NCBI GenBank assembly: GCA_003133325.1
Contig: PKXA01000119.1
Span: forward strand, 1 to 58,375
Direction: 5' to 3'
From: Acidimicrobiaceae bacterium
GTDB taxonomy: Bacteria > Actinomycetota > Acidimicrobiia > Acidimicrobiales > RAAP-2
Length of the DNA: 58,375 bases
The notes under the pieces were generated by a model that saw only the letters and a list, made by a program, of their open reading frames with translations, was not told the DNA's origin and did not search any database. This document shows, piece after piece, positions 1 through 58,375 of this stretch. Position numbers and translations under genes: made by a program. Position 1 is the stretch's first letter. Each line of letters opens with the position of its first letter.

Positions 1-578
1 GCCACCTGCAGCGCACCGAGGTCCGCGAGGCCGAAGAGGCGTTTACGGTCGGCCAAAAGGGCAGTTCCGCGATGCCCCACAAGCGCAACCCGATCCTGTC
101 CGAGCGGCTGTGTGGTCTGGCCCGGGTGTTGCGCAGCTACCTGTCGGCCGGTCTCGAGGACGTGGCGCTCTGGCACGAGCGCGACATCTCCCACAGTTCA
201 GTGGAACGGGTGGTGCTTCCCGATGCCAGCGCGCTCACCCTGTACATGCTGCAGAAGACCAAAGGCCTGATGGAGGGTTTGGTCATCCATCCCGAGCGGG
301 CACTGGCCAACCTCACGGAGGGAAGCCACGGCCTGGTGTTCAGCCAATCAGTGCTGCTGGCCCTGGTGTCGGGGGGTCTGAGTCGCGACGCCGCCTATCG
401 CATCGTGCAACGGGATGCCCGGGCCTCGTGGGAGGAAGGACGCCCCTTCCGTGAGGTGCTCGACGACGACACCGAGGTCACCCTGTCCGAGGCTGAGCTC
501 GACGATGCCTTCGACCTGTCGCGCACCTTGCGCCATGTCCACCGGTTCACCGACTCCTTGGACGAGCTGGTCCCATGA
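1..578 (+). CDS. purB: Adenylosuccinate lyase, C-terminal part (5' end outside window)
   Basis: Adenylosuccinate lyase releases fumarate from SAICAR and from adenylosuccinate, so it acts twice in purine synthesis. The reading frame is open from base 3 of the window, and the start lies upstream. Near the visible N-terminus is the fumarate-lyase signature GSSAMPHKRNP (residues about 20-30 of the fragment), followed by the helical C-terminal half with WHERDISHSSVER, typical of PurB. About 191 residues are visible, roughly the last 40 percent of the family's usual length. The stop overlaps the purC start (ATGA at 575-578), so the two are translationally coupled in a purB-purC-purS-purQ operon. 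Confidence 0.95.
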   Translation, partial: HLQRTEVREAEEAFTVGQKGSSAMPHKRNPILSERLCGLARVLRSYLSAGLEDVALWHERDISHSSVERVVLPDASALTLYMLQKTKGLMEGLVIHPERALANLTEGSHGLVFSQSVLLALVSGGLSRDAAYRIVQRDARASWEEGRPFREVLDDDTEVTLSEAELDDAFDLSRTLRHVHRFTDSLDELVP

Positions 579-1483
579 CCGCACCATCGAGACCCGGCGC
601 CCTCCCCCTCATCCTGTCGGGCAAAGTCCGCGAGGTCTACGACGCCGGGGATAGGCGCCTGTTGATGGTCGCCTCCGATCGGATGTCCGCCTTCGACGTG
701 ATCATGAAGGAGCCGATCGCCGACAAGGGTCGGGTGTTGACGGCCATGACCGTCTTTTGGCTCGACGAGCTGTCCGACCTCGCCCCCAATCATTTGATCA
801 GCGCGGACACCGCCGACTACCCGGCGGAGGCTGCCGGGTCGGATGGCGGTCTCGAGTACCTGGCCGGACGTTCGATGTTGGTCCACCGGGCCGAGATGCT
901 CGACATCGAGTGCATCGTGCGGGGGTACCTGGCCGGCTCCGCCTACAAGGAGTACCTGAGCAAGGGCACTCTCCACGGCATGGCCATGCCGGCCGGGTTG
1001 CGTCACGCCGACCGGTTGCCCGAGCCGATCTTCACCCCTTCGACCAAGGCGACCGAGGGACACGATCTGAATATCGGGATGGCCGAAGCCATTGACCTGG
1101 TGGGCAGAGAGGCCGCCGAGGCCGCCGAGGCACTGTGCCTGGCCGCCTACTCGCGGGCGGCGATCCGGGCCGAGCAGCAAGGTGTGGTGATCTGCGACAC
1201 CAAATTCGAGCTCGGCACCATCGACGGGAAGCTGTCGATCTGTGATGAGGTGCTCACCCCCGACTCGTCCCGTTTTTGGCCGGCTGACAACTGTGCCCCG
1301 GGCACCAACCCTCCGTCGTTCGACAAGCAGCCGCTGCGCGACTGGCTCGAGGCCCAGCCGTGGGACAAGAAACCGCCTCCACCACCTCTTCCCCCCGACA
1401 TCGTCGATGCCACCTCCCGGCTCTACACCGATGCCTACGAGCGGATCTGCGGAAAGAAGTTGAGCGACTGGTACGGTGCGTGA
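575..1483 (+). CDS. purC: Phosphoribosylaminoimidazole-succinocarboxamide synthase (SAICAR synthetase)
   Basis: PurC joins CAIR and aspartate with ATP to give SAICAR, the substrate of the upstream purB product. The 302-residue protein opens with LSGKVREVYDAGDRRLLMVASDR, the nucleotide-binding loop of SAICAR synthetases, and has the SAFDV segment right after it. The DTKFELG and DEVLTPDSSRFW motifs (about residues 207-235) are family hallmarks. Length matches the roughly 300-residue form common in actinobacteria. The ATG overlaps the purB stop by four bases. The start of purS follows three bases after the stop. Confidence 0.96.
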   Translation: MTAPSRPGALPLILSGKVREVYDAGDRRLLMVASDRMSAFDVIMKEPIADKGRVLTAMTVFWLDELSDLAPNHLISADTADYPAEAAGSDGGLEYLAGRSMLVHRAEMLDIECIVRGYLAGSAYKEYLSKGTLHGMAMPAGLRHADRLPEPIFTPSTKATEGHDLNIGMAEAIDLVGREAAEAAEALCLAAYSRAAIRAEQQGVVICDTKFELGTIDGKLSICDEVLTPDSSRFWPADNCAPGTNPPSFDKQPLRDWLEAQPWDKKPPPPPLPPDIVDATSRLYTDAYERICGKKLSDWYGA

Positions 1484-1485
1484 CC

Positions 1486-1773
1486 ATGGCTTCCCCTGCG
1501 ACATTTTCGGTGGTGGTGGAGGTTCGGCTGCGGCCGGGGATCGCTGACCCTCAGGGAGCCACCATCGAACGGGCACTGCCGGCGCTGGGGCTCAACGGAA
1601 TCACCGGGGTCCGGGCAGGTAAGTCATTCCGGTTCGACATCGTGGCCGACGATGAGGAGGCTGCACTGGCCCAGGGAACGGTGGTGGCCGATCGAGTCCT
1701 GGCCAATCCGGTGATCGAGGAGTCCTCGGTCACCGTCACCGCCACCGTCACCGCCAAACCGGCAGCGGGCTGA
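1486..1773 (+). CDS. purS: Phosphoribosylformylglycinamidine synthase, PurS subunit
   Basis: PurS is the small structural subunit that bridges PurQ (glutaminase) and PurL (synthase) in the three-part FGAM synthase. The product is 95 residues with a beta-alpha-beta pattern: [16 protein letters not shown] near the N-terminus, then a [16 protein letters not shown] segment, as in other PurS proteins. The ATG at 1486 lies just behind the purC stop. The frame is open further upstream, but only this ATG fits the family length. The stop TGA shares a base with the ATG of purQ. The partner purL lies about 6.5 kb away, at 8329, behind an accessory patch. Confidence 0.92.
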
Positions 1774-2453
1774 TGCCATCCCGGGTCGGCGTGGTCATGT
1801 TTCCCGGGACCAACTGTGAACACGACGTCGTCCAAGCCGTCAACAGTCTGGGCGGAAATGCCGAGTTGGTGTGGCATGGCGATTCGTCGGTCTCCGGGTA
1901 CGACGCCCTCATACTTCCGGGCGGATTTGCCCACGGTGATTACCTTCGACCGGGCGCCATCGCTCGCTTCTCACCGGTGATGGAGGCTGTCGGGCGGTTC
2001 GCCGCTGATGGCGGACCGGTGGTGGGGATCTGTAACGGCTTCCAAGTGTTGACCGAAGCCGGCCTGCTTCCCGGAGCCCTGCAAAAGAACCGCGGCCTCC
2101 GGTTCCTTTGCGCCACCGTCGATATCCGGGTGGAGACCGACCGTTCGGTGTTGACGTCTGGCATCGCACCCGGCACGGTGCTGTCGATTCCCATCAATCA
2201 TTTCGAAGGCAACTACACCTGCGATGCCGAGACGCTGGCTCGTCTACAGAGCGATGAGCGGGTGATCCTGCGTTATGTGGACAACCCCAACGGCTCCATC
2301 GACGACATCGCCGGAGTGTGTAGCGCCCAGCGCAACGTGGTCGGGCTGATGCCCCACCCGGAGCGAGCCTCGGATGCACTCACCGGCTCGGTGGACGGAG
2401 CGGTCCTGCTCAGGTCGTTGTTGGCCTCGGCTCTGACCTCGGCCAACGCCTGA
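1773..2453 (+). CDS. purQ: Phosphoribosylformylglycinamidine synthase, glutaminase subunit PurQ
   Basis: PurQ hydrolyses glutamine and hands ammonia to PurL for FGAM formation. The 226-residue protein is a class I glutamine amidotransferase. It begins [16 protein letters not shown], has the [15 protein letters not shown] oxyanion region, the nucleophile elbow [10 protein letters not shown] (Cys about residue 87), and the His-x-Glu of the triad in GLMPHPERA near the C-terminus. The ATG overlaps the purS stop by one base. A 15-bp tandem repeat (gtccgagcccgag core, 2464-2494) lies directly behind the gene, where it meets the convergent small gene. Confidence 0.96.
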
Positions 2454-2493
2454 GCCGGCTGGCGTCCGAGCCCGAGCCGTCCGAGCCCGAGGC

Positions 2494-2925
2494 CTATCTG
2501 CGGGTGCGGGCGATCTCCGCCTTTTGGAGAACCGCAGCGCTGACTCCCACTTTCCTCCAAGCGGAGTACGAAATGCCCTTGCGCTCGCCGTAGAGGCGGG
2601 CAACTTTGATGAAGTTCTTTTCCAGGGCAGGCAGATCGACGGTGGTCCCGGTGGTGTTCAACTCGTCCTCGAGCCGTTGCTTCTCTTCGATGAGATGGAG
2701 TCGGGCCAGTGGATCGGTACCGGCCATGGTGGAGTCAATGGTGGCCAAACGGCGCCGGATGGAATCGGGCGTGCGCTTGCGCCCTCGGCGTGGCTTGGCT
2801 GCCTCCAAGCCCTCCAGGTAATGACGCACAATTCGGCCTTCTTCGCGACCCTTGGCCAGTGCCGCCTTGTGGACCTCGGACATCGATTCCTTCTTGCGTC
2901 TTTTCTTCACAGGTGCCGTAGCCAT
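2494..2925 (-). CDS. Conserved actinobacterial protein of unknown function (143 aa)
   Basis: I recognise the pattern as a conserved actinobacterial hypothetical protein but know no function. The 143-residue product is strongly basic at the N-terminus (KKRRKKES), followed by AALAKGREEGRIVRHYLEGLE, a GRKRTPDSI stretch, and a predicted coiled coil with alternating charge (residues about 60-95). It ends in FIKVARLYGERKGISYSAWRKVGV, the best conserved part. It could bind nucleic acid, judged only from charge. A GAAAGG ribosome site lies upstream of the ATG at 2925. It is convergent with purQ and is the first gene of the block that separates purQ from purL. Confidence 0.72.
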   Translation of the reverse strand: MATAPVKKRRKKESMSEVHKAALAKGREEGRIVRHYLEGLEAAKPRRGRKRTPDSIRRRLATIDSTMAGTDPLARLHLIEEKQRLEDELNTTGTTVDLPALEKNFIKVARLYGERKGISYSAWRKVGVSAAVLQKAEIARTRR

Positions 2926-3013
2926 AGAGAGAGCCTTTCAGAATATTGGTGAGTGTTCAAACGAGGCATGGGGTGGGTGCTCAACAGAGTTGATACCCGT
3001 GATCAGGGGTCTC

Positions 3014-3043
3014 TAAGCACGTGCAAATTAAGCACTTGCAAAT
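3014..3043. repeat. 15-bp tandem duplication (2 copies)
   Basis: The unit taagcacgtgcaaat (3014-3028) is followed at once by taagcacttgcaaat (3029-3043), with one base different. The first copy contains the palindrome gcacgtgc. It lies upstream of two divergent genes, so a regulatory role is possible, but nothing further supports it. Confidence 0.8.
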
Positions 3044-3234
3044 TAGCGGCCTCAATGTCATGGGTGTTGGCATAAAGAACCTAAAGAGTGGCGTCGGCCT
3101 TTCAAATCGGCGCCACGTCCGGCGATTGATGTGCCCTCTTTCGCTGAGATGTGGCGCCTGGGTGGATTGAGGTAGGTCGCACTTTCATGCATCGCACTGG
3201 GATGAGCCGGGTTCGAGGGAAGGTTGAAGCGGCC

Positions 3235-3270
3235 AGGGACTTGGTGATCGGTAGGGACTTGGTGATCGGT
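3235..3270. repeat. 18-bp perfect tandem duplication
   Basis: The unit agggacttggtgatcggt occurs twice in a row (3235-3252 and 3253-3270) with no mismatch. The identity suggests a recent slip or duplication. It lies about 110 bases upstream of the gene at 3379. Confidence 0.85.
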
Positions 3271-3378
3271 AAGATTTCATAGATAGGGAGCACGCCACTG
3301 CGTCGAAGTGGCTTTCTGGGCCTGAAGCTGATCCGCCCCAACGGATGCAGTTCGGCTCGCATATTCCACAACCAGACC

Positions 3379-4437
3379 ATGCGGAGAACGATGCAACACC
3401 ACACTCGCCTCCGTCTAAGGCGAAGCTCGTTCATCACAGTGGCGCTGATCATCGTCCTGATAGTCATCATTTGGCCGGGAGCAACGGTGGTGAATCGGGG
3501 AGATACGCCGATCAGGTTCGCCACGCAATTTACGGGGCGCGATGTCTACTCACCTGACGTGCATCCCAACCCGGTAGGTAGCGGTTACATCATGTGGTAC
3601 GCCGGTTGGCAAACCCAGCAGACCCTCGACTCCGGTCAGTTCGACACCATCTATCGGCGGACCGCTCCTACCTCCGGCGGCCCATGGTCGTCTCCGACCA
3701 CCGTTCTCGTCGCTTCGCAGGTTGCCCCCCAAGTAACCGAAGTCAACGACCCGTCGGTCAGCATCATCGTCGCCGGCAGCTCACTCCGGTATGCCATGTT
3801 CTTCACCACCCTGGTGTGCCATCCCGACGCCTCGGGATGTGCAACGACACAACAGCAGTCCGCCAACTCACAAGTGTGGTCCGCCACCTCCGACAACGGG
3901 GTGAGTTGGGGCTCCTTCAAGAGAATGGCGGTCCCTGATCCCGGACAGAAGGGCGTGTCCGGGCCGTCGGCTGTGCTCCAACCATCCGGGTCCCAACAAT
4001 GGTTGGTGTTCTTCGGTACCGGTTGTCTGATCGGTATGGCCAGTGTGAGTGCGGGCCGTGATGTTCTGGGTTCGTCAATCGCTTACCGGGGAACCGGCAG
4101 CCACTGCATGTCCAATCCCGCGGTGTTCAAGTCAGGAACCACCTGGCACATGTTGTTCAATGTGCTCGAGACCACCTCGGCGGATGCGGTTCGGTTCGAC
4201 GTATGGAAAACGAGCTCTGCGTCATTGACCAACTGGCTTCTCGCTTCGGCATCGCCGATCGCGATCGTCAATGGTGGGGGTGAATGTGGAGTCCTGACCC
4301 CGGACGTGGTGGCACATGGCTCGACCCACGTCGATCTGTATGTCGGCCTGGTCGCCCACGGATCGCCCGGGGCCTGTGGTGACCTGACCCAGTCAACCTC
4401 CATCGCCCGGATGGAGCTACCGGCGTCAATGCTGTGA
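3379..4437 (+). CDS. Membrane-anchored or secreted protein with five-bladed-propeller-like (GH43/GH32-type) repeats
   Basis: The 352-residue product starts with a basic patch (RRTMQHHTRLRLRRSS) and one hydrophobic segment (about residues 17-34, FITVALIIVLIVIIWPGA), so it is exported with an anchor or signal. The remainder has repeated blade-like motifs: YSPDVHPNPVGSGYIMWYAGW, NDPSVSIIVAGSSLRYAMFF, GPSAVLQPSGSQQWLVFFG, SNPAVFKSGTTWHMLFN and LTPDVVAHGSTHVDLYVG. This 'P-x-V ... W-x-M/L-F/Y' rhythm is typical of five-bladed glycosidase propellers, but I cannot find the full set of acidic catalytic residues. Cysteines occur in pairs, as in extracytoplasmic proteins. The start could also be the ATG at 3394. 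It sits alone in the accessory patch. Confidence 0.6.
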   Translation: MRRTMQHHTRLRLRRSSFITVALIIVLIVIIWPGATVVNRGDTPIRFATQFTGRDVYSPDVHPNPVGSGYIMWYAGWQTQQTLDSGQFDTIYRRTAPTSGGPWSSPTTVLVASQVAPQVTEVNDPSVSIIVAGSSLRYAMFFTTLVCHPDASGCATTQQQSANSQVWSATSDNGVSWGSFKRMAVPDPGQKGVSGPSAVLQPSGSQQWLVFFGTGCLIGMASVSAGRDVLGSSIAYRGTGSHCMSNPAVFKSGTTWHMLFNVLETTSADAVRFDVWKTSSASLTNWLLASASPIAIVNGGGECGVLTPDVVAHGSTHVDLYVGLVAHGSPGACGDLTQSTSIARMELPASML

Positions 4438-4803
4438 GGTGGATGCGGTGATGGTCAACGCAGCCGAAGGCCGACCCGGCACGGGGAAGGCGACGGCGCA
4501 CCCACTGAGCCACTGATTGGGCCCGGTGAAAAAATGTTGCCGGGTGGACAGTTGTTGGAGAGGGTCAAGCTCGGGCCAACTCGGACCCATGCCTGCGCTT
4601 CGGTCCCTGACCTGCCGATTCGATGGGTCAGCACGGTGTGCCCCGCTCCCATTGCCACTGCCGTAGTCGGCATTCTCGGGTTGCTGGGTGCTGTCCTCGC
4701 CCTCGTCGCGCTGGGACCTTGCGAGAGCGCGGGGGCGGGTGGCCGTAGCGGGGTCGCATTCGGCTGGTTGCGGGGCGTCCGTCGTGCGGTGCGAGCCGAG
4801 TCG
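4438..4803. other. 366-base stretch without a supported gene
   Basis: It lies between the propeller-like gene and the 3' end of the decayed transposase. Open frames exist on both strands, but none has family features and they contradict each other. The terminal inverted repeat of the old insertion sequence may lie here, though I could not define one. Confidence 0.5.
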
Positions 4804-5457
4804 TCAGACGAGCGTGAGCAGGTAGCCGACGCAGGCCACCTGGAGCCATGCTGTGGCCGACGCCTCCGTGCCCTCGAAGCTGCCGTGCGAGGCGACCCGA
4901 ACGACCGAGTCGGGCGAAGGCGTCCTCGACCTTCCACAGCGGCTGGATGGGCTCGAAGGTGCCCTTCTTGCGGCCCTCCTTGTGCATCACCTTGACCTCG
5001 ACGCCGTGGTCGCGGGCGACAGCCTCGGTCATGACGGTGAAGCCCCGGTCGCACAGGATGGTCTTGACCTTCGGCAGACGGGGTAGAAGAGGAGTTCACG
5101 GCCAGCCCGCACGTCGTGCCTGTGCGCGCCGATGACGGACGCAGCGACTGGCAGGCCGAGATAGTCGATGGCGATGGTGCGCTTGGCGCCGTTGAGCCTG
5201 GCCATCCCGTTCGGTTCGTGGAACGACCGGCCGCCCCGGGCTCCCTTCACGACCTGGCAGTCCACCATGAGCATCGACGGGTCTTCGGTCCGGTGGTAGC
5301 GGCGGTAGCGGATGTGGCGGCGCAGTACGTCCATCGCCTGCTCCCACCTCGTGACCCGATGCTCTCCACCCAAGAGTCTCCGCAACAGCCGTACCATTGC
5401 CGGGTGAGAGCGGTCCGAATGGGGTGAAGAACTTCTGTGGCGACAGCCAGAGGTCAA
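4804..5457 (-). pseudogene. Decayed IS5-type DDE transposase (at least two frameshifts)
   Basis: Read on the minus strand, the first part (from 5457) contains WEQAMDVLRRHIRYRR and VDCQVVKGARGG..FHEPNG, then GAKRTIAIDYLGLPVAASVIGAHRHDVRAGREL. This is the DDE core of IS5-family (IS427/IS1647-like) transposases. Near 5080 the frame changes to LPKVKTILCDRGF..MTEAVARDHGVEVKVMHK, carrying the second Asp. Near 4889 it changes again to SFEGTEASATAWLQVACVGYLLTLV and stops at 4804-4806. With two frame changes and a missing N-terminal part, it cannot make an active transposase. It shows that the purQ-purL gap received mobile DNA. It overlaps the 5' end of the ligase gene on the other strand. Confidence 0.82.
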
Positions 5458-6925
5458 CGCAAGCCGAAACCAGCAACGGGCGACCGTTCGCGCCTGACCG
5501 CGTACCGCTCAAGACGGAACCCCACCACTACTCCCGAACCAATGGGACGGAAACGACCGCCAAAGGCTGCGGCTGGGTCCCGCCTCACCTTCATCATCCA
5601 AGAGCACCACGCTCGCGCCCTCCATTGGGATTTCCGCCTGGAACACGAGGGGGTTCTTGTGTCATGGGCGCTGCCCAAGGGTCTCCCCCGTAGACCCCAC
5701 GGCAAATCATCTTGCTGTCCACACTGAGGATCACCCCCTGGAATACGGCGGCTTTCAAGGCGACATACCGGCGGGTGAGTACGGCGGCGGTCACGTCAGC
5801 ATTTGGGACTCCGGTGACTACAACCTTGAAAAGTGGACCGACACTGAGATCAAAGTCGTCCTCCATGGGACGGTGGCGAAGGGTCGCTACGTGCTCTTCC
5901 CGACGCATGGCAAGAACTGGATGATCCATCGCATGGACCCAGCACCCAAGGACTTCGAACCGCTTCCCCGACGCATCCGACCCATGCTTGCCATAGCCGA
6001 ATCTTTGCCCACCGATGACGACGGTTGGGCCTACGAAATCAAGTGGGACGGCATACGGGCCATGCTCTATGTCGAAGGCGGCAGAGTCCGGGCACTCAGC
6101 CGGAACGACAAGGATCTCACGCCGACATTCCCCGAGTTGCGTGAGATTGGGGAGCTCTTAGGGGCGCGTCCTGCCATCCTTGATGGTGAGATTGTGGCCC
6201 TTGGCCCGGACGGTCGGCCGAACTTCGGTCAACTCCAACATCGCCTCCATCTATCGAGCAACGCGGAGATCACCCGACGGGCTCGGGAGTCGCCGGTGAG
6301 CTATGTCATCTTCGACGTCCTCCACCTCGACGGGCAGTCGTTGCTCGACCTTCCCTACGACGAACGTCGCGCACGCCTTGAGTCCCTGAACCTTGCCGGA
6401 CCTTCCTTTGCAACCGCTGATTCGTTTCGCGATGTTCGTGGCGCAGACATCCTTGCTGCTGTACGAAAAGGAGGTCTCGAAGGAGTCGTGGCCAAACGAC
6501 GAGATTCCCTCTACTCCCCCGGCCTGCGCCAAGGTGATTGGCGGAAGGTCAAGAACTTCAAAACGCAAGAGGTTGTCATCGGTGGATGGAACGACGGCAA
6601 AGGTGAACGCTCCGGGAGCCTGGGAGCGCTCCTCCTCGGGGTTCCCGACGCAGAGGGGCTGCGGTACGTCGGCAAGGTCGGGACCGGCTTCAATGAATCG
6701 GCACGTCGGGAACTCCTCCAGAAACTCCGCCCGCTCGCACTAAAGAAAAGCCCTTTCTCCTCTCGACTCAGCCCCGCCGAGAACGCCCTGGCACACTTCG
6801 TTCGCCCGACCATCGTGGGCGAGGTCCGATATGCCGAATGGACTGCGGACGACCACCTTCGCCACCCCTCGTGGCGCGGTATCCGCTTGGACAAGGACGC
6901 AGGGGAGGAAGTCCGTGAGCCCTGA
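5437..6925 (+). CDS. ligD: LigD-type 3'-phosphoesterase plus ATP-dependent DNA ligase, frameshifted by one C at 5685-5689
   Basis: This is the end-healing and sealing part of bacterial non-homologous end joining. The phosphoesterase (PE) domain begins in one frame from the GTG at 5437 (TAYRSRRNPTTTPEP, then FIIQEHHARALHWDFRLEHEG and SWALPKG) and continues in the next frame (DPTANHLAVHTEDHPLEYGGFQG and PAGEYGGG). The join lies in a run of five C at 5685-5689; with four C the text reads PKGLPVDPT without a break. The ligase core follows in the second frame, with nucleotidyl lysine motif EIKWDG (Lys codon at 6041), ILDGEIVA, EGVVAKR and WRKVKNFKTQEVVIGG. The intact stretch from 5657 could still make a ligase with a cut PE domain. 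A ggggtgaag ribosome site precedes the GTG. The POL gene overlaps the 3' end. Confidence 0.88.
5685..5689 (+). other. Frameshift site: run of five C inside the ligD PE domain
   Basis: Upstream of this run the PE domain is in the frame of 5437; downstream it is in the frame of 5657. Removing one C restores a continuous PE domain across the highly conserved WALPKG...DP..LAVHTEDHP junction. It may be a genuine mutation, a phase-variable tract or a base-calling error. Confidence 0.85.
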
Positions 6926-7838
6926 GCGCGTCGAGACCGAAGTTGAGGGACGACGCCTCACCCTGTCCAACCTCAGCAAAGTGCTCTATCCGGCGAACGG
7001 CTTCACCAAAGGAGCTGTTCTCGATTACTACGCCCGCATCGCGCCGGTGATGCTGCCCCACATCGAGGACCGCCCCATGACCCTCCGCCGTTTTCCGAAC
7101 GGCGTCGATGGGCAGTCGTTTTTCGAAAAGCATGTGCCGGCACATGCCCCCAGTTGGGTCCGCACTGTCAGGGTTCCGACCAGCGGCTCTGCCAGCTCCT
7201 CGGAGGCGGTCGACTACGCGGTGGTCGGCACTATGGCGACGCTCATGTGGGCGGCAAACCTGGCGGCACTCGAGTTCCATGTGCCCCTCTGGCACATCGG
7301 ACGCCGTCGCTCGCTTCCTGCACGACCGGACCACCTCGTATTCGACCTCGATCCGGGGCCAGGCACCTCGATCGTGGAGTGCTGTCGGATTGCCTCGTGG
7401 ATCTTCGATCGCCTTGCCGAAGACACTCGCCCGCCAGTGGCGAAGACGAGCGGGTCCAAGGGTCTCCAGGTGTACATTCCGCTTTCCAGTCGTACCGACT
7501 GGACCACGGCACGAGGACGAGCATTGGAGCTCGCCCGAGCACTGGAGAACGACCACCCTGACGCCGTGGTCACGAACATGCGAAAAGACCTTCGACGGGG
7601 GCGGGTGCTCATCGATTGGAGCCAGAATCACCCGGCAAAGACGACTGTCGCCGCCTATTCCCTCCGGGCCCGGCCGGAACCAACGGCTTCGACGCCGGTG
7701 AGCTGGGACGAGGTACGAGCGTGCGAGCGAAGTGAAGATCCGAACCAGTTATGCTTCACAGCAGGTGAGGTTCTCGACCGCGTCGAGCGTCTTGGCGACC
7801 TGTTTTCGTCCCTGGTCACGTCCACATCACGACGCTGA
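6915..7838 (+). CDS. LigD-type polymerase/primase (POL domain) as a separate protein
   Basis: This archaeo-eukaryotic-primase-type polymerase fills in broken DNA ends during non-homologous end joining and usually prefers ribonucleotides. From the GTG at 6915 it is 307 residues. The N-terminus LTLSNLSKVLYPANGFTKGAVLDYY is the standard opening of the POL domain. Visible active-site elements are LEFHVPLW (His 122), FDLDPGPG (Asp 144 and Asp 146, metal ligands), SGSKGLQVYIP, and RVLIDWSQN (Asp 234). An aggggaggaag ribosome site lies five bases before the GTG, and the gene overlaps the ligase stop by 11 bases. The order PE-LIG then POL matches Pseudomonas LigD, here split into two genes. Confidence 0.93.
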   Translation: MSPERVETEVEGRRLTLSNLSKVLYPANGFTKGAVLDYYARIAPVMLPHIEDRPMTLRRFPNGVDGQSFFEKHVPAHAPSWVRTVRVPTSGSASSSEAVDYAVVGTMATLMWAANLAALEFHVPLWHIGRRRSLPARPDHLVFDLDPGPGTSIVECCRIASWIFDRLAEDTRPPVAKTSGSKGLQVYIPLSSRTDWTTARGRALELARALENDHPDAVVTNMRKDLRRGRVLIDWSQNHPAKTTVAAYSLRARPEPTASTPVSWDEVRACERSEDPNQLCFTAGEVLDRVERLGDLFSSLVTSTSRR

Positions 7839-7889
7839 CTCAGACTCCGACCGCGACCTACTGCGACTGCGGGCAACAGCCCTCACCGG

Positions 7890-8000
7890 CTACGGAGCCT
7901 TGCGTCGGGGCGTAGCTCGCTGAGCCGGGGACTTTTTCTGACTGGATGCCTTGGTCGGCGATGCCTTCCGACTGGATGCCTTGGTTGGCGACGACTTCGA
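7890..8000 (-). pseudogene. Possible relic of a Ku C-terminal lysine-rich tail
   Basis: On the minus strand, just behind the convergent POL gene, an open frame ends with [35 protein letters not shown] and a TAG at 7890-7892. Low-complexity Lys/Ser/Ala/Pro tails of this kind end many actinobacterial Ku proteins, and ku is often convergent or adjacent to ligD. Upstream of about 8000 the frame has no Ku-like sequence and runs into the opposite-strand repeat fossil. The assignment rests on composition and position only; other basic proteins have similar tails. Confidence 0.3.
7940..7999. repeat. Imperfect 30-bp tandem repeat (2 copies)
   Basis: The unit gactggatgccttggtcggc... at 7940-7969 recurs at 7970-7999 with a few substitutions. 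On the minus strand it encodes ten-residue repeats of the KASPTKASS type. The in-frame unit length fits a repeat within a coding tail rather than a spacer. Confidence 0.7.
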
Positions 8001-8231
8001 CGGCTCGATGGGTGGCACCCACCTGAACCTGCCCATTGTCGGTATGGCGTCCACCCCGGACGGCAACGGGTACTGGCTGGTGGCCAGCGACGGCGGCATC
8101 TTCGATTCGGTGACGCGGTCTTCGATGGGAGCGCCGGCGGGCTTCCGCACGCCCCGATCATCGGTGTGGCCGCGACAGCCGATGGAGGGTATCGACTGGC
8201 CAACCAGGATGGCGGGGTGTACTCCTTCTGA
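7951..8231 (+). pseudogene. Fossil fragment of a '[12 protein letters not shown]' repeat protein
   Basis: The plus strand encodes [20 protein letters not shown] followed by [14 protein letters not shown], then after a frame change near 8105 continues as [40 protein letters not shown] and a stop at 8229-8231. These are about one and a half copies of the roughly 40-residue propeller repeat found in large secreted proteins of Acidimicrobiia. No start, signal peptide or further repeats are present, so this is the 3' end of a lost gene. It is the best taxonomic hint within the accessory patch. Confidence 0.75.
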
Positions 8232-8315
8232 TTGCCGCGTTCTCACCGGGACGCCAGGTTGCCGGATCTCTGCGCCTTGCACCTCGATGCCTCCTGGCGA
8301 GTGAACCGGGGCGGG

Positions 8316-8321
8316 TACGCT
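8316..8321 (+). promoter_or_regulatory. -10 box TACGCT of a leaderless purL transcript
   Basis: TACGCT fits the TANNNT consensus and ends seven bases before the purL ATG at 8329, placing the transcript start at or next to the start codon. There is no ribosome site in between. A clear -35 element is not visible. Confidence 0.55.
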
Positions 8322-8328
8322 CTGGGCG

Positions 8329-10638
8329 ATGGGAGCCGGTGCACAGAACAGTGGATCCGACGGGGAGCAACCGCTTCATCAGGCCCTCGGGCTCACCGAC
8401 GGTGAGCGCGACGAGGTGGAGATCCTGCTCGGTCGTCCTCCCAACCACTTGGAGCTGGCCCTCTTCGCGGTGATGTGGAGCGAGCACTGCTCCTACAAGT
8501 CATCCCGGACCCACTTGAAGCGCCTCCCCACCGACGCCCCGTATGTATTGGTCGGACCGGGTGAGAATGCCGGGGTCATCGACGCCGGTGACGGCATCGC
8601 GGTGGCCATCCGTATCGAAAGCCACAATCATCCGTCCGCCATCGAGCCGTACCAGGGGGCAGCCACCGGCGTGGGCGGCATTCTGCGGGATATCTTCACC
8701 ATGGGGGCGCGGCCCATTGCGGTGATGGACCCTCTGTTCTTCGGCGACCCGGCCGAAGCCCGGCAGCGCTGGCTGATCGAGGGAGTGGTGGCCGGAATCT
8801 CGGGCTACGGGAATTCGGTGGGCGTGCCCACGGTGGGCGGCGAGCTCACCTTCGATCCCTGTTACGCCCAGAACCCTCTGGTCAATGTGCTGTGTATGGG
8901 CGTCCTCCCGGTTGAGCGGCTGGTGTTGGGCCAGGCCTCGGGGGTCGGCAATCTGGCCGTGCTGCTCGGCTCATCCACCGGGCGGGACGGCATCGGTGGT
9001 GTCAGCGTGCTGGCGTCGGCCGGTTTCGGAGGTGAGGACGACGAGGCGTCGGAATCCAAACGACCCAGCGTCCAGGTGGGCGACCCCTACGAAGAGAAGC
9101 GACTGATCGAGGCATGCCTGGAGCTCCTCGACGCCAAGTTGGTGGTCGGCATCCAAGACTTGGGCGGTGCCGGGTTGGTGTGTGCGACCAGTGAGACCGC
9201 GGCGCGTGGTGGGGTCGGCATGGATGTCGACGTCTCTGCCGTGCCCCGGCGTGAGGACGGCATGGTGGCCTACGAGGTGATGACCTCGGAGAGCCAGGAA
9301 CGCATGTTGGCCATCGTCACCCCTCAAGACCTGTCCCGGGTGCAAGAGGTGTGCGAGCGATGGGAAGTCCGGGCTTCGGTGGTGGGTCGGGTCACCGACG
9401 CCGCGGACGGCATCCCCGGACGGCTGCGCATCCTCGACGGGTTCGATGGCGAGGTGCTGGGCGACGTCCCGGCGGTGGCACTGAGTGAAGACGCCCCGCT
9501 CTACCATCGGCCCTTGGCCCGGCCGTCCGATCAGGATGCCCGTCTGGCTGATGACCCCGGTGCGCTGGCTGCACCGGCCGACTGCGGACCCGATGTGCTG
9601 GCGCTCCTCACCGACCCGGCGTGGGTCTACCGCCAGTACGATCACCAGTTGTTCCTCAACACGGTGGAGGCCCCGGGCGGGGATGCGGCGGTGTTGAAGC
9701 TGGCGGCTCCCGGGCTTCCCCCCTCCGAGCGCGGTCTGGCCCTGTCCACCGACTCCAACCCGCGTTGGTGTTCCCTCGATCCCCGTCAGGGGACAGCGGC
9801 CACGGTGGCCGAGGCGGCGCTCAACGTGGCCTGCTCGGGGGCCCGGCCCATGGCCGTGGTCAACTGCCTCAACTTCGGCAATCCCGAGCACGCCGAAGTG
9901 ATGTGGCAGCTGTCCGAAGCCGTCGACGGTATGTCCGAGGCGTGCCTGGGCCTGGGGCTACCCGTCATCGGGGGCAATGTGAGCCTCTATAACGAGAGCG
10001 CCGGCATCGATATCGATCCCACCGTGGTGATCGGGGTGCTGGGACTCATCGAACGGTTGGCGGTCCGGCCCCCCGGTGTCACCCTCGTTCCCGACGCCAC
10101 GTTGGTGTTGCTCGACGGAGGACCCGGATTGTCCTCGAATCCCCCCACTCCTCCTCCGCTCGGTGGATCTCGATGGGCCAAGGAGATCCGTGGCCATCGG
10201 AACGGGACCCTGCCGCGGCTCGATCTGGCCGGTCACGCCCGGCTGTTGTCGTTGGTCACCGCCCTGGTCGCCGGAGGCGTGGGTGGCGGACCGGCGTTGG
10301 TGGCCGGCATCCACGACGTGTCGGGCGGAGGCCTCGGGGTGGCGCTGGCCGAGTTGTCGGTCCGGTCAGGGATCGGCCTTTCGGTGGCGGGAATCGGCGG
10401 CCACCATGAGCTGTTCACCGAATCCCCCTCGCGGGTGCTGGTGTGTACCACCCAGGTCACCGAGTTGGTGTCACGGGCAGCCGATTCCGGCGTGCGGTTC
10501 AGGGTGATCGGGACTACAGGGGGGGACCGCATCACTGTCGAGGGACTGGTCGATGTGAGCGTGGACGAAGCCACCACGGCCTGGCGCGACCGCCTGCCGG
10601 CGTTGCTCGACGAGTTCGCCCCCGCCGTCTCCAACTGA
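8329..10638 (+). CDS. purL: Phosphoribosylformylglycinamidine synthase, PurL subunit
   Basis: PurL uses ATP and ammonia from PurQ to turn FGAR into FGAM. The 769-residue length is that of the small PurL type that needs separate PurS and PurQ, both present upstream. Motifs are SEHCSYKSSRTHLKRLP (residues about 48-65), ESHNHPSAIEPYQGAATGVGG, RDIFTMGARP, VGIQDLGGAG, and in the second half LNVACSGARPMAVVNCLNFGNPE and IGGNVSLYNES. Two AIR-synthase-like halves are visible, as in the family. The gene starts a new transcription unit because the accessory patch cuts it off from purQ. Confidence 0.97.
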   Translation: MGAGAQNSGSDGEQPLHQALGLTDGERDEVEILLGRPPNHLELALFAVMWSEHCSYKSSRTHLKRLPTDAPYVLVGPGENAGVIDAGDGIAVAIRIESHNHPSAIEPYQGAATGVGGILRDIFTMGARPIAVMDPLFFGDPAEARQRWLIEGVVAGISGYGNSVGVPTVGGELTFDPCYAQNPLVNVLCMGVLPVERLVLGQASGVGNLAVLLGSSTGRDGIGGVSVLASAGFGGEDDEASESKRPSVQVGDPYEEKRLIEACLELLDAKLVVGIQDLGGAGLVCATSETAARGGVGMDVDVSAVPRREDGMVAYEVMTSESQERMLAIVTPQDLSRVQEVCERWEVRASVVGRVTDAADGIPGRLRILDGFDGEVLGDVPAVALSEDAPLYHRPLARPSDQDARLADDPGALAAPADCGPDVLALLTDPAWVYRQYDHQLFLNTVEAPGGDAAVLKLAAPGLPPSERGLALSTDSNPRWCSLDPRQGTAATVAEAALNVACSGARPMAVVNCLNFGNPEHAEVMWQLSEAVDGMSEACLGLGLPVIGGNVSLYNESAGIDIDPTVVIGVLGLIERLAVRPPGVTLVPDATLVLLDGGPGLSSNPPTPPPLGGSRWAKEIRGHRNGTLPRLDLAGHARLLSLVTALVAGGVGGGPALVAGIHDVSGGGLGVALAELSVRSGIGLSVAGIGGHHELFTESPSRVLVCTTQVTELVSRAADSGVRFRVIGTTGGDRITVEGLVDVSVDEATTAWRDRLPALLDEFAPAVSN

Positions 10639-10796
10639 GCTCGGCGGCTGAGCCGCACGGGGGCGGCTGAGCCCCCGGAACAGGATGTCCAGGAGGTTCC
10701 CGGGGCGATTTGGTCCGGCCAGGCCCCGATGACGTGGCAGGTCCCCGGACATGGGACAATCTTCGAGCTTCCATTGGGCTACACGGCGGGGAAAAG

Positions 10797-11699
10797 ATGA
10801 ACGAAGGCCAAGACACCGGCCGAGGATCAGTGCGGTGCCGAACCTGCGGCGCGGCGGTCGTTCCCATCGGGCGTTATTGCTCACGATGCGGAGCCGAGAT
10901 GGCGGCTGCCTCCGGAGCCGGCCCTCTCCCACCAACGGTGCCCGTTGGTGCAGGCTTTGGAACGACCCATGCCGACACCCCCCCGAGCGGCGTAGGGAAG
11001 GTGAACCAGTGGGTGGGAGACCCCTCCCAACAAACGGCTGAGACCCTGATCATCCATCCGGTACCGAAACGTCCACAGCGAATCGGCTTGATGCTGGCGA
11101 TCGCCGGAGCAGTGACAATCGTCACCGCAGCAGCCGTCGGGGGCGCCGTCCTTCTTGCCGGCAGCAGCACGAACCAGACCGCCGGCTCGGCAAAAGCCCG
11201 GGCCGTCAGTGGATCGCGGTCGTCTGCGGCTTCGGTCCCTTCGCGAGTTGAAGGCTCAGCGGCCTCGGCCATCGACTCCGCTCTGCGGCAAAGTGCCGAT
11301 GCCAGAAGGACAGTCGTCGCCGATACCCAATCGGTCAACAACTGCACGGCGGACCCCGCGTCGGTTCTATCGGCGATGAAGGGTGCGATCTCCTCGCGAG
11401 AATCGGCGCTCCGACAGTTGAGTTCGGTCGCCCCGACCGGCCTCCCGGACGGAGCGACGTTGGTCAGCGACCTCAAGTCGGCTCTGAAGGCTTCGGATCA
11501 GGCCGACCAGGATTTCGTCGGGTGGATGGGCGATATCGAGGGGAGCTCCTGTCCGTACGCATCCTCGTCCGACTCGAACTACCAGGCGGCGACATCTGCC
11601 TCGGCCCAAGCTGAAGGCGCAAAACAGGCGTTCTTGGCGCTCTGGAACCCGGTAGCGACCCAGTTCGGCTCGACTCCGTACACGGCGGGACAGATCTAG
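10797..11699 (+). CDS. Zinc-ribbon protein with one membrane segment and an extracellular helical domain
   Basis: The 300-residue product has an N-terminal double CxxC zinc ribbon (CRTCGAAVVPIGRYCSRCG, residues about 14-32), a proline-rich linker, one membrane helix (GLMLAIAGAVTIVTAAAVGGAVLLAG, about residues 101-126), then an Ala/Ser-rich outer part with two pairs of spaced cysteines (NNCTADP and SSCPYASS). This layout is common in actinobacterial proteins of unknown role. I chose the ATG at 10797 because the frame upstream has no family features. It stands between purL and the convergent PHP gene; a role in purine synthesis is not implied. Confidence 0.72.
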   Translation: MNEGQDTGRGSVRCRTCGAAVVPIGRYCSRCGAEMAAASGAGPLPPTVPVGAGFGTTHADTPPSGVGKVNQWVGDPSQQTAETLIIHPVPKRPQRIGLMLAIAGAVTIVTAAAVGGAVLLAGSSTNQTAGSAKARAVSGSRSSAASVPSRVEGSAASAIDSALRQSADARRTVVADTQSVNNCTADPASVLSAMKGAISSRESALRQLSSVAPTGLPDGATLVSDLKSALKASDQADQDFVGWMGDIEGSSCPYASSSDSNYQAATSASAQAEGAKQAFLALWNPVATQFGSTPYTAGQI

Positions 11700-11727
11700 A
11701 CCTCCCAGACTCCGTTTGGATCCGAAG

Positions 11728-11745
11728 CGCCCGAATAGGCGGGCG
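11728..11745. terminator. GC-rich hairpin between convergent genes
   Basis: CGCCCG (11728-11733) pairs with CGGGCG (11740-11745) over a six-base loop. It lies between the convergent zinc-ribbon and PHP genes and has no T-run, so it is only a weak terminator candidate. Confidence 0.35.
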
Positions 11746-11765
11746 GGCGGTGCGGGTGCGCTGAG

Positions 11766-12614
11766 TCAGGCCGCCGGCCGGCGCGCCTCGAGGTCGGTCA
11801 GCACCTGGTCGGGCACTTTCAGGTCACCCCGGCCGGTGCCCACGGTGAGATCAGGCTTGATGGTGCCGTGATGGTCGGAGCCGCCGGTGGCCACCAGGTC
11901 GAACCGGCGAGCCAGGTTGGAGAGATCCTCGCGTTGACGAGGGGAGTAGCGACCGTAGATCGCCTCGATCCCCCCGAAGCCGGCCGCGGCCAGTTCGCCG
12001 ACCACCGCGGCCAGGTCCGCACTTTCCAGTTCGAGACTGTAGGGGTGGGCCAATACCGCCACGCCCCCCGAGGCGGTGGCCAGACGGGCCACGTCGAGGG
12101 CCTCCAGTCGGGACTTGGATACGAAGCCAGGCCGGCCGTTGGCCAGGTACCGGTCAAAGGCATCCTGGATGGAGTCGACAGCACCCGCTTTCGCCAGCAC
12201 GGAGGCGAAGTGGGGACGACCGATACCCTCCTCGCCACCAGCCTCGGCCACCACCTCCGCGTAGGTGATGGGAAGGCCCAACGAGGCGAGCTTGTCGGCC
12301 AGGCGGATGTTCCGCTGGTGTCGGTCGACTCGCAAGTGGGCAAGTTCCGCCGACAGGGGGCAATCGTCGTCATCCACGAAGTAGACCAAGACGTGCATCC
12401 CACCCTTGCCCACCGATCGGCACGAGACCTCGCACCCCGGGATCAGGGTCACACCGAGCTCGGCGGCACGTTTGCGGGCGGCAGCCAGGCCGGCCAGTGA
12501 ATCGTGATCAGTGAGTGCCACCGCGCTGCACCCGGCCTCGGCGGCCAGCTCGGGGATACGTTCGGGAGGGTCGCTTCCGTCGGAGACGGTGGAGTGGGTG
12601 TGAAGGTCGATCAT
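11766..12614 (-). CDS. PHP-domain phosphoesterase (3',5'-nucleoside bisphosphate phosphatase-like)
   Basis: PHP enzymes use a cluster of metal ions to hydrolyse phosphate esters; stand-alone members of this type (RNase AM/YciV-like) attack 3',5'-bisphosphates or short RNA ends. The 282-residue protein starts MIDLHTHSTVSDGSD (metal ligands His-x-His), has ALTDHDSLAG, GCEVS, GRPHFASVL, VLAHPYS and ATGGSDHHG, the standard series of PHP metal motifs. The start at 12614 is chosen because DLHTHS must lie at the N-terminus. A TANNNT box (TAGCCT, 12623-12628) ends eight bases upstream, so the mRNA is probably leaderless. Confidence 0.9.
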   Translation of the reverse strand: MIDLHTHSTVSDGSDPPERIPELAAEAGCSAVALTDHDSLAGLAAARKRAAELGVTLIPGCEVSCRSVGKGGMHVLVYFVDDDDCPLSAELAHLRVDRHQRNIRLADKLASLGLPITYAEVVAEAGGEEGIGRPHFASVLAKAGAVDSIQDAFDRYLANGRPGFVSKSRLEALDVARLATASGGVAVLAHPYSLELESADLAAVVGELAAAGFGGIEAIYGRYSPRQREDLSNLARRFDLVATGGSDHHGTIKPDLTVGTGRGDLKVPDQVLTDLEARRPAA

Positions 12615-12622
12615 CGGTCCCG

Positions 12623-12628
12623 AGGCTA
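12623..12628 (-). promoter_or_regulatory. -10 box TAGCCT upstream of the PHP gene
   Basis: On the minus strand TAGCCT ends eight bases before the ATG at 12614, the spacing expected for a leaderless transcript. No ribosome site is visible. Confidence 0.45.
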
Positions 12629-12775
12629 CTGGTTGCCAACTCCGACCCCGAATGGCCACCCGTTCACGGTTCCGTCACACGGGACTAGTCTGGCGGAGAG
12701 CGGTTTGTTCGCCTGGCGGACGGATCGCGACGAGCGACGAGCCCGACGACCCCCGGTGGATACGGTGACCAACCG

Positions 12776-14251
12776 ATGATGGAGGCCAAGGAAGCGTGCG
12801 GAGTCTTCGGGGTCTACGCCCCGGGGCGCTCGGTCGCACATCTGACTTTTGACGGTCTGTTCGCCTTGCAGCACCGCGGCCAAGAGGCGGCCGGCATGGC
12901 GGTCAGTGACGGCGAAGCCATCACCGTGATGAAGGACATGGGCCTGGTCACCACCGTCTTCGACGAGCGAAAGCTCTCCGGTCTCCGGGGGGACATGGCC
13001 ATCGGCCACACCCGGTACTCCACCGCCGGAAAGAGCGACTGGATGAACGCCCAACCGGTGTTCAGGGGCGTGGGCCGGGCCGGGTTCGCCCTTGCCCACA
13101 ACGGCAATCTCACCAACACCGACGCATTGGCCGAAACCGCCGGCATGCTTCCGGGCCTGGTGGACTCCGACAGCGACCTGGTGGCTGAGCTGTTGGGTCA
13201 GGTCTTCCCCCCCGATGCCCCGGAGCGGACGCGTGAGGAACTGGCCGAAGACCTCGAGACCGCGCTCACCGCCGTACTCCCTTCGGTGGAAGGTGCATTC
13301 TCCTTTGTGCTGCTCGACGCCGAGCGGTTGATCGGGGTCCGCGATCCCAACGGGTTCCGCCCCCTCTGCCTCGGCTGGCTCGAACCCACCGACAAGTTCG
13401 AGGAGGGCTGGGTACTGGCCTCGGAGTCACCGGCCCTCGACGTCATCGGCGCCACCTTCATCCGCGAGCTCGAGCCGGGCGAAATGGTGATCATCGACGG
13501 CAAGGAGGTCCGCTCTGAGCGGCCCTTCCCCATCGAGCGGATCAACCCCAAGCTCTGCATCTTCGAGTTCGTCTATTTCGCCCGGCCGGACAGCATCCTC
13601 TACGGCAACGAGGTCCATGGCGCCCGACGGCGTATGGGTCAACTGTTGGCCGCACAGAAGCCGGTGGATGCCGATCTGGTGATGGGCATCCCCGACTCCG
13701 GCGTCCCGGCCGCAGAGGGCTACGCGCTGGGATCGGGCATCCCCTACGGGCAGGGCCTGGTGAAGAACCGTTACATCGGCCGCACCTTCATTGCGCCGAC
13801 CCAGTTGGAGCGGGCCGATGGCGTCCGCCGCAAGCTCAATCCGCTCCGCGACAACATCGCCGGGAAGCGCCTGATCGTTGTGGACGACTCCATCGTACGG
13901 GGGACCACCACCCGGGCCATGGTGATCATGTTGCGCGAGGCGGGAGCCCGGGAAGTCCACCTCCGGATCTCTTCGCCGCCGTTCCAGTGGCCCTGCTACT
14001 ACGGCATCGACACTCCCGACAAGGGTGAGTTGTTGGCGTCGATCAAGACCCTCGACGAGATCGTGGAGTTCCTCGATGTGGACTCGCTCGAGTACCTCAC
14101 CATCCAGAACCTGAAGACCGCCATCGATGCCCCGGGCGCCGGCTTCTGCGATGCCTGCCTCACCGGTACCTATCCGGTGCCGGTCCCGGTGCCCGTCGAA
14201 CTGAGCGCACGTAGTCCGCTCGGCGCCGTCGCCGCCGGGACCCCGGCGTGA
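12776..14251 (+). CDS. purF: Amidophosphoribosyltransferase
   Basis: PurF catalyses the first committed step of purine synthesis, making phosphoribosylamine from PRPP and glutamine. The 491-residue protein carries a seven-residue propeptide (MMEAKEA) before the catalytic Cys 8 of the Ntn-hydrolase glutaminase domain (CGVFGVYAP). It then shows LQHRGQEAAGMA and GHTRYSTAG, and in the C-terminal half the PRPP loop LIVVDDSIVRGTTTRAM. GIPDSGVPAA and KNRYIGRTFI are further family motifs. The GTG of purM overlaps its stop. Confidence 0.97.
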   Translation: MMEAKEACGVFGVYAPGRSVAHLTFDGLFALQHRGQEAAGMAVSDGEAITVMKDMGLVTTVFDERKLSGLRGDMAIGHTRYSTAGKSDWMNAQPVFRGVGRAGFALAHNGNLTNTDALAETAGMLPGLVDSDSDLVAELLGQVFPPDAPERTREELAEDLETALTAVLPSVEGAFSFVLLDAERLIGVRDPNGFRPLCLGWLEPTDKFEEGWVLASESPALDVIGATFIRELEPGEMVIIDGKEVRSERPFPIERINPKLCIFEFVYFARPDSILYGNEVHGARRRMGQLLAAQKPVDADLVMGIPDSGVPAAEGYALGSGIPYGQGLVKNRYIGRTFIAPTQLERADGVRRKLNPLRDNIAGKRLIVVDDSIVRGTTTRAMVIMLREAGAREVHLRISSPPFQWPCYYGIDTPDKGELLASIKTLDEIVEFLDVDSLEYLTIQNLKTAIDAPGAGFCDACLTGTYPVPVPVPVELSARSPLGAVAAGTPA

Positions 14252-15330
14252 CAGAACCGACATCGACACCTGCCACCTACGCCGGGGCCGGCGTGGATAT
14301 CGATGCCGGGGAAGAGGCTGTCGACCGGATCCGCCCGTTGGTGGCCAGTACCCTGAGGCCCGAGGTGCTCGGGGGATTAGGTGACTTCGGCGGCCTGTTC
14401 GCGGTGGATACCGAGAAGTACAGCCAGCCGGTGCTGGTCGCCTGCACCGACGGGGTCGGCACCAAGGCAGTGATCGCCCAGGCCTGCGGTCGCTACGACA
14501 CCATCGGTATCGACCTGGTGGCCATGTGCGTCGACGACCTGGTGTGCCAGGGAGCCGAGCCCCTGTTCTTTTTGGACTACATCTCGACCGGAGCCGTCGA
14601 TCCCACCCAGATGACCGAGTTGGTGGCCGGTGTGGCAGACGGTTGCCGCCAAGTGGGGGCGGCACTGCTGGGCGGCGAGATGGCGGAGCACGCCGGGGTC
14701 ATGAAGCCGGGCGAGTTCGACCTGGTCGGCTTCGCGGTCGGAGTGGTCGAGCGCGAAAAGATCTTGGGATCGGGCCGGGTGCGGGACGGCGACATTCTGC
14801 TGGGCCTCCCGTCGCCGGGACTCCGCTCCAACGGCTACACCCTGGCCCGCCACGTGCTGCTGGAGCGAGCCGGCCTGGCCCTCGACGCCCCGGCGTGGGA
14901 GGGGGCGACCACCTCGGTGGCCGATGAGCTGCTCCTTCCCTCGGTGCTCTATACCCCGGCAGTGCTGTCGGCCATCGCCGACGCCGACGTTCATGCCGTG
15001 GCCCACATCACCGGCGGAGGGATCCCCGGCAACCTGCCCCGAGCGCTTCCGGACGGCCTGCGGGCGGTGGTGGAACGAGGCACCTGGGCAGTTCCCCGGA
15101 TCTTCGCCGAGGTGCAGCGGCTGGGCAAGGTGGAGGACGAGGAGATGCTCCGGGTGTTCAACCTGGGCCTCGGCATGGTGGTCATGGTCCCCGCCGACGG
15201 TGTCGACGTCGCGTTCGAGGCACTGCGCGGGGGCGGTCTCGACCCGGTGGTCGTCGGTCGGGTGGAGCCGGGGCCGCGGGGTGTGGATCTGGTCGGTCCC
15301 GACCTGTGGGGATCCGGGGGCGCCCGTTGA
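14248..15330 (+). CDS. purM: Phosphoribosylformylglycinamidine cyclo-ligase (AIR synthetase)
   Basis: PurM closes the imidazole ring of FGAM with ATP to give AIR. The 360-residue protein opens TYAGAGVDIDAGEEAVDRI, followed by ACTDGVGTKAVIAQ, DLVAMCVDDLVCQGAEPLFFLDY, GGEMAEHAGVMKPGEFDLVGFAVG, GLPSPGLRSNGYTLAR and HITGGGIPGNLPR, all standard for the family. It begins with GTG, overlapping the purF stop by four bases (GTGA), so the two genes are translationally coupled. pyrE follows 22 bases behind the stop. Confidence 0.97.
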   Translation: MTEPTSTPATYAGAGVDIDAGEEAVDRIRPLVASTLRPEVLGGLGDFGGLFAVDTEKYSQPVLVACTDGVGTKAVIAQACGRYDTIGIDLVAMCVDDLVCQGAEPLFFLDYISTGAVDPTQMTELVAGVADGCRQVGAALLGGEMAEHAGVMKPGEFDLVGFAVGVVEREKILGSGRVRDGDILLGLPSPGLRSNGYTLARHVLLERAGLALDAPAWEGATTSVADELLLPSVLYTPAVLSAIADADVHAVAHITGGGIPGNLPRALPDGLRAVVERGTWAVPRIFAEVQRLGKVEDEEMLRVFNLGLGMVVMVPADGVDVAFEALRGGGLDPVVVGRVEPGPRGVDLVGPDLWGSGGAR

Positions 15331-15352
15331 GTGCGACCCGGGCAGAGTCCCG

Positions 15353-15922
15353 ATGAGTGCGACTCTTCCGGCGACCCAGTTCGAGGCGCTCCGCGACCAT
15401 CTGCTGACCCACTCGGTGAAACGCGGGGATTTCGTACTGAAGTCCGGCCGACGCAGCAGCTGGTTCATCGATTCCAAACAGACGGTGTGCCGACCCGAGG
15501 CCATGGTGTTGGTGGCCGACGCGATTCTCTCGATACTCCCCGACGACGTCATCGCCATCGGCGGGCTCACCATGGGGGCGGACCCGGTGGCCTTCATCAC
15601 CGCAGGGGTGGCGGCCGGCCGAGGACGGATGCTGAAAGCGTTCAGTGTGCGAAAAGAAGTCAAAGACCACGGCGGTGGCGGCCGGATCGCCGGCGCCCTC
15701 GACCCGGGTGACCGGGTGGTGGTGACCGAGGACACGGTGACCCGGGGCACCTCTCTGATCGAAGCCGCCCGGGCGGTTCGTGAGGCGGGAGCCGAACCCG
15801 TGCTCCTGGTGGCGGTGGTTGATCGAGGCGGAACCGCAGCAGCGATGGCAGCGGCCGAGGGGATCCCCTTCCGGGCGTTGTTGACGGCACCCGATCTCGG
15901 CTTCGACTACGAGGGCGGCTGA
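15353..15922 (+). CDS. pyrE: Orotate phosphoribosyltransferase
   Basis: PyrE joins orotate to PRPP to make OMP in pyrimidine synthesis. The 189-residue product shows GDFVLKSGRRSSWFIDSKQT at the N-terminus, GGLTMGADPVAFITA, then FSVRKEVKDHGGGGRIAG (flexible catalytic loop) and the PRPP-binding motif VVVTEDTVTRGTSLIEA. The loop Lys and Arg are in place. The ATG at 15353 fits; the open frame upstream overlaps purM and has no family sequence. Its place behind purF-purM couples a pyrimidine gene to the purine operon. Confidence 0.93.
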   Translation: MSATLPATQFEALRDHLLTHSVKRGDFVLKSGRRSSWFIDSKQTVCRPEAMVLVADAILSILPDDVIAIGGLTMGADPVAFITAGVAAGRGRMLKAFSVRKEVKDHGGGGRIAGALDPGDRVVVTEDTVTRGTSLIEAARAVREAGAEPVLLVAVVDRGGTAAAMAAAEGIPFRALLTAPDLGFDYEGG

Positions 15923-15972
15923 GGCCGGGGCAGCCCGCCAACTTCCACCGGGCCGGCGGCGAAGCATCTCCC

Positions 15973-15978
15973 TATAGT
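15973..15978 (+). promoter_or_regulatory. -10 box TATAGT of a leaderless amidase transcript
   Basis: TATAGT ends six bases before the amidase ATG at 15985, without a ribosome site in between. This places transcription and translation starts at about the same base. Confidence 0.6.
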
Positions 15979-15984
15979 GCGGGC

Positions 15985-17397
15985 ATGGACGACTTCGCCT
16001 CAGCTCTCGACACCGCCGCGGCCATCCGTCGCAAGGATGTGAGCCCGCTCGAAGTGCTCGACGCCAGCCTCGATCGCGTCGACAGGCGAAACCCTGGGCT
16101 GAACGCGGTGATCTGGCGGAACGACGACCAGGCCCGGGCAGAGGCGCGGGTGCTCGGTGAGAGGATCGCCGCCGGGGCCGATGACCTCCCACCCTTCGCC
16201 GGCGTGCCCATCCCCATCAAGGACCTCACTCCGGTGGAGGGTCAACCGGTGACCTACGGCTCGCTCGGTGCCCCCGACGGGGTGAGCGATCACAGCGAAC
16301 GGGTCGTCGATGCCTACCGGCGGGCCGGGTTCATCCTCACCGGCCGCACCAACACCCCTGAGTTCGGATCGATCACCGTCACCGAGAACCTCCGTTACGG
16401 GCCCACCCGCAATCCGTGGAACCCCGGGCATACCCCGGGCGGATCGAGCGGCGGGGCGGGAGCGGCGGTGGCTTCGGGCATGTTCTCCGTCGCTCACGCC
16501 AACGACGGCGGTGGCTCGATTCGCATCCCGGCATCGTGCTGCGGACTGGTCGGCCTCAAGCCGAGCCGGGGCCGGGTTGCGTCGGTGATTCCCGGATGGC
16601 AGGGCATGGCCACCGAAGGGGCACTCTGCCGGACCGTGGCCGACGCTGCCGCGCTGCTCGACGTGATGAGTGCACCGGACCACGACGCCTGGTGGAATGC
16701 GCCGGCGCCGGCGGCCCCTTTCATCACGGAGCCCGGAAAGGATCCCGGGCGCCTGCGGGTAGTGCTCAATACGGTGACCGCCTTGGGTGTCCCCGTCGAC
16801 GAGGAAGCGGTGGCGGCGGTGGAAGCCACCGGGCGGTTGCTCGAGGCCGTCGGCCATCAGGTGGAACGACTGGATGCCGACGTCTTCGACGCTGCCGCCC
16901 TCGGGCCGTTCCTCCATGTCGTGAACGGCGGCATGGCCGAACACGAAGGCATCGACTGGGCAAAGGTCGAGCCGCACAATCGGGCCGCCTATGCCGCGGC
17001 CCAAGAGGTGGACAGCTTGACGTTCACCCGGGATCTGGGCGAGCTGCAGCGCATGACCCGCCAGATTGTGGCCCGATGGGGCGATGAGTTCGATCTGTTG
17101 GTCACCCCGACCATGGCCATCGAGCCTCCACCGGTGGGGGTCTTGAAGGCCGTGCACGAGACCCCCGAATTCCCGCCGATCGAAGTGCTGTCCATGGCCG
17201 GCTTCACGGCCGTGTTCAACATCACCGGTCAGCCGGCCGTCAGCCTTCCCCTGCACACGGCTGCCTCAGGGCTGCCGGTCGGCGTGCAGTTGGTGGCGGG
17301 GCCCTGGGAGGAAGGACTGCTGTTGCGGGTGGCGGCCCAACTCGAGGCGGCCGCACCGTGGTCGGACCGGCGACCACCCACCCACCCCGTCAGCTAG
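15985..17397 (+). CDS. Amidase (amidase-signature family)
   Basis: Amidase-signature enzymes hydrolyse amides with a Ser-cisSer-Lys triad. The 470-residue protein has FAGVPIPIKDLTPVEG (Lys 79), TPGGSSGGAGAAVASGM (cis-Ser near 155) and NDGGGSIRIPASCCGLVGLKPSRGRV (nucleophile Ser 178). The length and the C-terminal FNITGQPAVSLPLHTAASGLPVGVQLV are usual for free-standing amidases. It is not GatA by context, as gatC and gatB are absent. The natural substrate cannot be told from sequence. The gene appears to be its own transcription unit. Confidence 0.92.
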   Translation: MDDFASALDTAAAIRRKDVSPLEVLDASLDRVDRRNPGLNAVIWRNDDQARAEARVLGERIAAGADDLPPFAGVPIPIKDLTPVEGQPVTYGSLGAPDGVSDHSERVVDAYRRAGFILTGRTNTPEFGSITVTENLRYGPTRNPWNPGHTPGGSSGGAGAAVASGMFSVAHANDGGGSIRIPASCCGLVGLKPSRGRVASVIPGWQGMATEGALCRTVADAAALLDVMSAPDHDAWWNAPAPAAPFITEPGKDPGRLRVVLNTVTALGVPVDEEAVAAVEATGRLLEAVGHQVERLDADVFDAAALGPFLHVVNGGMAEHEGIDWAKVEPHNRAAYAAAQEVDSLTFTRDLGELQRMTRQIVARWGDEFDLLVTPTMAIEPPPVGVLKAVHETPEFPPIEVLSMAGFTAVFNITGQPAVSLPLHTAASGLPVGVQLVAGPWEEGLLLRVAAQLEAAAPWSDRRPPTHPVS

Positions 17398-17503
17398 GCA
17401 CAGGCGAGCGGCCAGTCGGGTAGATGCGGGGCCGGCTCCGGGCGGGGCCACTCCAGGCGGGGCTCGGGGAGAGGGTGGTGTGTCGGTAGTCACCGGGCGT
17501 GTG

Positions 17504-17509
17504 TAGGGT
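17504..17509 (+). promoter_or_regulatory. -10 box TAGGGT upstream of the sigma factor gene
   Basis: TAGGGT ends six bases before the ATG at 17516, consistent with leaderless transcription. I looked for a SigR-type GGAAT/GTT autoregulatory promoter and did not find a clear one. Confidence 0.45.
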
Positions 17510-17515
17510 GCATCC

Positions 17516-18094
17516 ATGGCCGACCAGGCGGAATTCTCCGACCTTGCCATGGAATACATGTCTGCGCTCTACTCGGCGGCGTTACGCATGACGCGCAATC
17601 CATCCGACGCTGAGGATCTCGTCCAAGAGACCTACCTCAAGGCCTATCGGGCCTTCGGGGGATTCGAAGCGGGCACCAACCTCAAGGCCTGGCTCTATCG
17701 AATTCTCACCAATACGTATATCAATATCTATCGGGCCAAGAAACGCCGCCCCGAGATCGCCGATGTCGAGGACGTGGAGGATCTGTTCCTCTACCGGCGC
17801 CTTTCGGCCGACCAGCCTTCCGGGCTCGGACGGAGTGCCGAGGACGAAGCGCTCGAACGAATTACGGATACCGAGGTCAAAGGGGCTATCGAGTCATTGC
17901 CCGACACTTTTCGGATGGCGGTGCTGTTGGCCGACGTCGAGGGTTTTTCCTACAAGGAGATCGCCGAGATCACCGAGGTGCCCATCGGCACGGTGATGAG
18001 CCGCATCCACCGTGGAAGAAAGGCCCTGCAGAAAGCGTTGTTCGAATTCGGAAGTGCACGCGGCCTTGTCGGCGCTTCCGGCGACGGCAAGTAG
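17516..18094 (+). CDS. sigR: ECF sigma factor of the SigR/SigH (redox stress) group
   Basis: This sigma factor directs RNA polymerase to thiol-oxidative and heat stress genes in related actinobacteria. The 192-residue product has region 2 ([47 protein letters not shown], residues about 19-72) and region 4 ([44 protein letters not shown], about 127-170). The [16 protein letters not shown] and [12 protein letters not shown] wording is that of the SigR/SigH clade. The downstream gene, 12 bases away, encodes a matching zinc anti-sigma factor, which supports the assignment. Confidence 0.88.
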
Positions 18095-18106
18095 GGAGAC
18101 ATACTC

Positions 18107-18427
18107 GTGGGAGAGCAGAAATCGGATGATGGGGGACATGTCGGACATGATCCGATGATGCCCGGGGGTGGGCACGTCGCCGGGTTCGTCAACTGTGACG
18201 AGACCATCGAGCGTCTGTATTACTACCTCGACGGTGAGCTCACCGAGGAACGCCGGGTGGAGATCGTCCGCCATCTCGACATGTGCGGACCGTGCGTGGG
18301 TGCCTTCGGCTTCGAAGCCGAGCTGCGCAAGGTCATCGCCAACCTTTGCAAGGATCACGTTCCCGATGCCCTGCTCGACCGGGTGGCCCACGCTCTCCAG
18401 GACGAACGTGTCCGCCAGGGCAACTGA
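18107..18427 (+). CDS. rsrA: Zinc-containing anti-sigma factor (RsrA-like)
   Basis: RsrA-type proteins hold the sigma factor while zinc-bound and reduced, and release it when their cysteines are oxidised. The 106-residue product has the ZAS motif HLDMCGPC (His 56, Cys 60, Cys 63) and the upstream Cys 30 in FVNCDETIERLYYYLDGEL, the full ligand set of RsrA. It starts with GTG, 12 bases behind the sigma factor gene. The N-terminal 25 residues are Gly/His rich and vary in the family. The pair should form an autoregulated thiol-stress switch. Confidence 0.87.
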   Translation: MGEQKSDDGGHVGHDPMMPGGGHVAGFVNCDETIERLYYYLDGELTEERRVEIVRHLDMCGPCVGAFGFEAELRKVIANLCKDHVPDALLDRVAHALQDERVRQGN

Positions 18428-18513
18428 CCCCTGACCCCGTGACCCGCCTCCACCCGTGATCCGCCTCCACCCCTGTCGATCAGGTCTGACCCCCGCCCGA
18501 CCCGGGTCGTCCC

Positions 18514-18519
18514 TACACT
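18514..18519 (+). promoter_or_regulatory. -10 box TACACT of a leaderless transcript
   Basis: TACACT ends seven bases before the GTG at 18527. The stretch just upstream (about 18440-18475) also holds a direct repeat of ccgcctccaccc. Confidence 0.5.
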
Positions 18520-18526
18520 TGTCCTC

Positions 18527-19669
18527 GTGACACAAACCACCGACACTCAGGCTGCGAGCCCGACAACGGCACCCGGCGCCATCTCGTGGGATGTGGCCGA
18601 ACGGGTGGCCGGCTGGGTGACCAGCCGCAGTGCCATGCCCACGCCCTACCGCCCCGACCTCCTGCAACAGGATTTCGAGGAGCTCACCGCCCAGGCCGAA
18701 GAGTTGGTGGCTTCATCAACCGGTCTCCGGTCCGCATCGGGGCCGGCGCGCGCCCGGGTCACCGACCGGAACGGATGGGTGCACGCCAACGTGGCCTCGT
18801 TTCAGCGTCTGGTCGGGCCTCATCTCGAACGTTTCACCCCGCCGCGCCTGGCCGCCACCAATCCGGTTATCGAACGGCTGGCCGGTCCACTGGCAGCCGC
18901 CGGCCGGGTGGCCACGGGCAGCCAGTTGGGAGCGGTGCTGGGTTGGCTCTCGACCCGGGTCCTCGGTCAGTACGACCTGCTCCTCACCGAGGAGGCCATC
19001 GAAGATCAGGACATCGTCTACTTCGTCGGCCCGAACATCGTGATGCTCGAGCAGCGGTACGGATTCGAGCCCCGCGAGTTCCGGCTGTGGCTGGCGCTGC
19101 ACGAAGTCACCCATCGGTGCCAGTTCACCGCCATCCCGTGGATGCGCGATCACTTCCTGTCGTTGGTGGAGGAAGGGCTCGGCTCTCTCGATCCCGACCC
19201 GACCCGCTTCGCCGAGGCGTTGAGGCGTCTGACCGAGGAGATCCGCGCCGGGCGCAACCCGCTCCGCGACAACGGTGCCCTCGGGCTGGTGGCCACGCCC
19301 GAACAGCTCGAGGGTCTCCACCGGATCCAGGCCCTGATGAGTCTCCTCGAAGGTCACGGCGACGTGACCATGGACAGGGCCGGGGCGGCGGCCATCCCCA
19401 GCGCTGCGCGTTTCAGCGAAGTGCTCCGGCAACGCCGCAATCAGACCAAGGGCCCGGCCAAGCTCCTTTTGCAGCTCATCGGGATGGAATCCAAGTTCCG
19501 CCAATACGAGGAAGGCGAGCGGTTCATCGCCGCGGTGGAGGAGTCGGGGGGCCCCCAGCTTCTCGGCCATGCCTGGCGGGGCCCGGAATGGCTGCCGTCC
19601 CTCACGGAGATCCGGGACCCCTCGGTGTGGATCTCCCGCGTCGGTGGCACCCTTTCCCTCTCCACTTGA
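18527..19669 (+). CDS. Zinc-dependent metalloprotease-like protein (DUF2342 family)
   Basis: The 380-residue product carries a zincin motif HEVTH (His 192, Glu 193, His 196) in LWLALHEVTHRCQFTAIPWMRDH, with LGQYDLLL and VYFVGPNIVMLEQRYG just before it. These are hallmarks of the DUF2342 family, an actinobacterial group labelled as zinc metalloproteases or as F420-associated proteins from genome neighbourhood. The true substrate is unknown. In actinobacteria it is usually adjacent to tilS and hpt, as here. It starts with GTG; tilS begins within or at its 3' end. Confidence 0.88.
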   Translation: MTQTTDTQAASPTTAPGAISWDVAERVAGWVTSRSAMPTPYRPDLLQQDFEELTAQAEELVASSTGLRSASGPARARVTDRNGWVHANVASFQRLVGPHLERFTPPRLAATNPVIERLAGPLAAAGRVATGSQLGAVLGWLSTRVLGQYDLLLTEEAIEDQDIVYFVGPNIVMLEQRYGFEPREFRLWLALHEVTHRCQFTAIPWMRDHFLSLVEEGLGSLDPDPTRFAEALRRLTEEIRAGRNPLRDNGALGLVATPEQLEGLHRIQALMSLLEGHGDVTMDRAGAAAIPSAARFSEVLRQRRNQTKGPAKLLLQLIGMESKFRQYEEGERFIAAVEESGGPQLLGHAWRGPEWLPSLTEIRDPSVWISRVGGTLSLST

Positions 19670-20573
19670 TCCGCTGATCGCCGACCTGGTCGGCCGGTGC
19701 GTGTTCCCGGCCGCCGGCACGCCACTGGTCTGTGCCGTCTCGGGCGGGGCCGATTCGTTGGCGCTGCTGGTTCTGGCCACCGCGGCCGGCTGTGAGGTGA
19801 CCGCGGTCCATGTCGACCACGGGCTCCGGCCAGGCTCCGCTGCCGAGGCCGATGTGGTGGCGTCCGCCGCCGATCGTTACGGTGCCGCCTTCCGCAGTGA
19901 GAGGGTGGTGGTGGCCGACGGATCCAACCTCGAGGCGAGGGCCCGTGCCGCCCGGTTCGGGGTGCTCGGTCCCGATGTGGCCAGCGGGCATACCGCCGAT
20001 GACCAGGCCGAGACGGTGTTGGTCAATCTGTTGCGGGGTGCCGGGGTCGACGGTTTGGCGGCCATGCGGGCCGGTACCCGTCACCCACTGTTGGCCATAC
20101 GGCGGGCCGAGACGGTGGCCCTTTGTCGCCAGCAGGGTCTGGAGCCGGTATGTGACCCCAGCAATGACGATCCTCGGTTTTTGCGCAATCGGATTCGGGC
20201 CGAGCTGGTTCCGCTGTGCTCGGAGTTGGCGGGGAGGGACGTCGTCCCGGTGCTGGCCCGCCAGGCCGGTCTTTTGGCCGGTGACGCCGAGGTGCTCGCC
20301 ACGGTGGCGGCCCTGGTGGACCCGACCGACGCCAAGGCGGTTGCCGCCTCCCCCGAAGCGGTCTCGAGGCGAACCATCCGGGAGTGGTTGACCGGCGACA
20401 GTGCCTATCCACCCTCCCTCGATGCCATCGACCGGGTCCTCGAGGTGGCCAGGGGAGCGCGGCGGGCCGCCGAAGTGGCCGGTGGGGCCCGGGTGGCCCG
20501 GTCAGGCGGGCGGCTGTCCCTCACCCCACCCATGAGGTCCACCGGAGACCGAACCGATACAGTCGGCCCGTGA
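19644..20573 (+). CDS. tilS: tRNA(Ile)-lysidine synthase
   Basis: TilS modifies the wobble C34 of the CAU anticodon of tRNA-Ile with lysine, an essential step for reading AUA. The product has the PP-loop SGGADSLALLVLA near residue 33, HVDHGLRPGSAAEAD, the GHTADDQAETVLVNLLRGAG motif, and CDPSNDDPRFLRNRIR, all TilS signatures. At about 309 residues it is the short form with a reduced C-terminal region, as in other actinobacteria. The start is uncertain: no ATG fits, and the GTG at 19644 lies inside the upstream gene. The stop overlaps the hpt GTG. Confidence 0.9.
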   Translation: MAPFPSPLDPLIADLVGRCVFPAAGTPLVCAVSGGADSLALLVLATAAGCEVTAVHVDHGLRPGSAAEADVVASAADRYGAAFRSERVVVADGSNLEARARAARFGVLGPDVASGHTADDQAETVLVNLLRGAGVDGLAAMRAGTRHPLLAIRRAETVALCRQQGLEPVCDPSNDDPRFLRNRIRAELVPLCSELAGRDVVPVLARQAGLLAGDAEVLATVAALVDPTDAKAVAASPEAVSRRTIREWLTGDSAYPPSLDAIDRVLEVARGARRAAEVAGGARVARSGGRLSLTPPMRSTGDRTDTVGP

Positions 20574-21157
20574 CCGCGCCAGGAAATGAGTCGGTGGGCC
20601 AGTTGTCCCGGCTCGAGTCGGAGCCCGAAGTCGGTGAGGTCATCGTCTCGGAGGCGGACCTGCAAGCACGGATCACCGAGCTCGGTGCTCGTATCAGCGC
20701 CGATTACGCCGGGCGGCCCCCCCTCCTGGTCGGGGTGTTGAAGGGCGCTTTCATGTTCATGAGCGACCTGTCCCGGGCCATCGAGCTCCCGGTGGAAACG
20801 GACTTCATGGCGGTGTCCTCCTATGGCAGCGCCACCCGCACCTCCGGCGTGGTCCGGATCGTGAAGGACCTCGACGTCGACCTGGCCGACCGCCACGTGT
20901 TGGTGGTGGAGGACATCGTCGACAGTGGCCTGACCCTCAACTATCTGCAGCGGTACCTCCTGGCCCGGCGCCCGGCCAGCCTCGAGGTATGTGCTCTTCT
21001 GGTCAAGGATGGACAGCAACGCACCGCCCTCGACCTGCGCTACGTCGGGTTCCATATCCCCCCGGATTTCGTGGTCGGCTACGGCCTCGACGTCGGCGAA
21101 CGACTCCGCAACCTCAGGGCCATCCACGCTTACACCGGCGATCCGTCCGGCCGCTGA
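20570..21157 (+). CDS. hpt: Hypoxanthine phosphoribosyltransferase
   Basis: Hpt salvages hypoxanthine and guanine with PRPP. The 195-residue protein contains [19 protein letters not shown], the [20 protein letters not shown] flexible loop, the PRPP motif [18 protein letters not shown], and [17 protein letters not shown] at the end, as in bacterial Hpt. It begins with GTG overlapping the tilS stop (GTGA at 20570-20573). In many bacteria ftsH follows; here folE does, ten bases after the stop. Some Hpt proteins interact with TilS, so the gene pair is meaningful. Confidence 0.95.
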
Positions 21158-21167
21158 GGAGCCTCTG

Positions 21168-21737
21168 ATGAGCGTCGATGCCGCCCGAATCGAACGGGCC
21201 ATCCATGAGATTCTGGCGGCCATGGGCGAGGACCCTGAACGCGACGGCCTCCTCAAGACTCCATCCCGGGTCGCCCACATGTACGAGGAGCTCTTCTCCG
21301 GCCTGGACGAGGACCCGTGTCATCACCTCGAGGTCACCTTCGCCGCCGAGCATGACGAGATGGTGATGGTGCGGGATATCCCCTTCGCATCATTGTGTGA
21401 GCACCACATGGTTCCGTTCATGGGTCGAGCCCACGTGGCCTATATCCCCGGCGACGATGGACGGATCACCGGATTGTCCAAATTCGCCCGTCTGGTGGAT
21501 GGCTATGCCCGGCGCCTGCAGGTGCAGGAGCGGATGACCACCGAAATCGCCGATGCGGTGGAACGGGCCCTGGCCCCCAGGGGTGTGCTGGTCGTGGTGG
21601 AGGCCGAACATCTCTGCATGTCCATGCGGGGGGTCAAGAAGCCCGGCACCTTGACCATCACCTCGGCCGTCCGGGGCCAGTTCCGGAGCGACTCGGCCAC
21701 CCGAGCCGAGGCCATGCAGTTCATTCACGGGCGGTAG
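21168..21737 (+). CDS. folE: GTP cyclohydrolase I
   Basis: FolE opens GTP to dihydroneopterin triphosphate, the first step of folate synthesis. The 189-residue product shows [19 protein letters not shown], the zinc and active-site segment [45 protein letters not shown], and [15 protein letters not shown] with the second zinc cysteine. These match FolE type I throughout. The ATG at 21168 is the first in frame after hpt. It heads the folate genes folE-folP-(unknown)-folB-folK. Confidence 0.96.
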
Positions 21738-21776
21738 GACACGCCGATCCCGGTCACGGGGTTCCCTCCCCTGGTT

Positions 21777-21782
21777 TACGCT
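21777..21782 (+). promoter_or_regulatory. -10 box TACGCT upstream of folP
   Basis: TACGCT ends eight bases before the folP ATG at 21791. folP therefore has its own likely leaderless promoter besides read-through from folE. Confidence 0.45.
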
Positions 21783-21790
21783 GTGCCCTC

Positions 21791-22648
21791 ATGGTCCCTA
21801 CCTCCACCGAGCAACGCCCGATGGTGATGGGAATCCTCAATGTGACCCCTGACTCGTTCTCCGACGGCGGTCAGTGGCTCGAAAGAGAGCGAGCCATCAC
21901 CAGAGGGCATGAGATGATCGCCGAGGGGGCCGATATCGTCGACGTGGGCGCCGAATCGACCCGACCCGGTGCCCAGCCCGTCCCCACCGACGAAGAGCTG
22001 AGACGGGTCATCCCGGTCATCGAGGCGCTCGCCCCCCATGTGCGGGTGTCGATCGACACCACCAAAGCGGCCGTGGCCCAGGCCTCGGTGGCCGCCGGGG
22101 CCACGCTGGTCAACGACGTCTCCGCCTCGCTGTGGCCGGTGGCCGCCGAGTGTGGGGTGGGATGGGTGGCCATGCACCGGAAAGGGACACCCGCCGACAT
22201 GCAGGACCACCCGCACTATGACGACGTGGTGGCCGAAGTGACGCAATTCCTCGTTGATCGGGCCGAAACCGCCGCCGGCGCAGGCATTGCCGATGTGTGG
22301 ATCGACCCGGGCATTGGATTCGGGAAGTCCGGCGAGCACAATCTCCGACTGCTGGCGTCCATGGACCACCTGGTGGCTACCGGTTACCCGGTGATGGTGG
22401 GCACCAGTCGCAAGAGCTTCCTCGGCCGGTTGGCCCCGGCGGGAGACGGCACCCCGGCCCCGGTCGACCATCGTCTCCCCGGTTCGCTGGCCACCGCCGT
22501 CTGGGCCATGCAGGCGGGGGCGGGCATGGTGCGGGTGCACGATGTGGCGGCCACCGTCCAGGCGGCGACCCTGGTGGGGCCGAACCGTCCGACCACAGTG
22601 GGCCCGGCCCCAGCCCGATCGCCCCGATACCCGGAGGTAGCACGTTGA
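21791..22648 (+). CDS. folP: Dihydropteroate synthase
   Basis: FolP joins pterin diphosphate and p-aminobenzoate; it is the sulfonamide target. The 285-residue TIM-barrel protein begins MGILNVTPDSFSDGGQW, followed by GADIVDVGAESTRPGAQPV, RVSIDTTKAAVAQA, LVNDVSA, DPGIGFGKSGEHNLRLL, GTSRKSFLGRL and RVHDVAAT, the complete motif series. Its last codons overlap the TTG start of the next gene (TTGA at 22645-22648). Confidence 0.96.
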   Translation: MVPTSTEQRPMVMGILNVTPDSFSDGGQWLERERAITRGHEMIAEGADIVDVGAESTRPGAQPVPTDEELRRVIPVIEALAPHVRVSIDTTKAAVAQASVAAGATLVNDVSASLWPVAAECGVGWVAMHRKGTPADMQDHPHYDDVVAEVTQFLVDRAETAAGAGIADVWIDPGIGFGKSGEHNLRLLASMDHLVATGYPVMVGTSRKSFLGRLAPAGDGTPAPVDHRLPGSLATAVWAMQAGAGMVRVHDVAATVQAATLVGPNRPTTVGPAPARSPRYPEVAR

Positions 22649-23208
22649 AGGGCAAATGGGCATCGGGCATCCCGCCCCGCCATTTCACTTGGGTGATCAA
22701 GGACCGCCTGGCGGTGAGCGAGCGCCCCGGGGGCTTCGCCCCCAACCACCGCAAAGTCCGCCGCCAAGAGGAGATCATCTGGTTGAAGGCCCAGGGCTTC
22801 ACCCGGGTCGTCTCCCTGCTCTCGTCCTCACACAACCTGCAGGCCTATCAGGACCACGGACTTCCCTGTGTCCACTTCCCTCTGCCACCGTCGGGTGATG
22901 TACGGACCAGTCTGCTGGATTTGTTCAAAGACCTGCACGGCCGTCTGGCCAGGGGCGAACGGATCCTCATCCATCAAGACGCACTCGGGGACCGGGTCCT
23001 CGGGGTGGTGTCCGGGTACCTGTTGTGGTCAGAGCGGCTCCCCAGCGGACCTCAGGCCGTCACCGTGATCGAGCACATCACCGGCCACGCCATGGGTCCG
23101 CCCGGACGTGAGCTGGTGGCGTTCGCCGACCAACTGCCTCAGGCCGCCGCGGAGGTGCGAAGCAAGCCTCGCGCCTCCGGGCCGAACCCCGCAGCCGCCC
23201 AGGACTGA
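22645..23208 (+). CDS. Dual-specificity-phosphatase-like protein lacking the catalytic cysteine
   Basis: The 187-residue product resembles the dual-specificity protein phosphatase fold: FTWVIKDRLAVSERPG at the start, an LKAQGFTRVVSLLSSSHN strand-helix, HGLPCVHFPLPPSGDV, and the P-loop region RILIHQDALGDRVLGVVSGYLLW. In active enzymes the loop reads HCxxGxxR type (Cys, five residues, Arg); here Gln 111 replaces Cys and Arg 117 remains. It should therefore be inactive as a Cys phosphatase, perhaps a binding protein. The TTG start is supported by a GGAGG site eight bases upstream and by the four-base overlap with folP. folB begins two bases behind the stop, so it is embedded in the folate operon. 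Confidence 0.72.
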   Translation: MKGKWASGIPPRHFTWVIKDRLAVSERPGGFAPNHRKVRRQEEIIWLKAQGFTRVVSLLSSSHNLQAYQDHGLPCVHFPLPPSGDVRTSLLDLFKDLHGRLARGERILIHQDALGDRVLGVVSGYLLWSERLPSGPQAVTVIEHITGHAMGPPGRELVAFADQLPQAAAEVRSKPRASGPNPAAAQD

Positions 23209-23210
23209 GA

Positions 23211-23579
23211 ATGGCCGACCTGGATCGGATCGAACTTCGGGGACTTCGGGTGCTCGGGACTCACGGGGTGCTGCCCGAGGAACGGGTCAATCCCCAGCCC
23301 TTCGAGCTCGACCTCGATCTGGACGTCGACCTTGCCGCCGCCGGCCTCTCCGATGACCTGGCCGATACCGTCGACTATTCCGGGTTGGCGGACAGGGCCG
23401 GCGCAGTGATCGCCGGATCGGGTCGGCTGCATCTGCTCGAAGCCGTGGCCGAGGCGATCGCCGCCACCTCTCTGGAAGATGAGCGGGTGATGTCGGTCAC
23501 GGTGGGACTGCGCAAGCTCCGGCCGCCGCTGGCCGCGGATATCGCCACCGTGGGCGTGCGGATTACCCGCCACCGATGA
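23211..23579 (+). CDS. folB: Dihydroneopterin aldolase
   Basis: FolB cleaves dihydroneopterin to hydroxymethyldihydropterin. The 122-residue product reads DRIELRGLRVLGTHGVLPEERVNPQPFELDLDLDVDL, then a DTVDYSGLADRAGAVI segment and a LLEAVAEAIAA helix, as in FolB of actinobacteria (GXXGXXXXE-type substrate loop visible in GTHGVLPEE). Its stop overlaps the folK ATG by four bases. Order folP-x-folB-folK follows the usual folate operon apart from the extra gene. Confidence 0.94.
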   Translation: MADLDRIELRGLRVLGTHGVLPEERVNPQPFELDLDLDVDLAAAGLSDDLADTVDYSGLADRAGAVIAGSGRLHLLEAVAEAIAATSLEDERVMSVTVGLRKLRPPLAADIATVGVRITRHR

Positions 23580-24076
23580 CCTCGCCGCTGTCCGAGTCGC
23601 CGAGCGTACGGGCATTCCTCGGGCTCGGCTCCAACCTCGGGGACCGGTGGGCGCACCTTCGTCGAGCCGTGGACCAGCTCCGGGCCGGGAGCGCCATGCC
23701 GGTCACCGCGGTGTCGCCGGTCTACGAGACCGAACCGATCGGCGGAACCGAGGACCAGGGTCCCTACTTGAATCTGGTGGTGGAGTTGGCGGTGGCTCCC
23801 GGGGTGGATCCCTATCGGATGCTGGAGGAGTGCAGGAGGCTGGAGGCCGCCGCCGGCAGGGTTCGCACCGCGCGGTGGGGTCCCCGCACCCTCGACGTCG
23901 ACGTGCTGTGGGTCGACGGTGTCATCCTCGACGACCCCGAGCTCACCATTCCCCACCCTCGTTGGCGGGAGCGGAGGTTCGTGCTGGCCCCACTGGCCGA
24001 CCTGGCTCCGGACCTGGCCGACGCCGCCGCCATAGAGATCTCTGGCGGTGAGGTCACATTCGTGGGTACACTCTGA
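23576..24076 (+). CDS. folK: 2-amino-4-hydroxy-6-hydroxymethyldihydropteridine pyrophosphokinase (HPPK)
   Basis: FolK transfers pyrophosphate from ATP to hydroxymethyldihydropterin, giving the substrate of FolP. The 166-residue protein has FLGLGSNLGDRWAHL, SPVYETEPIGG, YLNLVVELAV, and the signature RWGPRTLDVDVLWVDG with the two Mg-binding aspartates, then LTIPHPRWRERRFVLAPL. It begins inside the folB stop (ATGA). It is the last gene of the folate set; a spacer of about 70 bases precedes the pantothenate genes. Confidence 0.96.
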   Translation: MTSPLSESPSVRAFLGLGSNLGDRWAHLRRAVDQLRAGSAMPVTAVSPVYETEPIGGTEDQGPYLNLVVELAVAPGVDPYRMLEECRRLEAAAGRVRTARWGPRTLDVDVLWVDGVILDDPELTIPHPRWRERRFVLAPLADLAPDLADAAAIEISGGEVTFVGTL

Positions 24077-24144
24077 AGGTCTACTCAAAGATTCTCTGAC
24101 TCGAACGGCACCCAATCGGGGCCGGAACGTTGCAAAGGGGTCTC

Positions 24145-24975
24145 GTGACCAGAATCCGTGTGATCGGCCCGGGTCGGGCCGGATGTTCATTGATGGCAGC
24201 GCTGCGGGCTGCTGGGGGCTACACAGTGATGGGCGCCTATGACCGCGCCCGCTCACCCGCCGATGCCGCCGGCGGGGTCGATGTGTTGATCATCGCCACG
24301 CCGGACGCCGCGGTGTCCGCCACTGCCGCCCAGGTGATCCCTGTCCCGGGCACGGTGGTCGTCCACCTCTCGGGATCGCTCGGACTCGACGTGCTGGCCC
24401 CACACCCCCACCGGGCATCACTTCACCCCCTGGTGCCGCTGCCCAACCCCGAGGTGGGGGCGGCCCGATTGCGCTCGGGGGTGACCTTCGCAGTGGCCGG
24501 TGACCCGGTGGCCCGGGTCATGGCCGAGGCGCTGGGCGGCCGGGTGGTCGAAGTGGCCGACGAGCTGCGGACGAATTACCACGCCGCCGCCACCATCGCC
24601 GCCAATCACCTGGTGGCCCTGCTCGGACAGGTCGAACGGGTTGCCGCCACCGCCGGGTTGCCGCTCAGCGCCTTCGGCGGGTTGATCCACGCCGCCGCCG
24701 AGGATGCGCTGGTGCTCGGGCCCCACGACGCCCTGACGGGGCCGGCGGCCCGGGGGGACTGGGCCACCATGGACCGGCACCGTTCGGTACTCGCCTCCAT
24801 GCCCGGGAGCCGCACCGAACTGGCGGCTCACGACGCCATGGTCGCTCTGGCCCGCCGGCTCTCCATGGACACTCCCGACGCCGGGGCCGGGGCAGATCTC
24901 GAACCTTCGGCCGCTGACACGTTCGCGGCCCCGTCGACCTTGGCCCCGATGCCGAGGGCGGAGCAGGTGGCATGA
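24145..24975 (+). CDS. Rossmann-like DUF2520 oxidoreductase-like protein
   Basis: The 276-residue product has an N-terminal Rossmann segment (RIRVIGPGRAGCSLMAALRAAG) and IIATPDAAVSATAAQVIPVPGTVVVHLSGSLGLDVLAPH, followed by HPLVPLPNPE and the helical DUF2520 domain (NYHAAATIAANHLVALLGQVE, HAAAEDALVLGPHDALTGPAARGDWATM). The family is linked to pantothenate synthesis by position: it lies directly before panC in many actinobacteria. Its role as a ketopantoate reductase is suggested but not shown here. The GTG at 24145 is preceded by an aaagggg site; an upstream TTG at 24130 is less likely. The stop overlaps panC. Confidence 0.83.
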   Translation: MTRIRVIGPGRAGCSLMAALRAAGGYTVMGAYDRARSPADAAGGVDVLIIATPDAAVSATAAQVIPVPGTVVVHLSGSLGLDVLAPHPHRASLHPLVPLPNPEVGAARLRSGVTFAVAGDPVARVMAEALGGRVVEVADELRTNYHAAATIAANHLVALLGQVERVAATAGLPLSAFGGLIHAAAEDALVLGPHDALTGPAARGDWATMDRHRSVLASMPGSRTELAAHDAMVALARRLSMDTPDAGAGADLEPSAADTFAAPSTLAPMPRAEQVA

Positions 24976-25961
24976 CCACCACCACGCTGTTCACTCCATC
25001 TTCGACCACACTTGGGATCGAACGCCAGGTCGCCGGCAACGTCCGGGTCATCGAGACGATCAGTCAGTGCGCGACAGCCCTCGATGCCGCCCGCGCCGCC
25101 GGACTGTCGGTAGGCCTGGTTCCGACCATGGGAGCGCTGCACGCCGGGCACTGTTCGCTGGTGGAGCGGGCATCGGCCGAGTGCGACCTGGTGGTCGTCA
25201 CCGTCTTCGTGAATCCCTTGCAGTTCGGTGACCCCGACGACATCGCCCGCTATCCGCGTACCCTCGAATCCGACGTGAAGCTGGCCGCCGCCGGCGGCGC
25301 CGGCATCGTCTTCGCTCCGCCGGTGAAGGAGATGTACCCGGGGTTTCCGGCTGCTGTCGCCACCACGGTGTCGGTGGCCGGCTTGGGCGATCACTGGGAG
25401 GGGGCGTCGCGCCCCGGACACTTCGACGGTGTGAGCACCGTGGTGGCCAAGCTGTTCGCCATGTCCGGCCGGTGCCGGGCCTACTTCGGTGAAAAGGACT
25501 TCCAGCAGTTGGCGGTGGTGCGCCGCATGGTCAGGGACCTGTCCCTGCCCGTCGAGATCATCGGCTGTCCCATCGTGCGGGACGAAGACGGACTGGCTCT
25601 GTCGAGCCGGAACGTCCGGCTCTCCCCGGACCAACGCCGGGTGGCACTGGTGCTGTCGCGTTCGTTGCGGGCCGGGGCGGCGCTGATGGCCCGGGGTGAA
25701 GACCGGGCGCAGGTGATCGAGGACGCCATGGCACGCACGGTGGCCGAGGAGCCGTCGGTGGGCCTCGACTACGCCGCGGTGGTGCATGCCGACGATCTCC
25801 GTGGAGTGACGTCGGTGCGACCCGACGTGGACATCCGACTCCTCATCGCCGCCACCGTCGGGGGAGTGCGGCTCATCGACAACCTCGACCCCTGGGACCA
25901 CTCCGCCGGCGGAGTGGTCCGATTCATGTTTTCCGCACCGAGCGCGAAGGGAATCAGCTGA
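24972..25961 (+). CDS. panC: Pantothenate synthetase (pantoate-beta-alanine ligase)
   Basis: PanC joins pantoate and beta-alanine with ATP. The 329-residue protein has the HIGH-like motif LVPTMGALHAGHCSLVERA, FVNPLQFGDPDDIARYPRTLE, HFDGVSTVVAKLFAM, FGEKDFQQLAVVRRMV and GLALSSRNVRLSPDQR. The N-terminal extension of about 35 residues and the C-terminal tail make it somewhat longer than the usual 280-300. The ATG overlaps the previous stop; panD, which supplies beta-alanine, follows three bases after its end. Confidence 0.96.
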   Translation: MTTTTLFTPSSTTLGIERQVAGNVRVIETISQCATALDAARAAGLSVGLVPTMGALHAGHCSLVERASAECDLVVVTVFVNPLQFGDPDDIARYPRTLESDVKLAAAGGAGIVFAPPVKEMYPGFPAAVATTVSVAGLGDHWEGASRPGHFDGVSTVVAKLFAMSGRCRAYFGEKDFQQLAVVRRMVRDLSLPVEIIGCPIVRDEDGLALSSRNVRLSPDQRRVALVLSRSLRAGAALMARGEDRAQVIEDAMARTVAEEPSVGLDYAAVVHADDLRGVTSVRPDVDIRLLIAATVGGVRLIDNLDPWDHSAGGVVRFMFSAPSAKGIS

Positions 25962-25964
25962 GCG

Positions 25965-26357
25965 ATGCGCCGCCGCATGATGAAATCGAAGATCCACCGG
26001 GCCACGGTGACCGACGCCGATCTCAATTACGTGGGCTCGATCAGCCTCGACCCCGAGTTGATGCAACTTGCCAACATCCTCGAGTGGGAACAGGTCACTG
26101 TGGTGGACATCGACAACGGGGCCCGTTTCGAGACCTATGCCATCCTCGGTGGTCCGGGGCAGGTGTGCCTCAACGGCGCGGCCGCTCGTTTGGTGCACCG
26201 GGGTGACAAGGTCATCGTCATGACCTACGCCGATTACGAGAACGAAGAACTCGACTTGTTTGCTCCGAGCATCGTGCACGTGGACAGGGCCAATCGGGTG
26301 ATCGACGAAGAGTTGGCCCGACTCGATGCCGAACTCGAGAACCTGACCGAAGCGTGA
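25965..26357 (+). CDS. panD: Aspartate 1-decarboxylase (pyruvoyl enzyme)
   Basis: PanD makes beta-alanine from aspartate for PanC. The 130-residue proenzyme shows the self-cleavage site Gly 24-Ser 25 within DLNYVGSISLDPELM; Ser 25 becomes the pyruvoyl group. MMKSKIHRATVTDADL at the start and NGAARLVHRGDKVIVMTYADY near the end are family motifs. The ATG at 25965 gives the same Gly24-Ser25 numbering as in E. coli; ATGs at 25977 and 25980 are alternatives. The stop overlaps the nadB GTG. Confidence 0.95.
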   Translation: MRRRMMKSKIHRATVTDADLNYVGSISLDPELMQLANILEWEQVTVVDIDNGARFETYAILGGPGQVCLNGAAARLVHRGDKVIVMTYADYENEELDLFAPSIVHVDRANRVIDEELARLDAELENLTEA

Positions 26358-28096
26358 CCCGGCCGGGAGCGAGGCGGCCGGCATCGCCGGCGTTGCCGAC
26401 CTCGCAATCCTTGCCGGACGAACTCGATGTCCTGGTCCTCGGGAGTGGGGTGGCCGGACTGTCGGCCACCGTACGCCTGGCCTCACCCCCGGAGATGGGC
26501 ACGTCCCCCAGCGATGGCTTGCGGGTCGGAGTGCTGACCAAAGCCGAGTTGTGGCGTTCGGCCACCCGGTGGGCCCAGGGTGGCGTGGCCGCGGTGCTGG
26601 GTGGGGACGAGGATTCGACCGACCTTCATCTGGCCGACACCCTGGCCGCGGGCGCAGGTCTGTGCGACACCGACGCGGTGCGGGTCCTGGTCGACGAGGG
26701 CCCGTTCCGGGTCCATGAATTGATCGCCATGGGCGCGGAGTTCGATCGCCAGCCCGGGGGCGCGCTCGATCTCGCCCGCGAAGGTGGCCATTCCACCGCC
26801 CGGGTGGTCCACGCCGGTGGGGCGGCCACCGGAGCAGAAGTGGAGCGGGCACTGGTCGACGCCACCCGCCGCACCGCGGCGGCGATCCTCGAAGAGTGGT
26901 TCGCCCTCGACCTTTTGGTGGAAGGCGGTCGGTGTTGCGGGGTGCGGGCGCTCGACGCGGAGGGACGGGTGGTGGATGTGCGGGCCCGTCATACAGTCCT
27001 GGCCACTGGCGGAGCGGGCCAGCTCTTCGCGGTGACCACCAATCCGGCCGAGGCCACTGCCGACGGTCTGGCCATGGCCCTGCGGGCCGGGGTTCCGGTC
27101 GCCGATGTCGAGTTCATGCAGTTCCATCCCACTGCGCTCCATCACCCGGCCATGCCCCGGCCCCTCCTTTCCGAGGCTCTGCGCGGGCATGGCGCGTTGA
27201 TCCGCGACGCCAACGGGGAGCGTTTCGTCGACGAGCTGGCCCCCCGTGACGTGGTGAGCCGGGCCATGGCGGCAAAGCTGAGCTCCCAGGGGGTAGAGCA
27301 CCTCTGGCTCGATGCCACCGGGCTCGACTCCTTCAGCTCGCGTTTCCCGACCATCAAGGCCTCGCTGGAGGCCATCGGTCTCGATCCCCATGTCGACTGG
27401 CTGCCCATCGCTCCGGCCGCCCATCACCTCTCCGGCGGGGTGGTGACCGATCTGTCGGGAGCGACGGCCCTCCCGGGATTGTGGGCGGCGGGCGAGGTGG
27501 CGTGCACCGGGGTCCACGGGGCCAACCGCCTGGCGTCCAACTCGCTGCTCGAAGGAATGGTGTTCGGTGCCCGCCTGGCGGAGGCCATCCGCGGTGGCGA
27601 TGACGGCCCATCCCCCACCGGCGCCATGAGAGCGGTGCTCCACGGCGGACACGACGCCCGCGATCCCGATGGCGACTTCGGGGCGGGCGTATCGGTCCGG
27701 TCCGGCGGTGCCGGCCAGGCCGGCGGCGCCGCCGGTGGCGCCGCCGGTGGGGTCACCGCCATCGATGTCGAGAAGACGGTCGGCCGGTTGCAGCGGGCCA
27801 TGTTCGAGGGTGCCGGGGTGGTCAGGGACGCCGGGTCACTCCAAGCGGCCACCACGGTGATTGAGTCGGTCGCCACTGCCGTGGGTACCGCGACCCCGTC
27901 CGACCGGGCCGACGGGGAGTTGGCCAACCTGGTCACCGCGGCCGAAGCCCTTCTCACCTCGGCCACCCTGCGCACCGAGACCCGTGGTGCCCATGCCCGC
28001 GCCGATTTTCCTGAGGCTGCTCACCGATGGCGCCGCCGCATTGTGCACGTGGACGGCAGGGTCACCGTCTCGAGCGAAGCCGTCGACTCACCGTGA
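26354..28096 (+). CDS. nadB: L-aspartate oxidase
   Basis: NadB oxidises aspartate to iminoaspartate with FAD in NAD synthesis. The 580-residue protein has the FAD motif DVLVLGSGVAGLSATVRLA, KAELWRSATRWAQGGVAAVLG, the REGGHSTARVVHAGG active-site segment, VEFMQFHPTALHHP, and HHLSGGVVTDLSGATALPGLWAAGEVACTGVHGANRLASNSLLEG. A Gly/Ala-rich insert near residues 450-475 precedes the C-terminal helical domain. GTG overlaps the panD stop and nadC overlaps its end. The partner nadA, quinolinate synthase, is not in the window. Confidence 0.95.
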   Translation: MTRPGARRPASPALPTSQSLPDELDVLVLGSGVAGLSATVRLASPPEMGTSPSDGLRVGVLTKAELWRSATRWAQGGVAAVLGGDEDSTDLHLADTLAAGAGLCDTDAVRVLVDEGPFRVHELIAMGAEFDRQPGGALDLAREGGHSTARVVHAGGAATGAEVERALVDATRRTAAAILEEWFALDLLVEGGRCCGVRALDAEGRVVDVRARHTVLATGGAGQLFAVTTNPAEATADGLAMALRAGVPVADVEFMQFHPTALHHPAMPRPLLSEALRGHGALIRDANGERFVDELAPRDVVSRAMAAKLSSQGVEHLWLDATGLDSFSSRFPTIKASLEAIGLDPHVDWLPIAPAAHHLSGGVVTDLSGATALPGLWAAGEVACTGVHGANRLASNSLLEGMVFGARLAEAIRGGDDGPSPTGAMRAVLHGGHDARDPDGDFGAGVSVRSGGAGQAGGAAGGAAGGVTAIDVEKTVGRLQRAMFEGAGVVRDAGSLQAATTVIESVATAVGTATPSDRADGELANLVTAAEALLTSATLRTETRGAHARADFPEAAHRWRRRIVHVDGRVTVSSEAVDSP

Positions 28097-29004
28097 CGTT
28101 CGACCATCGGGTCTCCGACCTCGCCGACGCCTCCCTGTTCGATCCCCCCCGTTCGGCCGTGGTCGACGCGGTCAGGATCGCCTTGGCCGAGGACATGCTC
28201 CCGATGGGCGACCTGACCGCCGCCCTGGTGCCGCCATCGGTCTTTCGGTCGATGTCGGTGGTCAGCCGCCAGCCCGGTGTGGTGGCCGGCCGTGCCTGTG
28301 CCATCGAGGCATTCGCTCAGGTCGATCCATCGATAGAGGTGGTGTGGCGCCTGGCCGACGGGTCGGGGGTGACCCCGGGCTCGACGGTGGCGGTGCTCAC
28401 CGGTCCACTGCGTTCCATCCTCACCGCCGAGCGGGCCGCCCTGAACTTCCTCGGGCACCTTTCGGGGGTAGCCACCCTCACCCGGAGCTTTGTCGAGACG
28501 GTGGCGTCGGCCAACCCGGCTACCAGAGTGCTGGATACCCGCAAGACGACCCCCGGGCTCCGCTCTCTGGAGAAGGCCGCGGTGCGGGCCGGAGGCGGCA
28601 CCAACCACCGTGCCAGCCTGTCGGACGCGGTGCTGGTGAAAGACAATCACCTTGGCGGGGTCTCCATCACCGAAGCGGTCGATCGGGCCCGCCATCTCTG
28701 GCCCGGTCGGATGGTCGAGGTCGAATGTGACCGGGCCGAACAGGTGGACGAGGCGGTCGCCGCAGGGGCCACCGTGGTCATGCTCGACAACATGACCCCT
28801 GACCAGGTGAAGACATGCGTGGCCCGGGTACGGGCCAGCGGGACGGCGACCCTGGTGGAGGTGTCGGGCGGCGTGGATCTCGACTCCGCACCGCTCTATG
28901 CCGCCGCGGGCGCCGATCTCATCTCGGTGGGCGCCCTCACCCACTCCGCCCCGGTGCTCGACCTGGGTCTCGACCTGACGTCGGATGCCGACGGGAAAGA
29001 CTGA
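28093..29004 (+). CDS. nadC: Nicotinate-nucleotide pyrophosphorylase (carboxylating)
   Basis: NadC converts quinolinate and PRPP to nicotinate mononucleotide and CO2. The 303-residue product has ALAEDMLPMGDLTAALV, LTAERAALNFLGHLSGVATLTRSFVE, LDTRKTTPGLRSLEKAAVRAGGGTNHRASLSDAVLVKDNH, and VEVECDRAEQVDEAV with VMLDNM, all defining motifs. GTG at 28093 overlaps the nadB stop (GTGA). coaX begins two bases after the stop. Confidence 0.96.
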   Translation: MTFDHRVSDLADASLFDPPRSAVVDAVRIALAEDMLPMGDLTAALVPPSVFRSMSVVSRQPGVVAGRACAIEAFAQVDPSIEVVWRLADGSGVTPGSTVAVLTGPLRSILTAERAALNFLGHLSGVATLTRSFVETVASANPATRVLDTRKTTPGLRSLEKAAVRAGGGTNHRASLSDAVLVKDNHLGGVSITEAVDRARHLWPGRMVEVECDRAEQVDEAVAAGATVVMLDNMTPDQVKTCVARVRASGTATLVEVSGGVDLDSAPLYAAAGADLISVGALTHSAPVLDLGLDLTSDADGKD

Positions 29005-29006
29005 CC

Positions 29007-29846
29007 ATGCTGCTTGCCATCGATGTGGGGAACACCGAGACGGTCGTCGGGCTCTTCGCCGACGACGTCGGGGTGCCGCTCGAAGAGACCGGTCAACGGG
29101 ACGGGAAAGAGCCGACCGGATTGGCCCATCACTGGCGCCTCTCCACCGTGTCGGAACGGACCGCGGACGAGTACGCGCTGCTGCTCACGCAAATTCTCGA
29201 TCTCGATGGGCTGAATATCGCAGACACCATCACCGGCATCGCGGTGACCTCGTCGGTGCCGTTGGTCACCGCCGCCCTTCGCCAGATGGTGCAGCGGCGG
29301 TTCGATGTTCCGGCGGTGGTGCTCGAGCCAGGGGTGAGGAGCGGCATGCCCATCCTCTATGACAACCCCAAAGAGGTGGGAGCCGACCGGATCGCCAACG
29401 GGGTGGGCGCCTACGACCTGTTCGGCGGTCCCTGTGTGGTGGTCGATCTGGGTACCGCCACCACCTTCGACGCCATCTCGGCGGCGGGCGAGTACCTGGG
29501 AGGGGCGATCACCCCCGGTGTGCAGATCAGCCTCGATGCCCTCTTCTCCCACGCCGCCGCCCTGCGACGGGTCGAGTTGGTCGAGCCTCGCAGCGTCATC
29601 GGCAAGTCGACAGTGGAGTCCATCCAATCGGGTGCGCTGTACGGCTTCGCCGGACAGGTGGACGGCCTCTGTCGCCGGTTCGCCGGGGTGTTGGGCGAGT
29701 GCACGGTGGTGGCGACCGGCGGCCTGGCCGAACTCATCGCTCCCTACTCCGACGAGATCGAATACGTGGAGCCGTGGCTGACCCTCCATGGGTTGCGGAT
29801 CATTTTCGAGCGCAATTCCAACGGGAATGCTCAACGACACGCCTGA
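29007..29846 (+). CDS. coaX: Type III pantothenate kinase
   Basis: CoaX phosphorylates pantothenate, the first step from pantothenate to CoA. The 279-residue protein has the ASKHA-fold motifs LAIDVGNTETVVGLF (phosphate 1), GMPILYDNPKEVGADRIANGVGAY and CVVVDLGTATTFDAISAAGEYLGGAITPG, followed by VVATGGLAELIAPY. It closes the cofactor block and directly uses the product of panC, so pantothenate synthesis and CoA entry lie in one gene string. The ATG at 29007 fits the conserved N-terminus. Confidence 0.95.
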   Translation: MLLAIDVGNTETVVGLFADDVGVPLEETGQRDGKEPTGLAHHWRLSTVSERTADEYALLLTQILDLDGLNIADTITGIAVTSSVPLVTAALRQMVQRRFDVPAVVLEPGVRSGMPILYDNPKEVGADRIANGVGAYDLFGGPCVVVDLGTATTFDAISAAGEYLGGAITPGVQISLDALFSHAAALRRVELVEPRSVIGKSTVESIQSGALYGFAGQVDGLCRRFAGVLGECTVVATGGLAELIAPYSDEIEYVEPWLTLHGLRIIFERNSNGNAQRHA

Positions 29847-29882
29847 GACGCCGGCACATCCTCACAGATCCCTAACATCGGG

Positions 29883-29898
29883 ATGATCAACTGATCAT
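29883..29898. promoter_or_regulatory. Inverted repeat ATGATCA-AC-TGATCAT
   Basis: Two perfect 7-base arms separated by two bases form a near-palindrome about 80 bases before the small secreted-protein gene. It has the form of an operator. There is no T-run, so it is unlikely to be a terminator of coaX. Confidence 0.4.
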
Positions 29899-29925
29899 GC
29901 GCACCGGCGACGATGTAGGAACACA

Positions 29926-29959
29926 CCGGGACAACCGGAAGGCCGGGACAACCGGAAGG
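29926..29959. repeat. 17-bp perfect tandem duplication
   Basis: The unit ccgggacaaccggaagg occurs twice without a mismatch (29926-29942, 29943-29959), immediately before the ribosome site of the secreted-protein gene. It would lie in the 5' leader or promoter of that gene. Confidence 0.85.
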
Positions 29960-29979
29960 GTTGAGGAGGCACGAGTATC

Positions 29980-30402
29980 ATGTTGAAGAAGATTCTGCTC
30001 AGTTCGGCAATCGTAGTAACCGCCGGAGCTCTCGCATTCGGAGCGTCAGGCATTGCCGACGCCTCTCCGGCACCTTCGGCGCCTTCGGCAACCCACGCCG
30101 CCGCCAAGGGCACCGCGAATGCGACCTCGGTTCCAAAGGTCGGCAAGAACTTCAACTGTGCCAACGCCGACAAGGTGCTGGCTCGCATCCAGAAGGGTGA
30201 AGCCCGCATTGCCGCCGGCCTTCCGAAGTTGACAGCTGCCCAGGCGAAGGCGCAGGCGGCCGGCAATACCAGGCGGGCGGCTCGGCTCCAAAAGGTGATC
30301 ACCCGTGCCAAGAGCGCTGCCTTCGCGGCCAGGCTGGACAGGGTTTCGCAGAAGATCGAGACCTTGTGCCAGGTGGCCGCGCCGGGAACCGCGGCGCCCT
30401 GA
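29980..30402 (+). CDS. Small secreted helical protein of unknown function
   Basis: The 140-residue product starts with a signal peptide (MLKKILLSSAIVVTAGALAFGASG, cleavage probably after ADA near residue 28), then an Ala/Pro/Ser-rich stretch and a helical part with two cysteines (FNCANADKVL and ETLCQVA). Between them lie basic amphipathic helices (KLTAAQAKAQAAGNTRRAARLQKVITRAKSAAFAARLDRV). I do not recognise the family. A strong GAGGAGG site precedes the ATG. The gene sits alone between coaX and a strong hairpin. Confidence 0.75.
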   Translation: MLKKILLSSAIVVTAGALAFGASGIADASPAPSAPSATHAAAKGTANATSVPKVGKNFNCANADKVLARIQKGEARIAAGLPKLTAAQAKAQAAGNTRRAARLQKVITRAKSAAFAARLDRVSQKIETLCQVAAPGTAAP

Positions 30403-30432
30403 GGTGGCACCTCGGATCGTCAAGAAGTGAGC

Positions 30433-30458
30433 TGACCGGACCCGGAGGGGTCCGGTCA
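30433..30458 (+). terminator. Strong hairpin terminator
   Basis: TGACCGGACCC (30433-30443) pairs perfectly with GGGTCCGGTCA (30448-30458) over a four-base loop. It lies 30 bases behind the small secreted-protein gene. It lacks a T-run, as many actinobacterial terminators do. Confidence 0.7.
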
Positions 30459-30546
30459 CTCGCGCCACCGGTCCGAACAGCGATGCCGCTCATCATGAAC
30501 CGCGCCCAGGGTCGGCAGGCAACCTCGATTCCGGTGGATGCCAGCG

Positions 30547-30641
30547 GGTGGGAAGGCCGTCAGCAGGTGGGAAGGCCATCAGCGGGTGGGAAGGCCGTCA
30601 GCGGGTGGGAAGGCCGTCAGCAGGTGGGAAGGCCGTCGACC
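30547..30641. repeat. 19-bp tandem repeat, five copies, at the 3' end of the polyprenyl synthase gene
   Basis: Units of ggtgggaaggccgtcagcR stand at 30547, 30566, 30585, 30604 and 30623; they differ by one or two bases and the last diverges at its end. The array overlaps the last codons and stop of the minus-strand gene ending at 30617. Read on the minus strand, each unit resembles the gene end (ACGGCCTTCCCACC, then TGCTGA), so the array looks like repeated copies of the gene terminus. Confidence 0.9.
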
Positions 30642-31594
30642 AGAGAGTGGGCCAAGCGACCGAAACCCGCCGCCAGTTCCGCTGACGGGCAAGAGCCCGC
30701 AGCCTCGGCTGCCTCTTCGGCGTATCGGCGGGCGACCGCCACTGATGCGGGCACCGCGTTGGACGATGCCACGATGGAGCGGGCTCTGTCCCGTTCGGCT
30801 TGGTCCAATGGCTGGCCCAACATGGGTTTGAGCTCGGGTCCAATCACCGGATCGGCCAGGGCCAGCAGCGTCGGCAGGGTATAGACCCCCTCCGCCAAGT
30901 CCTGGCCGGCCGGCTTGCCCAGCTCGGCGTCGGAGCCGATCACGTCGAGAATGTCATCGCGTACCTGAAAGATCATGCCGAAGCAGCGCCCGAAGACGGT
31001 GAAGGCATCAACCTGATTGAGCGGGAGGCCCCCGGTGAGGGCGCCGATCCGGCATGAGGTCGCCATCAGGGAGGCCGTTTTCCCCGAGATGGCCTTGGTG
31101 TAGTCCTCCTGGGTGCGACTGACATCGAAGGCGGTCCGTACCTCGGCCACCTGGCCCCGGCAGAGTTCCCCGAGGGTGGCGGCCAGCAGGCCGGCGATCT
31201 CGGTTCCCAGGCCGGCGGCGATCTCCGCCGAGCGGGCCAGCAGAAAATCCCCGGCCACGATGGCTACCAGGTTCCCGAAACGCGAATTCACACTTTCGAC
31301 GTTGCGACGGATGGTCGCCTCGTCCATCACGTCGTCGTGGTAGAGCGACGCCAGGTGGACCAACTCCACCGAGACGGCGCCGAGCAGGTCCTCCCGGGTG
31401 GCCCGCTCCGACCCGCCGGTGGCCGTGGCCAGGGCAAGGACCGGTCGGAGGCGCTTTCCCCCCGCGGCGATCAGATGTGTGGTGACGTCGTCGAGAAAAC
31501 CGTCGCCAGTCACCACCGACTCCATGAGCAAGGGCTCGAGAAGTTGGATTTGTTCGGAGAGTGCGGGAAGACCCAGGAGTTCTACGGGGTTCAC
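30617..31594 (-). CDS. Long-chain polyprenyl diphosphate synthase
   Basis: The enzyme adds isopentenyl units to make long prenyl diphosphates, such as the side chain of menaquinone. The 325-residue protein shows AGGKRLRPVLALA, the first Asp-rich motif in LASLYHDDVMDEATIRR, GDFLLARSAEIAA, KTASLMATSCRIGAL, and the second motif FQVRDDILDVIGSDAELGKPAGQDLAEGVYTLP. This is the heptaprenyl/octaprenyl type, but chain length cannot be fixed. It starts with GTG at 31594 (VNPVELLGLPAL), divergent from clpC. The stop lies inside a tandem repeat. Confidence 0.92.
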   Translation of the reverse strand: MNPVELLGLPALSEQIQLLEPLLMESVVTGDGFLDDVTTHLIAAGGKRLRPVLALATATGGSERATREDLLGAVSVELVHLASLYHDDVMDEATIRRNVESVNSRFGNLVAIVAGDFLLARSAEIAAGLGTEIAGLLAATLGELCRGQVAEVRTAFDVSRTQEDYTKAISGKTASLMATSCRIGALTGGLPLNQVDAFTVFGRCFGMIFQVRDDILDVIGSDAELGKPAGQDLAEGVYTLPTLLALADPVIGPELKPMLGQPLDQAERDRARSIVASSNAVPASVAVARRYAEEAAEAAGSCPSAELAAGFGRLAHSLVDGLPTC

Positions 31595-31712
31595 TTTAGA
31601 TAGACGATAGGCGACAGAGGTGCCGGTTGGTGCAGCGGAGGGGTGAGGGTGCGTTGAGCACCGGTGCCTGTAGACTCCGGGTAGTTCCCGGACCGCGGAT
31701 GGAGGCGGTGGA
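31595..31712. promoter_or_regulatory. Divergent promoter region between polyprenyl synthase and clpC
   Basis: A TAGACT box (about 31672-31677) lies some 35 bases before the clpC GTG and a ggaggcggtgga ribosome site sits directly upstream of it, so clpC has a leader. I see no CtsR-type heptad repeat. The minus-strand gene starts at the other edge. Confidence 0.4.
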
Positions 31713-34283
31713 GTGTTCGAACGATTTACTGACAGGGCCCGCAGAGTTCTTGTGCTCGCACAAGAGGAAGCGCGGCTGCTGAACCACAGCTTTATTGGCA
31801 CTGAGCACATCCTCTTGGGATTGATCCACGAGGGTGAGGGTGTCGCGGCCAAGGCGCTCGAGTCAATGGGCGTCTCGCTGGAGGCTGTGCGCGAAAAGGT
31901 GGAGGAGACCATCGGGCTGGCGGGCACTGCCCCGACCGGGTCCCCGCCCTTCACACCTCGGGCGAAGAAGGTGCTCGAGTTGTCCTTGCGCGAGGCCTTG
32001 CAGTTGGGCCACAGCTACATCGGCACCGAGCACATGCTGCTCGGCCTGGTGCGCGAGGGCGAAGGGGTTGCCGCACAGGTGCTCCAAAGCCTGGGTGCCG
32101 ACTTGCCGCGTGTTCGCCAGCAGGTCATCCAATTGCTTTCCGGTTACCAGGGCAAGGAACCGGTTGGCGCCGGAGTGGCCGGTGGCCAGAGTCCCGACTC
32201 TCCGACCGGATCACCGGTGCTCGACCAGTTCGGCCGCAACCTCACCGCGCTGGCCCGCGACCACAAGTTGGACCCGGTGGTGGGCCGCGAGAAGGAAATC
32301 GAGCGGGTCATGCAGGTCCTCTCGCGCCGGACGAAGAACAACCCGGTGCTCATCGGGGAGCCGGGCGTGGGGAAGACGGCCATTGTCGAGGGTCTGGCCC
32401 AACGGATTGTGGCCAATGACGTTCCCGAGACACTCACCGGAAAGCAGCTCTACACGCTCGACCTGGGAGCCTTGGTGGCCGGAAGCCGCTACCGGGGTGA
32501 CTTCGAGGAGAGACTGAAGAAGGTTCTGAAGGAGATCCGCACTCGCGGCGACATCGTCCTGTTCATCGACGAAGTCCACACCCTGGTGGGAGCCGGCGCC
32601 GCCGAGGGAGCCATCGATGCTGCCTCCATCCTCAAGCCGATGCTGGCTCGCGGTGAGCTGCAGACCATCGGCGCCACCACCACCGACGAGTACCGCAAGC
32701 ACTTCGAGAAGGACGCCGCCTTGGAACGGCGCTTCCAGCCGATCAAGGTGGAACAGCCGAACGTCGCCCTCACCATCGAGATCCTCAAGGGTCTCCGAGA
32801 TCGCTACGAGTCGCACCACGCGGTGACCATCACCGATCAGGCCCTGGTGGCTGCGGCCAACCTGGCCGACCGTTACCTGGCCGACCGTTACCTGCCCGAC
32901 AAGGCGATCGACTTGATCGACGAAGCCGGCAGCCGGCTTCGGATTCGCCGGATGACCACTCCTCCCGCCTACAAGAAGTTGGAAGAGGAGATCGCTCGAC
33001 TCAGGGCCGACAAGGAAACCGCCATCGAGAAGCAGGCGTTCGACCAGGCGAAGAAGCTGGCCGAACAGGAGAAGGACCGCCTCGACAAGAAGGACGCCAT
33101 GGAAGCCGAGTGGCGGGCCGATGGCGTGGACCTGTTCGACGTGGTCGACGAAGAAGTCATCGCCGAGGTGCTGGCCAATTGGACGGGTATCCCTGTCTAC
33201 CGGCTCACCGAGGAGGAGACGGCCAAGCTGCTCCGTATGGAGGACGAGCTCCACAAGCGGGTCATCGGACAAGATCCGGCCATCGCCGCCCTCGCCCGTT
33301 CGATCCGACGGACACGGGCCGGTCTGAAGGACCCGAAGCGCCCGAGTGGCTCATTCATCTTTCTGGGGCCGACGGGGGTGGGGAAGACCGAGTTGGCCAA
33401 AACGCTGGCAGAGTTCCTGTTCGACGATGAGGATGCGCTCATCCAGCTCGACATGTCCGAGTACATGGAGAAGCACACCGTCAGCCGCCTGGTGGGTTCG
33501 CCCCCCGGGTACGTCGGGTACGAAGAGGGTGGGCAGCTGACCGAAGCCGTCCGTCGCAAGCCATTCTCGGTGGTCCTGTTCGACGAGGTGGAGAAGGCTC
33601 ACACGGACGTGTTCAACACTTTGCTCCAGATTCTGGAGGACGGCCGCCTCACCGACGCCCAGGGCCGTTCGGTCGACTTCAAGAATACCGTGCTGATCAT
33701 GACCTCCAACTTGGGAACCGCCGACCTGCGCAAGACGTCGGTGGGGTTTGCCAAGACGTCGGAAGCCGTTACCTACGAGCGGATGAAGGCCAAGGTCAAT
33801 GATGCGCTGAAGGCGCACTTCCGTCCCGAGTTCCTCAACCGCATCGACGAAGTGGTCGTGTTCCACGAGCTGTCCAAGGAAGAGGTCGTAGAGATCGTCG
33901 ACCTGATGATTCAGCGGGTGACCAACCAGTTGGAACTACAGGGGCTCAGCCTGGTGCTCACCGCTCCGGCCAAGCAGCTGTTGGCCGACAAGGGCTACGA
34001 CCCGCAATTGGGTGCACGGCCGCTCCGGAGGGCCATCCAGCAGATGGTCGAAGATCCATTGTCGGAACGCATTCTGTGGAAGGAGTTCCACGCCGGCGAG
34101 ACGATCGTGGTGGACGTTGAAACCATCACACCCGAGGCGGCCGCGGCATTCGATGTCAAGGGTGCCCCACCGCTCATCGCCGGGGAGAAGCAGCTGTCGT
34201 TCAGGGCCGTGCAAAGCGTGGTGTCCGAGGGCGTCGAGACCCCTCCGGTGGAGCTGGCCGGCGCTGGTGCCGACACCGACTGA
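31713..34283 (+). CDS. clpC: ATP-dependent Clp protease ATP-binding subunit ClpC
   Basis: ClpC unfolds proteins and feeds them to ClpP. The 856-residue protein begins [37 protein letters not shown], the double ClpN repeat, then AAA domain 1 ([29 protein letters not shown]), a coiled-coil middle domain with a UVR-like segment ([21 protein letters not shown]), and AAA domain 2 ([30 protein letters not shown]). The C-terminal D2 small domain ends with an acidic tail. GTG start. Two hairpins follow. Confidence 0.97.
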
Positions 34284-34292
34284 CCCTCAACT

Positions 34293-34310
34293 GACCGGCC
34301 TCAGCCGGTC
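34293..34310 (+). terminator. Short hairpin behind clpC
   Basis: GACCGG (34293-34298) pairs with CCGGTC (34305-34310) over a six-base loop, ten bases after the clpC stop. A second, stronger hairpin follows at 34326. Confidence 0.4.
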
Positions 34311-34325
34311 GCCGTCAAGTTGATC

Positions 34326-34359
34326 AGAACGCCCTGCCACTCCGGTGACCGGGCGTTCT
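34326..34359 (+). terminator. clpC terminator hairpin
   Basis: AGAACGCCC (34326-34334) pairs perfectly with GGGCGTTCT (34351-34359), followed by gtctttga. The nine-pair stem and partial T-run make it the likely end of the clpC transcript. Confidence 0.7.
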
Positions 34360-34494
34360 GTCTTTGAGGGTTGAACCACGGCCAGGCCGTCTGGCTGCCG
34401 TAGCCGGGACGACCGAGACCCGGTCCAGCATCGGCCATTCCGGTTTGGTACCGGTTCAGCACCGGCGTGGCACCCGTGTGGCACATCCATTTCG

Positions 34495-34500
34495 TAGCAT
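34495..34500 (+). promoter_or_regulatory. -10 box TAGCAT of a leaderless radA transcript
   Basis: TAGCAT ends six bases before the radA ATG at 34507. There is no ribosome site between them. Confidence 0.55.
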
Positions 34501-34506
34501 CGGGGC

Positions 34507-35931
34507 ATGCCCAAAACCGTGAAACGCCACCGATGCATCGACTGCGGGGCCACCGCTCCCCAGTGGGTGGGCCGGTGCCCGGCTTGTGGGGAGTGGAACA
34601 CGCTGGTCGAGGAGTCGGCGCTCGGGCCCTTGGAACAAGCGGTGAACGACCTCGACCTGTCCTCGATGCCCATCCCTCTCTCCTCGGTGGACGTGGCCGC
34701 CGCCGCGGCGGTGCCCACCGGAGTGGCGGAGTTCGACAGGGTGCTGTCGGGTGGACTGGTCCCCGGATCGGTGACCCTGCTCGGGGGAGAGCCCGGGATC
34801 GGCAAGTCCACCCTGCTGCTCCAGGTACTGGCGGCCCGGGCCGCGGCCGGACACCGGGTCCTTCTGGTATCGGCCGAGGAGTCCGCCCATCAGGTCCGCC
34901 TGAGGGCCGAGCGGTTGGGACCCGTTCCCCCCGGGTTGCTGATCCTGTCCGTGACCGACGTGGGCACGGTCATCAACGCGGTGGTCGAAGCCGAACCCGA
35001 TCTGGTGGTCGTCGACTCCATCCAGGCGGTGGCCATCGGACCGGCCACCGCCGGCGAGCGCCGGGCCGGCGGGGTCCCGGGGAGCATCACCCAGGTCCGG
35101 GAGTGCGCCGATCAACTGGTGGGGCTGGCCAAAGCCCGCCAGGTGGCCACCGTGCTGGTCGGACACGTCACCAAAGATGGTTCCCTGGCCGGACCCAGGG
35201 TCCTCGAGCACATGGTGGATACCGTGTTGAGCTTCGAGGGCGACAGGCATCACGCCCTCCGCATCCTCGCCGCGGTGAAGCACCGGTTCGGGCCCACCGG
35301 AGAGCTCGGGCTCTTCGAAATGGGGGACCAAGGGCTGAATCCGGTAGACGACCCGGGAAGGCTGCTCCTCGGCGACCGGCTGACAGGCGTGGCCGGCGGC
35401 ATCGTCCTCCCGGCCATGCAGGGCCGTCGTACTCTGCTGGTGGAGCTTCAGGCCCTTGTCACCCCGATGGCGCAGGCTCAGCCGAAACGCTCGGTGGTCG
35501 GCCTCGACAGCGGGCGATTGGCCATGACGCTGGCCGTGTTGGCCCGTCACGTGGAGCTTCCGGTGCTGGGTCTCGATGTCTTCGCTTCGGTCGCCGGGGG
35601 GATTCGGGTAACCGAGCCGGCTGCCGACCTGGCCGTGGCCCTGGCGGTGGCATCGGCCACTACCGGGGTACCGCTCCCGGCTGATCTGGCTGCCATCGGG
35701 GAGATCGGACTGGCCGGCGAAGTCCGACAGGTCAACAATCTCCCCCGGCGCCTCGAGGAGTCGTCGCGGCTGGGATTCACCCGGGTGGTGGTGCCGTCAT
35801 CGTCGCCGGCCGCCCCGACCGGGGTCGAACTGATTCGGGTGGAGACGGTGAGCGAAGCCGTCGAGAGGTTTGGCAGTGGGGCCGGCCGCGTGCCGGGCAA
35901 AAGGCCCGCCGAAGGCGATAGCCAGCGTTGA
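34507..35931 (+). CDS. radA: DNA repair protein RadA
   Basis: RadA is a RecA-like helicase that moves recombination branches. The 474-residue protein has the N-terminal C4 zinc motif (CIDCGATAPQWVGRCPACGEW), Walker A GGEPGIGKST, Walker B VVVDSIQAV, the KNRFG-type motif as KHRFGPTGELGLFEM (Asn changed to His), and a C-terminal Lon-like domain (LARHVELPVLGLDVFASVAGG, GEIGLAGEVRQVNNL). It stands directly before disA, the standard order; RadA is known to control DisA in other bacteria. Confidence 0.96.
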   Translation: MPKTVKRHRCIDCGATAPQWVGRCPACGEWNTLVEESALGPLEQAVNDLDLSSMPIPLSSVDVAAAAAVPTGVAEFDRVLSGGLVPGSVTLLGGEPGIGKSTLLLQVLAARAAAGHRVLLVSAEESAHQVRLRAERLGPVPPGLLILSVTDVGTVINAVVEAEPDLVVVDSIQAVAIGPATAGERRAGGVPGSITQVRECADQLVGLAKARQVATVLVGHVTKDGSLAGPRVLEHMVDTVLSFEGDRHHALRILAAVKHRFGPTGELGLFEMGDQGLNPVDDPGRLLLGDRLTGVAGGIVLPAMQGRRTLLVELQALVTPMAQAQPKRSVVGLDSGRLAMTLAVLARHVELPVLGLDVFASVAGGIRVTEPAADLAVALAVASATTGVPLPADLAAIGEIGLAGEVRQVNNLPRRLEESSRLGFTRVVVPSSSPAAPTGVELIRVETVSEAVERFGSGAGRVPGKRPAEGDSQR

Positions 35932-35935
35932 CGGG

Positions 35936-35941
35936 TACCAT
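35936..35941 (+). promoter_or_regulatory. -10 box TACCAT of a leaderless disA transcript
   Basis: TACCAT ends six bases before the GTG of disA at 35948 and lies just behind the radA stop. disA may thus have its own promoter besides read-through from radA. Confidence 0.45.
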
Positions 35942-35947
35942 TCGGGG

Positions 35948-37039
35948 GTGAGCGCACGCCAGAGTTCGGCTCTCAATGATGCCCTGGCGATGGCGGCTCC
36001 GGGACAGCCCCTGCGGGACGGCCTCGACCGGATTCTGCAGGCCAAACGGGGTGGCCTGGTCGTGGTCGGGGATCAACCCGAGGTGCTGTCCATCTGCACC
36101 GGCGGTTTTCTGCTCGATGCCGAGTTCAGCCCGCAGCGTCTGTCGGAGTTGGCGAAGATGGACGGCGCCATCATTTTGGCCGGCGATGCCTCGCGGATCG
36201 CCCGGGCCAATGTGCAGCTGATGCCGAAGTCATCCATCGCCACCACCGAAACCGGCACCCGGCACCGCACCGCCGAGCGGGTGGCCAGGTCGATCAATGT
36301 GCCGGTGCTGTCGGTTTCGGCGGCCATGTCGGTGATTGCCATCTACCGCAATGACCAAAAGCACACGTTGCAACCCATCAGCTGGCTCCGGGACCGCGCC
36401 GACCAGGCCCTGGCCACCCTGCAGCGGTTCCGCAGTCGATACGACGTGGCCCTCTCCGGGCTTTCCACCCTCGAGGTGGAGGACACCGTGTCGGTGGGTG
36501 ATGTGGCCGGTGCGCTGCAGTCGGCGGAGACGGTGGTGCGCATCGCCAGGGAAGTGAGCGGATACGTGGTGGAACTGGGTGATGACGGCCGATTGGTACG
36601 CCTCCAACTGGCGGAGCTGGTCGATGGGGTCGAGCCGTCTTTGCGGCTGGTGGTGCGTGACTATTTGCGCCATCCGTCATCGGACCCCAGCGACAGGGCG
36701 GCAGCGGTGGAACGTGCGGTGGCAAGGTTGGCCAATCTGACCTCCGATGATCTGCGCAACGTGCACAAAGTGGCGGACGTCCTCTCCCTGCCTGCGTCGC
36801 TGACCGACACCCACGCGGGGGTGGAGCCTCGGGGCTATCGGCTCCTCTATCGGCTTCCCCGCTTCTCTGATGCCATCATCGAACGGATCGTGGACCGGTT
36901 CGTGAATCTCCAGCAGATCATGGGGGCCTCGTTGCCCGAATTGGAACAGGTCGAAGGGGTGGGCATAGCCAAAGCCCGTTCGGTCAAGGACGGTCTCACC
37001 CGTTTGGCCGAGACCAGCATCTTCGAGCGATACCAGTAG
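35948..37039 (+). CDS. disA: Diadenylate cyclase / DNA-integrity scanning protein DisA
   Basis: DisA makes the second messenger c-di-AMP from two ATP and stops when it meets branched DNA. From GTG 35948 it has 363 residues: the DAC domain with the catalytic DGA (Asp 72-Gly 73-Ala 74) and RHRTAER (from Arg 105), a helical spine, and a C-terminal helix-hairpin-helix domain (LPELEQVEGVGIAKARSVKDGL) that binds DNA. All catalytic motifs are intact. It follows radA by 16 bases and precedes carD. Confidence 0.95.
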   Translation: MSARQSSALNDALAMAAPGQPLRDGLDRILQAKRGGLVVVGDQPEVLSICTGGFLLDAEFSPQRLSELAKMDGAIILAGDASRIARANVQLMPKSSIATTETGTRHRTAERVARSINVPVLSVSAAMSVIAIYRNDQKHTLQPISWLRDRADQALATLQRFRSRYDVALSGLSTLEVEDTVSVGDVAGALQSAETVVRIAREVSGYVVELGDDGRLVRLQLAELVDGVEPSLRLVVRDYLRHPSSDPSDRAAAVERAVARLANLTSDDLRNVHKVADVLSLPASLTDTHAGVEPRGYRLLYRLPRFSDAIIERIVDRFVNLQQIMGASLPELEQVEGVGIAKARSVKDGLTRLAETSIFERYQ

Positions 37040-37186
37040 TTCTTCGGTCCCACCGGTGGGGGAAGTGCTGGCCCGGCGGGGTGCGGGAGGGAGGGGTGTC
37101 TCCACCGTGTATCCTCAAGTGCTCGCTCTACGCGGTCCCGATGTCGCTCACCTGCCCGGGATCAGCACGCAACGCCAGGAGGAACG

Positions 37187-37663
37187 GTGTTCGACATCGG
37201 TGACAAGGTCGTCTATCCGCACCACGGCGCGGCTGTAGTCGAACGACGTGAAACCAAAGAGGCATTCGGGAAGAAACAGGAGTATCTGGTTCTTCGTCTC
37301 GCCTATGGAGACCTCACCTTGATGGTTCCCTCCGACAACACCGAGGGTGTCGGACTGCGTGAGGTCATCAACGACGAAGAGGTCGAAGAGGTATTTGCGG
37401 TGCTCCGGAAGAAGGAAGCCCGGATGCCGACCAACTGGTCCCGTCGTTACAAGAACCACTCGGAGAAGCTCCGATCCGGCGACATCTACCAGGTTGCCGA
37501 GGTCGTCCGGAACCTCTCGATCCGTGACAAGGACAAGGGCCTGTCGGCTGGGGAGAAGCGAATGCTCCAACGGGCCAGGCAGATTCTGGTGTCCGAGCTC
37601 ACCTTCGCCCTGAACGTCGACGAGGAGACCGCCGAGCTGCGGCTCGACGAGGAACTTCCCTGA
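37187..37663 (+). CDS. carD: CarD-type RNA polymerase-binding transcription regulator
   Basis: CarD binds the RNA polymerase beta subunit and stabilises open complexes at many promoters, including rRNA. The 158-residue product has the Tudor-like RNAP domain (FDIGDKVVYPHHGAAVVERRE, LTLMVPSDNTEGVGLREV) and the helical DNA-binding part (NWSRRYKNHSEKLRSGDIYQVAEVVRNLSIRDKDKGLSAGEKRML). GTG start behind a strong aggagg site. The ispD coding region starts at its stop codon. Confidence 0.95.
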   Translation: MFDIGDKVVYPHHGAAVVERRETKEAFGKKQEYLVLRLAYGDLTLMVPSDNTEGVGLREVINDEEVEEVFAVLRKKEARMPTNWSRRYKNHSEKLRSGDIYQVAEVVRNLSIRDKDKGLSAGEKRMLQRARQILVSELTFALNVDEETAELRLDEELP

Positions 37664-38367
37664 GCCGACTCGGGCCTGTCTGGGCCGTCGTCGTTGCCGG
37701 CGGAACCGGAAGCCGGTTCGGTAGCCAAAAGCAGTTCCTCGACCTCGACGGCAGATCAGTGGTGGCCTGGTCGATCGCCGCGGCCCGCACGGTGGCCGAA
37801 GGTACCGTCGTGGTGGTGCCCGACCCATCGACCACCTCGGCGCCGACCGTGTCCGCCGATGACCTGGGAGTCGACCAGGTGGTCACCGGCGGCGCCACCC
37901 GATCGCTCTCGGTTCGGGCCGGTCTGGCCGCGGTCCCCATGGAGGCGTCGGTGATCATCATCCACGATGCGTCCAGGCCGTTGGCTTCGGCGTCGTTGTT
38001 CGCCTCGGTGGTGCAAGCGTTGACCGGAGATGGTGCAGACGGGGCCCCGGGTTCCCATGGTGCAGATGGGGTCATTCCCGTCCTTCCGGTCGCCGACACC
38101 CTGAAGCGGGTAGTCGGAGGCAAGGTGTCCTCCACTCTGGACCGGGAAGGGATCGTCTCGGTGCAGACCCCCCAGGCGTTTGTGGCCGCCACACTTCGCG
38201 CCGCCCACGCCGGAGGCGGCGAGGCCACCGACGATGCCGGGCTCCTCGAGTCGCTGGGCGCTACGGTGCGCACCGTGCCCGGCGAACCCCGGAACTTCAA
38301 ATTGACCCATCCCGAGGACCTGGCAGTGGCCAGCGCCCTCATACAGAGTGACAGGGCGGCCCGGTGA
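37660..38367 (+). CDS. ispD: 2-C-methyl-D-erythritol 4-phosphate cytidylyltransferase, apparent CTG start
   Basis: IspD couples CTP to MEP in the non-mevalonate isoprenoid pathway. The essential nucleotide-binding segment AVVVAGGTGSRFGSQKQFLDLDG lies at 37690-37760, but upstream of it there is no in-frame ATG, GTG or TTG for at least 100 bases. The CTG at 37660, which overlaps the carD stop (CTGA) and has a gaggaa site about seven bases upstream, gives the right N-terminus (SRLGPVWAVVVAGG). Later motifs are HDASRPLAS, VQTPQAF and DDAGLLESLG. The length is then 235 residues, normal for IspD. A GTG at 37759 would remove the active site. Confidence 0.9.
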   Translation: MSRLGPVWAVVVAGGTGSRFGSQKQFLDLDGRSVVAWSIAAARTVAEGTVVVVPDPSTTSAPTVSADDLGVDQVVTGGATRSLSVRAGLAAVPMEASVIIIHDASRPLASASLFASVVQALTGDGADGAPGSHGADGVIPVLPVADTLKRVVGGKVSSTLDREGIVSVQTPQAFVAATLRAAHAGGGEATDDAGLLESLGATVRTVPGEPRNFKLTHPEDLAVASALIQSDRAAR

Positions 38368-38903
38368 CCGATCCGGCCTCGGCCTTCCGCGTCGGCCAGG
38401 GCATCGACGTGCACCGGTTCTCGGATGACCCGGCCAGAAAATTGGTACTGGGCGGGGTCGTCATCACCGGGGCGGACATCCGGGGCCTCGACGGCCACAG
38501 TGACGCCGACGCGGTGGCCCATGCCATCGCCGACGCCGTGCTCGGGGCGGCGGGACTCGGCGACCTCGGACAACACGCTCCCGATACCGACCCGACCTGG
38601 TCCGGCGCGGACAGCATGGGCATTCTGACCTGGGTGGTGGAGCTGGCCGGCGAAGCCGGATGGTCTCCGGTCAATGCCGACTGCACGGTGGTGGCCGAGC
38701 ACCCCAAGCTGGCACCGTTCGTGGCCGAGATGGCCGAACGTCTGAGCGCGGTACTGCATGCCCCGGTCAACGTGAAGGCCACTCGGGCCGAGGGTTTGGG
38801 TGCACTGGGCCGAGCCGAGGGCATCGCCTGCACCGCCTCGGTCCTCCTGGTGTCTCTGGCTGAAGAGGTTTCTCGAGAGGCGTCCCCCGGGGTGACCGGG
38901 TGA
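38364..38903 (+). CDS. ispF: 2-C-methyl-D-erythritol 2,4-cyclodiphosphate synthase
   Basis: IspF closes the cyclodiphosphate ring in the MEP pathway. The 179-residue product shows the metal site GIDVHRF, LGGVVITGADIRGLDGHSDADAVAHAIADAVLGAAGLGDLG, PDTDP, and VKATRAEGLGALGRAEGIACTA near the end. It starts with GTG overlapping ispD and ends overlapping rlmB. The C-terminus has about 15 extra residues. Adjacent ispD and ispF are the rule in actinobacteria. Confidence 0.95.
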   Translation: MTDPASAFRVGQGIDVHRFSDDPARKLVLGGVVITGADIRGLDGHSDADAVAHAIADAVLGAAGLGDLGQHAPDTDPTWSGADSMGILTWVVELAGEAGWSPVNADCTVVAEHPKLAPFVAEMAERLSAVLHAPVNVKATRAEGLGALGRAEGIACTASVLLVSLAEEVSREASPGVTG

Positions 38904-39886
38904 GCCCGGCAGCCGGAAGTGGCCGGGGCCGGGGCCGGGGCGCTCATGCGCGTGGTGGGGCCCGGGCCGGTGGGACCCCGGGCCAGGGCGGCGCCCCGCG
39001 GGCCGGCAAGCCGGCTCCATCCCGGTCGGGACGTGGGTCCGGTGCCCCGGGACGGGACGTGGCCGGTCGGACAGGCGGTGGCCGGCGGGGTGCCGGCGGC
39101 GATCGGGATCGACCGGCGAAGCGGAACACCGAGGGTGCAGGGCTCGGGGGCGAACAGGTGGAAGGACGCCAGGCCGTTCGTGAGCTGTTGAGCGCCAACC
39201 GGCGTCCGGTGAGCTCGTTGTTGATGGCCGAAGGCATGGATCAGGCTGCCATCCTCAATGAGATCGAGGGTTTGGCGACCAAACGTAGAGTCAAGGTCTC
39301 CTACGTTTCCCGCCGGCGCATCGATCTGGTGGCCCGGACCGAGGGGGCCCAAGGGGTGGTGGCCCTGGCCCGCCCGGTGGCGGAGACGTCGCTCGACAAG
39401 TTGTGCGAACCGTCCAGTGGTGGGCGCCAGCCGTTTCTGCTGGTGCTCGACGGCATCACCGACCCGCACAACCTGGGGGCACTCCTCCGCAGCGCCGAGT
39501 GCGCCGGGGTGACCGGGGTCATCCTGCCCCGGCACCGCTCCGCCCATCTGTCACCCACGGTGGCCAAGGTGGCGGCCGGGGCCATCGAATACCTTCCCAT
39601 GGCCCTGGTGGCCGGTGTGCCCACCGCGCTGCAGCGGCTGTCGACCATGGGGGTATGGAGCGTGGGTCTCGACGGCGAGGCTCCGTCCTCCCTCTACGAG
39701 CTTCCCCTGGGCAAAGAGCCGGTGGCCTTGGTGCTCGGATCGGAGGGCACCGGGTTGGCCGCCCTCACCCGAAAGCGCTGCGACGCCCTTGCCTCGATCC
39801 CCCAGCACGGAAGGCTGTCGTCCCTCAATGTGGCGACGGCCGGGGCCATCGCCTGTTTCGACATCGCCCGACGCCGCAACGGCTGA
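38900..39886 (+). CDS. rlmB: 23S rRNA (guanosine-2'-O)-methyltransferase RlmB (SpoU/TrmH family)
   Basis: RlmB methylates G2251 of 23S rRNA. The 328-residue protein has a basic Gly/Arg-rich N-terminal tail of about 80 residues, partly encoded by a (ggccgg)n run, then the substrate-binding domain (GRQAVRELLSANRRPV) and the knotted SpoU fold: LVLDGITDPHNLGALLRSAECAGVTGVILP, ALVLGSEGTGLA and SLNVATAGAIACFDIARR. GTG overlaps the ispF stop. cysS, often found between ispF and rlmB in actinobacteria, is missing here. Confidence 0.92.
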   Translation: MSPAAGSGRGRGRGAHARGGARAGGTPGQGGAPRAGKPAPSRSGRGSGAPGRDVAGRTGGGRRGAGGDRDRPAKRNTEGAGLGGEQVEGRQAVRELLSANRRPVSSLLMAEGMDQAAILNEIEGLATKRRVKVSYVSRRRIDLVARTEGAQGVVALARPVAETSLDKLCEPSSGGRQPFLLVLDGITDPHNLGALLRSAECAGVTGVILPRHRSAHLSPTVAKVAAGAIEYLPMALVAGVPTALQRLSTMGVWSVGLDGEAPSSLYELPLGKEPVALVLGSEGTGLAALTRKRCDALASIPQHGRLSSLNVATAGAIACFDIARRRNG

Positions 39887-39887
39887 C

Positions 39888-39924
39888 GGTCGCCGACCAG
39901 GGAGCTCAGGTGACTTCGGCGACC
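39888..39924. terminator. Hairpin between convergent rlmB and the DUF427 gene
   Basis: GGTCGCCGA (39888-39896) pairs perfectly with TCGGCGACC (39916-39924) over a 19-base loop. It covers the end of rlmB's 3' region and the last codons of the convergent gene, so it may stop transcription both ways. Confidence 0.4.
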
Positions 39925-40199
39925 TCGACACCCTTCCAAAAGGCGACGCGGCCGAGGATCCCCCTGGCTGCGTCCTTGGGCTCCGGGTAGAACCAGGCGG
40001 CGTCGTCGTTGCGCCGGCCGTCGACCACAACCGACCGATAGCCGGCCTCGCCCTTCCATGGGCAGGTCGAGTGGGCCTGGCTGGGCTCGAGGTATTCAGC
40101 GTGAACGTCGGCTTCGGGGAAGTAGTGATTCCCCTCCACCACCACCGTCTGATCGCTCTGAGCCAGCACTTCCCCGTTCCAAGTTCCACGTATCGTCAT
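39906..40199 (-). CDS. DUF427 domain protein
   Basis: The 97-residue product is a complete single DUF427 domain: IRGTWNGEVLAQSDQTVVVEGNHYFPEADV, the TCPWKGEAGYRSVVVDG core with the conserved CPWKG, and AAWFYPEPKDAA. The family is a small beta fold of unknown biochemical function, common in actinobacteria. The ATG at 40199 faces away from the disulfide reductase gene 66 bases further on, so both may share a control region. Confidence 0.9.
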   Translation of the reverse strand: MTIRGTWNGEVLAQSDQTVVVEGNHYFPEADVHAEYLEPSQAHSTCPWKGEAGYRSVVVDGRRNDDAAWFYPEPKDAARGILGRVAFWKGVEVAEVT

Positions 40200-40264
40200 G
40201 GTAGGTAGAACGATGGTGACGGCAGAAAGGTTCCTGTCATGGAACCGGGGGCAAGGAGCACGAC

Positions 40265-41644
40265 ATGAGCGAGCAGCACGAGGGCGACCGGGCCGAGGTG
40301 GTAGTGGTCGGGATGGGCCCCGGCAGCGAGGACGTGGCTGAACGATTGGCGGAATCGGGTCTCGATGTGGTCGGCATCGACGGCAGGCTGGTGGGGGGCG
40401 AGTGTCCCTACTGGGGGTGCGTCCCCTCCAAGATGATGATCCGGGCGGCAGGCCTGCTGGCCGAAGCCCGGCGGATTCCGGGCATGGCCGGCGAGGCCAC
40501 CGTCACACCGGACTGGGCACCGGTGGCCGAACGGGTCCGCGCCGAGGCCACCGACAACTGGGACGACAAGGTGGCGGTGGACCGCTTCGAGGGGAAAGGT
40601 GGTCGCTTCGTGCGGGGATGGGGCCACCTCGACGGGCCTCATCGAGTCGTGGTGGGGGACAGGACCATCGAAGCCACCCGCGCCATCGTCCTCGGGGTGG
40701 GGGCCAAGGCATGGACACCCCCGATCGCCGGTCTGGTCGACACCCCGTTCTGGACCAACCGGGAGGCCATCGAGACCGCGGAGGTTCCCGAGTCGTTGGC
40801 CGTCATCGGGAGTGGGCCGATCGGCGTCGAGTTGGGACAGGTCTTCTCCCGATTCGGCTCAGCGGTGACCATCCTCGAACGCGAGACCCACCTGATGCCC
40901 CCCGAAGACCCCGACGTCGGGCGCCTGTTGGCCGAGGTCTTCAGCCACGAGGGCATCGATGTCCGCACCGACGTGCGCTTCACGTCGGTGCACCACGACG
41001 GGCACCGCTTTTCGGTGGTCTTCGACAAGGGTGAGCCGGTGGTGGCCGAGCGGTTGCTGGTGGCGGCGGGACGCCGACCCGACCTCGAGCGCCTCAACCT
41101 GGGCTCCCTCGGCCTCGATCCCGAAGCCCACGAGATTCCCACCGATGACCATCTTCGGGTGGTCGACGGAGTGTGGGCGGTCGGCGATGCCACCGGCAAG
41201 GGCGCCTTCACCCATGTGTCGATGTACCAGGCGGACATCGTGGTCAACGACATCTTGGGGGACAAGGTGACCCCCGCCGACTACCGGGCCGTGCCCCGGG
41301 TGACGTTCACCGATCCGGAGATCGGTTCGGTGGGCCTGAGCGAATGGGCGGCCCGGGACCAGGGCATCGAGGTGCGGGTGGGGAAGGCCGATGTGTCCTC
41401 GGTCACCCGGGGATGGATCCACAAGGCCGGAAACCGGGGGTTCATCAAGCTGGTGGAGGACGCCGACCGGGGCGTGTTGGTTGGTGCCGTATCCATGGGC
41501 CCGTGCGGAGGCGAAGTGCTCGGCTTGCTGGCCCTGGCCGTGCACGCCGAGGTTCCCACCGCGAAGTTGCGCAACATGATCTACGCCTATCCGACCTTCC
41601 ACCGGGCCATCGAAACCGCGGTCAAAGACCTCACCGACCGGTAG
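40265..41644 (+). CDS. Pyridine nucleotide-disulfide oxidoreductase (class I, mercuric reductase/lipoamide dehydrogenase-like)
   Basis: The 459-residue flavoprotein has an FAD segment (EVVVVGMGPGSEDVAERLAESG), the redox-active disulfide GGECPYWGCVPSK (Cys 47 and Cys 52, with Tyr-Trp-Gly in the usual four-residue spacing), an NAD(P)H motif (AVIGSGPIGVELGQVFSRFG), the second FAD motif VWAVGDATGKGAFTH, and a dimerisation domain ending in YAYPTFHRAIETAVKDL. The catalytic His-x-x-x-x-Glu pair of lipoamide dehydrogenase is replaced by HRAIETA at the end. The substrate is unknown; no lipoyl or mercury genes are nearby. AAGGAG ribosome site before the ATG. Confidence 0.9.
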   Translation: MSEQHEGDRAEVVVVGMGPGSEDVAERLAESGLDVVGIDGRLVGGECPYWGCVPSKMMIRAAGLLAEARRIPGMAGEATVTPDWAPVAERVRAEATDNWDDKVAVDRFEGKGGRFVRGWGHLDGPHRVVVGDRTIEATRAIVLGVGAKAWTPPIAGLVDTPFWTNREAIETAEVPESLAVIGSGPIGVELGQVFSRFGSAVTILERETHLMPPEDPDVGRLLAEVFSHEGIDVRTDVRFTSVHHDGHRFSVVFDKGEPVVAERLLVAAGRRPDLERLNLGSLGLDPEAHEIPTDDHLRVVDGVWAVGDATGKGAFTHVSMYQADIVVNDILGDKVTPADYRAVPRVTFTDPEIGSVGLSEWAARDQGIEVRVGKADVSSVTRGWIHKAGNRGFIKLVEDADRGVLVGAVSMGPCGGEVLGLLALAVHAEVPTAKLRNMIYAYPTFHRAIETAVKDLTDR

Positions 41645-41686
41645 AACTCGCCGAGCTTCAGCAGTAGGTGGCCTCAGCCGAACGAG

Positions 41687-42682
41687 TCAGCAGTGCGGGT
41701 GACAGAGGGTCATGAGGAACTCGTCGCCCTCGGAGGCCCACATCGAATCGATCACGAAACCGCACTCTTCCAACTCCGCCTCGAGGGCGTCGGGGGTGAA
41801 CTTGGTGCTGATTTCGGTCAGCATCTCCTCGCCCGAGGCAAACGAGATGTCGAGGTCGAGATCGACCATGCGGACGGACTGATCGCTCATGGCCCGTAGC
41901 CACATCTCGATGCGCTGATCATCCTCGTTCCATTTGGCCACGTGCTCGAACTGGGAGGGATCGAAGTCGGCCCCCAACTCGCGGTTGAGCACATGGAGCA
42001 CATTCCGGTTGAACTCGGCGGTCACGCCGGCCGCATCGTCATAGGCATCGACCAGGCGCCCGCGGTCCTTCACCAGATCGGTGCCGATGAGAAGCCGGTC
42101 CCCGGCATCCATGACGCAGTCGAGGTCGACCAGGAACCGCTTGCGTTGGGCCGGATCGAGATTCCCGATGGTGCCGCCCAGGAACGCGAAGAGCCGACAT
42201 CCGCCGGTGGGCAATTGGTCGAGGTGGCGATGGAAGTCACCCACCACCGCGGACACCACCAGACCCGGATAGTCCTCGGCCAGAGCGGTGGCCGCGGCCC
42301 ACAGGGTGGTATCGCTCACGTCGAGGGGAATGTAACGGGCCAGACGACCGGTGGCCTGCATGGCATCGAGAAGGACCCGTGACTTCTCGCAGGTACCGGC
42401 CCCCAACTCGACAAGGGTGTCGGCGTCGGACAGATAGGCCATGTCCTTGGCGTGGGTATCGAGGATCCATCGCTCGGAGCGGGTCGGGTAGTACTCGGGA
42501 AGCCGGGTGATCTCGTCGAAGAGCCGGCTCCCCCGGTCGTCGTAGAAGTAGACGGGAGGCAGTCGCTTGGGGTCGGCGGTGAGACCGGTGCGGACATCGT
42601 GTTCGAGGGCGTTCCGGAGATCGACATCGGAAAGATGGACATCGAGGGTCGGGGCGATGGGCGCGGGGTCGAGAGTTGTCAT
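41687..42682 (-). CDS. egtD: L-histidine N-alpha-methyltransferase EgtD
   Basis: EgtD trimethylates histidine to hercynine, the first step of ergothioneine synthesis. The 331-residue product has PVYFYDDRGSRLFDEITRLPEYYPTRSE, the SAM motif LVELGAGTCEKSRVLLDAM, FLGGTIGNLDP, and VLHVLNRELGADFD, all standard for EgtD. The start codon is 20 bases behind the egtB stop, on the same strand, so the two form one operon. Ergothioneine is a thiol antioxidant, in keeping with the sigR/rsrA pair in this genome. Confidence 0.95.
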   Translation of the reverse strand: MTTLDPAPIAPTLDVHLSDVDLRNALEHDVRTGLTADPKRLPPVYFYDDRGSRLFDEITRLPEYYPTRSERWILDTHAKDMAYLSDADTLVELGAGTCEKSRVLLDAMQATGRLARYIPLDVSDTTLWAAATALAEDYPGLVVSAVVGDFHRHLDQLPTGGCRLFAFLGGTIGNLDPAQRKRFLVDLDCVMDAGDRLLIGTDLVKDRGRLVDAYDDAAGVTAEFNRNVLHVLNRELGADFDPSQFEHVAKWNEDDQRIEMWLRAMSDQSVRMVDLDLDISFASGEEMLTEISTKFTPDALEAELEECGFVIDSMWASEGDEFLMTLCHPHC

Positions 42683-42701
42683 AGATGTATCACCGTAGGG
42701 C

Positions 42702-43976
42702 TCAGATATTCCGGGCCAACCGCAGGCCGCTGAATTCCCACCGGGCTGACGGTGGGAAGAAGTTGCGGTAGGTGATGCGGATGTGACCGGCGGGGGTCAC
42801 ACACGATCCTCCGCGCAGCACATACTGATTCACCATGAATTTCCCGTTGTACTCGCCCACCGTCCCGGCGGCGGCCTCGAACCCGGGATAAGCCCCGTAC
42901 GAGGACGACGTCCATGTCCACACGTCCCCGCACAGGCCGGCGGTTGTGGTTGGGGTGTCGTCGCCGGACAGTCGGGTCGGGTGCAGGACGCTGCCGTCGA
43001 GGAAGTGACCCCTGTCACCGCCCGCCGATGCCGCCGTCTCCCACTCCGCCTCGGTGGGCAGACGGGCACCGGCCCAGCGGGCATAGGCGTCGGCTTCGTA
43101 GTAGCTGATGTGACAGACCGGCTCATTGGGGTGAACCGGTCGGGAGCCACCGAGGGTGAAGATGTGCCACTGGTCATCCACCCGGGTCCAATACAGGGGG
43201 GCATCCCACCGTTGGCTCCGGATCGTCGACCACCCGTCCGACAGCCACAACTCGGGTCGTTGATACCCGTCGTCGTCAATGAACGCCAGCCACTCGTGGC
43301 AGGTCACCGGTCGGTCGGCGATGGCGAACGGGCTCAGGAGCTCGGTGTGGCGGGGGCATTCGTTGTCGAAGGAGAATTCCGATCCCTGGTGCCCGATCTC
43401 CACGATGCCGCCGGAATGCTCGGTCCAGGTCACCGGGGGCAAGGTCGGAGCGCCGTGGTCGGGATGGGCCAGAGATGCGTAGGCGGGATGGAGGGGATTC
43501 CGCCACAGCACGTTTTTGATGTCCATGAGCAGAAGTTCCTGGTGTTGCTGTTCGTGATGGATACCCAACTCGATCAACCCCAGGGTCTCGGGTTCGAGGG
43601 ATTCTCGAAGCAATTGCTCCATGGCCCGGTCCACATGCAATCGGTAGGCGGCGATGTCGCGGATCCCGGGTCGCGAAAGCAGACCACGCTGGTCGCGGGG
43701 ATAGGGGGTGCCCACGCCCTCGTAGTAGGAGTTGAACAGGAACTCGTAGGCCGGATGGAAGGGCTCATACCCCTTCAGGCTGGGGCCGAGAAGAAAAGTT
43801 TCGAAAAACCACGAGGTATGGGCTCGATGCCACTTGGTCGGGCTCACCTCGGGCATGGACTGCACCGTCTGGTCTTCAGCCGACAACGGCGCCGACAACG
43901 AGTCGGTCAACGACCGCGTGCCGAGAAATCGGCTGGTCAGAGCCACGTTATCCATACTCGTCAACAGATCGGCCAT
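42702..43976 (-). CDS. egtB: Hercynine oxygenase / sulfoxide synthase EgtB
   Basis: EgtB is a non-haem iron enzyme that joins hercynine to a sulfur donor with O2. The 424-residue protein has an N-terminal DinB-like helical domain with iron ligands in KWHRAHTSWFFE (His 53) and HHEQQHQELLL (His 141, His 145), and a C-terminal formylglycine-enzyme-like domain (RPVTCHEWLAFIDDDGY, ARLPTEAEWETAAS, FMVNQYVLRGGSCVTP, RNFFPPSARWEFSGLRLA). egtA, egtC and egtE are not next to it; this may mean a cysteine-using EgtB, or genes elsewhere. A GAGGAG site precedes the ATG. Confidence 0.95.
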   Translation of the reverse strand: MADLLTSMDNVALTSRFLGTRSLTDSLSAPLSAEDQTVQSMPEVSPTKWHRAHTSWFFETFLLGPSLKGYEPFHPAYEFLFNSYYEGVGTPYPRDQRGLLSRPGIRDIAAYRLHVDRAMEQLLRESLEPETLGLIELGIHHEQQHQELLLMDIKNVLWRNPLHPAYASLAHPDHGAPTLPPVTWTEHSGGIVEIGHQGSEFSFDNECPRHTELLSPFAIADRPVTCHEWLAFIDDDGYQRPELWLSDGWSTIRSQRWDAPLYWTRVDDQWHIFTLGGSRPVHPNEPVCHISYYEADAYARWAGARLPTEAEWETAASAGGDRGHFLDGSVLHPTRLSGDDTPTTTAGLCGDVWTWTSSSYGAYPGFEAAAGTVGEYNGKFMVNQYVLRGGSCVTPAGHIRITYRNFFPPSARWEFSGLRLARNI

Positions 43977-44872
43977 AGCTGCTCCTCAGCGGTCGTATCA
44001 AGGGTCGAAACGGACGCCCTCGGGCCTGAGGGCCCCGTCTCTCTTTGAACTTACCCGGTAGAGGTCCGTTTCAAGCACACCCGTGGATGATCCCGGCTGG
44101 TGATCGCAGTCAGGCGAGCGCCGGAGAGGCCGGACACAGGGGAACATGACCCTGCGAGCCGGCGGTGGGAATCGGGCACTTCGGATCATCTTCCATCGAA
44201 ATCAGCACCAACGGCAACCCGACCGGGGGCCCCACGATGTCGTCACCATCGAATCGGGGTCATATCTCGAAGTCGGACACAGGTCACCACCGTTTCGGTC
44301 CACAAACATCACGTCGGCCGGCACCAACGGAGGACGTGATGGCCCCATGAGGTGGCGGGGCCGCCCCTGGCTCGGCCAAGCCAGGCGAGTACACGGCCGC
44401 GACGAAAGCCCGGCCATGACGGCCGTGACTTTCGACAACGGAGAACGACCGAGGAGTCAGGAAGCGGACCCCACCAGATCCGCTGACCGGCACCCGGGAG
44501 GAACAGCCACCGGGTCGCCCCAGACCGAACGCGAGTCCGAACCCGCCTCGTCCGCCGTCGCAGCCAACGCCCGGGTCCGGCGCCGACCCGGGACCAGCAG
44601 AGCGGCCACCGCCCCGATGATCACTACGCCCGCGCCGACCTGTGTGCGTTGTGGACGGGAGATTCAGTGCCGGTCCTCCTGCGTCAGCGGGACCATGCCC
44701 GTGAGCACGGCCAGAGCGACCCGCGTCAGGCTCTTCGAGGGCCTCGGCGCCAGAGCAGCGGAGGAGGGGACTTGACAGCGATCCTACGTATAACCCCGGG
44801 ACGGCAAAATGCCTGAAAAGTCTGCGAGCCGACACGTCTGTGCACTGGACTCAACTCTGCGCTACTCACCCT
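43977..44872. other. 896-base gap between egtB and the alcohol dehydrogenase gene
   Basis: Several long frames occur on both strands but none has a convincing domain. The only recognisable part is a short minus-strand frame (44457-44663) that resembles the end of a transporter. The stretch must carry the egtB promoter. It looks like decaying sequence. Confidence 0.5.
44457..44663 (-). pseudogene. Possible C-terminal remnant of an MFS transporter
   Basis: The minus-strand frame reads QVGAGVVIIGAVAALLVPGRR followed by RTRALAATADEAG and a stop at 44457-44459. One hydrophobic helix that ends in a Gly-Arg-Arg-Arg cluster is typical of the last membrane segment and tail of drug-efflux MFS proteins. 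Upstream a TGA closes the frame at 44664-44666, and no further helices are present. The call is weak. Confidence 0.28.
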
Positions 44873-45925
44873 CTAATGGATGAGGACCTTGAGCGTGTCG
44901 TGCTCCGCTGCATGCCCGAAGACGTCATAGGCCTCCAGCATCTGGTCGAACGAGAACTGGTGCGTGACGAACTTCTCGGCAGGAAGCTTGTGCTCGGCAA
45001 CGAGCTTCAGCAGCATCCCGAGGGTGTTCGTGTTCACAAGGCCCATCGAGATGTCGATGTTCTTGATCCAGAGCTCGTTGAGGGCGAGGTCGACCGACTT
45101 GCCGTGCACACCGATGTTGGCGACGTTGCCTCCCGGGCGGACGATGACCGTCGCCATGGTGAAGGTCTCGGGCACCCCCACCGCCTCGATGGCGACGTCG
45201 ACGCCGAGGCCGTCCGTCAGCGCGAGGACCTGGTCCTTCCAGTCCGGATCACCCGAGTTGACCGTGTCGGTGGCACCGAAGTCGGCGGCCCGGGCGAGCC
45301 GAGCGTTGTCCAGATCGATGGCGATGACCTTCGACGGCCCGTAGAGCCGTGCTGTCATAACGGCGGAGAGACCGACGGGCCCGGAACCGATCACCGCGAC
45401 TACATCGCCCGGGGCCACCCGTCCGTACTGCACGCCGATCTCGAAGCCGGTCGGCAGGATGTCCGAGAGCAGGATGCCCTCGGCATCGGTCATGCCTTCG
45501 GGGACCTTGTATACCGAGTTCTCGGCGAACGGGACCCGAACGTATTCGGCCTGCGTCCCGTCGATCATGTAGCCAAAGATCCACCCGATACCCGCCATGC
45601 CTTCCGGATCGAGGCAGTGGCTGTAAAGGCCCTTGCGACAGTTGGAGCATCGCCCACATGAACTCACGCACGCGAGGATGACCCGGTCTCCGACAGCCAG
45701 TTGCGTGACCCCGGACCCGATCTCGATGATCACCCCGATTCCCTCATGGCCCAGCACTCGGCCGACCTGCACCTCGGGGACATCGCCCTTGAGAATGTGA
45801 AGGTCTGTGCCACAGATCGTGGTGGCGACCATCTTCACGATCACATCGGTCGATTGTTGGATCGTCGGGTTCGGTACTTCTTCCCAGCCCTTTTGACCAG
45901 GACCCTTGTAGACCAGTGCCTTCAT
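44873..45925 (-). CDS. Zinc-dependent alcohol dehydrogenase (medium-chain family)
   Basis: The 350-residue protein has catalytic zinc ligands Cys 38 (TTICGTDLHILKG), His 60-Glu 61 (GRVLGHEGIGVI), the structural zinc set Cys 90, 93, 96 and 104 (CVSSCGRCSNCRKGLYSHC), and the NAD-binding VVAVIGSGPVGLSAVMTARLYG followed by VIAIDLDNARLARAADFGA, with Asp after the second strand pointing to NAD. It resembles broad-substrate secondary alcohol dehydrogenases. An AGGAGGT ribosome site lies close before the ATG. It stands alone. Confidence 0.93.
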   Translation of the reverse strand: MKALVYKGPGQKGWEEVPNPTIQQSTDVIVKMVATTICGTDLHILKGDVPEVQVGRVLGHEGIGVIIEIGSGVTQLAVGDRVILACVSSCGRCSNCRKGLYSHCLDPEGMAGIGWIFGYMIDGTQAEYVRVPFAENSVYKVPEGMTDAEGILLSDILPTGFEIGVQYGRVAPGDVVAVIGSGPVGLSAVMTARLYGPSKVIAIDLDNARLARAADFGATDTVNSGDPDWKDQVLALTDGLGVDVAIEAVGVPETFTMATVIVRPGGNVANIGVHGKSVDLALNELWIKNIDISMGLVNTNTLGMLLKLVAEHKLPAEKFVTHQFSFDQMLEAYDVFGHAAEHDTLKVLIH

Positions 45926-46539
45926 GACGGACCTCCTGCAGTGGGTAATCCGAGCAGCGCCTTGCGACTCGCGAGACCGGCATCCACGTGATGGCGGGCG
46001 GGCCGGTCTCCACGGCCGAGGCTACGGACTGCGCAATTTGCCGGCTAGGGCCGAATGACCCATCGGCCGTTCAGCCACGGTGGACCCCACGCATGATGGC
46101 CCATCCACCTGTACCGGCTATGGGCCGTGACCGCCAGCAGCATCTCGAGTCCGCTTCAGATGGTGGGTTGGCCGTGGTGTCAATGTGACCGCTCATGTGC
46201 AGGACCGTTCCAGGCGTCACGGAAGATTGTTCACTGAACCGGAGCAGAATCCGGCTGTTGGCGCTCTGAACTGGGGGTTCACGGTCCCAAGCCAGTATCA
46301 GGCGCCCCGCAGGAGACATGGGTTAGTTGAATGCTGTCCAACCCCGGGAACTGGGGGATGGCGGCAGAGGATGGCCCATGGTTCAGTGGCCGTTCCGTAC
46401 CGCTGGGATCAATGCACCATCCCCCACGGCACCGGCGCTGGCCCCACCGAGGAAGCGAGTTTGCTATTGGCTAACCCGCCTCAAACGGCACTTGCGGGAT
46501 ACCCCTCGGCATCGTCCGGACCGTCGTAGCGTCTCTACC
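45926..46539. other. 614-base gap between divergent genes, with one copy of a 65-nt dispersed repeat
   Basis: The gap lies between the alcohol dehydrogenase (minus) and the hydrolase (plus). Apart from the 65-nt repeat at 46310-46374 I see no gene; frames reaching into the hydrolase have no family content before about 46540. Confidence 0.5.
46310..46374 (+). repeat. 65-nt dispersed repeat, copy A (possible structured RNA element)
   Basis: This copy begins caggagacatgggttag and ends ggcggcagaggatgg. It matches copy B at 58311-58375 without gaps at 57 of 65 bases. A hairpin CCCCGG-GAA-CTGGGG can form; in copy B the same place reads CCTCGG-GAA-CCGGGG, so substitutions on both sides keep the stem through wobble pairs. 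Substitutions show no codon-position bias, so it does not look coding. It ends about 165 bases before the hydrolase start. Confidence 0.75.
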
Positions 46540-47229
46540 GTGAAGGAGATGTCCGGCGTCGAGGTCAACGGTATTGAATTGGCGTATACCGTCGCAGGAG
46601 AAGTCGGACTCTCTCCGGTGGTGCTACTCCACGCTCTTGGCGAGGACAGTCGTGGCTGGGGCATGGTGGCCGAGGCACTGGCCCCGATGTACCGGGTGTA
46701 CTCAGTTGACCTGCGTGGCCACGGATCCAGTTCGCGGCCAGGGGACTACTCGCTGGAGCTGATGTGCTCGGACGTGCTCGGGCTTCTTCGCACTCTCCAT
46801 CTCGAAGAGGTGACCTTGATCGGGCACTCCCTCGGTGGTGCGGTGGCCTACCTGGTTGCGGAGGCTGAACCGGGAATGGTCAGGCAACTGGTACTGGAGG
46901 AACCGCCACCGCCTCTTCCTGCGACGCCACCGAGAGTGGTGCCGAGGAAGCCCTCGGAACCGCTGCCGTTTGACTGGCGGGTGCTGGACGCCATTGCTCA
47001 CCAACGCAATCACCCTGACCATGCCTGGTGGGAGGACCTGAACCTCATCACCGCACGCACCCTGGTCATCGCCGGCGGAACCGACAGCCATCTTCCACAA
47101 GACCAGATCGCTACCCTCGCTGGCCGCATCCCCGACTCGATGCTGGTAACAATCCATGCCGGGCACAACGTACACACCACTCGCCCGGACGAATTCCTCG
47201 CCGAGCTGCTTCCATTCCTGGCCCGGTAG
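46540..47229 (+). CDS. Alpha/beta hydrolase
   Basis: The product of about 229 residues has the alpha/beta-hydrolase series: VNGIELAYTVAGEVGLSPVVLLHALGEDSRGWGMVAEAL, YSVDLRGHGSSSRPGDYSLE, the nucleophile elbow LIGHSLGGAVAYLVAEA, an Asp segment LVIAGGTDSHLP and the final His in HAGHNVHTTRPDEFLAELLPFL. Ser, Asp and His of the triad are all present. The substrate is unknown. The start may be GTG 46540 or ATG 46549; an AAGGAG stands directly against the latter, too close to be ideal. The open frame reaches upstream over repeat copy A without family sequence. Confidence 0.85.
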   Translation: MKEMSGVEVNGIELAYTVAGEVGLSPVVLLHALGEDSRGWGMVAEALAPMYRVYSVDLRGHGSSSRPGDYSLELMCSDVLGLLRTLHLEEVTLIGHSLGGAVAYLVAEAEPGMVRQLVLEEPPPPLPATPPRVVPRKPSEPLPFDWRVLDAIAHQRNHPDHAWWEDLNLITARTLVIAGGTDSHLPQDQIATLAGRIPDSMLVTIHAGHNVHTTRPDEFLAELLPFLAR

Positions 47230-47311
47230 GTGCCTGACTGGAACGCCGGTTCAGGCCCCACTGCGACGCTTATGCAATGCGTCGGGGCAACGAGTTCGCA
47301 AGGCAAAATCG

Positions 47312-47824
47312 ATGGACATCGACGTTCGCAGAGCTACCACCAACGACCTTCCGGAAGCAATAGACATTCTGGCGGAATGCTCGGCATGGTTGAAAGCGAA
47401 GGGGATTGCTCAGTGGCCAGATCGCTTTCCCGAGAGCATCCTTCTTACCTCGATCGAGAAAGAGAACCTGTTCGTTGCCACTGATTCCGGTGAGACCGTG
47501 GCGACCATCACGCTGCAGTGGGCTGATGCCATGTTCTGAGGGGACTGCCACGATGCCCGGTTCGTCCACCGCTTGGCCGTTAGAAGGTCCCATTCCGGCC
47601 TAGGTCAGGTGCTCATCGAATGGGCGCACCAACAAGCGGAGACCCACGGCAAGCAGTATCTTCGCCTTGATTGTCTCAGGGACAACCTCCGGCTCTGCCG
47701 CTACTACGAGGACCTGGGATTTCGGAGAGTTGGTTTCTTGGATGGTCCCGAGGATCATCCGCATACCTCTGCGCATGGTGGATGGCGTGCAGCGCTGTAT
47801 GAGCGACCAGTCTCAGAGTCCTGA
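47312..47824 (+). pseudogene. GNAT acetyltransferase interrupted by an in-frame TGA where Trp is expected
   Basis: The frame starts IDVRRATTNDLPEAIDILAECSAWL and runs to TLQWADAMF, then TGA (47537-47539), and continues in the same frame with GDCHDARFVHRLAVRRSHSGLGQVLIEWAHQQA, LRLDCLRDNLRLCRYYEDLGFRRVGFL up to a stop at 47822-47824. The two halves make one complete GNAT protein of about 170 residues; at the TGA, relatives of this subfamily have a Trp in an F-W-G context. A single TGG to TGA change explains the break. No frameshift is present. Either a young pseudogene or a gene read through the TGA. Confidence 0.8.
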
Positions 47825-47946
47825 GGGGAGAACATGCATCCAATCGAATATGCGGCAGAAATCCCAGAACAATGGGAGGCCGGGACGCCCGGGTGCCCCC
47901 CTGCGGCACATTCGGGATAATAGAGAGATGCCACCTTGGGAATGCT

Positions 47947-48540
47947 ATGAACGTGCGGGTGAAGGCCCAGTCCTGGAAACTCGCCGCTGGCTTCACGGCG
48001 TTGTCGGTGGCGCTGGCCATCGTGATCGTGATCGTGATCGGTGGGCCCGCCCCGGCGAGCCAGAGCCTCTCGGCCGAGTTGCGGGCCAATGCCTCTCGCC
48101 TCGCGACCCTGTCCCGCGAGCTCCCAGCCATCGGGGTGGGCCTCCAGCACGGCCTGGATCCGACGCGGCTACGGGAGCTGCAGGCGTTCGTTCACGACTT
48201 CGAGGCGACCTGCCGTAGCGAGGCGGCGGCGATCTCCAGGCTCGAGCACCGGGCCGCCACCGGTGAGGAAAGCCGGCCCCCCGCGGCCCTCACAGCCGAC
48301 ACGGAGTCGGAGGGGGACGTTCAAGAACTCCAAGGCGACCGAGCCGCACTGAACTCCATCGAGCAGGAGTCGCACAGCGAACAGGCGAGCCTCACGCAGT
48401 ACAGCTCGTCGATCAAGGATGAGACCAAGTCACAACAGTCAACCGTCAACCAGACGAACGAAGCGGTGACACAGCAGGCGAACCTAGCGTCCTCGCTCAT
48501 CCAGGAGCTCTCGGACCTCCTGTCTTCCATCTTCCGCTGA
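47947..48540 (+). CDS. Membrane-anchored helical protein of unknown function
   Basis: From the ATG at 47947 the product has 197 residues: a short basic start, one hydrophobic segment (AAGFTALSVALAIVIVIVIGG, residues about 13-33), then a long, mostly helical polar region rich in Ser, Gln, Glu and Ala (LSAELRANASRLATLSREL, EQESHSEQASLTQYSSSIKDETKSQQS) that should form a coiled coil outside the membrane. It ends SLIQELSDLLSSIFR. One cysteine only. I do not recognise the family. Confidence 0.62.
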   Translation: MNVRVKAQSWKLAAGFTALSVALAIVIVIVIGGPAPASQSLSAELRANASRLATLSRELPAIGVGLQHGLDPTRLRELQAFVHDFEATCRSEAAAISRLEHRAATGEESRPPAALTADTESEGDVQELQGDRAALNSIEQESHSEQASLTQYSSSIKDETKSQQSTVNQTNEAVTQQANLASSLIQELSDLLSSIFR

Positions 48541-48906
48541 GGCGCCCGTCCTCCCGCCCCTGACCAATCGGTTCGCGGCGTAGCCCGCATCGCCTGACGC
48601 CGAGCCTGCTTGCCACACGCGACCGCGCCTGACCTGCCGATATGCGCTGCGGCCACGATGTCGACGACCGTGTGACGCGTTGTTCGGGAGCTGATTGGAT
48701 CCGCGATCGCCGGTCCGGGTGTGGTCGACGGCGCTGAAATCACCGGGTGCCGATTGGGGATCTGTGTGGTTTGCTGTCGGAGAAGGCGCCTTCCCGTGAA
48801 TGCTCCTTCTGCATGCGCCCGAACGAACCAGCCTCATGAGGATCAACCCACCTCGCAGTTTCTTGATGAGTAGCCTGGCATCAGCGCAACATCAGGAGCC
48901 GTTCAC
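48541..48906. other. 366-base gap with one copy of a diverged 45-50 nt repeat
   Basis: No gene is supported. The segment around 48643-48687 resembles 49406-49456, in the next gap. The rest shows nothing recognisable. Confidence 0.5.
48643..48687. repeat. Diverged repeat, copy 1 (upstream of the VOC gene)
   Basis: The stretch tgcgctgcggccacgatg..gacgaccgtgtgacgcgttgttcgg is matched at 49406-49456, with substitutions and a short insertion. GCCTGA also occurs a little upstream of both copies. Each copy lies 150-220 bases before a small stand-alone gene. Confidence 0.55.
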
Positions 48907-49305
48907 ATGCGTCCGATCTTTCATCCTTCTTTTCCGGTAGCCAATCTCCAAGAGGCCATTGACTTCTACACGAAGGAGTTGGGTGCAGAGATCGGCCGCC
49001 AGAGCAGCGCAGTTGCAGATGTTCTGATCTTCGGGGCCCAGGTGACCCTTCACAATGATCCTTCTATCGCTGGCCAGCCTGTTGTGCGGAGCAGGCATTT
49101 CGGTGCGACCCTCGACTGGAATGAATGGGAGGCGATTGTGGCTCGATTCAGCGGAGCCCCGCATGTGGTTGAACCACCAACGATCTCGTATGAAGGTGAA
49201 CCGACCGAACAGGGCAAGATGATGATCTCAGATCCCAGTGGAAACCTGGTTGAAATGAAGGCGTATCGCCACCCTGAGATGGTGCTCCGATCACTTGCCG
49301 GCTGA
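48907..49305 (+). CDS. VOC (glyoxalase/bleomycin-resistance) family protein
   Basis: The 132-residue product has the two beta-alpha-beta-beta-beta units of the VOC fold: FHPSFPVANLQEAIDFYTKELGAEIGR at the start and KMMISDPSGNLVEMKAY near the end, with a glutamate at the usual metal position (NLVEMK). VOC members range from lyases and dioxygenases to drug-binding proteins, so the reaction cannot be named. The gene stands alone in a row of small enzymes. Confidence 0.85.
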   Translation: MRPIFHPSFPVANLQEAIDFYTKELGAEIGRQSSAVADVLIFGAQVTLHNDPSIAGQPVVRSRHFGATLDWNEWEAIVARFSGAPHVVEPPTISYEGEPTEQGKMMISDPSGNLVEMKAYRHPEMVLRSLAG

Positions 49306-49610
49306 TTCCCCTGTCGGCCACCAAGGCGGTCCGCTCGGTTTGGGGCACGCCGTGTACTGCCTGACGTCAGCTGTGCGAGTGCACGCGTAGGTGCCTGATT
49401 CGTTCTGCGCTGCGGCCGCGATGGTGACGACCGTCTGTTATGACGCATCGTTCGGTGCGCACAACTAACCTCCTGACGATCCGCTGAAAACTGAGAAGCG
49501 TGGCTTCGGACTGATCTAACTCATCGATTTGACACCTGCCCCAGAACAATGCCGGGAAGCAGACTTGGTTCAAGTGAGGAAGTCGTCGCGCAACACCAGG
49601 GGGAACGAAC
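49306..49610. other. 305-base gap with the second copy of the diverged repeat
   Basis: No gene is supported. It holds the repeat copy at 49406-49456 and the arms tgtgcg (about 49374) and cgcaca (about 49458), which could pair around it. Confidence 0.45.
49406..49456. repeat. Diverged repeat, copy 2 (upstream of a GNAT gene)
   Basis: It matches 48643-48687 over tgcgctgcggcc, gacgaccgt, tgacgc and gttcgg blocks, with a six-base insertion. It lies about 155 bases before the GNAT gene at 49611. Confidence 0.55.
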
Positions 49611-50102
49611 GTGACCGATGTCCGGCTGAGAGCGGCCACCGCCAGCGACGCTGAGTTTCTTGCCGAGATGTTGGCCGTAGCAATTGACTGGCGGCCAGGT
49701 GCTAGCCCTCGCCCCGTAGCCGACCTGATGGACATGCCGGATGTCTGGCACTACATCGATGCCTGGCCCCAGCAATCGGATTTCGGCTTGTTTGCGGAGA
49801 TCGACCAACCGGTTGGCGCTGCTTGGTGGCGATACTTCACCGCTGCTCAACCCGGCTATGGATTCACTGACGAAGCGGTTCCGGAGATCTCCATCGGTGT
49901 CGCCAATGGTTACCGGGGACGGGGAATCGGACGGAGACTCCTCCTCGGCCTGATCGCCGAAGGAAGCAAGCGTGGCATTCCTGGCCTCGGCCTGAGCGTC
50001 GAGCCAGACAATCCTGCCCTGCGGCTCTACGAACGACTCGGCTTCAAAGCCGTCGGTGGCACCGGCGGATCCGTCACTCTGTTCCTGAAACTCGACGACT
50101 AG
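49611..50102 (+). CDS. GNAT family N-acetyltransferase
   Basis: The 163-residue product has the acetyl-CoA loop GVANGYRGRGIGRRLLLGLIAEGSKRG (R-x-x-G-x-G/A type motif A) and the C-terminal LSVEPDNPALRLYERLGFKAVGG, both typical of GNAT enzymes. The N-terminal half, DVRLRAATASDAEFLAEMLAVAIDWRPG, is the usual beta1-alpha1 start. The acceptor is unknown. GTG start with an aacgaac context and no strong ribosome site. Confidence 0.9.
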   Translation: MTDVRLRAATASDAEFLAEMLAVAIDWRPGASPRPVADLMDMPDVWHYIDAWPQQSDFGLFAEIDQPVGAAWWRYFTAAQPGYGFTDEAVPEISIGVANGYRGRGIGRRLLLGLIAEGSKRGIPGLGLSVEPDNPALRLYERLGFKAVGGTGGSVTLFLKLDD

Positions 50103-50145
50103 CCCCGGTGGCGGTGGTAGCCCCTACCGGCAATGAAGGATGGTC

Positions 50146-50652
50146 CTACGCCTGCCGGGCTTCCTTCACGGCCATGGGCACCTGCCCGAGATACAGACGG
50201 GATCCCTCGGCTTCCGGCTCGAACCCGAGAGATGTGTAGAGCCGGTGCGCCCCGTCGCTCGAATGCCGATTGTGCGACAGAAGCTGAACCTTGTTACAGC
50301 CCGCCGACCGCATGTCCACCAGGATGCGTTGGAGAAGGGACGTGGCAACTCCCTGGCGCCGACACGAATGAGCAACAACCACCGCTTCGATGATCGCTGT
50401 CGGAGCGCACGCGTAGGTGATGTTGGGGAAGATCATCGACGATGCTGTACCGACAGCGTCCCCGTCCATCTCTGCCAGGTAGACGAACAGTCCGGGCACT
50501 TCAAGCATGTGCGCCCACGTTCGGATTTCGATTTCAGAGGCCCCCGTTGGGCGCCGTCCATCCGCATCACGAAGAGCATGGACCCCGAGGACAGCAAGAA
50601 GGTCACCAGGGAGGGCGGTACGCACCGTGAATCCCGAACCAGCGGTTCTCAC
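50146..50652 (-). CDS. GNAT family N-acetyltransferase
   Basis: The 168-residue product shows FTVRTALPGDLLAVLGVHALRDADGRRP at the start, IIEAVVVAHSCRRQGVATSLLQRILVDMRSAG with the CoA loop RRQGVA, and NRHSSDGAHRLYTSLGFEPEAEG. This is a complete single-domain acetyltransferase with unknown acceptor. It is convergent with the GNAT at 49611 and only 43 bases separate them. The third GNAT of the region (47312) is broken. Confidence 0.88.
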   Translation of the reverse strand: MRTAGSGFTVRTALPGDLLAVLGVHALRDADGRRPTGASEIEIRTWAHMLEVPGLFVYLAEMDGDAVGTASSMIFPNITYACAPTAIIEAVVVAHSCRRQGVATSLLQRILVDMRSAGCNKVQLLSHNRHSSDGAHRLYTSLGFEPEAEGSRLYLGQVPMAVKEARQA

Positions 50653-50800
50653 ATCACAATCCAGTCACCATGCTCTCCAACGGTCGCAGAGACGGTGGGA
50701 TAGGACGGCAGGAGTGGGAGATACCCTCCCCCGGCATCGCCTGGACCGTGGCAACCTCTCCAATGCCCAAGGGATGGTCCGGTGATGATGTACGGGCCCT

Positions 50801-51499
50801 TCAATTCCGCTGCCCCACATGAGGATTCGCTTGAAGGGATAGAGGTAGGGCGACCGGTCGCCGAGGACGGCGAGCAGGCACTCCGAGTGCGCCCGACGGG
50901 TCATTGGCCCGGCACATCACGATGAACAAGTTGGCACCGATGCCGTTGGAGGTGAACCATTTGTAACCGTTGATCACCCACTCGTCGCCATCCCGTACTG
51001 CTTCGGTCTCGATGGAGCGGAGATCCGAGCCCGCGTGGTCACGCTCAGTCATCGAGAAGCCGGACTCCATCTCTCCTTCGATGTGCTGGAGCAGCCATTT
51101 CCGCTTCTGCTCTTCGGTGCCGTACTTGACCAGGATGCTGGCATTCCCCGAGTTGGGGGTGGCGATGCCGAACAGGGTGGCCGCTCCGACGGCGTAGGCA
51201 AGGATCTCGTACATGTAGGCCAGGGCCAGAAAGTCGAGGCCCATCCCGCCGCACTCCTTGGGCAGGTGCGGTGCCCACAGGCCCGCCTCATTGACCTTGG
51301 CCTTGATCGTCTCCCGCAGCTCGATGCTTTGCTGACGACCGGCCTTGCGGTCGTCGTCGGTGAGGTCGTTCCCCAGGCGTGTCTGCCACAGGATCTCCTC
51401 GTTGGGCAGTATCTCGGCATTGATGAAGTCGGCGGTCCGTCGGCGGAGGGCGTTGATCTCAGGGTCCAAGCCGGGGGTGGGCGTCACGTTGATCGCCAT
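50801..51499 (-). pseudogene. Truncated acyl-CoA dehydrogenase (N-terminal half only)
   Basis: From the ATG at 51499 the frame matches an acyl-CoA dehydrogenase start: ADFINAEILPNEEILW, LWAPHLPKECGGMGLDFLALAYMYEILAY, GTEEQKRKWLLQHIEGEMESGFSMTERDHAGSDLRSIETEAVRDGDEWVINGYKWFTSNG, then VMCRANDP at about 50907. After that the sequence is unrelated and ends after about 30 codons. The C-terminal helical domain with the catalytic base is missing, so it cannot be active. Behind the break another frame reads HSECLLAVLGDRSPYLYPFKR, apparently from a different gene. Confidence 0.8.
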
Positions 51500-51620
51500 T
51501 GCGGTCCCCTTGGTTGCGTCCGGGCGTTCGCATCCCATCATGGTGCAGCCAGCTCGCCGACGACGGACGGAGGCGCCACGGACGCCGAGCGCGGGTAGCC
51601 CGCTCGTCGTCGAGGCCGCT

Positions 51621-53867
51621 CTACGACGTCGGGCTGGTCAGGTCGTAGATGGTCGCTCCGTTGACCGTCCTGGCCGTGTAGTGGCTACTCACCCAGGTGG
51701 AGATCTGCGAAGACGGCGAGGTCCCGGTGGAACTGCCGCCTCCAGCGCCTCCAGCGCCACCGAGGCCGACTCCACCACTGATGTAGAAGTGGATCCGCCC
51801 CTCGGCCACGTACTTCTGAAACTGGGCCAGGGTGGGGGCCGGGTCGGTCCCGTTAAACCCGCCGATGGCCATCACGGGATCGCCGGTGGCCAACTGGTAG
51901 CCCGAAGCGGTGTTGGAACCAGTCGCGGCCGCCACCCATGAGTACCTGGAGGCGTTCGCACTGAGCAGCGCGGTCAGCTGCTTGCCCGGAGCGGATGCGT
52001 TGAGCAGTCCTCCGGCAGCGCCACCGCCGAAGCCGCCGGCTCCACCGGGAGGACCGGCTGTGCCCCCGCCGGCCCCGGTCCCTCCACCGGGGAAGGCACC
52101 ACCGAGGCCACCGGCGCCGCCGTTCTTAAACGAGCCCGGCGGGACCTTGAGCCCCTTGGGCAGCTTGGTCCCGTTGGGCAAGGTGAAACCAGGAGGCAGG
52201 GTGATGCCGTTGCGGGCGATGTTCTGACGGAACTGTCCGGCCCCGCCGGTTCCGCCAAACCCGCCTGGGAAGCCACTGGCACCCTGAACGGCCGGGCCTG
52301 CGGACGGGATAGGACTACTGCTCGGCGTGGCGGCTGTGGTAAGTGAGTAGGCGGAGGGTCCGGCCAACACCGAGGCGATGCCGAATCCGGCGAGGCCGGC
52401 GGCCAGGACGCCTCGCGCCTTGGGGAGCAGCGCTATCGCCGCTGCACCGAGCACGCCCACCACCACGATCACCCAGCGAAGGGCCGGATACCAGTCGGGA
52501 CTCCAGCCCAAGATGACGAACGCCCAGGCGATGGTGGCCACGATGGCCACAGCCAGGGCGGCGCGCGGGAAGAGCTCCTGGCGACGCAGCCAAAGGGTCG
52601 AGCCTCCCATGCCCACCAGGGCACCGATGGCCGGAGCCAGGGCCACCGTGTAGTACGGATGGATGATGCCCTGCGCCAGGCTGATGGTGGCGCCTGTCAG
52701 GAGGAGCCATCCTCCGAAGATGAGGAATCCGGCTCGGACTCGGTCGGTCCTCGGGGTCCGTCGGGTCAACCACAAGACGGCGACCAGGCCGATCAGAGCG
52801 CCGGGGATGAGCCAACTGATCTGTCCTCCCATCTCGCGGAGGAACAGACGGTTCCATCCGACGGGGCCCCACATACTTCCGGCCGTGCCTCGGCCTCCAA
52901 CGCTTCCAACTTCGTTGCCGGTCAACCGGCCGAAGCCGTTGTAGCCGAAGATGAGATTGAGCAGGTTGTTGTCAGTGGACCCACCGACATAGGGACGGTC
53001 AGATGCCGGAGTCAGCTGCACGATGGCCACCCACCAGCCGCCGGCCACCATCAGGGCCACGCCTGAGTAGATGACCTGGACGATGCGTCGGCCGAGTTTT
53101 GGCGGTCCGGCGAGCAGGTAGACGAGGGCCAGCACCGGCATGAGTATGAGTGCCTGCATCATCTTGGTGATGAAGCCGAACCCGATGAGCGTGCCGGCCA
53201 GCACCATCCATCGGCTCCGACCATGTTCGATGGCCCGGATGGTGGCGTAGGCGGCACCGGTCAGCAGAAGGGTCAACAGCGCGTCGGGGTTATTGAACCG
53301 GAACATCAACGTGGCCACCGGCGTGAGGGCCATGGCGGCACCGGCCAGGATGGCCGCGCCCGGGGCGAACCACCGGCGGACGCAGGCGTAGACCAGGCCC
53401 ACTGTGGCCACGCCCTCGAGGGCCTGGGGCACCAGGATGCTCCACGAGTTGACCCCGAAGATGCGGGCCGAGATCTCCATCACCCACAGGGAGGCGGGGG
53501 GCTTGTCCACGGTGATGAAGTTGGACGCGTCAGAAGAACCGAAGAAGAAGGCCTTCCAGCTCTTGGTCCCGGCCTGGACTGCGGCGGAGTAGAAGCTATT
53601 GCCCCAGCCGGACTGATCGAGGGCCCATAGGTAGAGGAAACCGGTGCCGACCAACAGCGCGATGAGGGCGGGGCGTACCCACACCGGGTCGTCGGGCCGG
53701 CCCCGCACGAGACGCATCCGTCTGCTTGCGGGCGGCGAGGTTGCGGGCGGCTCGGCTGAAGCCAGGTCGTCAGGATGATGTTGATGGTGCGGCCGGATGA
53801 CAGGTTCCTGCACCAACGTGTCGGTGCCGGGGGAGGGAGCCTCCCCGGTCAGTTGGGTGTCGCTCAT
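51621..53867 (-). CDS. Membrane glycosyltransferase of the GT39/ArnT (PMT_2) type with a Gly-rich insert
   Basis: The 748-residue protein has about ten or more membrane helices. After a polar N-terminal tail it shows LWALDQSGWGNSFYSAAVQAGTKSWKAFFFGSSDASNFITVDKPPASLWVME, the GT-C loop with acidic residues typical of PMT_2 enzymes, then FRFNNPDALLTLLLTGAAYATIRAIE. These enzymes move sugars from polyprenyl-phosphate carriers to acceptors outside the membrane. Residues about 530-640 are a striking Gly/Ala/Pro-rich stretch, followed by a small extracytoplasmic domain. It overlaps the GT2-GtrA gene by four bases and so is the last gene of a four-gene operon. Confidence 0.88.
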   Translation of the reverse strand: MSDTQLTGEAPSPGTDTLVQEPVIRPHHQHHPDDLASAEPPATSPPASRRMRLVRGRPDDPVWVRPALIALLVGTGFLYLWALDQSGWGNSFYSAAVQAGTKSWKAFFFGSSDASNFITVDKPPASLWVMEISARIFGVNSWSILVPQALEGVATVGLVYACVRRWFAPGAAILAGAAMALTPVATLMFRFNNPDALLTLLLTGAAYATIRAIEHGRSRWMVLAGTLIGFGFITKMMQALILMPVLALVYLLAGPPKLGRRIVQVIYSGVALMVAGGWWVAIVQLTPASDRPYVGGSTDNNLLNLIFGYNGFGRLTGNEVGSVGGRGTAGSMWGPVGWNRLFLREMGGQISWLIPGALIGLVAVLWLTRRTPRTDRVRAGFLIFGGWLLLTGATISLAQGIIHPYYTVALAPAIGALVGMGGSTLWLRRQELFPRAALAVAIVATIAWAFVILGWSPDWYPALRWVIVVVGVLGAAAIALLPKARGVLAAGLAGFGIASVLAGPSAYSLTTAATPSSSPIPSAGPAVQGASGFPGGFGGTGGAGQFRQNIARNGITLPPGFTLPNGTKLPKGLKVPPGSFKNGGAGGLGGAFPGGGTGAGGGTAGPPGGAGGFGGGAAGGLLNASAPGKQLTALLSANASRYSWVAAATGSNTASGYQLATGDPVMAIGGFNGTDPAPTLAQFQKYVAEGRIHFYISGGVGLGGAGGAGGGSSTGTSPSSQISTWVSSHYTARTVNGATIYDLTSPTS

Positions 53868-55267
53868 GAAGGTGTCCTCGTCGTTTCTTGTGCGTGGAGG
53901 TCGTTGTCAACGTCAGTGGTGAGAGCGACCGGAGCCAGGTGGGTTCCAAAGTCCGGACGGAAGACCCAGGTGCGAAGGATGCCGAAGCGGATGATCGCCG
54001 CGGCAACGTTGGCCGCGGTTACCGCCACCAGCTCGGGAAGCAAGGTGGTGAGCCCGACCGCCCGGGTGACGGCCAACGCTCCGGTGGTGAAGGCAAGACT
54101 GATCCCGAGCAGCGCCGCCGCGGTGAGCACCCGGTGCGGGCGGTCGAGACCATGACGGGCGGAGTCGGCCATGCCCCGGTGGGCGGCGGTGTTGCCCAGG
54201 CTGCACAGGACGATGGCCACGGCATTGGCCGTGTAGCCGCCCAGACCCGACTCCATGGCCGCGAACAGGGCGAGATAAGCCACGGTGCTGACGGCGCCCA
54301 CCCCGGCAAAGCGGAGGAGCTCGTGGGCAAACACCTCGTCGGCAGTCACACCGGAGCGGCGACCCACTCGACGAGATCCGCCCGGTGACCGATCATCCGA
54401 GGACAACCCGGAAGCCGGCACAGGGGTGACGGCGTCCTGCGTTGCGGGGGCCTGAGGCGAGGGACCGGAAGGCTGCTCGGTCGCCGGTCGGGCCGAGCGC
54501 AGGATGGCCCGTTGTCTCGAAGCCGGTCCGAGCATGCGGCACACCCCGCGGACATCCATCCACGCGGTGCGGGCGACATCGACCCGCGAGTCGAGATCGT
54601 CGACCCAGTCCACCGGGACTTCGTGGATTCGCAGGCCGATTCGCTGGGCCGTGACCAACACCTCGGTGTCGAAGAACCACTCGTTATCCTCCACCAGGGG
54701 GAGCAGCTCGACCGCGGCGTCACGACGCAACGCTTTGAACCCGCACTGCGCGTCGGAACAGGTACTGCGGAGCGCGGACCGCAGGAGCAGGTTGTAGCCG
54801 CGGGAGATGAACTCCCGCCGAGTGCCCCGGACGACGTGCGCTCCTGCGGCCAGGCGGCTTCCGATGGCAAGGTCGCTGTGACCCGACAGGAGCGGGGCAA
54901 CCAGGGGAAGGAGTGCGTCGAGGTCGGTGGCGAGATCTACGTCCATGTAGGACACCACGGTCGCCGTGCTCTGCGACCATGCGGCCCGGAGAGCGCGCCC
55001 CCGGCCCTTCTGGTCGAGATGGATGGCGTCGACCAGGGGAACGCTGTCGGCCAGCTCGGTGGCCAGCCTCCAAGTGTCATCGGTGCTGGCATTGTCGACG
55101 ATGGTGATGGTGGCGACGAAGGGAAACGATCGGTCGAGATAGGAGCGGAGCGTCGAGATGCTGGTGACCAGCTGCTCGGCCTCGTTGTACACCGGGATCA
55201 CGATGTCCACGTCGGACGAGTGCCGGGTCTCGTTTCGGAGATTGTTCGAGATGGGGATCACGCTCAT
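53864..55267 (-). CDS. GT2 glycosyltransferase fused to a GtrA-like membrane domain
   Basis: From the ATG at 55267 the product has 467 residues. The N-terminal GT2 part (VDIVIPVYNEAEQLVTSISTLRSYL, VDNASTDDTWRLATELAD, QKGRGRALRAAWSQSTATVVSYMDVDLATDLDALL with the DxD motif, GSRLAAGAHVVRGTRREFISRGYNLLLR) is the polyprenyl-phosphate sugar synthase kind. A Pro/Ser-rich linker leads to a GtrA domain with four helices (ELLRFAGVGAVSTVAYLALFAAMES to AAIIRFGILRTWVF), thought to flip lipid-linked sugars. The next gene, a GT39 transferase, could use that sugar donor, so the pair makes and uses one lipid-linked sugar. Confidence 0.92.
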   Translation of the reverse strand: MSVIPISNNLRNETRHSSDVDIVIPVYNEAEQLVTSISTLRSYLDRSFPFVATITIVDNASTDDTWRLATELADSVPLVDAIHLDQKGRGRALRAAWSQSTATVVSYMDVDLATDLDALLPLVAPLLSGHSDLAIGSRLAAGAHVVRGTRREFISRGYNLLLRSALRSTCSDAQCGFKALRRDAAVELLPLVEDNEWFFDTEVLVTAQRIGLRIHEVPVDWVDDLDSRVDVARTAWMDVRGVCRMLGPASRQRAILRSARPATEQPSGPSPQAPATQDAVTPVPASGLSSDDRSPGGSRRVGRRSGVTADEVFAHELLRFAGVGAVSTVAYLALFAAMESGLGGYTANAVAIVLCSLGNTAAHRGMADSARHGLDRPHRVLTAAALLGISLAFTTGALAVTRAVGLTTLLPELVAVTAANVAAAIIRFGILRTWVFRPDFGTHLAPVALTTDVDNDLHAQETTRTPS

Positions 55268-55406
55268 GGCAGTCACTGTGCACCCCGGCCTTGTGAGCAC
55301 CTTGAGAGCCACCTGTGAGGATCGTAAGAATTCAGGCCCATCGCCGGCTGGAAATCCGATCGGGACCCTCTCGCATCGTCTACGGCACCGTGGCCGTGCA
55401 CGGGAG

Positions 55407-56969
55407 TCATCGTTCGGCGTCCGGCTCCGGTGCACGGTCCTGGTCGGGCGTCGACTCGGGCGCGGGGGGCGTGGATGGGAGGTGTACGACGAACGTGGTC
55501 CCCACACCGGGGCGTCCGTCAGCTGAGACGGTGCCTCCGTGGGCGGCCACGATGGCACTCACGATGGACAGGCCAAGTCCGGCCCCTCCGTGCAGACGAG
55601 ACCGCGAGGGATCGGACCGGTAGAAGCGCTCGAAGATGTGGGCGGCCTCGTCTGGCTCCATGCCGGGGCCGTCGTCGGCCACGGTGATCAGCGCCCCGTC
55701 GGCTTCGGCTTCCACCGACACTCGGGTGGTCGTGCCGGCCGGGGTGTGTGCCCGAACATTGCCCAGCAGGTTGTCGACCACCTGACGAAGACTGGTGGCG
55801 TCACCCATGATCTCGATGGGTTGGGAGGCGTCGAAGGTCAGGGGCCAGTTGGGCCCCACGGTCCCTGCGGTGTGGACGGCCTCGGCGCACAAGGCGACCA
55901 GGTCGACCGAGCGCTGCTCCATCGGTCGGCCCTCGTCGAGGCGGGCCAGCAGCAGGAGGTCGGCCACCAGACGTTCCATGCGCGTGGTCTCGCCGCGGAT
56001 GCCGCCCATCAAGCGCTCGAGGTCTTCCTTCTGTTCCGACGCTCCCCGCCCGAACAGTTCGGCATAGGCGGAGATGGCGGCGATCGGGGTACGCAGTTCG
56101 TGCGACGCATCGGCCACGAATCTCCGGAGTCGCTGCTCCGAGGCCCGCAGGCGCCGTTCGGACGCCAGGCGGGCGCTGAAGGCAGACTCGATTCTGGTCA
56201 GCATGACGTTGAGGGTTCGAGCCAGGCGACCCACTTCGGTCTGTTCGTTCTCCCCGGGAACCCGCTCGGTCAGGTTTCCGGCCGCGATGGACTCGGCCGA
56301 TCGCTCCATGTCGCGAAGAGGTCGAAGCCCGATCCGTACCAGCCACAATCCACCGATGAGAGCCACGATCACAGCACCGCCGGTCACCGCCAGTTCGACG
56401 AGCAGGAGATGGTGCAGCGTGCTCACCGCGGCATCCAAAGGCTGGGCCACGATCAGGATGTCTCCGTTGTTGAGGGTGGAGGCGCGGACTCGGAAGACGG
56501 GACCGCCTTGTTCGGTGGCCGGGGCGTCGAAGTAGGCAACCTGCGTGCCGCTCTCGGCTTTGGAGAATCCGGTGATCACCGTGGGCACCAGGGGCAGGTA
56601 GTTACTCCCGTTCCGGTACGCCGCGCAGCTCTGGCCGTTGACCACGCCGCCGCCGGGGGCTCGGACCTCGACGGCCAAGGCGCCGGTTACGTTGGACGGG
56701 GGCTGACCGGCATCGGGACCAGACGACAGAGCGGAGGACGCGGTGCTCGGGTTGGTAAACGGGACGGGGGCGAAGCAGAGCGAGCCTCCGGGAAAGGACT
56801 GGCCGTTGTTGGCGGCTGCCTCGAAACCGCCGTGCGCCTGGTCGAGCTGTTGGTCGGCCTGCTGATAGAGGAACGATTCGAGGTACCGGTAGGTGGCGAC
56901 ATCGGCGAGGGAGAGCGCCACGATGGCGATGACCCCGATGGCAACCAACAGACGGGTACGGAGTGACAT
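55407..56969 (-). CDS. Sensor histidine kinase
   Basis: The 520-residue protein has an N-terminal membrane helix (LLVAIGVIAIVALSLADVATYRYLE), an extracytoplasmic sensor part of about 150 residues with two cysteines, a second helix (residues about 188-212), HAMP (GLRPLRDMERSAESIAAGNLTERVP), HisKA with the phosphorylated His 290 (FVADASHELRTPIAAISAYAELFG), and an ATPase domain (DNLLGNVRAHTPAGT, VADDGPGMEPDEAAHIFERFYR, GAGLGLSIVSAIVAAHGG). It is encoded three bases behind the response regulator, so they are partners. The signal is unknown. Confidence 0.95.
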   Translation of the reverse strand: MSLRTRLLVAIGVIAIVALSLADVATYRYLESFLYQQADQQLDQAHGGFEAAANNGQSFPGGSLCFAPVPFTNPSTASSALSSGPDAGQPPSNVTGALAVEVRAPGGGVVNGQSCAAYRNGSNYLPLVPTVITGFSKAESGTQVAYFDAPATEQGGPVFRVRASTLNNGDILIVAQPLDAAVSTLHHLLLVELAVTGGAVIVALIGGLWLVRIGLRPLRDMERSAESIAAGNLTERVPGENEQTEVGRLARTLNVMLTRIESAFSARLASERRLRASEQRLRRFVADASHELRTPIAAISAYAELFGRGASEQKEDLERLMGGIRGETTRMERLVADLLLLARLDEGRPMEQRSVDLVALCAEAVHTAGTVGPNWPLTFDASQPIEIMGDATSLRQVVDNLLGNVRAHTPAGTTTRVSVEAEADGALITVADDGPGMEPDEAAHIFERFYRSDPSRSRLHGGAGLGLSIVSAIVAAHGGTVSADGRPGVGTTFVVHLPSTPPAPESTPDQDRAPEPDAER

Positions 56970-56972
56970 CTC

Positions 56973-57674
56973 CTAGGCCGCGACGGGTTCACGTAGTGCG
57001 TACCCGACCTGACGGACCGTATGGATGACCGGAGGGCCGACCGCTTCGAGCTTCTTGCGGAGATAGCTGACGTAGGTCTCGACCACGTTGCCGCCTCCGC
57101 CGAAGTCGTAGTGCCACACGTGGTCGAGGATCTGGGCCTTGGACAACACGTGGCGCGGGTTGAGGAGGAAGAAACGAAGCAGGTTGAACTCGGTGGCCGT
57201 GAGGGCGACGGGCTGACCGGCCCGAGTCACTTCGTGGGCGCTCTCGTCCATCTCGATGTCGGCAAAGCGGAGGATGCCCTCGCCTTCGGGTTCGCTGCCG
57301 ATGCGGCGGAGGATGGCGTGGACCCGGGCCACGATTTCGGCCAGGGCGAACGGCTTGGTCACGTAGTCGTCGCCGCCCACGGTAAGGCCGGCGACCTTGT
57401 CCTCGATGGCGTCGCGGGCGGTGAGAAACAGAATGGGCACCCGGATGCCATCGGCACGCAGGCGACGGGTGACTTCGAGCCCGTCGAGATCGGGCAGCAT
57501 CATGTCGAGCACGATCAGGTCGGGCGGATTCTCCTGCGCGGCGGACAGGGCGAGGCGACCATTGACCGCCTCGTCGACGCCGAAGCCCTCATAGCGAAGC
57601 GACGTTGCCACGGCATCGACAATGGACGGTTCATCGTCGACCACCAGAATTCGCTCGGTGCGAGTGGGTTCCAC
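56973..57674 (-). CDS. OmpR/PhoP-type response regulator
   Basis: The 233-residue regulator has a receiver domain (ILVVDDEPSIVDAVATSLRYEGF, phosphorylated Asp 57 in PPDLIVLDMMLPDLDG, and the conserved Lys in DDYVTKPFALAEIVARV) and a C-terminal winged helix (LTATEFNLLRFFLLNPRHVLSKAQILDHVWHYDFGGGGNVVETYVSYLRKKL). Wording is close to the TcrA/MprA/TrcR group of actinobacteria. It heads the operon with kinase, GT2-GtrA and GT39 genes, so it probably controls cell-surface glycosylation. Repeated TGACCTG sites lie upstream. Confidence 0.94.
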   Translation of the reverse strand: MEPTRTERILVVDDEPSIVDAVATSLRYEGFGVDEAVNGRLALSAAQENPPDLIVLDMMLPDLDGLEVTRRLRADGIRVPILFLTARDAIEDKVAGLTVGGDDYVTKPFALAEIVARVHAILRRIGSEPEGEGILRFADIEMDESAHEVTRAGQPVALTATEFNLLRFFLLNPRHVLSKAQILDHVWHYDFGGGGNVVETYVSYLRKKLEAVGPPVIHTVRQVGYALREPVAA

Positions 57675-58310
57675 AGACCTTCTCCTTCTGTCACACCTTC
57701 ACCGCAGTTGACCTGCGAGTTCCTCCAGCATCGCACCGCACGTTGGACACGAGGTGTGATCCGGCTGTGAGTCTCCTGTGAACCAACCAGGCATACCAGG
57801 CACACATGAGCACCTTTCACAGGTAACTCCCAGCTGACCTGAAACTGATTCTGCAAACCACCCTGTCCAATGGAGTCACCAGAGCGGAGCATCGCACTGA
57901 CCGGACCCCAATGAATGGTCCACCTGACCTGTTTCAGGGGATCAGGTCAGCGTCCCGTAGGCCCCGCCCGTGGAAGATTCTCGTATGGGGCCGTCAATCG
58001 GGACGGGCAGCGAATTGACGCAGACCTTGAGCATTTGCTTCCGCCAGCCAAAGGGCCCACAGGCGGCCACGCATAATGACGCCCCGCACGACCACCTACC
58101 CGGCTCACAACGCACGCCGAACCGGCGGTCTGAGCGGCAACTGCTTACGGCCACGAGCTTCCCCGGTTGGGATGGGATTGGCGGGCTCTCGATCTGTGCC
58201 TCGCTTGAGGCGAGCAATACATTATGGAAACGGGGATCCGGAGAGTTTCGCGATATCCAGGGCCACTGACCTGCACTTTTGCTGAAAGAGGAAGCGGGAA
58301 GACAGCGCGC
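57675..58310. promoter_or_regulatory. Upstream region of the two-component operon; no gene seen
   Basis: No supported gene lies in this 636-base stretch. It contains TGACCTG at 57709-57715, 57835-57841 and 57925-57931 and its complement CAGGTCA at 57943-57949. Between 58000 and the window end I see only the second copy of the 65-nt repeat. Confidence 0.5.
57924..57950. promoter_or_regulatory. Inverted repeat CTGACCTG-N11-CAGGTCAG, candidate operator
   Basis: Two perfect eight-base arms (57924-57931 and 57943-57950) around 11 bases. The spacing from arm to arm (19 bases from start to start) is near two helical turns, and the half-site TGACCTG recurs twice nearer to the regulator gene. It fits a binding site of a dimeric regulator; a hairpin terminator is the alternative. 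Confidence 0.5.
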
Positions 58311-58375
58311 CAGGAGACATGGGTTAGCTGAACCCTCAGCAACCTCGGGAACCGGGGGATGGCGGCAGAGGATGG
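58311..58375 (+). repeat. 65-nt dispersed repeat, copy B (cut by the window end)
   Basis: The copy begins caggagacatgggttag and ends ggcggcagaggatgg exactly at the last base, so it may go on. It matches copy A (46310-46374) at 57 of 65 bases, in the same orientation. Here GGTTAGCTGA can pair with TCAGCAACC (one bulged A), and CCTCGG-GAA-CCGGGG forms an alternative hairpin that shares bases with it. Confidence 0.75.

Follow-up and report, generated by a model that had tools for sequence, protein, structure and literature searches.

The direct repeat that brackets a 12-kb segment of the window, meaning the whole stretch of 58,375 nt analysed here and the entire contig C52 of genome G000, is in our reading (probability of about 0.86) an attachment site of chimeric make-up, where non-autonomous mobile units that move by site-specific recombination are joined into a tandem array. 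On sequence comparison, this reading is built on module boundaries, arrays running in a single direction, reordered cassettes, a target found both empty and occupied, and one secondary target. In the model that we propose, each unit would begin with an R module, of which there are several types with R1 the commonest, and end with an L module, and a site-specific recombinase would act across an 8-nt overlap to join L and R ends within a unit, between units or with a chromosomal target. The putative primary attB would lie in a chromosomal VirB4-like gene, at its Walker B codons (broken between DEAWAI and LSN), with at least one secondary target that has similar arms. Through repeated insertion, units would come to stand head to tail in arrays that gain cassettes and change their order. 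We infer that the recombinase is of the tyrosine type and acts in trans, that a circular intermediate exists, and that the system is active at the present day.

The repeat pair and the anatomy of the joint

Recomputation gave the direct repeat as the preliminary description had it, with copy A (46310-46374) and copy B (58311-58375) identical at 57 of 65 positions, ungapped, in the same orientation and at an offset of 12,001. The search for further copies that it had called for returned 14 matches to the 65-mer at E ≤ 0.01 in G000, both window copies counted, so that the repeat is not a product of chance, and a sequence profile gave 101 matches at E ≤ 0.01 in 8 genomes (one family; 150 candidates scored per genome). 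The limits of 65 nt were too narrow: around copy A the similarity spans ~46230 to ~46498, around copy B (whose right part is lost at the contig end) it begins at ~58056, and the 65-nt repeat is the central part of a larger chimeric site composed of an L module, an 8-nt overlap and an R module. The repeat does bracket the 12-kb segment, as a 12,001-bp unit between two crossovers that we take from these alignments to be one cassette of the array, and the suggestion of a mobile-element end or recombination site was correct, now specified as an attachment site joining units. To the left, similarity of the window to G004 stops at 44174 with no core visible there; this limit is not an attB, which counts against our reading. 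The parts of the two sites are as follows.

46230-46333, plus strand: L module of copy A, closing the upstream unit on its right and terminating in ...GAGACATGGGTTAGTTGAATG; 46230-46330 is 90% identical to G000:C101 (copy alignments)
46310-46322, plus strand: left arm of the outer inverted repeat, CAGGAGACATGGG (offset scan)
46334-46341, plus strand: 8-nt overlap of copy A, CTGTCCAA; crossover region, and module boundary in copies and split-gene joints
46342-46498, plus strand: R1 module with which the 12-kb unit starts in copy A; shares 91.7% identity over 157 nt with the R1 found where the VirB4-like gene of G004 is split
46342-46356, plus strand: inner hairpin CCCCGG-GAA-CTGGGG, which opens this R1 module; its stem is longer than those of shuffled sequences
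46375-46387, plus strand: right arm of the outer inverted repeat, CCCATGGTTCAGT
58056-58334, plus strand: L module of copy B, closing the 12-kb unit on its right; 58056-58375 matches G004:C107, 475-794, at 93% identity
58335-58342, plus strand: 8-nt overlap of copy B, CTCAGCAA; the identical octamer stands in G000's own empty target
58343-58375, plus strand: start of the R1 module of the following unit, truncated by the contig end

For the comparison of sites, 78 of 81 profile hits were placed and 3 were not anchorable; 2 of the 78 were dropped from the overlap and dyad analyses, and the counts over 78 sites include one misplaced anchor (L113, a left-module fragment without a core). Copies are alike up to the overlap and then switch, with 67 of the 75 right sides compared clustering with another, in groups of 47 (R1), 8 (R2), 5 (the second half of the VirB4-like gene), 3 (R3), 2 and 2; the VirB4-like joints of G004 and G008 are two of the 47 R1 right sides. 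The overlap octamer is mostly CTSWSSAA across joints, and serine codons AGC or TCC, as in intact target genes, occur in 37 of the 55 overlaps of the form CTS-WSS-AA. AGG, which is not a serine codon, occurs in 11 of these 55 and is left unexplained by the idea, taken up below, that octamers are a record of targets. The offset scan for the outer inverted repeat peaks at +33, with 7.1 of 13 matches against a mean of 3.4 over offsets (40 R1-like sites), and the dyad of the R modules is weak (2.6 of 8 on average at +6, against 2.3 for the runner-up offset). Neither at joints (p = 0.12, 38 sites) nor within units (p = 0.27, 19 sites) did the L and R arms pair significantly better than permuted arms, nor did successive joints have overlaps significantly alike (p = 0.79, 29).

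Arrays across genomes and their cargo

All 45 copies on the 16 contigs with at least two anchored copies share direction, no contig being of mixed strand, and the units therein stand in tandem in the same orientation with common ends, as in an accretion array. The 29 core-to-core intervals measure 1,395-14,531 bp and hold 1-13 genes (one or two in 12 of 28 intervals, 3-13 in the rest), and the long ones may hold ordinary chromosome. Cassettes are found in varying orders, and identity stops at the overlap; a hydrolase cassette, for instance, is 98% identical between G000:C102 and G001:C46 over 1,375 nt, through the last overlap base, after which different cassettes follow. A DUF3048 cassette has an end without a recognisable core. 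The sample consists of draft MAGs throughout, with many copies near contig ends, and the 29-nt core pattern had no exact match in viral contigs. The unit in the window, with gene models from a purpose-made ORF caller, carries the following.

46342-58342, plus strand: cassette unit between crossovers, 12,001 bp, one of the 29 core-to-core intervals
46540-47229, plus strand: alpha/beta hydrolase (Pfam Abhydrolase_1 on ORF 46327-47229; start by gene call)
48907-49305, plus strand: glyoxalase/bleomycin-resistance superfamily protein (Pfam Glyoxalase)
49611-50102, plus strand: GNAT acetyltransferase (Pfam Acetyltransf_1)
50801-51541, minus strand: acyl-CoA dehydrogenase without C-terminal domain, 246 aa (Pfam Acyl-CoA_dh_N and _M only); probably a broken gene
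51621-53867, minus strand: mannosyltransferase-like membrane protein (Pfam PMT_2, YkcB_C)
53864-55267, minus strand: glycosyltransferase family 2 (Pfam Glycos_transf_2 on ORF 53864-55558; start by gene call)
55407-57674, minus strand: histidine kinase (55407-56969) and response regulator (56973-57674) (Pfam)

Across arrays, a set of 104 cargo proteins was compiled, 5 of the 109 listed (the VirB4- and VirD4-like genes of G008:C196 and three more) being excluded. It matches 12 PADLOC families, among them MADS components, ThsA, ShosA, PsyrA, AriA and CapP, and the cargo includes relatives of defence proteins. No relaxase or integrase remnants appear among the 25 most frequent of 125 Pfam families in this set.

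Chromosomal targets, empty and occupied

Among 150 genomes drawn, 74 possess the VirB4-like gene, and in 5 of these it is split at the Walker B codons, the match in the split genomes beginning past the Walker B residues. Both halves were found, apart from each other and bearing R-type and L-type ends, in G001, G004, G008 and G045; the left half bears R1 in G004 and G008, R2 in G001 and a divergent end in G045. From G050 the right half was recovered, with two N in its joint. In all four genomes read on both sides, the octamers that flank the insert differ (in G004, CTCTCCAA against CTCTGCAA). The gene is intact in G000, which therefore supplies an empty target, and since this genome has ~30 copies, its arrays lie elsewhere or the bin mixes strains. 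Empty and occupied targets in relatives, as expected of an accretion array, are thus available at the VirB4-like gene, which is not the window's own locus.

A secondary target was found at G000:C103, where an L module is fused to a recombinase gene; intact relatives of that gene read GCCATC-N8-GCTCGG, compared with GCGATC-N8-CCTCGG in the VirB4-like gene. The dyad at +6 is best or joint best among offsets 0-9 in 10 of 10 intact targets, which are homologous genes and not independent. Imperfect inverted arms around an overlap of 6-8 nt, the hallmark of a tyrosine-recombinase core site, are accordingly present at the targets and weak in the R modules.

Candidate recombinases

The full tyrosine-recombinase motif is present in 5 of 431 called proteins of array loci, to which a homology search adds two fragments. 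In the homologous loci C11 and C65 of G000, a module of an AbrB/MraZ-like gene and an integrase places a tyrosine recombinase gene ~90 nt from an array-type half site. In C65 this module begins at the 3' end of a tRNA-Leu gene, which suggests that the enzyme has a target of its own, and its close relatives are confined to G000 and G004, plus a 41-residue fragment in G003, with none at E ≤ 1e-5 in the array-bearing G001, G008, G014, G043, G050 and G057; on these two grounds we rejected it as the driver.

Tandem pairs of recombinases occur in the four genomes richest in copies, being related to one another in G004, G008 and G050 and at ~33-61% identity in G000. Relatives at 45% identity were absent among the recombinases from G001, G014 and G043 (3 of 3 listed hits each, one too short for the motif) and among the 2 of 6 hits examined in G057. 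These elements carry distinct terminal repeats, around GGATCACCCGTGT, and the L profile gave 0 matches in 14 further loci from the two-recombinase search. An R2-like fragment (L237, 125-191) is situated 1.7 kb away from one such pair. Given the repeats, the 14 loci and the patchy relatives, the two-recombinase elements are probably not the driver.

Alternative explanations

The preliminary description offered as its first option a structured cis-regulatory RNA, such as a riboswitch or attenuator, which would have been copied before several genes. The sequence is indeed conserved, non-coding and contains inverted repeats, and own-sense folding with DNA parameters gave z scores of -1.5, -2.0 and -1.9 in three of four stretches, but copy B scored -0.64 and opposite strands were comparable (-1.66, -1.30). 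Flanking genes are balanced in strand (34 plus and 34 minus downstream, 27 plus and 33 minus upstream), which contradicts a general role as a 5' leader, and the right half is swapped for other sequence among unrelated modules, including half of a protein gene. The covariation check that had been suggested predicted three pairs on 13 copies, none with a compensatory change; the hairpin is present as a DNA inverted repeat in R1 sites, and covariation at the RNA level finds no support. Similarly, AGGAG and the ATG-GGT-TAG frame are present in both window copies, but they are not conserved, both elements occurring in only 4 of 78 anchored sites. Within the window no Rfam family reached its gathering score. 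The fixed 5'-leader place and covarying stems of a riboswitch are thus both lacking, and we regard this explanation as extremely improbable.

Transposition is scarcely more credible, although eight similar bases flank the insert in the VirB4-like gene, as would be expected if IS or MITE ends had been dispersed by a DDE transposase that duplicates 8 bp of its target: those flanking octamers are unequal wherever both sides were read, identical codons are struck in five genomes, the arrays are strictly head to tail, and the 25 most frequent of 125 Pfam families in the cargo set include no transposase. A true integron or CALIN with unusual attC sites, that is, single-strand hairpins served by an IntI-type integrase, is also very unlikely, if the least so of the three. 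As in integrons, accessory genes lie head to tail and in one direction between recombination sites, as cassettes whose order varies. R1 sites contain two inverted repeats, and the half site ~90 nt downstream of the integrase gene in C11 and C65 may be attI-like; that recombinase is absent from most array-bearing genomes. However, none of 37 matches to TIGR02249 in G000, where IntI was searched for, passes the cut-off, the two site-adjacent integrases scoring 26 and 25 bits against 265, and no attC core is evident: 6 of 78 sites have RYYYAAC or GTTRRRY no more than 27 nt from the crossover, compared with a mean of 2.8 in shuffles (range 0-9). Nor are the cassettes mostly small with genes in a single orientation; genes stand in both orientations without a rule, cassettes are multi-gene, and the target lies within a protein gene.

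Relation to known systems

Tycheposons and other cargo elements mobilised by tyrosine recombinases occupy specific chromosomal sites in environmental bacteria, those of the tycheposon type using tRNA genes; the attachment-site arrays described here share such placement of cargo and differ in targeting a VirB4-like gene. In elements of the Tn916, CTnDOT and Tn554 types, which encode their own recombinase, the overlap (coupling) bases are variable and can derive from the element. The overlap bases here are likewise variable and may come from the element and not the target, as at G000:C103, whereas the two-recombinase elements of these genomes carry separate terminal repeats. Remnants of ICEs and IMEs (CIMEs) are integrase-less units that retain attL/attR-type ends and stack tandemly in one target, and some IMEs use the virD4-type (traG) gene of an ICE as their insertion site, according to the review PMC5704250. 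Stacking of units with attachment-type ends is common to CIME accretion and to our arrays, but the latter are made up of numerous small units, 1.4-14.5 kb long, whose left-end types are interchangeable and in which integrases are rare. They also target the Walker B codons of a chromosomal gene, and leave one overlap octamer per joint. None of the papers searched combined acidimicrobiia, integron and attC, and none of the titles and abstract openings examined named this system.

Integrons are nearly absent from Actinobacteria (PMC9024848). The arrays are somewhat integron-like, yet neither the integron enzyme nor integron sites are evident, and they offer another route to stacking and reordering accessory genes in one place. 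We tentatively suggest, at clearly less than even odds, that they represent IntI-independent gene capture in Actinomycetota, in which interchangeable cassettes with mosaic ends would be collected, by a recombinase acting in trans, at the Walker B codons of an ATPase gene of DNA-transfer type on the chromosome, and joint octamers would record earlier targets. Five genomes have a conserved VirB4-like gene that the arrays interrupt within its ATPase motif. The site has the specificity needed for searches, and the comparison of empty and occupied targets makes the mechanism testable. The MAGs that bear arrays are Acidimicrobiaceae from bog and palsa samples.

The repeat and the site around it

The two copies of the 65-nt repeat in the window, copy A at 46310-46374 and copy B at 58311-58375, are identical at 57 of 65 bases, as the preliminary description stated, and we read them as the middle of an attachment site at which one unit, a cassette between two crossovers, meets the next. 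The window is the entire contig C52, one of 133 contigs of its own genome (G000; other G numbers denote relatives, and L numbers fetched loci), and copy B therefore lies at a contig end. BLAST with the 65-mer found 28 places in this genome at E ≤ 10 and 14 at E ≤ 0.01. A 69-nt version matched 13 of 100 genomes, G000 included, at E ≤ 0.01; the 13 span 7 of the 60 genera, and the weakest match came from another family. With a sequence-only profile built from 18 copies (E ≤ 0.01), G000 gave 31 matches and seven relatives, selected for having matched already, gave 29, 14, 11, 6, 5, 3, and 2. Among named species genomes, the exact 29-nt core pattern occurred in 14 stretches, all titled as Acidimicrobiaceae or Acidimicrobiales MAGs (bog, palsa, Chersky); viral contigs held no match to it.

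A refined profile gave 81 hits on the fetched loci, 78 of them anchorable on the core. To its left sits the L module, the right end of one unit (ending, for example, in ...GAGACATGGGTTTACTGAATG or ...GAACCCTGGTGTAACTGATTG), and homology between L modules often spans about −207 to the end of the 8-nt overlap. To its right the sequence switches, and 67 of 75 right sides group with another: 47 R1, 8 R2, and 3 R3 (R modules being left ends of following units), 5 that form the latter half of a VirB4-like gene, and two groups of 2. The octamer at the switch is mostly CTSWSSAA (CTS-WSS-AA in 55 of 76). R1-like sites (n = 40) have an outer inverted repeat that peaks at offset +33 (7.1 of 13 versus a mean of 3.4; with small shifts allowed, 7.65, where shuffled arms gave 5.5 and a maximum of 6.0), and the hairpin described earlier is recovered as their inner hairpin, with a mean stem of 4.7 versus 3.5 in shuffles. 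Arms of one joint paired no better than permuted arms (p = 0.12).

Sixteen contigs carry at least two copies (45 in total, one a left-module fragment), with 29 intervals between them that range from 1,395 to 14,531 bp (median, 2,888), and no anchored locus had copies on both strands. Because the strands of the flanking genes are balanced, with the nearest gene on the downstream side of the core on + in 34 cases and on − in 34, and the nearest upstream gene on + in 27 and on − in 33, a role as leader RNA or promoter is no general explanation.

Targets and the probable type of enzyme

Translated in frame, five right sides give the section of a VirB4-like ATPase located after its Walker B motif (LSNLGVARWLQ...). 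The empty chromosomal target, this gene in its intact form, was found in G000:C18. Its 458-aa product has weak matches, below the cut-offs, to AAA_10 and the TraG P-loop, and a VirD4-like gene (T4SS-DNA_transf, 93 bits) follows it. The intact gene reads GACGAAGCCTGGGCGATC / CTCAGCAA / CCTCGGGGTC, and in G004 the left joint is ...GCGATC / CTCTCCAA / R1 and the right joint L...GAATC / CTCTGCAA / CCTCGGGGTC. The same split is found in G001 (R2, of which 27 bases precede the end of the stretch), G008 (R1), and G045 (a divergent end); in G050 an L module leads into the right half across a joint that contains two N, and the left half is represented by no more than a 61-residue piece. A VirB4-like gene was matched at E ≤ 1e-30 in 74 of 150 drawn family genomes; the match starts after the Walker B residues in these five, is partial in G046 and G123, and runs from query residue 1 in the remainder. 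The chromosomal cluster in C18 (L041, 2136-8125) also comprises an EccE-like protein and a 465-aa protein that has no Pfam match.

A secondary target was found in G000:C103, where an L module is joined to the 3′ part of a recombinase gene. Intact relatives of this gene (G004 and G050) read GCCATC-GCCGCCCT-GCTCGG, with a right arm of GCTCGG or GCTCGGG type, and these arms are similar to those of the VirB4-like target (GCGATC-N8-CCTCGG). The joint retains CTGAGCAA, as in the units, and the overlaps of target and unit need not match. Together, the +6 dyad in the intact targets and the arms and overlap of the secondary target point, by inference, to a tyrosine recombinase.

Cassettes and their cargo

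A hydrolase cassette is shared by G000:C102 and G001:C46 at 98% identity over 1,375 nt, in an alignment that starts where the G001 contig starts and extends to the last overlap base. The next cassette in G001 carries a DUF3048 gene, whereas in G000 a different cassette follows and the DUF3048 cassette lies upstream instead. The DUF3048 cassettes of G000, G001, and G004 are 95 to 97% alike over 1.65 to 1.8 kb; the two alignments involving G004 start at most 30 nt from the crossover, the third extends into related L modules, and no canonical core was seen at their far end. The system works in the manner of an accretion array (reviewed for ICEs and IMEs in PMC5704250) and, loosely, like an integron without the integron enzyme and sites; integrons are nearly absent from Actinobacteria (PMC9024848).

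At E ≤ 1e-5, the Pfam comparison of the cargo (104 proteins) matched 125 families, most commonly TetR_N (7 members), with DUF3048 counted twice; PADLOC (E ≤ 1e-10) matched 12 families. Some of these members may not belong to cassettes at all: those of the longest intervals, and two that lie past the right half of the VirB4-like gene in G008. A seven-gene cassette at 3978-8876 of L100 (G004:C107) encodes a small protein of ubiquitin-like type, with a YukD match below the cut-off, and, as judged by eye, reading frames resembling E1, E2, and JAB proteins without Pfam matches; it is a possible defence operon.

The window and its 12,001-bp unit

The left 44 kb of the window resembles ordinary chromosome, as judged by eye from translations, and 41074-44174 is 94% identical to G004:C100; no core is visible at the border near 44174. 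The alcohol dehydrogenase region at 44842-46072 looks acquired, since G014, which belongs to another genus, matches it at 87% identity, versus 68% between the neighbouring FGE-sulfatase-domain gene and its best G014 match. Next come copy A, a unit of 12,001 bp that may have moved as a whole, and copy B.

Cargo of the 12,001-bp unit
alpha/beta hydrolase
glyoxalase-type protein
GNAT
shortened acyl-CoA dehydrogenase
mannosyltransferase-like protein
glycosyltransferase
histidine kinase
response regulator

Within this unit lie two 37-nt direct repeats that are 84% alike (48638-48674 and 49401-49437) and a stretch with 69% resemblance to part of an R3 module (48708-48821). Elsewhere in the window, a 19-nt unit is repeated in tandem at 30523-30656, adjoining a gene that by eye resembles a polyprenyl synthase.

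Candidate recombinases

The full tyrosine-recombinase motif is present in 5 of 431 called proteins, 55 of which are in the window, and homology added two recombinase fragments among the array-locus proteins; none was accepted as the driver. L080 (G000:C11) and L081 (G000:C65) share a block, 85% identical over 1,743 nt, with a small AbrB/MraZ-like gene (weak matches) and a tyrosine recombinase gene. The block starts at CCTCCGACACCA, in C65 the 3′ end of a tRNA-Leu gene, and terminates in an array-type half site. C65 has another gene pair of this kind close by. Other loci carry tandem two-recombinase elements, about 2.5 kb long and bounded by terminal repeats around GGATCACCCGTGT.

Tandem two-recombinase elements
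L102 (G004:C46), 6967-9464
L236 (G050:C79)
L242 (G008:C29)
L237
L238

A piece of the end of such an element is included in the R3 module of L033, near +225.
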